NCBI GenBank assembly: GCA_023151275.1
Contig: JAKLJI010000032.1
Location: 1 to 34,876, forward strand
Origin: Bacteroidia bacterium
GTDB lineage: Bacteria > Bacteroidota > Bacteroidia > UKL13-3
Direction: 5' to 3'
Length of the DNA stretch: 34,876 nucleotides
The position numbers and the translations under genes are program-made. Position 1 is the stretch's first letter. Every line of letters starts with the position of its first letter. The notes below the pieces were generated by a model. The model did no database searches, was not told the DNA's origin, and saw only the letters and a program-made list of their open reading frames with translations. Positions 1-34,876 of the stretch are shown here, one piece after another.

Positions 1-613
1 GGAGAAGGGAGTCCCTCAGGTAGGCTGATTTTACAAAAATTGAACCGGCTCTATTTTGATCCAATGCACGCAAAGATTCTTGCAATACAACTGTTTTTAA
101 ATGTTCTCCAATACTTGAAATACTTGCATTGGGCGCATTTTTTAAATAGGAGTTTACCTCGTCTTCTTCCAGATTTTCTACGCCTAACAAATTTCGAATC
201 CGTATGGCTTCTTTCCCGGTAAAGAAAAATGAAAATGCCTCAAGAGATTGATTCATTGCCCTGTGATTGGGATAGGTTTGAATGAAGGACGTACTTTTTA
301 AGGCATCTTCTCCTGAGCTCCGCTTTTTTAGGTAAGTATTGGCATTGGCAGCAAGCGAATCAATTTTTTGAATAGCAGATAATGCAAGCATTTTCAATTC
401 AAGATTTTTACCACTAAGCTCCCCCTGGTTTAATTGTTTTAGAAGGTTTTCATTGAATTGATGTTGTGTTTTTTCAAGATTTCTATAGTGTTTGAGGTAA
501 TCACCAGAGGTTGAAAAGAAAAAGAATACAATAAATATAAGGTACAGGAAGGATAGCTTCCGGAAGTTAAGGAATTTGTATTTAGGTATATATACAGTTT
601 TACTTTTGGCCAT
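1..613 (-). CDS. GldM-like motor stator protein, N-terminal part (runs off the left edge)
   Basis: The minus frame is open from an ATG at 613 to the window edge, giving the first 204 residues with no stop. After about 16 polar residues there is one membrane segment (about residues 20-36) containing YLIF, which resembles the YLVF-type core of the GldM N-terminal helix. A basic R18-K19 pair precedes it. The following periplasmic part is helical, with an NLEKTQ stretch and a segment ending NANTYLKK that recalls the first GldM domain. GldM forms the periplasmic shaft of the T9SS/gliding motor with GldL, and its single helix sits inside a GldL pentamer. The gene starts 5 bases after the gldL-like stop, so it is in the same operon. 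It is divergent from canonical GldM, and the call leans on its neighbour. The rest of the gene is outside the window. Confidence 0.6.
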   Translation of the reverse strand, partial: MAKSKTVYIPKYKFLNFRKLSFLYLIFIVFFFFSTSGDYLKHYRNLEKTQHQFNENLLKQLNQGELSGKNLELKMLALSAIQKIDSLAANANTYLKKRSSGEDALKSTSFIQTYPNHRAMNQSLEAFSFFFTGKEAIRIRNLLGVENLEEDEVNSYLKNAPNASISSIGEHLKTVVLQESLRALDQNRAGSIFVKSAYLRDSLL

Positions 614-618
614 TGCCT

Positions 619-1116
619 TTACATTGAACCTTCATTCAAAAATTTTCGGTATTTGGAATTTATCTTTTCCAAATGCGTATGGTATTCTTCAAACTCAGTA
701 TTTAATTTTTCCATTTTCTCGTGCATTTTTCGGCCATTTTCTGCGTTGATTTGCATTTCCTTACGCACGTTTTCGAGCGATGCATTCAAGGCTCTGATTT
801 GTTCCGATAATCCATGTATGCTTCCAGAAAACTGGTTCATTGCCTGTTGGTAAGCTCTGGCAGGATTTCCATCATCAATGGCTTCACCATCGAGTTGCGG
901 AAATACTTTTTCCCATTCGTATTCTTTGTCGTCTTCTGTTTTTTCAAACGCAGATACCAAAAATACAATGGCTTCTATGCAAAGACCTGCAATAAATAAT
1001 TCATTGGCATAATTCCATCCAATGAATTTAAACATGGACCCAATCAAAATAATTGCAGCTCCAAATCCATACAGGAAGGTTATAGGATCTAATTTCCCCT
1101 TTTTCTGTAATGCCAT
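619..1116 (-). CDS. GldL-family inner-membrane motor protein (short paralogue)
   Basis: The 165-residue product opens with MALQKK and has two membrane helices, about residues 14-33 and 39-57, separated by the short FKFIGW turn. The pattern YGFGAA...GSMFKF...CIEAIVFLVSAFE, then EWEKVFPQL, is the GldL signature. K30 and the membrane-embedded E48 match the charged residues known to be needed for proton-driven rotation in GldL. Residues 84-165 form a long helical, coiled-coil tail. Typical GldL proteins exceed 200 residues, so this one is short. In known systems GldL pentamers surround the GldM helix and convert proton motive force to rotation for T9SS secretion and gliding. Its upstream neighbour is a coiled-coil membrane protein, not the lipoprotein GldK. 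I therefore infer a paralogous motor and not the core gldKLMN locus. Confidence 0.82.
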   Translation of the reverse strand: MALQKKGKLDPITFLYGFGAAIILIGSMFKFIGWNYANELFIAGLCIEAIVFLVSAFEKTEDDKEYEWEKVFPQLDGEAIDDGNPARAYQQAMNQFSGSIHGLSEQIRALNASLENVRKEMQINAENGRKMHEKMEKLNTEFEEYHTHLEKINSKYRKFLNEGSM

Positions 1117-1119
1117 AGC

Positions 1120-1611
1120 TTAGTAGTTTTTCAATATATGTTCGTTAAATTCATTCCATTTGTGGCTTTGCTGTTTCAAGGCCTTTTTAATTCCCAATTG
1201 GATTCCAATCCAAAGAATCAACAAAAACAACAGTAAGCCTGAGGCATAAAAAATTATCTGGTAAAGCAGTTGTTTGTCCAAGCTTTCTTTAACCCCTTTT
1301 ACGGTCTTATTTTGTTGGTCAAATTTACCCGAGAATTCATCCAGAGTAATATTAATTGCTCTTTCATTTTGAGCCTGAACTTCCATGTTTTTTCGTAGTT
1401 TTTGGTCCAGGTCTTCAGAAAGTGTTTGTAGTTGGAGTTCCAGATTTTGATTTTTTTCTTCCAATTCTTTTATGCGTTGCGTCTGCTCAGCGTGTTTTCT
1501 ACGTAATTGCATGAGCTCTGTTTGAACCGAAGCATCCGTTTTTTCTTGGCTCATTGCCCCAAATGGTAGCAGTAAGCAGAACAGCATAAGGCGAATCCAA
1601 TTAATTTTCAT
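1120..1611 (-). CDS. Signal-peptide, coiled-coil, single-TM protein upstream of gldL-like gene
   Basis: No family was recognised. The ATG at 1611 is chosen because it starts directly at a signal peptide (MKINWIRLMLFCLLLPFG, then AMSQ). The frame stays open to a TTG at 1656, but that adds 15 polar residues in front of the signal. The mature protein is Lys/Glu/Gln-rich with heptad-like spacing over roughly residues 25-105. It then has one hydrophobic helix (about 115-140, FYASGLLLFLLILWIGIQLGI) and a short basic tail ending NEHILKNY. The likely topology is a periplasmic coiled coil anchored by a C-terminal membrane helix. It ends 3 bases before the gldL-like gene, so the two are cotranscribed. 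I infer a structural or regulatory partner of the motor, perhaps in the place GldK occupies in the core system. Confidence 0.6.
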   Translation of the reverse strand: MKINWIRLMLFCLLLPFGAMSQEKTDASVQTELMQLRRKHAEQTQRIKELEEKNQNLELQLQTLSEDLDQKLRKNMEVQAQNERAINITLDEFSGKFDQQNKTVKGVKESLDKQLLYQIIFYASGLLLFLLILWIGIQLGIKKALKQQSHKWNEFNEHILKNY

Positions 1612-1659
1612 ACCCATTTCAGCAAACAAGTTAAGTTCCCATTCACTATTTTCCAATTA

Positions 1660-1691
1660 TTTGTCCACCAACTGAATAAATGGTAAATTTG
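1660..1691 (+). promoter_or_regulatory. Bacteroidota-type promoter for the GNAT gene
   Basis: TTTG at 1660-1663 and TAAATTTG at 1684-1691 are separated by 20 bases. This fits the Bacteroidota primary sigma factor consensus (TTTG about 19-21 bases before TAnnTTTG). The downstream ATG is at 1718, leaving a short leader. No matching box was found on the opposite strand for the divergent gldL-like operon. Confidence 0.55.
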
Positions 1692-1717
1692 GTATTCCCT
1701 ATTTTATCATTCCCTTT

Positions 1718-2281
1718 ATGATTACCCCGTCAACCAAGCTGTTTACTTTCCCAGAATCATTCCCAATGCTTGAAACAAAGCGTCTGAAATTAAGGAGTCT
1801 CCGGCCCACAGATGCAGGTGCAATACTGGAAATGCGAGGCAGTTCATTGGTGAATCGATTTATTGGAAGACCAGAAATGCAATCTCAGGAATCGGCTGAA
1901 GAATTGGTTTCCAAAACCATTCAGGCCTTTCAAGAACGCAAGGGTATTGCCTGGGCTGGTGAGTTGAAATCGGGAAATGGTATTATTGGCACCTGTGGTT
2001 TTAATACGCTCGAGCCTTTGAATAGAAGGGCAGAGATAGGTGGGGAAATGCATCCTTCCTTTTGGGGTAAACGATTTGCTCCAGAGGCTTTTGAGGCGAT
2101 AGTTCAATATGGTTTTTCTTCACTGGGTTTGCACAGTATAGAAGCCAAAGTTTCGCCTGAAAATAAGTCTGCCATTGCCTTGCTCAAGCACTTGGGATTT
2201 GAGCAGGAGGCTTGGTTTAAAGACCGTTACTTTTTTGCAGGAAGGTTTTACCCCATGGCGGTTTATGTGGCATTTGCCTAA
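1718..2281 (+). CDS. GNAT-family N-acetyltransferase (RimJ/RimL type)
   Basis: The 187-residue product is predicted to transfer an acetyl group from acetyl-CoA to an amine. The domain begins at the second methionine, with ETKRLKLRSLRPTDA at about residues 19-33, typical of the RimJ/RimL branch. The acetyl-CoA pyrophosphate loop is represented by PSFWGKRFAPEAF (about 113-125). The C-terminal strand-helix VSPENKSAIALLKHLGF (about 145-161) is the standard GNAT ending, where an asparagine packs against the cofactor. About 16 extra N-terminal residues precede the domain; M17 is an alternative start. The acceptor could be a protein N-terminus, ribosomal protein or small amine; the sequence does not say. 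It is followed 21 bases later by a flavin reductase gene in the same direction. Confidence 0.88.
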   Translation: MITPSTKLFTFPESFPMLETKRLKLRSLRPTDAGAILEMRGSSLVNRFIGRPEMQSQESAEELVSKTIQAFQERKGIAWAGELKSGNGIIGTCGFNTLEPLNRRAEIGGEMHPSFWGKRFAPEAFEAIVQYGFSSLGLHSIEAKVSPENKSAIALLKHLGFEQEAWFKDRYFFAGRFYPMAVYVAFA

Positions 2282-2302
2282 TTTAGACTTTAATTCAAAG
2301 CT

Positions 2303-2863
2303 ATGTATGCCTTAGAAGAGCCAGGAAAGCCGCGAGTATTACTCATCAATGGGAGTGCTTCTTCGCATTCTTCCAACCTTCGTCTGATTCAGTTTATTGC
2401 ACAATCCTGCTCACAATGGAATGTTCAAATCCTTCCCGATTTGAAAGTGATTCCACATTTCTGTCCTGAAACTACCTTAGAAAATAGCCCCAAAGAAGTG
2501 GAGCAGCTGCGTCGGAAAATTCAGGCTTCAGATGCATTGATTATTTGCACTCCGGAATATGTTTTTAGTTTACCAGCTTTGCTGAAAAATGCCTTGGAAT
2601 GGTGCGTGTCTTCTTCGGTTTTTGAGTCAAAAAAGGTGGGAATAATTGTGGCATCTGCTTCGGGAATAAAAGCAGGTGAGGAGCTTCGTTTGTTGTTAAC
2701 AACATTGAATGCCCACCTCAATCCGGATTGTGATTTGCTAATTCAAGGGGCCAGGGGAAAGTTGCAGGACTCAGGGGAGCCTTCTTTGCCAGAAACTCGT
2801 GAGGCTTTGCAACAATTTATTGCTCATTTTTCTGCTTGGATTGGGAATACTTCCAAGAATTAA
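2303..2863 (+). CDS. NADPH-dependent FMN reductase family protein
   Basis: The 186-residue flavodoxin-fold protein is predicted to bind FMN and reduce it or a quinone/azo/nitro-type acceptor with NAD(P)H. The phosphate-binding loop is GSASSHSSN (about residues 17-25), following RVLLIN. The second FMN-contacting motif is CTPEYVFSLPALLKNALEW (about 80-98), close to the family pattern PEYN.S.PG.LKNA.DW. Length is normal for the family. It lies just downstream of the GNAT gene in the same orientation, probably on one transcript, and ends convergently with the PolX-like gene on the other strand. The physiological acceptor cannot be read from sequence. Confidence 0.87.
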   Translation: MYALEEPGKPRVLLINGSASSHSSNLRLIQFIAQSCSQWNVQILPDLKVIPHFCPETTLENSPKEVEQLRRKIQASDALIICTPEYVFSLPALLKNALEWCVSSSVFESKKVGIIVASASGIKAGEELRLLLTTLNAHLNPDCDLLIQGARGKLQDSGEPSLPETREALQQFIAHFSAWIGNTSKN

Positions 2864-2921
2864 TTTCCCGTTTTTTCAAACAATTACTGTTCCTGTAGCG
2901 TGTTAATTTGCTTTTTGGGAA

Positions 2922-4628
2922 TTAGTTACGTTTCAATTTTTGAAGCAGTTCATCGGTTTCTAGTGCGTTTAGGCATTGTTCTTTGCTGAGGCCGCCTTTG
3001 CGGGCTACCAGGGTGCCGAAATACATATCTAAAAAGCCATCCAATTCGTGTGCATCCGGATTGATACTTAACCAAATTCCTTTGTTTAAGGCATAATCAA
3101 TTTGGCGCCAGTCTAAGTCGAGGCGATAGGGGTTGGCATTGATTTCAATATGTACACCATTCGCGGCGCAGGCATCTATCATTTTTTTTGCGTTGATGGG
3201 ATAGCCTTCACGCATGAGCAACAACCTACCCGTTGGATGTCCCAATATGCTGGTGTATGGATTTTCGATGGCTTTCAAAAGCCTGCCCATGGCTTTCTCT
3301 TCGGTCATTTTGAGGTTGCTGTGAATGGATGCAACTACATAGTCAAAATCCTTCAAAACCTCATTCTCATAGTCTAAGTTTCCATCGTTTAAAATATCAC
3401 ATTCAATGCCTTTTAAGATTCTAAAGTTGGGATAGCGTGCATTCAATTTGTCAATTTCTTCCATTTGCTGGTACACCCGTTCTACGCTTAGACCATTGGC
3501 ATAGAAGGCAGATTTGCTATGGTCGGCCATACCCAAATAGGCATATCCTTTTTGCATGCACCATAGCGCCATTTCTTCAATGCTATTTTGGCCATCGCTC
3601 CAGGTACTGTGGTTGTGAAGCGGTCCTCTCAAGTCTTCGTATTCAATTAAGTTGGGCAGTTGATTTTGGGCTGCCTTTTCAATTTCGCCTAAGCCTTCAC
3701 GCAGTTCGGGTTCAATATAGCTGAGTCCAATTGATGCATAAATGTCTTCTTCTGAATCCCAATTTACCGAATCATCTGGTTCTGCTGGTAATTGTTTCAG
3801 GTGATCTTCGGAAGCCGTTTCCATGAAAAGGGAATACATGTAATTCTCTGAAGAGCAGAGGTGAATACTTACCGGAAAGCTTCCCAATTTTCCCTGAATA
3901 AATTCACCATCCCAATCGGTATTGTTGAGGAGAGGAATTGCCATAAGTTGGGCTGCCAATTCTTCTTTTTCTTCGGTGGCAACCAGTAAGTCAATGCATT
4001 CTAGAACCTCGGCGCATCGCCTTATTGGTCCTGTAAATGATGCCATTTCGGTAAATTCATCCTGAATGGTTTTTAGCAGTTGAAGCGCTAGGGGTTCTGC
4101 ACTGGCATAATGAAATTTATGCTGGTTGGCAAACAGAAATTCAATTTGCTTCCGAATACTTTCCTGGGTTTTTTGTCCGAAACCTTTGGCCTGAGCTAAT
4201 CTGTTTTCTTTGCAGGCGTAGAGCAATTCACCCGGGTTTTCAATGCCTAATTCTTTCCAGATAAATGCCACTTTTTTTGCTCCAATTCCCTTGATGCGCA
4301 TTAGTTGCCGAAGCCCTTCAGGAGTTTCTTCAATTAACTTGTTTAATTCAGGCCAGTTTCCCTGATTTTGGTTGAGAGAAACAATTACCTGAGCAATGCT
4401 TTTTCCTATTCCCTGAATGCTTTCAAGTTCTTGGAGACTTAGGTTGAATAAGGCTTGTGGGAATTTATCGATGCGGAAAGCTGCGGCGGCATAGGATTTT
4501 ATCTTGAATGGATTTCCACCATGCAATTCGCTTAGGTCGGCGTAGAGTTTGAAAATATCTGCCAGGTCTGAATTGGTCATGCCTGCAAGATGGGCAATGG
4601 AATTGGATTTGGCAAAAAGGAAATCCAT
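2922..4628 (-). CDS. PolX-like HhH/PHP-domain protein with degraded polymerase active site
   Basis: The 568-residue product has PolX architecture: an N-terminal 8-kDa-like domain with helix-hairpin-helix motifs (IQGIGKSIA at 71-79, IKGIGAKKV at 112-120, and KGFGQKTQ at 148-155), a Pol beta-like palm, then a C-terminal PHP domain. The PHP metal ligands look intact: H338 and H340, D345, D369-H370, E409, H436, H464, and D525/H527. In the palm, the usual GS..RR......D.D is TGPIRR......CID (199-213), so Ser is Pro and the first Asp is Cys. The third Asp site (VDLR in active enzymes) reads VSIH (253-256). I infer loss of polymerase activity with PHP nuclease or phosphatase activity kept, probably in base-excision repair. 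M17 (base 4580) matches the usual PolX start and may be the true one. Confidence 0.85.
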   Translation of the reverse strand: MDFLFAKSNSIAHLAGMTNSDLADIFKLYADLSELHGGNPFKIKSYAAAAFRIDKFPQALFNLSLQELESIQGIGKSIAQVIVSLNQNQGNWPELNKLIEETPEGLRQLMRIKGIGAKKVAFIWKELGIENPGELLYACKENRLAQAKGFGQKTQESIRKQIEFLFANQHKFHYASAEPLALQLLKTIQDEFTEMASFTGPIRRCAEVLECIDLLVATEEKEELAAQLMAIPLLNNTDWDGEFIQGKLGSFPVSIHLCSSENYMYSLFMETASEDHLKQLPAEPDDSVNWDSEEDIYASIGLSYIEPELREGLGEIEKAAQNQLPNLIEYEDLRGPLHNHSTWSDGQNSIEEMALWCMQKGYAYLGMADHSKSAFYANGLSVERVYQQMEEIDKLNARYPNFRILKGIECDILNDGNLDYENEVLKDFDYVVASIHSNLKMTEEKAMGRLLKAIENPYTSILGHPTGRLLLMREGYPINAKKMIDACAANGVHIEINANPYRLDLDWRQIDYALNKGIWLSINPDAHELDGFLDMYFGTLVARKGGLSKEQCLNALETDELLQKLKRN

Positions 4629-4680
4629 TAAATGCTTGTGTTTTTACTGAATTTCGATTGGAATGTCATGTTGCCTTAGG

Positions 4681-4817
4681 GGTGGGAGCGGATACCCGAC
4701 TGGGCAGCTGGCTTAGCTTTGCGTGCAGGGCACGGCGACCTTAGAAGCCCGTGCAATGCGCTGCAAAGCTTGCCGGATGAACAGGCTGTAGCAGCGGACG
4801 ACCCGCCCCGCGAAACG
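4681..4817. repeat. GC-rich structured intergenic element
   Basis: This stretch between the PolX-like and DUF4199 genes is much more GC-rich than its surroundings and non-coding. It contains nested inverted repeats: AGCTTTGC (4715-4722) pairs with GCAAAGCT (4763-4770), and inside that GCACGG (4730-4735) pairs with CCGTGC (4749-4754). Its two ends carry similar direct motifs, GCGGATACCCGAC (4689-4701) and GCGGACGACCCGCC (from about 4794). The edges are set by composition. This resembles an interspersed REP/MITE-like repeat, but a structured RNA is possible. Only one copy is in the window. Confidence 0.5.
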
Positions 4818-4861
4818 TGAATTTGATTTTTGTTGGATTGGATTAGCGGGGAAGGCCCAGC

Positions 4862-5344
4862 TTATTTTTTGTTTCTGATGAATATGCTTACGATAGCGGA
4901 GGTTAGTGTGCCCATTACAATGGCGCCAAACAAGCCCTGGATAACGTAGTTTTCGAGGTTGAAAAATTCACGTGCTACGTCTTCGCTCATTTGCTTGCTG
5001 CTGATTGCATAAGCAATTGCATTTTCAAAATAATTGGGAGTAATTCCCTGAAAACAGATGGTTTGTGTAAGTGGGCTTAGTACCGCAACTACCACAGAAA
5101 TGAGCACCCCGCTTAAAAAGCTTTGCATGTAGGTTATTTGTCCGCCAAAGAAATTTTTTCGCTTATCGAGCAAGGCAAAAACATAAATGATTACCGAGGG
5201 AATGGCGACAAAATTGGTGTAAAGTGCATGTTTGTGGATGAGCACATCGTGTAGTCCAACTGATTTTTCTACAAACATCCAGGCCAGACTCATGATGGCA
5301 AAGAGGGTTCCCCATTTGAATTCGATACTGTATTTTTTTAACAT
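4862..5344 (-). CDS. DUF4199-family membrane protein
   Basis: The 160-residue protein has about four membrane segments: FKWGTLFAIMSLAWMFVEK near the N-terminus, a second at about 43-59 (FVAIPSVIIYVFALLD), a third at about 74-94 (SFLSGVLISVVVAVLSPLT) and a last one near 136-155 (LFGAIVMGTLTSAIVSIFI). The Lys-rich KKYSIEFKWG opening, the YMQSF...G segment and the short hydrophilic loop before the last helix fit DUF4199, a Bacteroidota family of unknown function. It lies 4 bases after the stop of the DUF1801 gene and is therefore probably cotranscribed with it. No catalytic residues are evident. Confidence 0.72.
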   Translation of the reverse strand: MLKKYSIEFKWGTLFAIMSLAWMFVEKSVGLHDVLIHKHALYTNFVAIPSVIIYVFALLDKRKNFFGGQITYMQSFLSGVLISVVVAVLSPLTQTICFQGITPNYFENAIAYAISSKQMSEDVAREFFNLENYVIQGLFGAIVMGTLTSAIVSIFIRNKK

Positions 5345-5348
5345 GGCT

Positions 5349-5804
5349 TTATCGTTTTAATAGGGTTTCGTAGGTGGAAATCCAATCTGCCGGACTCCAT
5401 TTTTGGGCCAATTCGGCAATTAGGTCTAATGGAATTTGCTCCGGTTTTTTGAACCGAATGCAGCTCTTGCCCATATCCAATTTTCCTTTTACGCGATTGG
5501 CATATTCGGAGGTAAACCAATTCAGGAGTTCTTCATTGGCATAAATGCCCATGTGGTAAAGCGAAATGGCATTTTTTTGGGAAGCCAGACTGATGAAAGG
5601 CAAGGGCAATTTGGGGTCGCAATGGTATCCTTTGGGGTAAATGGAATGCGGAACCACATAGCCAATCATGCCATAACTCATGCAGGTTTCAAAGCCTTTG
5701 GGTAAAGCCTTGAGAATGGTTTCGTGCAGTTTTGTTATTGCATCCCGACGTTCCTCGGGCAACGAGTCTAAATATTCCTGAATGCTGTTTGCTTTGCTTT
5801 GCAT
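5349..5804 (-). CDS. DUF1801-domain protein
   Basis: The 151-residue soluble protein starts SIQEYLDSLPEERR, the usual opening of DUF1801 (YdhG-like fold). It continues with the family features: a MSYGMIGYVVP segment near residue 43, PLPFISLASQKNAISLY near 66-83, and a basic KGKLDMGKSCIRFKKPEQIP segment near 105-124. Function is not established for the family; some members resemble small iron-sulphur or frataxin-like folds, but no cysteine ligand set is visible here. Length is typical. It is the upstream partner of the DUF4199 gene, with 4 bases between them. Confidence 0.8.
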   Translation of the reverse strand: MQSKANSIQEYLDSLPEERRDAITKLHETILKALPKGFETCMSYGMIGYVVPHSIYPKGYHCDPKLPLPFISLASQKNAISLYHMGIYANEELLNWFTSEYANRVKGKLDMGKSCIRFKKPEQIPLDLIAELAQKWSPADWISTYETLLKR

Positions 5805-5860
5805 GGAACGAAGAAAATGAAATCAGGCCAGATTGCCAATTTCAGTTAGCTTCAAACTAC

Positions 5861-6814
5861 TTAAAAGAGTAGGGCTTGAAGTTGATCCCGCCAAACCAAA
5901 ATAATTACCCCGGCAATTGAAATAGCTACAGCCAAATAACTTTTCCAATTGATTTTTTCTCCAAAGAAAAATACCGATGCAAAGGTTACTGAAACCGGCA
6001 AAAGCGAAAGAATGGTTTGTGTGATACTGACCTCAATAAGGTTGGCAGAGAATAAGGAAAGTGACACGCCAATTACCGGTCCGAACAAGGTGCCGAGCAA
6101 AACAGGTTTTAGGCGTTCGGAAGAAAAACTAATGGACTTGAATTCTGCGATTAAAGGAGTTTTGAATGCTCCAATTGCGTAAACAGAAATTGTAGCAATG
6201 AACATCCGAATCCATGTTGCATGAATGGCGTTGATTTCTGATGAAGAGCTTGTGAATCCTTTTTTTGCAAGCACCAAGCCTAAGCCCTGACAAATAGCAC
6301 CTAATGCTGCATAAACAATACCTTTCCAGAAATTTCCTCTCCCTTCGTCTTTAACTGCTTGTTGTTCACTTCGGGATGCCGTTAGCAATAATATCCCTGA
6401 AATTGAAATCAGCATACCTATCATTCCAAGAGCGCTTAATTGTTCATCAACAAGCATGATGCCGGCTAACAGTGCCGCACCTGGAGCAAAGCTGCTAAAC
6501 AAGGATGTACGCCTGCTTCCTAGAATATGGTAAGCAGTAAAGGCAAAAAAGTCGCCCAAGGTAAGGCCAACAATTCCGGATAATCCAAACCAGATATAGT
6601 GAGATGCTTCGGGGATGGAAAAGAGTTGAATAGGATTGATTCCACTGATGAAGATATTCATCAACCCAAGCACCAGAAAGGCATAAAGAAGGCGCACCCG
6701 GTTCACCGAACCTGGATTGGCAATGCGCGATGCATGAGCAAATGAAAAGGTGCCGATTGTCCAGCTAAGTACAGTTAAAAGAGCCGCTCCTCCGCCTAAA
6801 AAGATTGGGTTCAT
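5861..6814 (-). CDS. EamA/DMT-superfamily transporter
   Basis: The 317-residue integral membrane protein has about ten hydrophobic helices in two homologous halves, the architecture of drug/metabolite transporters. The first half runs to about residue 147. A polar linker follows (about 148-160, SRSEQQAVKDEGR), then the second half begins (FWKGIVYAALGAICQGLGLVLAKKG). The last helix of each half carries the family-like G-I-L-L / G-V-I-I-L pattern (ISISGILLLTA and ISIAGVIILVW). These are inner-membrane exporters or importers of small metabolites; the substrate cannot be inferred. The gene stands alone between the DUF1801 gene and the beta-CASP gene, all on the minus strand. Confidence 0.85.
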   Translation of the reverse strand: MNPIFLGGGAALLTVLSWTIGTFSFAHASRIANPGSVNRVRLLYAFLVLGLMNIFISGINPIQLFSIPEASHYIWFGLSGIVGLTLGDFFAFTAYHILGSRRTSLFSSFAPGAALLAGIMLVDEQLSALGMIGMLISISGILLLTASRSEQQAVKDEGRGNFWKGIVYAALGAICQGLGLVLAKKGFTSSSSEINAIHATWIRMFIATISVYAIGAFKTPLIAEFKSISFSSERLKPVLLGTLFGPVIGVSLSLFSANLIEVSITQTILSLLPVSVTFASVFFFGEKINWKSYLAVAISIAGVIILVWRDQLQALLF

Positions 6815-6857
6815 GATTGTTAATTTAGTGGTTCAATCCCATTGCTTGTTGATTGAT

Positions 6858-8264
6858 TTAGAAGTCGATTACCTGACCATGTTCCGGAAGTGTAACATGA
6901 CTAATTCCTTCTTCATGGAGTGCCATTTCCATGGCTTGCAATTGCGGGAGTTCGCCATGCACCAAAAAAACCTGCTTCAAGTTTTTCCCTCCGCTTTCTT
7001 TGATGAAATGCAAAACTTCGTCGTGGTCGGGATGCGAAGAAAACACGTCTGTTCGAGCGATACGTGCGTAAACCCGTTTGTCTTTCTTTTTGATTTGTAT
7101 GGTTGGCTGTCCCAATAACAAACGGTATCCAAGTGTTCCTTCTGCACAGAATCCTGCAATAAGAATGGTTGAATACGGATTCTCAATATTGTTCATGACA
7201 TGCTCCTGAATACGGCCACCTTCTACCATTCCTGCTGCTGAAATTATTACGCAAGGGTCAAAGTAATAGGTTAAAGCTTCGTGTTCATCTTTGTTTTCCA
7301 GGTATTCAATTCCGGGGTAATTGAATAAATCGCCATGGTTTGCTTTAAAGCTCAAGGCTTCTTCGTTCAACAGTTCAGGATGCCTTTCGTAAACCGGAGT
7401 TGATTTAATGGCCAGAGGACTGTCCACAAATATTTTCAGGTGCTCGGGTATTTTCCCGGCCCTTTTAAGTTGGTTGATTGTAAAAACAATGGCCTGGGTT
7501 CTTCCTACTGAGAATGCTGGAATTACCAGTCGTCCGCGTTGTTTTATACAAGTATCATGGATATAATCAAAGAGTTCGTCTTCGGCGGTTTTTGTTATGG
7601 TGTGTTTTCTTCCACCATAGGTGCTTTCGCTAATAAGGTAGTCGATTCCCGAAAATGGAGTGCCATCTTTCACCAATTTGGAATTCAATCTTCCAATATC
7701 GCCCGAGAAGCCAAACACCTGCTTTTTCCCATTTTCGAGAATGCTGATTTTAATTCCTGCTGCACCCAATAAATGACCTGCTTCCTGAAAGGTAATTTCA
7801 ATATCGGGTCTGGGTTGAAATGCTTTATTGAGGTGAATGGTGTAGAAGCGATCGATGGTTTCGCTTACATTTTTCTCGCTGTAAAGTGGTTTTGGAATCA
7901 GATGTCGCCTTGTTTTTCGAGCATTTGCCAAGTTTTTTCGATAATCTGAGAATTGGATATGACTCGAATCGTAAAGCAAGTAGGCGGTAAGTTCAGCAGT
8001 AGCAGGTGTGCATACAATTTGTCCCTTAAAGCCATCTTTAACCAAAACGGGAAGATTTCCGCTATGGTCAATATGGGCATGGGTAAGCAATACCAAATCA
8101 ATATCAGCAGGATTAAATGGAAAGATAGGGCCTTGATCAACGGCATTTCTTTTCAATTCATAATCCATCCCACAATCCACCAGAATGCGGTATTTATCGG
8201 CTGTTTCAAGCAAATACATGCTACCGGTTACCTGTCTGGCGGCTCCTAAAAAATGCAATTTCAT
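6858..8264 (-). CDS. Beta-CASP metallo-beta-lactamase fold nuclease
   Basis: The 468-residue protein has an N-terminal metallo-beta-lactamase fold with the HxHxDH motif THAHIDHSG (H62, H64, D66, H67). Further metal ligands are H164 (EAGHLLGA) and D189 (SGDIG). A beta-CASP cap follows, then the C-terminal RNA-metabolising specificity segment (VIPAFSVGRTQ 248-258, ISAAGMVEGGR 341-351, SSHPDHDEV 409-417, VHGELPQ 435-441). Members include CPSF73-like and RNase-type enzymes that cut RNA. Size and order fit the bacterial stand-alone branch, not RNase J, which is longer. The likely role is RNA processing or turnover in the cytoplasm; the actual substrate is unknown. It is transcribed away from upp. 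Confidence 0.9.
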   Translation of the reverse strand: MKLHFLGAARQVTGSMYLLETADKYRILVDCGMDYELKRNAVDQGPIFPFNPADIDLVLLTHAHIDHSGNLPVLVKDGFKGQIVCTPATAELTAYLLYDSSHIQFSDYRKNLANARKTRRHLIPKPLYSEKNVSETIDRFYTIHLNKAFQPRPDIEITFQEAGHLLGAAGIKISILENGKKQVFGFSGDIGRLNSKLVKDGTPFSGIDYLISESTYGGRKHTITKTAEDELFDYIHDTCIKQRGRLVIPAFSVGRTQAIVFTINQLKRAGKIPEHLKIFVDSPLAIKSTPVYERHPELLNEEALSFKANHGDLFNYPGIEYLENKDEHEALTYYFDPCVIISAAGMVEGGRIQEHVMNNIENPYSTILIAGFCAEGTLGYRLLLGQPTIQIKKKDKRVYARIARTDVFSSHPDHDEVLHFIKESGGKNLKQVFLVHGELPQLQAMEMALHEEGISHVTLPEHGQVIDF

Positions 8265-8375
8265 CCTCTTTCTGATTCAATTAAGGCCGCAAATAAACGG
8301 TAAATCAGCGGAATTTGTTTTTAGTAGGTGATTTCTGACAAGGTAAAACCTAGTTAATTCATCTATTTTAGCTGC

Positions 8376-9041
8376 ATGAACGAATCGGCCAATCTGCATA
8401 TTTTGAATCGCACCAACTCATTGATTTCGCATTACCTGGAACAAATTCGCAATACGGAGAAGCAGAATTTTTCAATGCGCTTTCGTGAGAATGTGAATCG
8501 CATAGGCAGGATTATGGCCTATGAAATCAGTAAGCAATTGGAGTATGCAGGCGTTGCCATTCAAACCCCACTTTGTGAAACCCGCGAACAGGTTATGGTT
8601 GAGCAACCGGTTTTGGTTACGGTTTTACGAGCCGGACTTGCATTTCACCAGGGCTTTTTAGAGATGTTTGATGAAGCGCCGTCAGGCTTTGTTTCGGCAT
8701 ACAGGCATCATACCAACAAGCATGAGTTTGAAGTCATAGTTGAGTATTTGGCAACACCATCTCTAGATGGAAAGGTGGTTTTAATAATTGATCCCATGTT
8801 GGCCACCGGACAAAGCATGCACCTTGCAGCAGAGGCAATAGCTAAAAATGGAAAACCTGCAAAACTCATTTTTGCCTCTTTGATTGCAGCACCGGAAGGT
8901 ATTGCTTTTTTGAGGGAGAAATACCCTGAAATCCCAATCTACACCGCTGCATTGGATTCGCATTTAAACGAATTCAAATACATTGTTCCCGGTCTGGGTG
9001 ATGCAGGAGATTTGGCTTATGGCGAAAAAATGGAGGCATAG
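8376..9041 (+). CDS. upp: Uracil phosphoribosyltransferase
   Basis: Upp converts uracil and PRPP to UMP, the pyrimidine salvage step, in the cytoplasm. The 221-residue protein has the PRPP loop DPMLATGQS at 139-147, the VTVLRAGLAF segment at 81-90 and the uracil-binding C-terminus VPGLGDAGDLAYG at 204-216. It resembles other Upp proteins along its whole length. A weak TATTTTAG box lies at 8364-8371, only 4 bases before the ATG, so the leader would be very short. It is divergent from the beta-CASP gene and convergent with the thioesterase gene. The other pyrimidine gene in the window, pyrE, is 20 kb away. Confidence 0.96.
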   Translation: MNESANLHILNRTNSLISHYLEQIRNTEKQNFSMRFRENVNRIGRIMAYEISKQLEYAGVAIQTPLCETREQVMVEQPVLVTVLRAGLAFHQGFLEMFDEAPSGFVSAYRHHTNKHEFEVIVEYLATPSLDGKVVLIIDPMLATGQSMHLAAEAIAKNGKPAKLIFASLIAAPEGIAFLREKYPEIPIYTAALDSHLNEFKYIVPGLGDAGDLAYGEKMEA

Positions 9042-9054
9042 GCCTCTGTTTCCA

Positions 9055-9489
9055 TTACGGAATATCTACTACCGCAAAGGTGAGGTATCCTTTGGCAATC
9101 AACACTTCTCTGCCATCCTGTTCGAGTGAAATAACCTCCGCTTCCCCAAAAATAAGTTTTGAGCCGGCTTTGATTACCCAGCCTTTGGCCAAAGCTCTTT
9201 TGCCCGTTCCGGGGTTTAAATAGGCAATTTTAAGGTCGGATGTAACAACGGTTTGTGTTTTATTTACTAAGGTGAAGGCGGCAAAACCGGCCACCAAATC
9301 AGCCAAGGTAGCTGTAACGCCACCGTGAAGAAATTTGCTTTGTTGCAGGTGGTGATTTTCAATGTCTAAATAGCCTTCAATTCTACCGGCTTCAATTACA
9401 TTTGCCTTGAAACCCAGGTAATGCATAAATTCATTTTTCTCCATTTTTTGGGCTATTCTCGACTTAAAATCGGGGTCTTTTGGTTGCAT
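9055..9489 (-). CDS. PaaI-type hotdog-fold thioesterase
   Basis: The product is about 144 residues from the ATG at 9489 (MQPKDPDF). An in-frame ATG at 9504 and a GTG at 9528 would lengthen it and are less likely. The central hotdog helix motif is LHGGVTATLADLVAGFAA, where the PaaI/YbgC-like branch has HGG...TLAD. The following strand TVVTSDLKIAYLNPG fits the family pattern T..l.i.yl.p. These enzymes hydrolyse acyl-CoA thioesters and work as dimers or tetramers in the cytoplasm. The acyl substrate is not predictable. The gene is convergent with upp, ending 14 bases from it, and divergent from the DUF3822 gene. Confidence 0.87.
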   Translation of the reverse strand: MQPKDPDFKSRIAQKMEKNEFMHYLGFKANVIEAGRIEGYLDIENHHLQQSKFLHGGVTATLADLVAGFAAFTLVNKTQTVVTSDLKIAYLNPGTGKRALAKGWVIKAGSKLIFGEAEVISLEQDGREVLIAKGYLTFAVVDIP

Positions 9490-9582
9490 TGTGCAAGTAT
9501 ACATATTCCTGAGAAAAGGCCTTTCCACGGCTGCTTGTGAAAGCTTATTCTGCCTATTTCCGTTTTTTTAGTACTTTGCAGC

Positions 9583-10437
9583 GTGATTCCATTTGAAGTC
9601 AGCACGTATACAGACAACCTTTTTCAGGAGGGACAGCGCAGTAGCCTGGATCAACATTTTATTTTTTCTGATTCTCATCTGGCAATTGTTGATTTGGATA
9701 AAGAGAATCGCCATCTGATGCGGCTGCAGGTAATTTCTGTGCCGGGCCGTGATGCCTTTTCACTGAGTTACGACGACTGGAAAACCTGTGATGTATTGAT
9801 GCGTGAACTGGAAGTAAAGCCTAAGGGACGAAAGGTTGTTGTGGTGAATCAGGATGTAAGTTTAGCACCTGAAAGTATGTTGAATATTATTGAAGGTGAA
9901 GCTTATTTTCAATTGAACCACCGGATATATGAAAGTTCGCAGGTGTTGGATTCAAGGTACCATTCCATTAAAACAGGTGCTCTGTTTAATGTAAGAAATG
10001 AGCTCATAAAACTCATCCGTTTCAATATGCCCATGGTTGAAATTACCCATGGTTCGCTTGTTTTTATAAGGCATTTGATGGAACAGGATTTCGCAAATTC
10101 CTCCAAGCTATTGCATGTGCAGATTTACCGCAACTACATTGAAATTGCTTGCGTTGATGATAAAATTCGTTTCTACAATACCTTCCCGGTAGGTAACGAA
10201 AATGACATGGCTTATTTCGTTTTGGCAACAGCCAAACAATTGGAACTTCATCAGGAAGCTGAGGTACATTTATACGGAACTGAAAAAGCGACACAGGCAT
10301 TAAAAGAATACCTGAAGAATTATGTGAAAACTGTTGAAATGGGCATCAAATCCAAGAAAATGACCTTTCCCGTTTCTTTTCATCAAATTCCTGAGCAGCA
10401 ATGGTTAATTGAAAGCAGTACCTGGTTGTGCGAATAA
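9583..10437 (+). CDS. DUF3822-family protein
   Basis: The 284-residue protein starts with GTG at 9583; no better ATG is available and the family opening (short polar stretch, then LDQHF.FSDSHLAIVD) begins at once. It belongs to the Bacteroidota family DUF3822, whose function is unknown. A repeated strand pattern (HLAIVDLD, LLHVQIYRNYIEIACVDD) hints at an actin/PilM-like fold, but this is only an impression. The gene overlaps the downstream RsmD-type methyltransferase gene by 10 bases, and coaD follows, an order I recall as common in Bacteroidota. Translational coupling is likely. A TACTTTG sequence at 9572-9578 is one base short of the promoter consensus. Confidence 0.75.
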   Translation: MIPFEVSTYTDNLFQEGQRSSLDQHFIFSDSHLAIVDLDKENRHLMRLQVISVPGRDAFSLSYDDWKTCDVLMRELEVKPKGRKVVVVNQDVSLAPESMLNIIEGEAYFQLNHRIYESSQVLDSRYHSIKTGALFNVRNELIKLIRFNMPMVEITHGSLVFIRHLMEQDFANSSKLLHVQIYRNYIEIACVDDKIRFYNTFPVGNENDMAYFVLATAKQLELHQEAEVHLYGTEKATQALKEYLKNYVKTVEMGIKSKKMTFPVSFHQIPEQQWLIESSTWLCE

Positions 10438-10967
10438 TTGGAGGAAAAAAAGGTGGAATCACCATTCAGGCTCCTGCGGGATTGCCTGTAAGACCAACTA
10501 CTGATAGGGCTAAGGAAAGCTTATTCAATATTTTAGCTAATCAATACCATTGGGAAAATTTGGTTTGTTTGGATTTGTTCAGCGGAACAGGAAATATTAC
10601 GTATGAACTTGCTTCACGCGGGGTGGCTCAAGTGCAGAGTGTGGACCGGGATTTTGGTTGTGTGAAATTTATCAAAGAAACTTGTCGCAAGCACGAATTT
10701 TCTAATGTTGAGGTTAGAAAACAAGATGTATTTGCATTTCTAAAATCAGTACCAGTTTCTTTTGATTTGATTTTTGCAGACCCACCGTATGGCCTTGATC
10801 GAATTGCGGAGCTTCCAGGTATTATTATTGGAACGTCCTGGCTGAAACCAAGCGGCCTGCTTATAATAGAACATGGGTCAAATTTGGATATGCAACACTT
10901 TAAAGGTTTTTTTGAAGCCAGAAAATACGGACAATCCACCTTCTCTTTCTTCCGAAATCAAGAATAA
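10428..10967 (+). CDS. rsmD: RsmD-family RNA methyltransferase (16S rRNA m2G966 type)
   Basis: RsmD methylates a guanine N2 in 16S rRNA, using SAM, during small-subunit assembly. The 179-residue product has the RsmD opening RIIGGKKGG (2-10), VRPTTDRAKESLFNIL (21-36), the SAM-binding LDLFSGTGN (48-56) and the catalytic DPPYG (118-122). The GTG start at 10428 overlaps the end of the DUF3822 gene and is needed to include the conserved RIIGG. The coaD ATG follows 5 bases after the stop. RsmD and coaD are neighbours in many bacteria. The symbol is by family; site specificity is not demonstrated. Confidence 0.9.
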   Translation: MRIIGGKKGGITIQAPAGLPVRPTTDRAKESLFNILANQYHWENLVCLDLFSGTGNITYELASRGVAQVQSVDRDFGCVKFIKETCRKHEFSNVEVRKQDVFAFLKSVPVSFDLIFADPPYGLDRIAELPGIIIGTSWLKPSGLLIIEHGSNLDMQHFKGFFEARKYGQSTFSFFRNQE

Positions 10968-10972
10968 AATTC

Positions 10973-11437
10973 ATGAAACGCATTGCCTTGTTCCCGGGAA
11001 CCTTTGATCCCATCACTGTTGGTCATATCAATATCATTGAAAGGGCCTTGCATTTGTTTGATGAGATTGTTGTTGGGATTGGTCATAACTCAAGCAAGAG
11101 CACTTTATTCAATGTGGAGCAACGCTTGAATTGGATTAACCAAATATTCAAGGATGAACCAAAGGTTCGTGGAGCCATTTATGAAGGGCTAACAGTGACT
11201 TTTTGTGAGGAAATCCACGCCAGGTACATTTTACGCGGAATTCGCAATACCGTTGATTTTGATTACGAAAAGAACATCGCCCAAATGAATAAATTGGTTC
11301 AGCCTCAAACGGAGACCATTTTTCTGATGTGCGATCCGGTTTACACACCAATAAGTTCATCGGTGGTTAGAGATTTGATTCGCAATGGGGGAGATGTAAC
11401 AGGCTTTGTTCCTCCAGAAGTGCTTTGGAAAGAATAG
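10973..11437 (+). CDS. coaD: Phosphopantetheine adenylyltransferase
   Basis: CoaD transfers AMP from ATP to 4'-phosphopantetheine, giving dephospho-CoA, the penultimate step of coenzyme A synthesis. The 154-residue protein has the nucleotidyltransferase motifs FPGTFDPITVGH (7-18, containing TxGH), RGIRN (88-92) and the ATP-binding ISSSVVRDLI (127-136), plus the usual VPPEV end. Length is standard. It closes the DUF3822-rsmD-coaD run. The 267 bases that follow, up to the large T9SS cargo gene, hold no gene and no promoter box I could support. Confidence 0.95.
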   Translation: MKRIALFPGTFDPITVGHINIIERALHLFDEIVVGIGHNSSKSTLFNVEQRLNWINQIFKDEPKVRGAIYEGLTVTFCEEIHARYILRGIRNTVDFDYEKNIAQMNKLVQPQTETIFLMCDPVYTPISSSVVRDLIRNGGDVTGFVPPEVLWKE

Positions 11438-11704
11438 GTTCAGTGTTCACATTTTTTGTGGATTTACTTCTTCTTTTTTTTGTAAAATTTTAATCAATCC
11501 AATTTTTAAGTTTTGTTGGATAGCAGACAATCCTGAACCATAAAATTGGTGTTAATGTTTTGTCATTCAGGTTTTTCTTGTCCTGAAGCTTACCTCTTTT
11601 TTTTAATTTACTGCCTATTGGCTTGACAAATTCCGGCATGCAAATCATACAGAATTTAAACTTTTTCTAATCTCAAACGTATTATTGCCTGCTAAGAAAG
11701 TTTT

Positions 11705-14700
11705 ATGGAAAATTATTACAACTCCAAATTAAGCAAGGCCTTATTCAGCTTACTGGTGTTCGCAAGTATGCTGATGAATCTTGCTAAGGCTCAGCCCATT
11801 TCAGGTACAAAAACCATTTGTGTTTCTGGATGCGATTATCCGAGCATTTCATCGGCTGTTGCTGCTCTTAATGCCAATGGCGTTGGAACAGGTGGAGCTA
11901 CATTCAACATTGCTGCCGGTTATTCTGAAGCGCTAACTGCTCCTTTGGTTATGACTGCAACAGGAACCGCGGCAACGCCAATTATTTTTCAAAAGAGTGG
12001 AACAGGTGCCAATCCTTTAATCACAGCCTATGAGGGGATTAAATTGGCAAGTTCAACAGATTCACTCGATGTGATGTGGGCATTTGTTGGAAGTGATTTT
12101 GTAACCATTAGTGAGATTGATTTGCTTGAATCTGCAACCAATACTACTCCAACTATGATGATGGAAGTGGGCTATGGTTTTTACAAAGGCAATGCTTTTG
12201 ATGGTTGCAATAACAATACCATTCAAAATTGTACAATCACATTAAACCGAGATAATTTTGTTGCAGCAGCTGCTGGTCCTCGTCAGAATGGTTCTGGCTC
12301 AGTTGCTATTGAATTTATTAACTCGCTAAGAACATCAGTTGGAACTGCATTAGCCATTTCTGCTGTTTCAGGAGCAAGTTCAAATAACAAAATATATGGC
12401 AATACCATTCAAAATTGTCATTTCGGAATTACACTAAGTGGGTTTGCAGCTCCAAGTCCTTATACGCTTGCCGACCAAAACAATGAAATTGGAGGCAACA
12501 CAGTAGGAACAGGGAACAATATTGTGAATTTTGGAGGAGGAGCAACCTCCACCAATGCTTGTGGCGCCATGTTGATTAATAACCAATGGTCGTTTTCAAT
12601 TCAACGCAATCTGGTTAACAACAATAATGGAACAGGTCTCAACCATGGTGGATCAAACAGAGGAATTTGGTTGTTCAACTCCTCAGCCGGAGCAAGTGCA
12701 ACTATTAAACACAATCGCATTTCAATTGCTGCCGGAACAAATACAGGTTCCATTACCTGGTGTCTCGACCTCGAAATGGCAACTTCAGGCGCAAATGGAA
12801 ATACCATTAACATTGATAGTAACGAATTCATAAACTGTACAAACACATCCGCTTCAACTGTAGCGTTCACCGCAATTTGGTTGAATACCGCTGCAACCAA
12901 TGTGAACGTTCGTGGAAATAGAATCTACGGATTCACATATTTGGGAACAGGAACTTCACAATGTATCCTAAGTCAGTTGGCCTGCGGAAACCTGAATATC
13001 TCAAACAACATTATTGATTCAGTTACCCTTGGAGGTACAACTGGCTCAGGTACGCATCACAATATTGGTGTTACATCGGCCCCATCTGTAAGTTTGAATA
13101 TTAGAGATAATATTGTTACTCGCACCACCTTAAATACTACAGGTACGGGTACAAAAACACTCTATGGAATCTATTATACAGGTGCAACTCCGGTAAATAA
13201 TTTTATTGGAAATACTGTTGATAGCATTACACGTAATGGAACCTCGGGTGGTACAACCATTGGTATTTATCAAGTTGGTGGTACAAATGGAACCTCTACA
13301 ACAACAGTAAGAAGAAATAAAATTAGCAACTTCTCAATCACTGGAACTGGAACCGGTTCAACCATGTATGGTATACAGGTTTCAACAGGAACGATAATTG
13401 TAGATAGTAACGAAATTTTCAATCTGAATATTGCTAAAACGACTGCTTCAGGAGCTCTTTATGGAATTTATGATATTTCATCGCCTACCAACGAGCAATT
13501 CAATGTTAACCGGGTTTACAACTTAAACAATATTGGAACCGGTTTGGTGTACGGAATTTATGCATTTACTACCACTGGTGTTAGAACTGTTGCAGGAAAT
13601 ACCATTTATAACCTAACCGGTAACAGCACAACTATCGGTATACTTATGACATCCAGCTCTCCAACAATTACCCGAAATAAACTGTATTCCATTTCAACCT
13701 TAGGAACCAATGGAATGGCTGTTGGTATTCGAATCTCATCAGTGGGTACATCTGGATTTAGTAATGTAGCTTATAATTTGATTTCCGGACTTAGCTCTCC
13801 ATTTTACAGCGGTGCTTCCGATGGAATCCGTGGTATTGATTTGACTACAACCACCGCCACTTCAAGTTCAAATGTGTATTACAATACCATTTATCTGGAT
13901 GCCAACCAAAGTGGTGCAAATTTCTCAAGTTCTGGCTTGTTCTTTACAACAAATGCCACGGCAACAACCGCAACATTGAATTTGAGAAACAATATCATTA
14001 TTAATAATTCTGTTCCAGCAGGAACAGGGGTTTCATCTGCCCTGCGCTTTAGTTCGGCTACCAATTCAAATTATGGCAGTTTGTCAAATAACAATTTGTT
14101 CTATGCAGGTCCAATTTCAAATAGCAACCTCTTGTATTTTGATGGTACAAACAGGGATTCAACACTGACCCAATTCAAAAACAGATTGGCTCCAAGAGAA
14201 GGCAGCTCCTTGCGTGAGAACATTACCTTCCAGAATATTCATCCTGATTCGAGCAATTACCTGATTCCAGCTCCTTTGGTTCCAACCCAGTTGGAAAGTG
14301 GAGCCACAGCAATTTCTGGTTTTACGGGAGATTACGCTTCATTAACCAGCAGAGCTAGCTTTCCACTTTCTGGTCAGGTAAATGGTGGAGGCTCTGCCCC
14401 TGATATTGGTGCATTTGAATTTGATGGAATTCCTGTTGACTTAACACCTCCAACAATCACCTATACCAACTTGTTAAATACGCTAGCTACGAGTAATCGT
14501 GTTCTGACCAATTTTGCTACTATTACAGATGCGAGTAAGGTAGATACTTCATTGGCCAACAGACCCCGTCTTTATTTTAAAAAATCGACAGATGCCAATG
14601 ATATCTCCGGTTGGAAGTATGTGTCAGCTTCAAATACTACATCGCCATTCTCCTTTACCATTGATTATACCTTGTTGAGCAGTGGTTCTGTTAGTCCGGC

Positions 14701-17700
14701 CGACACCATTGAATATTTTGTTGTTGCACAGGATATGGCTACCATTCCAAATGTAGGAATCAATAATGGAAACTTTACCTTGGCTCCTTCAAGTGTAGCA
14801 TTGGGCGCAACTGTATTCCCGATTCTTGCACCAGTTAATCGCTACAATATCGCTCAACCACTTCCTACAACCGTAACAGTTGGAACTGGAGGAACTTATA
14901 CAACATTCACAGGAACAGGTGGACTTTTTGAAGCAATCAATAACAATGTACTTGGCGGCAATACTACGGTAACTGTAATTTCTGATATTGTAGAGCCTGG
15001 AACATTTGCTTTGAATGGTTCTGGTTTTGGTGGATTTAATTTATCCATTGAGGGTTCTCCAATTCAGACGTATCAAATTTCTGGTGCAGCTGCCGGTCCG
15101 GGCTTGATTCGTTTAAGCAATGTACGCGGATTGAAAATTGATGGTGGACCAAGCAAATCGCTTCGTTTTTCTAACAATAGCACTTCAGGTCCGGTATTTC
15201 ATTTCCAGAATGATTGCTTAAGAGATACCTTGATTAACCTTCAAATTTTAGGTAACAATACCACAACCGGTAATATCCTCATTGGTCAAACTACAGGAAC
15301 ATTAGGTAATGATTCCTTGTTCATCACCCAATGTTATTTCAAAGACAGTTTCTCTATTCCTACAACGCATATTAACTCAAGTGGTAGTGTTGGTGGGCCG
15401 AATAGTTTCAATGTTATCACCAACAATGAATTCGTTAACTTCTCGGCAAATGCCATCAATGTTACTGCAAACGGCAACGGAGATAAATGGGTAATTCAAG
15501 GCAATTCAAGCTATCAAACAGCATCACGTGCAACAGCAATTTCTGTAATTCTGGTGCAAACCGGTAATGGACACTTAATCCGCAAGAACAGTATTGGAGG
15601 AGCAGCAGTAGATAGAAGTGGAGTTCCTTTCACAAATACCTCAAGTTATATTCGAGGTATTGAGATTAGTGGACAAACAGGTGAAGCCAGCTTAATTGAT
15701 AGCAATTACTTCTCCAATATTGTAACTACTTCGAGTGCTGGTGTTTTCGGAGTGTACATTAACTCAGGAAATGTAAATGTAAATGCCAATATTTTCGGTG
15801 GTCAGGCCAATACCTGGGATACTATCCAAAACGGATACGATAATGGTATCATCGCAGTAATAGGAGGAACAACTGTAAATATTACCAATAACCTGATTGG
15901 AAATGTTAGGTACATCAAATCAAGTGGTGATAGAACCGCAGGAATTCTTGTTTCAGGTGCTCTCAATGGACTTGTTATTCGTGAGAATACCATTCGAGAT
16001 ATTTTCCACGGAGGAACAGGAACAACAACAACCTCATTCAGACCAACCGGCATCATTGTGACAGGCGGAATAACAAATTCCATAATTTCTCAAAATACCA
16101 TTAGCAATATCAATTCAACAAATACTGGAACTGCTGCCTACGTGGTAAGTGGAATTTGTTTGTCGAGCACAGCCATTGCGAACACTGTGGTTTCCCGCAA
16201 CCGCATTAGCGATATTGGAACTCGTGGAATAGGAACAGGAACATCTGCTCCAACTGCTTATGGCATTCAAATTATTTCACAAGGTGCCGGAAATAGTTAT
16301 CACAACAACCAGATTTCAATGGGTAATAATACTTCTGGTCAGACCATTGCTATGGGTATTCGGGATGAATCAACATCAACACTGGCCTGGTATTTCAACA
16401 ATACTATCTTTATGAATGGTAATGTTAATGGTGGTGCCAATAATTCGTATGGTATTTTCAGAAACAGTACATCCAATATGGTGTTGCGAAACAACCTAAT
16501 TGTAAATCAGCGCACCACAAGTGGAACTGGTTTTGGATTTGCAACTGGTGCAGCCTCGGCTTCTGGCATTACTACAGCAACATCAAACTACAATTTGTTT
16601 GTTGTGAATGATACGGCCAGAGTTTCTGAATTCCCAACTGGGGTAGCGTATGGGGTTAGTGCGTATAACAATCAACTGTATGCACCTGGGTATAATACTA
16701 ACTGGATTGAATTGACTTCAAAAATTCCTGCTCAGGATTTGTTTGTTGATACCTTAACTGGAAATTTGAATATCAATACCAACCAACCAGTTTCATGGTA
16801 TGCAAACGGAAAAGGTATTGCCATTCCGGGTTATAGCGGTGATTTCAATGCAGCAAGTGGTGTTCGTTCTGTTGCAATTGCCGCTGGACCAGTTGATATT
16901 GGTTCGCATGAATTTACAACTACCGCCTTACCACCTTTGGCTGAAATCAACAAATTGCCTGCCTTGGGTGATAGCACCAGTTATTTCTTTGCAAATCGTT
17001 TGCTTGCAAAATCAGTGTGGAATTCAGGTTCAATCCCATCAACCACTAGCTTGAGATTCTATTCAGGTGAAGTACCTGCCAATATTCCAAGTGGTGCCTC
17101 TCGTATGCATGCTTACTACACAATCGACAATGGCAGCGCCAGCAATTACCAATCAACTTTAACCCTGATGTACGATTCAAGCATGTTAGGAAATGTTGCA
17201 TTGGCTTCAAGAGCTCAGGTAGCCAGGTATGTTGGAACAGGAACCAACTGGTTTAGGTACACCACAGGTATGGTAAACATCAACCTTGCATTGGTTTCTG
17301 CAAGCAATGTAATGAATGAAGGCATATTTGCATTGACAGATACTGCTTCAAATCCATTGCCTGTTACTTTGCTTAGCTTTAAAGGAATGGCTATTGGTAA
17401 GGATGCAAGTTTGAATTGGATTACGGGTTCTGAGCAAAATAACAAAGGGTTCTATTTGGAACGTTCTTTAGATGGCAAAGAATTCAAGCAAATTGCCTTC
17501 ATCAAGGGCATTGGAACAACACAACGCAACCAAAGCTATTCTTACTTGGATAAAGAGGTATTTGCCACAACTAGCAATTGGTATTACCGCTTGAACCAGG
17601 TTGATTTTGATGGAACGAATGCCTATTCATCCATAATCCTTGTTTCGAGTAAGTCCGCTCCGAATAGTGAAATTCAATTGTTCCCGAATCCTGCTTCTAC

Positions 17701-17914
17701 TGCTGTAAGCTTGATGTTTGAGGCCAAGGAGGGAGTTTCTCAGGTTGAGTTAAAAGATATCCGTGGACGAGTTGTAAAAGGTTTAGAAGCTAAAACAACT
17801 GAAGGTCTAAATACCATTCAGCTAAACGATTTGGATGGCTTTGAACCTGGTGTTTACTTCGTTTCTATTCAACAAGATGGAAAGGTAACAACCTTGAAAT
17901 TGATTAAAAATTAA
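11705..17914 (+). CDS. Giant secreted beta-helix protein with T9SS type A sorting domain
   Basis: The 2069-residue product begins with an N-region of about 12 residues and a hydrophobic signal peptide ending near AKAQP (about residue 31). Two Asn/Thr/Ser/Gly-rich parallel beta-helix modules occupy about 60-905 and 1059-1735. Each ends in a DIGxxEF motif (DIGAFEF, DIGSHEF). An Ig-like domain (about 914-1030) separates them. A PVTLLSFKG...LNWITGSEQNNKGF domain (about 1884-1985) precedes the C-terminal T9SS sorting domain (about 1988-2069: LFPNPAST, ending GVYFVSIQQDGKVTTLKLIKN split by one strand). It should be exported by Sec, then T9SS, and anchored on or released from the cell surface. No catalytic residues were recognised; adhesion or carbohydrate binding is plausible. 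Short DNA repeats inside reflect the repeated protein. Confidence 0.9.
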   Translation: MENYYNSKLSKALFSLLVFASMLMNLAKAQPISGTKTICVSGCDYPSISSAVAALNANGVGTGGATFNIAAGYSEALTAPLVMTATGTAATPIIFQKSGTGANPLITAYEGIKLASSTDSLDVMWAFVGSDFVTISEIDLLESATNTTPTMMMEVGYGFYKGNAFDGCNNNTIQNCTITLNRDNFVAAAAGPRQNGSGSVAIEFINSLRTSVGTALAISAVSGASSNNKIYGNTIQNCHFGITLSGFAAPSPYTLADQNNEIGGNTVGTGNNIVNFGGGATSTNACGAMLINNQWSFSIQRNLVNNNNGTGLNHGGSNRGIWLFNSSAGASATIKHNRISIAAGTNTGSITWCLDLEMATSGANGNTINIDSNEFINCTNTSASTVAFTAIWLNTAATNVNVRGNRIYGFTYLGTGTSQCILSQLACGNLNISNNIIDSVTLGGTTGSGTHHNIGVTSAPSVSLNIRDNIVTRTTLNTTGTGTKTLYGIYYTGATPVNNFIGNTVDSITRNGTSGGTTIGIYQVGGTNGTSTTTVRRNKISNFSITGTGTGSTMYGIQVSTGTIIVDSNEIFNLNIAKTTASGALYGIYDISSPTNEQFNVNRVYNLNNIGTGLVYGIYAFTTTGVRTVAGNTIYNLTGNSTTIGILMTSSSPTITRNKLYSISTLGTNGMAVGIRISSVGTSGFSNVAYNLISGLSSPFYSGASDGIRGIDLTTTTATSSSNVYYNTIYLDANQSGANFSSSGLFFTTNATATTATLNLRNNIIINNSVPAGTGVSSALRFSSATNSNYGSLSNNNLFYAGPISNSNLLYFDGTNRDSTLTQFKNRLAPREGSSLRENITFQNIHPDSSNYLIPAPLVPTQLESGATAISGFTGDYASLTSRASFPLSGQVNGGGSAPDIGAFEFDGIPVDLTPPTITYTNLLNTLATSNRVLTNFATITDASKVDTSLANRPRLYFKKSTDANDISGWKYVSASNTTSPFSFTIDYTLLSSGSVSPADTIEYFVVAQDMATIPNVGINNGNFTLAPSSVALGATVFPILAPVNRYNIAQPLPTTVTVGTGGTYTTFTGTGGLFEAINNNVLGGNTTVTVISDIVEPGTFALNGSGFGGFNLSIEGSPIQTYQISGAAAGPGLIRLSNVRGLKIDGGPSKSLRFSNNSTSGPVFHFQNDCLRDTLINLQILGNNTTTGNILIGQTTGTLGNDSLFITQCYFKDSFSIPTTHINSSGSVGGPNSFNVITNNEFVNFSANAINVTANGNGDKWVIQGNSSYQTASRATAISVILVQTGNGHLIRKNSIGGAAVDRSGVPFTNTSSYIRGIEISGQTGEASLIDSNYFSNIVTTSSAGVFGVYINSGNVNVNANIFGGQANTWDTIQNGYDNGIIAVIGGTTVNITNNLIGNVRYIKSSGDRTAGILVSGALNGLVIRENTIRDIFHGGTGTTTTSFRPTGIIVTGGITNSIISQNTISNINSTNTGTAAYVVSGICLSSTAIANTVVSRNRISDIGTRGIGTGTSAPTAYGIQIISQGAGNSYHNNQISMGNNTSGQTIAMGIRDESTSTLAWYFNNTIFMNGNVNGGANNSYGIFRNSTSNMVLRNNLIVNQRTTSGTGFGFATGAASASGITTATSNYNLFVVNDTARVSEFPTGVAYGVSAYNNQLYAPGYNTNWIELTSKIPAQDLFVDTLTGNLNINTNQPVSWYANGKGIAIPGYSGDFNAASGVRSVAIAAGPVDIGSHEFTTTALPPLAEINKLPALGDSTSYFFANRLLAKSVWNSGSIPSTTSLRFYSGEVPANIPSGASRMHAYYTIDNGSASNYQSTLTLMYDSSMLGNVALASRAQVARYVGTGTNWFRYTTGMVNINLALVSASNVMNEGIFALTDTASNPLPVTLLSFKGMAIGKDASLNWITGSEQNNKGFYLERSLDGKEFKQIAFIKGIGTTQRNQSYSYLDKEVFATTSNWYYRLNQVDFDGTNAYSSIILVSSKSAPNSEIQLFPNPASTAVSLMFEAKEGVSQVELKDIRGRVVKGLEAKTTEGLNTIQLNDLDGFEPGVYFVSIQQDGKVTTLKLIKN

Positions 17915-17935
17915 TTGGAGTAAATGCTCCCCTCA

Positions 17936-17970
17936 AAAGGCCTGCTTGAGAAATCAAGCGGGCCTTTTTT
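17936..17970 (+). terminator. Rho-independent terminator after the beta-helix gene
   Basis: A 14-base-pair stem (17936-17949 with 17954-17967, one G-U pair) closes a GAAA tetraloop and runs into a T tract ending at 17970. It lies 22 bases after the stop codon. The A-rich left flank makes it partly usable from the other strand too, but no minus-strand gene ends here. It separates the beta-helix gene from the glycan operon. Confidence 0.9.
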
Positions 17971-18177
17971 GTATTGAGGGATAGATCTTACCTAGTGCTT
18001 AGGGACTCCATTTACCCATTGCGAGTAAATGACCTAAAAAGTTTGATTGAATTTCTAGATATATCAGTTGGCTTATTCGAAGTTGAGGAGTAAAGGATTG
18101 ATCAGCAAATTATCTTATTTCAACTTTGGCGTTTCAGGTATTTTGGTATGAATTCATGCAATTTCCCTTGAATCCTG

Positions 18178-18185
18178 CATATTTG
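18178..18185 (+). promoter_or_regulatory. Possible -7 box of the cutC-led operon
   Basis: CATATTTG matches seven of eight positions of TAnnTTTG and ends 4 bases before the cutC ATG at 18190. If real, the transcript would be nearly leaderless. No convincing -33 TTTG at the usual distance was found. The rest of the 275-base gap from 17915 holds only the terminator. Confidence 0.3.
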
Positions 18186-18189
18186 GCAA

Positions 18190-18936
18190 ATGCGAGAATC
18201 CACGAATTCAATTTTACTGGAGGTTTGTGCAGCCACTGTTCATTCGTTAATAGCGGCAGAAGAAGGTGGTGCACACCGAATTGAGCTATGTGAGGCCTTA
18301 GAAATTGGAGGAACTACTCCTTCTCCCGGACTTTTTCTTCAAGCAAAACGCTGGTCTAAGCTGCCAATTTTTGTTTTGATTCGTCCCGGCACCCGCGATT
18401 TTTGCTATACACCCATTCAAAAACAGCAGATATTAGAAGATATACGATTCTTTCGTGACAACGGAGCCGATGGAATTGTTTCCGGTGCTTTAGTTCCGGA
18501 TGGATCGCCTGACCTTCCCTTTTTGGAGCAGTTAGTTCATGCTTCCGGAGAATTGCCCTTTACCTTTCACCGTGCAGCAGACCACTTTTCAACACCAGTT
18601 CAAAGTTTGATTCAACTGCGGGATTTAGGTGTTAGACGTGTGCTAAGCTCGGGTGGAAAGGCCAAAGCTATTGATGCATTGGATACACTAGTGGATTGGC
18701 AAAGTAAGCTTGGTTCTGAAATGATTGTTCTTGCAGGTGGGGGCGTTGAACCAAAGGATGCGCCTGCATTTGCAAAGGCCGGAATCAGGGAGGTGCATGG
18801 CTCTTTTCGGAAGATAGAAAATGGTCCCATGGATTTTCGTCCAGACATCCCTCGCTTTGGGGACGATTTTTTCCATCGCTCTGAAACTCTTACCGATTCG
18901 GTAAGAGAGTTTATCACTTTAAGCAAATTGAAATGA
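18190..18936 (+). CDS. cutC: CutC-family TIM-barrel protein
   Basis: The 248-residue protein matches CutC along its length: LEVCAAT at the start, GGAHRIELCEAL..GGTTPSPG, LIRPGTRDF.Y, GADGIVSGAL..DGSPD, TFHRAAD (usually HRAFD), VLSSGG and LAGGGV. It has no signal peptide, so it is cytoplasmic. CutC is annotated as a copper homeostasis protein from older E. coli genetics, but that role is weakly supported and the fold is that of an enzyme. Its stop overlaps the start of the beta-mannosidase gene by 4 bases (ATGA), which implies translational coupling. I infer a role linked to glycan breakdown more than to copper here. Confidence 0.88.
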   Translation: MRESTNSILLEVCAATVHSLIAAEEGGAHRIELCEALEIGGTTPSPGLFLQAKRWSKLPIFVLIRPGTRDFCYTPIQKQQILEDIRFFRDNGADGIVSGALVPDGSPDLPFLEQLVHASGELPFTFHRAADHFSTPVQSLIQLRDLGVRRVLSSGGKAKAIDALDTLVDWQSKLGSEMIVLAGGGVEPKDAPAFAKAGIREVHGSFRKIENGPMDFRPDIPRFGDDFFHRSETLTDSVREFITLSKLK

Positions 18937-21449
18937 AAATTAGAAATACGGTCCTTGCAGGTATTGTTTTTTGCATGGCACTTGCCAACCTGTCTGCTCA
19001 GCAAGTAGTGCCGTTGAATTGGCAATTGAGGCCTATGTTTGATTCAACCTGGTCAATTGCTGCAAAAGTTCCTGGATCAGTGTATGTCGATTTACGATTT
19101 GCGGAAAAAATTCCTGACCCCTATTTCGGAACAAATGAAAACAAGGTGACTTGGGTAGATACTTCAAGTTGGGAATATTCCACTGAAATTGAATTGACCA
19201 AAGAACAGGTTGCCAATCCTTTGGCCCGACTCGTTTTTGAAGGGCTGGATACCTATGCCGAAATTTGGTTGAATGATTCAAAATTGGGCGATTGTGATAA
19301 TATGTTCAGGGCCTGGACTTTCTTGGTAAAAGGTAGATTAAAGGAAGGTCGCAATACACTTAAAGTACGCTTTTTACCAGCATCACGTATCGCAAAATCT
19401 GCTTATGATAAACTTTCTTCCAAATTGCCAATCGACGAACGTGTAATTCCCCGCAAGGCCCAATACCAGTTTGGTTGGGATTGGGGGCCTAAACTAATTG
19501 GGGCAGGGATTTATAAGCCTGTATATTTCTCCTTTCCTCAGAAAATTGAATTTCGCTATTCAAGCATTCGAACCAAAAGCATTGAAAACAATACGGCTAA
19601 AATGGAACTCGAATTGCATGTTCAGGCTTCACGGAAAATGAAGCTAAATGTGAAGTTACAAGAGCTTTCAAAATTGTTTAGATTAACTAACCTATCGTGG
19701 GCAGTAAATAAAGGCTTGAATAAAATCCTTATTCGGTTTGAAGTTCCAAATCCTCAACTCTGGTGGCCGCATGATTATGGAACTCCTTATTTGTATACCG
19801 CCCAATTGCTTCTTGAGCAAGAATCAAACCTGCTGCACCAATCAACTACTAAATTTGGGATAAGGCAGGTGGCCTTGCAACGGCAAAAAGATTTGAGCGG
19901 GGAAAGCTTTTTGTTTCTGGTGAATGGAAAAAGGGTATTTGCCAAAGGTGCAAATTACATTCCCATGGACGCAATGCCGGGAACTGTTTCAGAACAAAAA
20001 CAACGGGAGCTTCTTCTCAAAACCAGAAACGCCAACATGAACATGATTCGGGTTTGGGGTGGAGGAATGTATGAATCGGACAGGTTTTACGAGCTTTGCG
20101 ATAGCCTTGGAATTTTGGTTTGGCAAGACTTTATGTTCGCATGTAGTTTTTATCCCGGTGATACTTCATTTGTAAAACAAGTTGAACAGGAAATAAAATA
20201 CCAAGTTCAGCGACTTAAAGGTCATCCCTCATTGGTTTTATGGTGCGGAAACAATGAAGTGGACGAAGCTTGGTTCAACTGGGGTTATCAGAAATCTTAT
20301 GGCTATTCCCAACTAGATTCAATTCGGATTCGAAAAGAATACGAAAAAGTATTCCATCAACTTATCCCGGGAATGCTAAATCAACTCGATCCAACCCGAC
20401 CTTACCATGCATCATCGCCCTTGTTTGGCTGGGGAAGAAAGGAAAGTATGACCCACGGAGATGCCCATTACTGGGGCGTTTGGTGGGGTGAAGAACCTTT
20501 TGAAAAGTACCTCGAAAAGGTGCCTCGGTTCATGAGTGAATATGGTTTTCAAGCATTGCCAAATCGCGAAACCATGGCTGAAATGGGTGCGCTTTCTAAA
20601 CCAGTAACCGATTCTGTTTGGAAGCAGCATCAAAAGCATTCTCGCGGATTTGAACTTATCGAACAAGCTATGAAGCGCTATGCCTTTGTGCCCAATCACA
20701 TTGACGATTATGCCTATCTCTCACAGCATCTTCAAGCAAAGGCTTACAAAATGGCGGTTGAAGCGCATCGACGCGCAAAACCTTATTGCATGGGTACCTT
20801 GGTTTGGCAGTTGAACGATTGCTGGCCTGTGGTGTCTTGGTCGGTACTGGATTATAATCTGCGCACTAAAGCGTCCTATCATCAACTCAAAACAAGTTAC
20901 CAACCTATTGCCTTAAGTGTTTCCATAAAAGATAGCGCTATACTTTGCTATGTATTGAATGATGCTCAAATGTTGGGTGCAGATACCTTGACATGGAGCT
21001 TAAAATCATTGAGTGGCGTTGATTTACGCCAGGGCATTCGCCCTTTTAACCTGATTCAGGATTCATCTCAGGTGGTATTAAAACTTCCATTGTCTGATTT
21101 GGAAGGATTTAGGAAAGAGGAAGTGTATTTTCAATGCAGTATTAAGAATCAAACTGAAACCCTTTTGTTAAGTCCGGAAATGGATATCAACTGGCCCACT
21201 ACACCCATTCTGGTGAATTGGAAACAACAAGGCAAATCCTGGTTTATTGAGCTTGAATCTACCGGCTTGCAAAAAGGGGTAATGCTGCGCGCCGAAATAC
21301 CTGGAGAATTCAGTGAAAACTATTTTGATTTACTTCCCAACGAACATAAAGTAATTCGCTTTGATGCAGAAAATGAGGATAGCCTTAAATTGCACTTTCG
21401 AAGTCTGAATATGTTATACAATCAACATAAAAACAATGCACAGAATTAA
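18933..21449 (+). CDS. Secreted/periplasmic beta-mannosidase (GH2)
   Basis: The 838-residue enzyme carries a signal peptide (MKIRNTVLAGIVFCMALANLSAQ). It has the GH2 order: jelly-roll sugar-binding domain (PGSVYVDLR, TYAEIWLND), Ig-like domain (PQLWWPHDYG at about 275) and TIM barrel. The acid/base is E442 in LWCGNNE and the nucleophile E536 in FMSEYGFQ. MIRVWGGGMYE and DFMFACSFYP (both about 370-410) are beta-mannosidase hallmarks. It should release mannose from the non-reducing end of beta-mannosides, including Man-beta-1,4-GlcNAc of the N-glycan core. Length is typical. It overlaps cutC by 4 bases and the GH20 gene by 14 bases. Confidence 0.93.
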   Translation: MKIRNTVLAGIVFCMALANLSAQQVVPLNWQLRPMFDSTWSIAAKVPGSVYVDLRFAEKIPDPYFGTNENKVTWVDTSSWEYSTEIELTKEQVANPLARLVFEGLDTYAEIWLNDSKLGDCDNMFRAWTFLVKGRLKEGRNTLKVRFLPASRIAKSAYDKLSSKLPIDERVIPRKAQYQFGWDWGPKLIGAGIYKPVYFSFPQKIEFRYSSIRTKSIENNTAKMELELHVQASRKMKLNVKLQELSKLFRLTNLSWAVNKGLNKILIRFEVPNPQLWWPHDYGTPYLYTAQLLLEQESNLLHQSTTKFGIRQVALQRQKDLSGESFLFLVNGKRVFAKGANYIPMDAMPGTVSEQKQRELLLKTRNANMNMIRVWGGGMYESDRFYELCDSLGILVWQDFMFACSFYPGDTSFVKQVEQEIKYQVQRLKGHPSLVLWCGNNEVDEAWFNWGYQKSYGYSQLDSIRIRKEYEKVFHQLIPGMLNQLDPTRPYHASSPLFGWGRKESMTHGDAHYWGVWWGEEPFEKYLEKVPRFMSEYGFQALPNRETMAEMGALSKPVTDSVWKQHQKHSRGFELIEQAMKRYAFVPNHIDDYAYLSQHLQAKAYKMAVEAHRRAKPYCMGTLVWQLNDCWPVVSWSVLDYNLRTKASYHQLKTSYQPIALSVSIKDSAILCYVLNDAQMLGADTLTWSLKSLSGVDLRQGIRPFNLIQDSSQVVLKLPLSDLEGFRKEEVYFQCSIKNQTETLLLSPEMDINWPTTPILVNWKQQGKSWFIELESTGLQKGVMLRAEIPGEFSENYFDLLPNEHKVIRFDAENEDSLKLHFRSLNMLYNQHKNNAQN

Positions 21450-23709
21450 AAAAACTATTGCACTACTAGGTTTCTTGTTGCTACAAATACAGTTTTCTCA
21501 TGCCCAGTTTTCAAGTGGGATAATTCCAAAACCTCAATTTGAAAAACCTGGAAAGGGTTATTTTCAAGTTAACTCATCCTTGCAAATTCAATACCTTCAA
21601 AAGCAAAAACAGGTTGCTGCCTCAGCACAATTTCTTAAGCAATTTTTTCATGAGGCAACGGGTTTTCATGTGCCAATTAAACCGGTTCAAAAGGCAAGTA
21701 CTGGATCTGTTTTTTTAGTGCTTGATGCATTCCCGGATTCTTTAGGTTTGGAAGTGTATTCTCTTTTAGTGAATGATAAGGGTGTTTTAATTCGTGCTAA
21801 AACTCCGGTCGGTTTAATTCATGGCATTCAAAGTTTACGCCAACTTATGCCAATCCAAATTGAAAACAGGTCAGTAAAACATCCCCTTCAATTTACTATT
21901 CCTGCTACACAGATTCTCGACTTTCCTTCCTTTCGCTGGCGAGGTCTGCAGTTGGATTGTTGCCGTCATTTTATGAGCAAGGAGTTTGTATTGCGCTATA
22001 TCGACTTGCTTTCGTTTTATAAACTCAATAAGTTTCATTGGCACTTAACAGAAGACCAGGGTTGGAGAATTGAAATCAAAGCATTTCCATTGCTTACTCA
22101 AATCGGCTCAAAAAGGGTAGAACAGGATGGTTCTGAATATGGTGGTTATTATACTCAGGAACAAATTCGTGAAGTAGTGGCTTATGCCAAGGCCCGCCAT
22201 ATCGAAATTATTCCTGAGATTGAAATGCCTGGCCATGCCCAAGCTGCATTAGCGGCATATCCAAATTTATCATGTACCGGCCAACCCTTACAGGTTGCAA
22301 ATACCTGGGGTGTATTTAAAGACATTTATTGCCCGGGAAAAGAAGAAACCTTTCATTTTATTGAGGCAGTGCTTGAAGAGGTGGTCGCACTTTTTCCGGG
22401 TGAATACGTGCATATTGGAGGCGATGAAGCTCCAAAGTTTAGGTGGGAAAATTGCCAACATTGCCAGACCCGCATGCGGGATGAAAAACTGAAGGATGCG
22501 CATGAACTCCAAAGCTATTTTATTAAACGTGTAGGAACTTTTCTTACCAATCGCGGAAAGCGCATGATTGGTTGGGATGAAATTCTGGAGGGTGGACTTG
22601 CTCCTCAGGCTACAGTTCAATCCTGGAGAGGATTACAAGGTGCAATTGATGCTGCAAAGTCTGGCCATGATGCCATTGTTTCACCAACCTCTCATCTGTA
22701 TTTTGATTATGGATTGAAGTCGATAGACCTCGAAAAAGTGTATGGTTTTGAGCCCATTCCTGCTGAATTGAACTCCTTTGAAGCAGGGTTTATCTTGGGA
22801 GGAGAATGCAATATGTGGACAGAAAAAGCACCGCAAGAGCTTGTAGATTCAAAGGTATTTCCACGAATGCTTGCCATGTCGGAAGTGCTTTGGACCTACA
22901 AAAAAAGACCTGATTTTAATGCCTTCAAATCACGTTTGAAATTGCATTATCCCCGCATGGATGCCATGCAAATTCATTACGGTTATGAAAAGCAACCCAT
23001 ACGTTTTGAATCTGAAATCCTTGCCGATAAAAATGCAATTCGGATGAAAATACTTGCCGAACCACAAGAATTGAAGGTGAATTATACTCTCAATGGTTCG
23101 GCCCCAACTCCCATGTCCGCTGTTTATATGGAGCCACTACTCATTCAAACCAGCACTCAGTTAAATGCTCGTGCATTCTTGGGTGATAATCCGAATGCTG
23201 AATTGTTTAGTAGAACAATTCACTTGCACGATGGCTTAAAAGTAAACTATGAACTAAATCAATCCCCATCACAGTTCTATGCAGGTAATGGGGTTAAATC
23301 GCTTCAAGATGGACAACGTGGTTCAATTGATTTTCACGATGGATTGTGGTTGGGTTGGCAAGACGGTAATCCTGAACTGAAAATAGATTTAGGTAAGCCG
23401 GTAGCCTTGAAAAGGGTAGTTGCAGGGGCCTTACAAAGTATTCCATCCTGGATTTTCTTTCCAGAGAAATTGGAACTTGAGGCCTCTAATGATGGTGTGA
23501 ATTTCTCGCAAATTGCTTACCTCTATTGTGCCGATTATAACCATCCTGAACAAACCCGTACCAAAGATTTGGAACTCAGAATTTTGGAGCCAAAGCCATA
23601 TCGATATTACCGTCTAAAGGCAATTCGACTTGATAAATGTCCGAATTGGCATGATGCTGCAGGAAGCAAAACCTGGTTGTTTTTAGATGAGCTAATGATT
23701 TTTGAATAA
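21436..23709 (+). CDS. Beta-N-acetylhexosaminidase (GH20)
   Basis: The 757-residue protein has a signal peptide (about residues 1-24, ending SHAQF). It then has a GH20 N-terminal domain, including GLIHGIQSLRQL, and a TIM barrel. The catalytic pair D330-E331 lies in HIGGDEAPK, for substrate-assisted hydrolysis of terminal beta-GlcNAc/GalNAc. WHLTEDQGWRIEIK (about 199-212) and IPEIEMPGHAQA are further family landmarks. A chitobiase-like C-terminal domain begins near 545, and an F5/8-type (discoidin-like) carbohydrate-binding domain occupies about 620-757. It acts in the periplasm or at the surface. It starts within the last codons of the beta-mannosidase gene, so the two are translated together. 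Confidence 0.93.
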   Translation: MHRIKKTIALLGFLLLQIQFSHAQFSSGIIPKPQFEKPGKGYFQVNSSLQIQYLQKQKQVAASAQFLKQFFHEATGFHVPIKPVQKASTGSVFLVLDAFPDSLGLEVYSLLVNDKGVLIRAKTPVGLIHGIQSLRQLMPIQIENRSVKHPLQFTIPATQILDFPSFRWRGLQLDCCRHFMSKEFVLRYIDLLSFYKLNKFHWHLTEDQGWRIEIKAFPLLTQIGSKRVEQDGSEYGGYYTQEQIREVVAYAKARHIEIIPEIEMPGHAQAALAAYPNLSCTGQPLQVANTWGVFKDIYCPGKEETFHFIEAVLEEVVALFPGEYVHIGGDEAPKFRWENCQHCQTRMRDEKLKDAHELQSYFIKRVGTFLTNRGKRMIGWDEILEGGLAPQATVQSWRGLQGAIDAAKSGHDAIVSPTSHLYFDYGLKSIDLEKVYGFEPIPAELNSFEAGFILGGECNMWTEKAPQELVDSKVFPRMLAMSEVLWTYKKRPDFNAFKSRLKLHYPRMDAMQIHYGYEKQPIRFESEILADKNAIRMKILAEPQELKVNYTLNGSAPTPMSAVYMEPLLIQTSTQLNARAFLGDNPNAELFSRTIHLHDGLKVNYELNQSPSQFYAGNGVKSLQDGQRGSIDFHDGLWLGWQDGNPELKIDLGKPVALKRVVAGALQSIPSWIFFPEKLELEASNDGVNFSQIAYLYCADYNHPEQTRTKDLELRILEPKPYRYYRLKAIRLDKCPNWHDAAGSKTWLFLDELMIFE

Positions 23710-23717
23710 AGAATAGT

Positions 23718-26348
23718 ATGAGAGTATTTTTCATTGCCTGTGTAGCTATTTTCTGCATCCAACTCAATGCGTTTTCGCAATTGGTAATTGGCGATAAGAT
23801 TTATCAAGAACAAATAAGTAAAGACTTTGACGCACGTTGCAAACAACTTCCTGCGCGTCTAGGCCCGATCCAGAAGAAACTGCAAAATGATAAGTCTGAG
23901 AAAGCTTATGCTTTGAAGTATTTATACGCATACATGCCATTAAGTGATATTGGAGATTATTCAGATGCGTTTTTTGAAGGACAAGTGAATGCAAGCTTTA
24001 ACGCATTGAGTCAAATGCCTTGGTCAAAGCAACTGAGTCCGGAATTGTTAAGGCATTATGTATTACCTATTCGCGTAAATACCGAAAACCTGGATACCGC
24101 AAGGCCATATTGTTTTTCCCAATTAAAGGACCGTGTAAAGGGCATGAGCATGACAGATGCTGCGCTTGAGGTGAACCATTGGTGTCATGAAAAAGTGGTA
24201 TATAAATCAACCGATGGAAGAACCTCTTCTCCATTAGCAACCATTCGAACCGCTTATGGCAGGTGCGGCGAAGAATCAACGCTGTTGGTTGCAGCATTGC
24301 GAGCAGTTGGAATTCCGGCTCGTCAGGTTTACACGCCGCGATGGGCGCATTCAGATGATAATCATGCTTGGGTTGAAATGTGGGTTGATGGGGCATGGCA
24401 CTATACCGGTGCTTGTGAACCGGAAGCTGTTCTTGATAAAGGGTGGTTTACTGGTCCCGCAAAACGTGCCATGATGATGCACACCAAAGTATTCGGAAGG
24501 TATGAAGGTAAGGATGAGGTGCTTGAATCTGGCTTTGGACACAGTAGAATCAATATCCTTTCCAACTATGCAGAAACACATGTGGTAAGCATTCAGGTTG
24601 TTGATGGAATGGGAGCTCCTGTTGCAAATGCACAAGTTGATTTTGGCTTGTACAACTACGCAGAATTTTATCCTTTAGCAACTCGAATAACCAATGCAAA
24701 TGGATTATGCAGTTTGAAAACCGGTAAGGGAGATTTGATGATTTGGGTAAGTTCAAATCAAGGTTGGGCTCAGGTGAAATTGGATACACGCCAATCAAAC
24801 GAACTAAAAGTTACCGTTTCTCAAAAAACTCATCAGGGACTTGAATCTTTTGAAATGGTTCCTCCGGCTGAATTACCGGTATCTGATAAGGGCACAAAGG
24901 AGGAGAATCAAAGAAATCAGGTTCGATTAAGTGCAGAAGATAGCATCCGTTCGGTTTATGTTGATGCCTTCCCAACCCAACAGCTCGTTTCTAATCTTGC
25001 AAATCAACTAAAGGTAAACGCAGATTCCTTGTGGAGAATCATCTCCAGAGCTGCTGGTAATTCGGATGTTTTGTTTGCCGTTTTGGAAAAACACAAATTG
25101 CATGGAGCAATTGCCTTAAGGTTGTTTTTTAGTTTATCTGAAAAAGACCTAAGGGATGCAAATTTTGCTGTTTTGGATGAAGCTGTGCAAGCTGCCAGTC
25201 AGAATCCTCAGTGCAACGGATTTTTAATTGATTATGTTTTCAACCCTCGGATAAGCCTAGAACAATTGAAACCTTTTCGTGGATTATTGGCAAAGTCCAT
25301 CAGCAAAGGTTTACAGGATTCATGCAGGAAAAATCCGGCTTATGTTTTTCAACGATTCAGACATTATGCTCAATTCGATTCAACCCAAAATTATTACGGC
25401 GTTTTGTTAAGTCCGGCTGCTGTTGCAGCATTGAAAGCCTGCGATCTGAAATCATTTCAGGTGTTTGGTGTAGCCTTGTTAAGAACCATGCAAATTCCTG
25501 CTCGAATTGAAACTGCCCGTTTAATGCCTCAAGCTTGGGTAGGGGATAAGTGGGTTGATTTGCAACCTGATGTTTCGGGTAAAGAAAGTAAAATCAAGTT
25601 AATTGTTGATTTGGCAGGTTCCGATTCCATGTACACCCCTGCTTATGGGATTCACTTCAGTTTGGCACGACTTGAAAAGGGTAGGTTCAAAACCCTCGAT
25701 TATGAAGGTGATCCCGTGTTTTCCAAGTTCCCTGCCTCCCTGGAATTACCGCAAGGAACCTATCGCTTATTGAGTTCAATTCGCTCTTCCAACGGTACGG
25801 TAAAAGGTAGCCTAGACTATTTCGACTTGAATGAACAAGTTGCCAGATTGAAAAAGGAAGTACGTTTGTTTCAGTTGACTGAAACCAGCAAAATTCTTGG
25901 CAAAGTAAAAGTGGATCAACTTCCTGCCTCCGTTTCTAAACAAATGGCAGCTCAGGGATTAATCCTGATTTGGATAGATCCGGTAAAAGAACCTTCCCGC
26001 CATGTTCTAGCAGAAATGCAAGATTTGCGCAGACGCTTTGAAGATTGGGGCGCTAAGGTATTAATTCAGTTTGATGACAAAGCCAGTAAATCCAAAATGG
26101 ATATCCGCAAATACCCGGATTTGCCCGCCAATTGTGTGTATCAGGTTGACGAGCAACTTGAATTGCAAAAACAAGTTCTGGAGGCCTTAGGTAAAACCGC
26201 CTCTGAAGCTTATCCGCTGATGGTTTTTATGAATGAACAAGGAGAGTTGAGTGCGTATTCATCAGGATATGCAATTGGCAATGTAGAGCGTATTTCAAAA
26301 ACGGCCCTAAATGAACTGTATTGCAAGAAGCCGGTGCTGAAGCCATAG
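23718..26348 (+). CDS. Secreted transglutaminase/PNGase-like protein with C-terminal thioredoxin-like domain
   Basis: The 876-residue protein has a signal peptide (MRVFFIACVAIFCIQLNAFSQ). Its transglutaminase-like core has the Cys C183 (YGRCGEESTLL) and His H216 (DDNHAWVEMW), with RAVGIPARQVY between, as in PNGase/transglutaminase enzymes. At the third triad position, where PNGase-like proteins have Asp before a CE, this reads TGACEPE (G231, E234). An Ig-like segment follows (about 290-355). A second, degenerate transglutaminase-like stretch near 575-625 (QVFGVALLRTMQIPARIE) and a thioredoxin-like end (about 745-870, no CxxC) complete it. It starts 8 bases after the GH20 stop. Possible jobs are deglycosylation or proteolysis of glycopeptides; this is inference. 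Confidence 0.78.
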   Translation: MRVFFIACVAIFCIQLNAFSQLVIGDKIYQEQISKDFDARCKQLPARLGPIQKKLQNDKSEKAYALKYLYAYMPLSDIGDYSDAFFEGQVNASFNALSQMPWSKQLSPELLRHYVLPIRVNTENLDTARPYCFSQLKDRVKGMSMTDAALEVNHWCHEKVVYKSTDGRTSSPLATIRTAYGRCGEESTLLVAALRAVGIPARQVYTPRWAHSDDNHAWVEMWVDGAWHYTGACEPEAVLDKGWFTGPAKRAMMMHTKVFGRYEGKDEVLESGFGHSRINILSNYAETHVVSIQVVDGMGAPVANAQVDFGLYNYAEFYPLATRITNANGLCSLKTGKGDLMIWVSSNQGWAQVKLDTRQSNELKVTVSQKTHQGLESFEMVPPAELPVSDKGTKEENQRNQVRLSAEDSIRSVYVDAFPTQQLVSNLANQLKVNADSLWRIISRAAGNSDVLFAVLEKHKLHGAIALRLFFSLSEKDLRDANFAVLDEAVQAASQNPQCNGFLIDYVFNPRISLEQLKPFRGLLAKSISKGLQDSCRKNPAYVFQRFRHYAQFDSTQNYYGVLLSPAAVAALKACDLKSFQVFGVALLRTMQIPARIETARLMPQAWVGDKWVDLQPDVSGKESKIKLIVDLAGSDSMYTPAYGIHFSLARLEKGRFKTLDYEGDPVFSKFPASLELPQGTYRLLSSIRSSNGTVKGSLDYFDLNEQVARLKKEVRLFQLTETSKILGKVKVDQLPASVSKQMAAQGLILIWIDPVKEPSRHVLAEMQDLRRRFEDWGAKVLIQFDDKASKSKMDIRKYPDLPANCVYQVDEQLELQKQVLEALGKTASEAYPLMVFMNEQGELSAYSSGYAIGNVERISKTALNELYCKKPVLKP

Positions 26349-26389
26349 TTGTATCTGATTGATTTCGTATTGTTTGTGTTTTCTTGGTT

Positions 26390-26435
26390 TGTTACAAAAT
26401 TTTAATAATTTTGATTTTTTGTTATGTTTGTAACA
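26390..26435 (+). promoter_or_regulatory. Promoter and palindromic operator of the XRE-ImmA-PIN module
   Basis: TATGTTTG at 26423-26430 matches the TAnnTTTG -7 box exactly, 26 bases before the XRE start. It lies inside a 16-base near-palindrome, TGTTATGTTTGTAACA (26420-26435, five of six half-site bases paired). A further half-site TGTTACAAA (26390-26398) forms a perfect 9-base inverted repeat with TTTGTAACA (26427-26435). This layout suits autorepression by the XRE protein. No strong -33 box was found. Confidence 0.6.
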
Positions 26436-26456
26436 TGCTGATGAATTGGTTTTGCC

Positions 26457-26804
26457 ATGAAAATAGTTGAAGTAATTGGAAGAAACATTCGCTTATTCAG
26501 GGAGAGGATGGGGATAAGTCAGGATGAGCTAGCAAGCTATCTTGGAGTTAATAGGGTGATGGTAAGCTACTATGAAACAGGGGAAAGGGAAGCACCTGTT
26601 GAGGTTTTGAATAGGCTTGCAGATTTGTTTGGGATTGATTTAGCTGATTTACTTGAGGAGAATGCAAGTCATGTTAAAGCGAATCTTGCATTTGCTTTCA
26701 GAGCAGAGAGTTTTTCTGAAAACGATTTGAAAAGTATTGCCAACTTCAAAAAGATTGTCAAAAACTACCTTAAAATTTCAGATTTAATACATGAGCTTAA
26801 GTAG
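26457..26804 (+). CDS. XRE-family HTH regulator (ImmA/IrrE-associated)
   Basis: The 115-residue protein has a Cro/CI-type helix-turn-helix at about residues 8-62 (IRLFRERMGISQDELASYLGV, split here by its recognition turn, then VSYYETGEREAP). Its C-terminal helix, FRAESFSENDLKSIANFKKIV, is the tail often found in XRE proteins encoded next to ImmA/IrrE proteases. It should bind the palindrome over its own promoter. It is separated by 2 bases from the protease gene. By analogy with ImmR-ImmA and DdrO-IrrE, cleavage of this repressor by the protease would relieve repression. Its arginine codons are mostly AGA/AGG, unlike several neighbours, which hints at acquisition. Confidence 0.88.
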   Translation: MKIVEVIGRNIRLFRERMGISQDELASYLGVNRVMVSYYETGEREAPVEVLNRLADLFGIDLADLLEENASHVKANLAFAFRAESFSENDLKSIANFKKIVKNYLKISDLIHELK

Positions 26805-26806
26805 CA

Positions 26807-27538
26807 ATGGATACCATACTCAGGAAAGAAGCGGCAACTTTTAGGGAACGAAATGGCATAGGATCCACCGAGCCAATTACGTTAAAAAGTTTATTAATCA
26901 AGCTAAATGTTCTGACAGTTTACAAGCCCTTATCAGGAAAATTTTCCGGAATGGCACTTTTAGCAAGTGATAAAAGGTTTATGCTTGTTAACTCTGATCA
27001 TCCAATTGGAAAGCAGAACTTCACAATTTGTCATGAACTCTATCACTTGTTTATTCAGGACGAATTTTCATCCGTACAATGCATAACTGGTAGATTTGAT
27101 AAAAAGGCGGATAGAAACGAATACAATGCCGATGTTTTTGCAGCTTATTTACTTATGCCAGAGGATGGCATATTGGAACTAATTCCAAATGAAGAATTGA
27201 AAGGCAAGAACAAAGTTAGTCTTGAAACCCTTCTGAGGATAGAACACTATTATTCTTGCAGTAGACTAGCTTTGTTGTATAGGTTGAGTTCCATGAATCT
27301 TATTGGGCCTGAAAAGTTTCAGCAGTTTAAGTTTAATGTGATTCAAAGTGCAGCGCAATATGGTTACTCCAATGAGCTATATAAGCAAGGAAATCAAGAT
27401 GAAATAATTGGGGATTACGGACAATTGGCCAAAAGATTATTTGAGGTAGAGAAAATATCGGAGTCTCATTACTTGGAATTAATGGAAGATATTGGTAAAA
27501 ATGTAACCAAGGAAGATTCAAATGAATGGGAATTCTGA
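26807..27538 (+). CDS. ImmA/IrrE-family metallo-endopeptidase
   Basis: The 243-residue protein carries the zinc site HELYH (H76, E77, H80) in FTICHELYHLFI. The downstream acidic helix NEYNADVFAAYLLMPED (104-120) probably supplies the third ligand, E105, matching the usual E..AN.FAAELLMP. Such proteases cleave XRE-type repressors in response to stress or signals, as ImmA does in the element ICEBs1. The C-terminal part (about 160-243) is helical without recognised sensor motifs. It lies 2 bases after the XRE gene and overlaps the PIN gene by 17 bases, so all three are one transcript. Confidence 0.9.
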   Translation: MDTILRKEAATFRERNGIGSTEPITLKSLLIKLNVLTVYKPLSGKFSGMALLASDKRFMLVNSDHPIGKQNFTICHELYHLFIQDEFSSVQCITGRFDKKADRNEYNADVFAAYLLMPEDGILELIPNEELKGKNKVSLETLLRIEHYYSCSRLALLYRLSSMNLIGPEKFQQFKFNVIQSAAQYGYSNELYKQGNQDEIIGDYGQLAKRLFEVEKISESHYLELMEDIGKNVTKEDSNEWEF

Positions 27539-28046
27539 AAAGTTCATTTTGCTTGATTCGGATGTAGTCATTCATTTCTCCAAAGCCGGAATGGTTTCCC
27601 TGCTCAAACAACTTTTCCCAAATCGGCTATTAATATTGGATGTAGTAGTTAAAGAGTTGATGAAGAAGCAATCCTTTAGGCATGAAATGGAAAACATACT
27701 CAAGTTTAGAATAGCAAGGGAAATTCCACTTCCAATTACCAATAAAGATATTTTACTTGAATATGCAAAGTTGAAATCCAGATATGGGGACGGAGAAAGT
27801 GCGTGTATGGCCTTTTGCAGATACAGTGATGATATACTTGCAAGTAGTAATGTCAAGGATATAAAAGCGTATTGCGAGGAGCATTCAATAACCTACATAA
27901 CCACAATGGATATTCTTTTAGAAGCATTTAAAAAGAAGACTATTAGTGAAGCCGATTGCAATGAGTTTATTAACCAGGTCAAAAGCAGGGGTAGTAAATT
28001 GCCTGTTGATACTATAGATGAGTTTGTTAAAATGAAGGGAAAATAA
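27522..28046 (+). CDS. PIN-domain nuclease-like protein (DUF3368/COG2405 type)
   Basis: The 174-residue protein looks like a PIN-fold RNase. Acidic residues sit at D12 (ILLDSDVVIHF), E45 (VVVKELM) and E92 (YGDGESACMAF). The fourth region (DDILASSNVKD, about 103-113) has Ser/Asn where many PIN toxins have Asp, although D103-D104 and D113 are near. The following ITYITTMDILLEAFKKKTIS resembles the G-T-x-G-x-L-L-x-A-K segment of the DUF3368 group. PIN proteins often act as toxins cutting tRNA or mRNA. No separate antitoxin gene is present; the XRE/ImmA pair encoded with it would be the control. Overlap with immA is 17 bases. Confidence 0.78.
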   Translation: MNGNSEKFILLDSDVVIHFSKAGMVSLLKQLFPNRLLILDVVVKELMKKQSFRHEMENILKFRIAREIPLPITNKDILLEYAKLKSRYGDGESACMAFCRYSDDILASSNVKDIKAYCEEHSITYITTMDILLEAFKKKTISEADCNEFINQVKSRGSKLPVDTIDEFVKMKGK

Positions 28047-28068
28047 GCCCCAAAAACAACTAAATTCG

Positions 28069-28102
28069 AGTTGGAGAAAGATCCAATGGCACCAACTTTT
28101 TC
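28069..28102 (+). terminator. Weak terminator-like hairpin after the PIN gene
   Basis: AGTTGG (28069-28074) can pair with CCAACT (28092-28097), which is followed by a short T run. A competing internal pairing TTGGA/TCCAA exists. It lies between convergent PIN and NUDIX genes, where a terminator is expected, but the stem is only six base pairs. Confidence 0.3.
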
Positions 28103-28130
28103 TTGGTTTTAAAAGGGTTTTCGCTTAAAA

Positions 28131-28754
28131 CTAGTTAAAAATTTCCACCTGCTTAGCATCCATCAATACCTCCCGAATGCTTTGGTAAGTGTCTAATTCA
28201 AGTGGATTGAGTTCTTTCCAATTGAACCATTTTACCTCGGTAATGTTCTCTTCAGTTTGAGGAACAGGAACACCCACAAACTCGGTTTTCATGAAAAACC
28301 AATAGGTGATTTTTAAAAAACGATGGCCTTGCAATTTGTAGGTATGATAGCTGTTGCCAGCCGGTGCAAGAATCTTTAATTTATTGATTCCACACTCTTC
28401 TTCAACCTCCCGAATAGCAGCTTGTTCATTGCTTTCTCCCGGATCTATTTTGCCTTTTGGAAGATCCCATTTACCCAATCTTTTAATGAGTAAAATCTCT
28501 TGATGTTCATTGAAAACCAATCCACCTCCGGCCTCTATTGAAATAAAATGGGTTCGGAACTCGTCAAATAAAAGTTTTGGATGTGGGTCCTGAATCAAAA
28601 TTCCTTTATGAGCCATTCCTTCAATATCTCTAACCCATTTCATGATTTCAATATCCTCGGGGTTGCTCATGTGGATTAAGTCCTTGAACCGTTCTTCCTG
28701 AAGAGCGGTTTTACTGAGAATGAATGGCTTATCGTTAATGAAAATTTTATACAT
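28131..28754 (-). CDS. NUDIX hydrolase
   Basis: The product is about 207 residues from the ATG at 28754 (MYKIFINDKPF). The frame extends to a GTG at 28799, but that would overlap the divergent pyrE. The NUDIX box is complete, GKIDPGESNEQAAIREVEE followed by ECGI (about residues 101-123), fitting Gx5Ex7REVxEExGI. A flanking KWDLPKGK precedes it. These enzymes hydrolyse nucleoside diphosphates linked to another group, such as oxidised nucleotides, nucleotide sugars or diadenosine polyphosphates. About 70 N-terminal residues precede the NUDIX fold and are not assigned. Its start codon lies inside the pyrE -7 box. Confidence 0.92.
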   Translation of the reverse strand: MYKIFINDKPFILSKTALQEERFKDLIHMSNPEDIEIMKWVRDIEGMAHKGILIQDPHPKLLFDEFRTHFISIEAGGGLVFNEHQEILLIKRLGKWDLPKGKIDPGESNEQAAIREVEEECGINKLKILAPAGNSYHTYKLQGHRFLKITYWFFMKTEFVGVPVPQTEENITEVKWFNWKELNPLELDTYQSIREVLMDAKQVEIFN

Positions 28755-28757
28755 TTG
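28750..28757 (+). promoter_or_regulatory. -7 promoter box of pyrE, overlapping the NUDIX start codon
   Basis: TACATTTG matches TAnnTTTG exactly and ends 5 bases before the pyrE ATG, so the pyrE transcript would be leaderless or nearly so. The NUDIX ATG (28752-28754, minus strand) is inside this box. No good -33 element was seen. Confidence 0.45.
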
Positions 28758-28762
28758 CCGGC

Positions 28763-29404
28763 ATGAATAACAGCTCAAACGCTGCTGCGAAGATAGCACA
28801 ATTCCTGCTCGAAATTAAGGCAATTCGCCTTCAGCCTGAAAATCCATTTACCTGGGCAAGTGGTTGGAAGAGTCCCATTTATAGTGATAATCGTCTTTCT
28901 TTATCTTATCCCGAAATCAGAACATTTGTCAAACAGGCCATGGGTGAAATGATAAAAACCAATTTCCCTGACGTGGAGGCCATAGTTGGTGTTGCAACTG
29001 CCGGAATTGCACCCGGTGCGCTTATCGCCGATGAACTGAATCTTCCATTTGGTTATGTGCGCTCAGAGGCCAAAAAACATGGAATGGGCAAACAAGTGGA
29101 AGGAAATATTCCTGAAGGCTGCAAGGTTGTGGTGATTGAAGACTTGGTTTCAACTGGAAAAAGTAGCTTGCAAGCTGTAGATAGTTTAAGAGCGCATGGT
29201 GCAGATGTACTTGGTCTGGCTTGTATTTTTACGTACGGATTCGAGGCGGCCGATAAGGCTTTTCAAGATGCGAACTGTACCTATGTTTCTCTTAGCAATT
29301 ACCATGTATTGCTTGAAACTGCACTTAAAACCGGTGCAATCCAGCAAGAACAACTTGGAATGTTGGCCGATTGGCGCAATGATCCGGGCAATTGGGGAAA
29401 GTAA
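28763..29404 (+). CDS. pyrE: Orotate phosphoribosyltransferase
   Basis: PyrE makes orotidine 5'-phosphate from orotate and PRPP, the fifth step of de novo pyrimidine synthesis. The 213-residue protein has the PRPP motif VVVIEDLVSTGKSS (122-135). It also has the flexible catalytic loop RSEAKKHGMGKQVEG (100-114) and the N-terminal PFTWASGWKSPIYSDNR segment (28-44), all standard. Length is typical. Its stop codon directly abuts the ATG of the acyltransferase gene, so these are cotranscribed. It starts 8 bases from the divergent NUDIX start. Confidence 0.96.
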   Translation: MNNSSNAAAKIAQFLLEIKAIRLQPENPFTWASGWKSPIYSDNRLSLSYPEIRTFVKQAMGEMIKTNFPDVEAIVGVATAGIAPGALIADELNLPFGYVRSEAKKHGMGKQVEGNIPEGCKVVVIEDLVSTGKSSLQAVDSLRAHGADVLGLACIFTYGFEAADKAFQDANCTYVSLSNYHVLLETALKTGAIQQEQLGMLADWRNDPGNWGK

Positions 29405-30145
29405 ATGGGCATGTATCGGGTGAAACTTCACCCCAATCCTTTCGTTACAATCTATACCGCTTGGTTCAGCCTCCTGATTGTTGTGCAGTTCATTTTACTG
29501 TACCCGCTCATTTATTTTTTTCTTAGCTTTAAATCCTTCTATCCGTTTGCCCATGCAGTTAGAAAATTCATTTTCAAAACAAGCTTTCTGTTTTCAGGAA
29601 TGCGTTTGAAAACCGAATTACCGGAAGGGTTTGATCCAAAGCAAACCTATATCATTGTGGCAAACCATGGTTCAAAACTCGATATAGCAACTTTGGTTTT
29701 AGGAATTCCACAATGCTTTTCCTTTTTAGCCATGAAGGTTTTTTTGAAAATTCCTTTGTATGGGATTTGGTTCCGAACTTTGGATTTGGCCGTAAATAAA
29801 AAAGATGTCAGGGATTCGGCACAGGCCTATCTTAAAGTAAAAGAACTTCTAAATTCAGGTAGGAGTGTAGTAATTTTTCCCGAGGGAACAGTATCCCCCA
29901 AGGTACCGGAATTAGCAAGTTTTAAAGAAGGAGCATTCAGACTATCGCTCGAAACAGGGATTCCTGTATTGCCTGTGATAATTATAAACAATTATAAACT
30001 TGCTCCGGATAAACATGTTTTTGAAATGTACCCGGGTATCTCAGATCAGATTGTGTTAAATCCTATTTGGCCGAACTTTGATTCCGGAAGAGACTTTGCA
30101 ATTTTCGTAAGGCAATTGTTTGTTTCTCATTTGACTGAAAAGTAG
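29405..30145 (+). CDS. 1-acyl-sn-glycerol-3-phosphate acyltransferase (PlsC family)
   Basis: The 246-residue protein has an N-terminal membrane helix (about 20-42, WFSLLIVVQFILLYPLIYFF). The catalytic NHGSKLD motif follows (H88-x4-D93), then the phosphate-binding FPEGT (158-162) and a final FKEGAFRLSLETGIPVLPV block (173-191). PlsC acylates lysophosphatidate to phosphatidate at the inner membrane in phospholipid synthesis. Some paralogues act on other lyso-lipids, so the substrate is a family-level call. The ATG follows the pyrE stop with no gap; an alternative ATG is at 29411. Confidence 0.9.
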   Translation: MGMYRVKLHPNPFVTIYTAWFSLLIVVQFILLYPLIYFFLSFKSFYPFAHAVRKFIFKTSFLFSGMRLKTELPEGFDPKQTYIIVANHGSKLDIATLVLGIPQCFSFLAMKVFLKIPLYGIWFRTLDLAVNKKDVRDSAQAYLKVKELLNSGRSVVIFPEGTVSPKVPELASFKEGAFRLSLETGIPVLPVIIINNYKLAPDKHVFEMYPGISDQIVLNPIWPNFDSGRDFAIFVRQLFVSHLTEK

Positions 30146-30254
30146 TGACTGAATAGTTAAGTTGGTGGTTATTGCCGACTAACAGGCTGAATTCAATGAT
30201 TAATTTGAACGGGTTTAGTGGCATTTGTTAATGATTTTCGAGTTGGAATCATCT

Positions 30255-30262
30255 TAGTTTTG
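30255..30262 (+). promoter_or_regulatory. Candidate -7 box for the FG-GAP/dockerin-like gene
   Basis: TAGTTTTG fits TAnnTTTG and lies 79 bases before the chosen ATG at 30342. No -33 TTTG is at the usual spacing. The nearest lies at 30224-30227, 27 bases away, which is too far. Confidence 0.3.
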
Positions 30263-30341
30263 AGATTATTCAGTTTTACTGCTGATAATGGTCAATTTTA
30301 AGGTTGAATCAAGGGACTATCTTTTACTAACAAATTGGACT

Positions 30342-33300
30342 ATGAAAAATCGTTACTTAATAATCCTATTAGCATTTCTTTTTTGCCAGACAGTAAAAGC
30401 GCAATGGCGTGAATTGGGTGGAACCGATTCTAGCAATTTCGATTTTCCATTCTTTTATGGTGAAGCTAGCAGCTGGAGTAATATTTATGCAACTAGCGAT
30501 GAGGGAAATTTCCCATCCCTGAATACGTTGAAACATTTTAACGGGATAGGATTTAATCAATCTCTTCAACACAAAACTGCTTACAAAAAAAACAAAGTTA
30601 CTTCCACTGGAGCACTGTATGTTTCTGCAATTGATTCATTCGTAAGGTGGGGACACTCTTTGCCTGATTATTATTCAAAATTGTATAGAAAGAGCGGGAA
30701 TTCTTGGATAAAATATCCAAATACCTTGGGTACGGATACCATATCAATAAGTTCTTTCTCGGTTAGTAATTCAGGGCAAATTTACGCAGTTGCTAAGCTG
30801 GTTTATATTGGCTTTAGCTGGCCAAGTCAGTTTCCGATACCTATTAAATGGAATTCAATTTCAGAGGAGTGGCAAATTTTAAGTGGGGGCGAAAATTGGT
30901 ATTTACCATCAAGTTTAATATCGTCTGGTGTTTACGATTTTGAAATTACTACAGATTGGCTTGGAAATCCCTATATTTTTGGAAGTATTGCTGATTCATC
31001 GGATCAGATATTTATTCTCCGTTGGACTGGTTTTTCATGGACAAGAATCGGTAATGCTCAATTTCCAACCTTCTATCAAAAAGATTCTGTTATTATTAAT
31101 GGTAACAGGGTATATTCTAGAGGATTTGTTGAATCACTTGTTGCTTCCGGACCAAACGATGTGTATGTGGAAGGTGAGTTATACAATGCCAATGATTCCC
31201 CTTATGTTGCTCATTGGGATGGGACAAAATGGGAAGAGTTGAAGGGGGTTTCAATTGATTACCGGGGACTTATCGGTAATCTTCAACTTTCACCCATAGG
31301 GGATGTTTATGTTGGTGGATGGTTAAGCGATAATCTGCAAAGACCCGGTATTTACAAATGGAATAAATCATTTTGGACGTATATCCCAATGGATACAATT
31401 ACCGATTTTGCTTGGTATAATAATAACAACCTAATTTATACCAATGTAATTAATTTACAGCCCATATACTCCGATTCTTTTGGAAGGGTTGCAGTTATTG
31501 GAAATCTGAAAAATGGGAATGGGAAATACTACGTTGCACAGTTTGACCCTGTAAACAAAATTCCTGTTTTCAAGTATGGGAATACTTCTCAAGTTTTTGT
31601 ACGTGTCAACTCCGGTGCGGTTTCCTTTGCCAATGAATTGATGTTTACAGATTCAGATGTTGCCCAATACGAATATTTTACGGTTTCAAAGTGGCCACAA
31701 CATGGCACTTTATTCACTGGAAATCACGCACAAAGTGGAGTTGATATAAGCCCACTAGGTTGGACATATTCACCGGATAACAACTATTCCGGTCAGGATA
31801 CTATTGTAATTCGGGTAGACGACGGGCATGGGGGTCTGGTTAAGAAAACGCTTGTAATTACCGTTTCAAATCCGATTGCAGGAGTTATTTCGGCAAATCA
31901 AACCATTTGCACGGGCACCCAACCTGCCGCAATAAGTTTAACAGGTTCTGTGGGCTATGTACAATGGCAGGTTTCAACCAATGGTTTTGTATTCAATAAT
32001 ATTGCTGGCGCAAGTTCAGCAATACTTAGTCCTGCAGCTATGGGCAATCTAATTGCAACCAGGTATTACCGTGCCGTTGTTTCGGCAGGTGTTATGAGTG
32101 TTACTAGCGCAACAAGTACTGTTGCAATTAGTCCTTGCACCAGCGCATATCTTTATGATATTCAGCTCAGCAAAAACACATTGGCTCCTTTCTTTTCGAT
32201 GTACGATACAGCTTATTCAGCAGTGTTTAATTACTCGGATTCGGTTGTGAAGTTTACCTTAACTCAGGAAGATGTACTTGCCAATTCAAGAATACGCAAG
32301 AACAATGGAGCATGGACATCATTAACCCATCTGGTTCAAAGTGGAGATTTTGTTTTGGGACTTGGTTCGAATAATTATCAGGTTCAAGTTACCTCGGCAA
32401 ATAACCAAAATACCTTTACCTATTATTTAAACCTTTACCGAACCGGACTTCCACCAACAATAACTTCAATCAATAGAATTCAATCCAGAATTGGGCAAAC
32501 TGTCAGAGTCATTGGGTCAGGATTTAATTCCACCCCTTCAAACAATAAAATTAACCTTAGGTCAATTCAAACAAGTCCAATAAGCACTTCCGGAGATACC
32601 TTAATGGATTTTGTTTTTCCGGCTGGAGCTTCAATTTCTGAAGTAGGGGTATATAATCTGGCTACAAATCTCTCAGCAACTTCATCCCAACAAATCGTAC
32701 CAACATTTTCTCCAAGCAAGGATACCTTACTGGCAAGTGATTTTTCTGCTGCAACGGATTTGAATACGTTAAGCTCCGGAGCAAAAAATGTATTTGCAGA
32801 TTTGGATGGGGATAGCAAAACGGATTTGGTGGTTGCAAACTCAGGTAGTTCCAGTGTTTCAATATATCCTTCAACTTCCACCCTTGGAACTATTTCATTT
32901 GGAACAAGAATTGATATTTCAGTTGGTTCTTGGTGGTCGGGGTCGCCTGATTTTATTAGGGCAGCTGACCTAGATGGCGATGGGAAACTCGATTTGGTAT
33001 TTACCATGCCCGGTGGTTCAACAATTTCGGTATTGCATAACCTTTCCACCGCAGGAAATATAAGTTTTGACCCAGTGCAAAATTTTTCAGGTCTGTTTGC
33101 AAGTGCAAGTGATTTAGAGATTGCAGATGTTAATATGGATGGCAAACTTGATATTGTTTATCCAAATGGAATGTACAATGTTTCTTGTTTACTCAACCAA
33201 AGTTTACCGGGTACAATTAATTTAGGTAATAGACTTGATATTTCATTCGGAGGTAATCCTTCTGCTATAGCCATTGCAGACTATGATTTGGATAATAAAC

Positions 33301-34748
33301 CAGATTTGGCCGTAAGTTGGCAATCGGATACACTTTTAACCATTTACAGGAATACGAGTACTGGCCAAGTTGCTTCCTTTGCCGCAGGAATTGATATTGC
33401 ATGCGGTTTAAATCCCAATTCCCTTCAATCTGCGGATTTAAATGGCGATACAAAAAATGATTTATTCGGAACTTTGTATGCAGGAGGAATTTTCTTTATT
33501 AAAAATACAAGTACACTAAATTCATTATCCTTTGCGGGCTTCCAAAATCTATCCGGTTCATCTGTTAATTCAGTAGCCTTAAGTTCGGATTTTAATGGTG
33601 ATGGTAAACCGGATATTTCTTTTTTAGGTGGAAATTCTCCTTGGTCAAACTCAATTTTTATTGCTAGAAATACCAGCAGTTCAGGACAAATAACTTTTTC
33701 AAATCCGGTTGAAATTGGTTCTAATCCATTTCAAACAATTTATTTTTATCAATCTGTGGATTTGGATAGCGATGGCAAATCAGATTTTGCATCGGTAAGA
33801 TACAATGGAAATGCTTATGTGAATTCGGTAATAAAAAACAATCTTCAATGCAGCAATTCCTACCTACATGGGATATCCTTGAGTCAAGGAGTACTTGCAC
33901 CAGTTTTTGATTCATTAAAATTAGACTATTTAGTTAATGTTGCAAATGCTGTAAGTTCAATTCAATTAACTACAGTTTTTGGGCAGCCTCTTCAAACCGT
34001 AAATTGGAGGATCAATGGAGGAGTTAACACTGGAATTAGTAATAATGTTGCAAGTGCATCAATTCCAATTTCTACCGGAAATAACCTTCTTGAAATATTG
34101 GTTACCGGCTCTGATGGATTAAGTCATCAAACCTATTCATTAACCCTATTTAGAGATCCGGTGGTTCCTCCTTCACTATTTGTTACGGTTGAGGTTTTTC
34201 CGCAAGGTCTTTTTGATGGATTTAGCGGCTTAGTTGCTGCACCTTACAATGCAAATAATTCCTATCCTGGAGCCCTGGCAGATACAATAACCATTGAACT
34301 TCATGATACCGGTTCAGGGTTTCCATTGGCATTTTCATGGACCGGGGAATTGTGGACATCCGGAACTACCAATGCTGAATTTTCTTATTTAGCAGATGGA
34401 AAGCTTTTTTATTTAGTAGTTAAGCATAGGAATTCTGTTGAAACATGGAGTGCAAATCCAATTATCATTTCGAATTTAGTTTCTTATTCCTTTGCAGATA
34501 GTGATACAAGTGCTTATGGAAATAACCTGATTAGTTTGGGGAATGGAATTTATGGTATTTATGCAGGTGATATTAACCAGGATGGTTCAGTCGATTTTTT
34601 GGATTATCCGGATTTAGATCTAGGTGCATTAAATGGGGATTTGGGTTATTTGGTTACAGATTTGAATGGAGATGCTTCGGTAGACTTTTTGGATTACCCT
34701 TTAATTGATTTGAATGCTTTAAATGGTGTGGTTATTCAACGACCCTAA
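30342..34748 (+). CDS. Large secreted FG-GAP/cadherin-like protein with C-terminal tandem dockerin-like loops
   Basis: The ATG at 30342 is chosen because it begins a signal peptide (MKNRYLIILLAFLFCQTVKAQ); the frame also opens at 30288. The 1468-residue product has a propeller-like N-terminal half (about 25-425, repeated WDG/KWN strands). A cadherin-like domain (about 428-507), an Ig-like domain (about 514-602) and a cadherin-like beta-sandwich (about 602-697) follow. Then come an IPT/TIG domain (about 702-787), seven FG-GAP/VCBS repeats with calcium loops such as DLDGDGKLD (about 820-1150) and a second cadherin-like sandwich (about 1172-1273). The end carries two loops, DINQDGSVDFLD and DLNGDASVDFLD (about 1411-1460), like dockerin EF-hands. 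No T9SS sorting domain was recognised. A surface, calcium-dependent adhesion role is inferred. Confidence 0.85.
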   Translation: MKNRYLIILLAFLFCQTVKAQWRELGGTDSSNFDFPFFYGEASSWSNIYATSDEGNFPSLNTLKHFNGIGFNQSLQHKTAYKKNKVTSTGALYVSAIDSFVRWGHSLPDYYSKLYRKSGNSWIKYPNTLGTDTISISSFSVSNSGQIYAVAKLVYIGFSWPSQFPIPIKWNSISEEWQILSGGENWYLPSSLISSGVYDFEITTDWLGNPYIFGSIADSSDQIFILRWTGFSWTRIGNAQFPTFYQKDSVIINGNRVYSRGFVESLVASGPNDVYVEGELYNANDSPYVAHWDGTKWEELKGVSIDYRGLIGNLQLSPIGDVYVGGWLSDNLQRPGIYKWNKSFWTYIPMDTITDFAWYNNNNLIYTNVINLQPIYSDSFGRVAVIGNLKNGNGKYYVAQFDPVNKIPVFKYGNTSQVFVRVNSGAVSFANELMFTDSDVAQYEYFTVSKWPQHGTLFTGNHAQSGVDISPLGWTYSPDNNYSGQDTIVIRVDDGHGGLVKKTLVITVSNPIAGVISANQTICTGTQPAAISLTGSVGYVQWQVSTNGFVFNNIAGASSAILSPAAMGNLIATRYYRAVVSAGVMSVTSATSTVAISPCTSAYLYDIQLSKNTLAPFFSMYDTAYSAVFNYSDSVVKFTLTQEDVLANSRIRKNNGAWTSLTHLVQSGDFVLGLGSNNYQVQVTSANNQNTFTYYLNLYRTGLPPTITSINRIQSRIGQTVRVIGSGFNSTPSNNKINLRSIQTSPISTSGDTLMDFVFPAGASISEVGVYNLATNLSATSSQQIVPTFSPSKDTLLASDFSAATDLNTLSSGAKNVFADLDGDSKTDLVVANSGSSSVSIYPSTSTLGTISFGTRIDISVGSWWSGSPDFIRAADLDGDGKLDLVFTMPGGSTISVLHNLSTAGNISFDPVQNFSGLFASASDLEIADVNMDGKLDIVYPNGMYNVSCLLNQSLPGTINLGNRLDISFGGNPSAIAIADYDLDNKPDLAVSWQSDTLLTIYRNTSTGQVASFAAGIDIACGLNPNSLQSADLNGDTKNDLFGTLYAGGIFFIKNTSTLNSLSFAGFQNLSGSSVNSVALSSDFNGDGKPDISFLGGNSPWSNSIFIARNTSSSGQITFSNPVEIGSNPFQTIYFYQSVDLDSDGKSDFASVRYNGNAYVNSVIKNNLQCSNSYLHGISLSQGVLAPVFDSLKLDYLVNVANAVSSIQLTTVFGQPLQTVNWRINGGVNTGISNNVASASIPISTGNNLLEILVTGSDGLSHQTYSLTLFRDPVVPPSLFVTVEVFPQGLFDGFSGLVAAPYNANNSYPGALADTITIELHDTGSGFPLAFSWTGELWTSGTTNAEFSYLADGKLFYLVVKHRNSVETWSANPIIISNLVSYSFADSDTSAYGNNLISLGNGIYGIYAGDINQDGSVDFLDYPDLDLGALNGDLGYLVTDLNGDASVDFLDYPLIDLNALNGVVIQRP

Positions 34749-34876
34749 TCCTATTCGGTTTTGTTTTATTTGTTTGAGTGAACAATTTGAGTGTTTAATA
34801 GCTAAGAAATACTGATTCACACCCGTCCAAGACGTTTTAAATTAGGGTAAAAAAAAAGGAGTTGGTCTGGATAAAA

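Follow-up and report, generated by a model that had tools for sequence, protein, structure and literature searches.

What do a repressor, a zinc protease and a PIN-fold protein accomplish together when their genes are packed side by side, and do they form a unit at all? The question is raised by a locus in the window, i.e. the whole 34,876-nucleotide stretch of DNA from a Bacteroidia bacterium that was analysed here. The features needed to follow the argument are listed below.

11438..28130, no strand: coaD-NUDIX interval of 16.7 kb, of which the module is the final part
26390..26435, no strand: putative paired operator with 9-bp perfect inverted arms, TGTTACAAA and TTTGTAACA, 28 bp apart
26423..26430, forward strand: TATGTTTG, resembling a -7 box as read from the sequence and overlapping the right operator arm
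26457..26804, forward strand: xre, 115 aa, XRE/Cro-type repressor, CapH-like
26807..27538, forward strand: immA, 243 aa, ImmA/IrrE (M78) zinc metallopeptidase, CapP-like
27032..27046, forward strand: HELYH zinc-binding motif of the protease (residues 76-80), as found in the sequence
27338..27535, forward strand: C-terminal tail of the protease (residues about 178-243), candidate PIN-neutralising element
27522..28046, forward strand: PIN-fold gene, VapC-like, 174 aa

The XRE-ImmA-PIN trio is a real unit, beyond chance. The tight packing described in an earlier note on this DNA agrees exactly with the ORF coordinates, which give a gap of 2 bases between xre and immA and an overlap of 17 bases between immA and the PIN gene. 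Among 17 close relatives found with PIN queries, a HEXXH protease gene lies directly 5' in every case, and an XRE gene precedes it in 16, the contig of L012 ending at that point. When 19 other loci were read, XRE, ImmA and PIN stood in this order in 18, and L012 ends inside immA. A chance gene cluster is ruled out by this linkage in all close relatives. Likewise, the 10 ImmA loci that resemble this one (core score >200 bits) all have PIN as the next gene, one of them shortened; for L082 and L087, the PIN was identified by reading those loci.

The hosts of the PIN relatives comprise Bacteroidota, Bacillota, a plasmid and phage contigs. Close relatives came from the genome contigs of Parabacteroides massiliensis (L002), the plasmid search (L007, Hymenobacter; L008, Acetoanaerobium), phage records (L009) and viral contigs (L010-L013, L079, L080), and a protease search of viral contigs added two more full modules (L083, L087). 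Strong PIN matches occurred in 3 of 395 genomes of a phylum draw and 7 of 395 of a class draw, the source genome and G394 being present in both. The distances of the three proteins correlate over 16 modules (Mantel r 0.80-0.84, p 0.0002), which points to one shared history and to a module that travels as a unit. The earlier note had staked its proposal beforehand on the PIN gene being kept beside the XRE-ImmA pair in relatives; it is kept there across the phylum and beyond, but not as a trait of the lineage, where occurrence is sporadic and the module is absent from the 15 listed genomes of the same genus or family.

Two individual copies merit description. On the Hymenobacter plasmid NZ_CP053906.1 (L007, 6199-6947), immA is annotated as two ORFs, the first containing HEXXH and the second the tail, and xre and PIN seem intact; this is either a sequencing error or a natural protease/tail split. 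On the phage contig L080 (3986-4351), PIN is cut to 121 aa, and xre and immA seem intact.

If the trio is a unit, the identity of its parts should indicate what it does. The earlier identification of an XRE repressor and a zinc protease with an intact HExxH site stands: the former matches Pfam HTH_3 (E 5e-14) and the latter Peptidase_M78 (E 4e-15), with H76, E77 and H80 of its HELYH motif invariant in 10 relatives. In PADLOC, the best profile for the protease is capP (E 1.4e-26), followed by PDC-M69B (8e-19). Its structural model (pLDDT 84.6) was built, like that of the PIN protein, from an alignment of the target with relatives found in the locus search only. The nearest fold is CapP 7t5t (Z 15.8, rmsd 3.4, 171 aligned, model residues 3-193), and PprI/IrrE comes second (Z 12.1-13.2). 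The protease is therefore of the CapP family and fold by both measures, the fold match stopping near residue 193. A GAF-like domain, which is required in PprI, was not seen in the protease, so that ssDNA as the trigger is a guess.

The XRE protein has a conserved C-terminal segment (AFR...FK.IV.NY). It matches the PADLOC capH profile over residues 7-102 of 115 (E 2.8e-9), a match that is mostly HTH and to which general HTH profiles score similarly, several other HTH families being equal or better.

For the third protein, Pfam yielded nothing at E<=1 and NCBIfam nothing meaningful; the sole PADLOC match is a weak full-length one to PDC-S70 (E 1.3e-6). The PIN fold claimed for it is nevertheless borne out by structure prediction. 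The AlphaFold2 model (pLDDT 92.5), compared with the PDB, matches VapC toxins, the best being 6ifc_A (Z 12.7, rmsd 2.6, 116 aligned) with the leading rows tied; no close solved homologue was found. Residues D12, E45 and E92 do not vary in either alignment, of 11 and of 9 rows, and are retained at 24-49% identity; N110 is invariant in the 11-row alignment and replaced by D in one row of the 9-row alignment. These four residues occupy the positions expected for PIN motifs I-IV. On its predicted fold, the protein is probably a VapC-like RNase.

The region upstream of xre suggests how such an operon could be controlled. The pattern TGTTACAAA-N28-TTTGTAACA occupies 26390-26435, its first base being the start of the feature as originally described. 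An operator-like arrangement of this kind lies 5' of xre in 17 of 19 modules, spanning 47 bp in 11, 46 in three, 49 in one and 40 in two Acetoanaerobium-type modules, and the arms match at 7/7 bases in 13 modules and at 6/7 in four. These 17 are not 17 independent cases, as L011/L013 and L002/L080 are near-copies. The scan upstream of xre in the 19 modules did not find the pair in L009 and L095; the latter is a SYY/SYF-type module without a detectable paired operator across 420 bp 5' of xre. The pattern for the arms was composed after viewing the sequences, and the controls were scanned with the identical pattern, which occurred in 43 of 9500 shuffled upstreams and in 3 of 989 other tiles of the module loci.

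The arms also differ with the recognition helix of XRE. SYY/SYF helices go with the arm TGTTACA (7 modules), RSAYxNYE with (T/C)GTGGCA (5), DRGAYANYE with TGTTGCA (3) and DQSYISKCE with TGTCATA (2), and the two arms vary jointly between modules. This pairing goes along with the clades of XRE, and descent confounds it in part. It supplies ready-made matched and mismatched arm-helix combinations for experiments on binding and swapping. In the genome, the pair is a single site, whether sought exactly or with up to two mismatches; at three mismatches there are 5 further sites, against 6 for a reversed control pattern. Since there is only one operator site, the repressor seems dedicated to its own operon, and a role of XRE as a global regulator was rejected. 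The consensus of the Bacteroidetes -7 box is TAnnTTTG, which TATGTTTG resembles; no -33 box at the proper distance from it was found in the sequence upstream of xre.

Taken together, we lean towards a CapH/CapP-like derepression switch that controls a VapC-like RNase and serves a response to stress or phage. The derepression logic is plausible because the protease is nearest CapP in both family and fold and because a dedicated putative operator lies 5' of xre. XRE would keep the xre-immA-pin operon low by binding the two inverted half-sites 5' of xre. A signal, which could be ssDNA, would then cause the ImmA-family protease to cut XRE in its C-terminal dimerisation segment, by homology with the cutting of CapH by CapP and of DdrO by PprI. 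Both of these analogues are described as activated by ssDNA, and CapH/CapP pairs as controlling adjacent immune operons (PMC10904395, PMC13373217). With repression lost, a burst of operon expression would follow, and the PIN ribonuclease would, judging from its modelled fold and conserved acidic residues, cut RNA and stop growth or kill. If transcriptional release were the sole control, leaky PIN would stay unchecked; another product of the operon probably keeps it in check, the likeliest being the protease with its tail.

That last step brings in the strongest alternative, in which ImmA is the direct antitoxin of PIN, XRE does no more than autoregulate, and activation comes from loss or inactivation of the antitoxin with no cleavage of XRE, as in a RosmerTA-like two-part toxin-antitoxin system. 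ImmA antitoxins are reported for RosmerTA (PMC10440598). The 17-base overlap of immA with the PIN gene fits such an arrangement and recurs in most relatives, though L096 and L097 have none. Among the eight places with weak PIN matches, three have a fused HTH-ImmA upstream (L005, L006, L099), so that distant relatives are fused HTH-ImmA plus PIN. Against a purely binding antitoxin, HEXXH is intact in the relatives read, the gene being two ORFs in L007 alone; catalysis thus seems to be selected and would be superfluous for binding. We regard this two-part scheme as unlikely, if by no means negligible.

Beyond residue about 178, the protease carries a tail with helices at 204-213 and 219-228, modelled with lower confidence. 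The tail survey kept 30 ImmA loci, of which 28 gave scored ORFs (L065 and L066 gave none), and 24 of the 28 have a tail of at least 69 residues. A PIN-like gene comes next in 19 of these 24 (20 if the uncertain L063 is counted), the tailed loci without one being L047, L058, L061 and L069, and in none of the four tail-less loci. The association of tail and PIN neighbour over the 28 loci, a sample biased by a PIN-linked query, has a one-sided Fisher value of 0.003-0.006, and it is compatible with the RosmerTA-like scheme too. Among the 19 PIN-like calls, 10 are Pfam-supported at E<=0.05 if L005 is taken to be the PIN of L051, several of them under the curated cut-off; of the remainder, three belong to this PIN clade, three are near-copies outside the Pfam scan, and those for L054, L056 and L060/L006 were made by reading the sequence alone. 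DUF4411 and DUF3368 are families of PIN proteins. In viral contigs, 7 tailed ImmA have a PIN, L088 and L089 are tailed without one, and L090 has neither; tails are hence not exclusive to PIN systems. The idea that only PIN-linked ImmA match the query to its end was rejected, as other matches reach residues 203-242 (G075, G146, G328). Just three matches of the ImmA search exceed 200 bits, and all are PIN-linked.

The weak PIN matches offer a further hint of what the tail may be. In four of the eight places, a UPF0175-like ORF precedes PIN (L098, L101, L102, L103), confirmed as PF03683 in L101 and L102; one place, L100, has neither this ORF nor a fused HTH-ImmA. PF03683 itself has no match at E<=1 in the ImmA protein here and none at E<=1e-5 in the whole genome. 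Compared by hhalign, the fused HTH-ImmA tails score 29 against UPF0175 (probability 51-55%, control maximum 6.9), with a fused-tail profile from 18 hand-chosen loci and 16 sequences, L058 and L060 having been dropped by the motif used, and a UPF0175 profile in which the ORF was taken by a chosen motif from 17 of 26 loci. The tail type of this module scores 15-16 (probability about 3%), against a control maximum of 9.3 over 26 unrelated windows; with the tail alignment of least length, the observed 15.96 was almost equalled by the highest of 100 shuffled scores, 15.9. Compared directly with the fused tails, it matches weakly (probability 1-6%). The weak likeness of this tail type to UPF0175 is suggestive, short of proof.

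The tail may thus be a candidate for the missing PIN antitoxin. The absence of a conventional small antitoxin, as the earlier note put it, holds in that there is no VapB-type gene, those upstream of PIN being ImmA and XRE, and the protease tail may explain it. We tentatively propose, giving it less than an even chance, that the protease is also the antitoxin and that its tail is a far-diverged PIN-binding element of the UPF0175 type fused to an M78 protease, so that signal sensing, repressor cutting and the holding or release of the RNase would meet in one protein. If true, the switch would be locked twice, once at the level of transcription and once by direct binding. Fused RmrA-PIN systems would then follow the same HTH-M78-tail-PIN plan, and the free UPF0175-PIN pair would be its simple counterpart.

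The genomic setting bears on the remaining alternatives. In this genome, coaD ends at 11437 and the NUDIX gene begins at 28131, 16.7 kb apart, whereas coaD directly adjoins NUDIX in both congeners with the locus and in 4 of 10 other relatives inspected. In none of 29 relatives carrying NUDIX is the module within 1.5 kb of that gene. The module is accessory here, as had been surmised from its position. The stretch 11438-28130 is lineage-specific and combines, with the module, a large T9SS-sorted protein of 2069 aa and a glycan-degradation operon; its contents include CutC, glycosidases of families 2 and 20 and a transglutaminase-like protein that is absent from 30 relatives. The T9SS domain, along with the relatives, points to Bacteroidota as the source.

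Another alternative is mobile-element control of the ImmR/ImmA type, in which the pair formerly governed excision or lysogeny genes and PIN is a passenger. ImmR-ImmA governs ICEBs1 (PMC2701414), and relatives of the module have as neighbours integrases (L009, L011), a Mob gene (L083) or terminase and portal genes (L010, L079), or are found on a plasmid (L007). In L087, the neighbour is a phage helicase. We consider this account very unlikely, given that the sole operator-like site in the genome is at the module, that neither an integrase nor a transposase was noticed in the ORF list of the 16.7 kb, and that PIN is constant and co-inherited. On the phage contigs L010 and L079, the module stands beside the terminase large subunit gene in a moron-like manner.

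Placement in defence islands, for which the earlier note had proposed a test, holds in part: of 7 chromosomal relatives, 4 have type I R-M or CBASS genes near the module, whereas the surroundings of the copy in this genome, where the PADLOC scan covered the three module proteins, showed no evident defence gene. The corresponding count is 0 of 7 in control regions (one-sided p 0.035, with the criterion chosen after viewing), the controls being one 19-kb stretch per same genome at fixed coordinates, in which PADLOC matched DpdF, mad3, GlgB, PsyrT, C3a193 and the defence candidate PDC-S01. Type I R-M is found near the module in L133 and L134, and neither R-M nor CBASS in L132, L136 and L137.

Four of these regions have features of their own. 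In L131 (G393), a dense defence region holds type I R-M, a GajB-like UvrD helicase, a TIR protein, the module and an AbiEii-like protein. In L135 (G479, 2372-6844), the module and a CBASS set of HNH, patatin phospholipase and CD-NTase genes share a strand, with the module directly 5' in the usual place of CapH/CapP and the CBASS genes starting 443 bp after PIN. The same divergent two-gene cassette, a UvrD-like helicase and a protein of 657-671 aa, flanks the module in L136 (5043-8082) and L137 (5232-8359), and is possibly an undescribed defence pair.

The least probable reading, that PIN is a regulatory or scaffold fold without toxicity in a housekeeping or metabolic operon, could draw on the missing Pfam and NCBIfam family and on a motif IV of S-S-N where more distant relatives have D-D/D-E, but it fits poorly with the retention of D12, E45 and E92, the sporadic occurrence in both genome draws and the R-M and CBASS neighbours.

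How does the module, read as a derepression switch, compare with known systems? PDC-S70, described as a PIN nuclease whose defence role is unproven (PMC12988326), shares the weak full-length profile match; it is a single-gene candidate, whereas XRE and ImmA belong to the unit here. With VapBC, the module shares the PIN fold and conserved acidic residues, but membership is ruled out by the genes upstream of PIN, there being no adjacent VapB-type small antitoxin gene. Like CapH/CapP, it has a small HTH repressor and an M78 protease in adjacent genes 5' of an effector; here, however, the effector is a PIN that overlaps the protease gene, and a helical tail is present where the CapP alignment ends.

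The likeness to RosmerTA, or D25-PIN, lies in an ImmA domain with an HTH in front and diverse toxins, including PIN-like ones. Ernits et al. (2023; PMC10440598) describe ImmA (D25) as a hub among antitoxins, its partners including PIN-like proteins, and show that a RosmerTA pair gives phage defence. There, RmrA is one HTH-ImmA polypeptide, whereas XRE and ImmA are separate ORFs here, each matching parts of RmrA profiles. The tested RmrT of phage Kita depolarises membranes, in contrast to the PIN fold here; the PADLOC matches of PIN contain no RmrT row, RosmerTA toxins being diverse. ImmA/CapP proteases have by now been seen ahead of many kinds of immune system, and an antitoxin role is reported for ImmA proteins as well. 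A compact module of one operator, repressor, tailed protease and nuclease would make the question of protease, antitoxin or both directly testable.

The nearest precedent is that of Makarova et al. (2009; PMC2701414), who predicted that Xre-COG2856 with PIN or RelE makes up a system of three components, the repressor being cleaved by the protease. With this prediction and the ImmA-PIN partners listed in 2023, the combination of XRE, ImmA and PIN is not undescribed, and the earlier view of PIN as the least described part needs amending. The open-licence literature, outside which most subscription papers fall, yielded no experiments on an XRE-ImmA-PIN module in split form, nor any report of that form with a co-varying paired operator or of a UPF0175-like or antitoxin tail. 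The kind of module is known from prediction; its split three-gene form with a paired operator, and perhaps a tail antitoxin, is hardly studied. As in the 2009 systems, an Xre HTH gene adjoins a COG2856/M78 (ImmA) protease gene, PIN belongs to the same operon across genomes, and the same protease-repressor-toxin logic is proposed. Those systems are mostly fused Xre-COG2856 next to PIN or RelE, whereas here the three genes are separate, the PIN forms a clade of its own that has no Pfam family, and both the paired operator and the protease tail are conserved.
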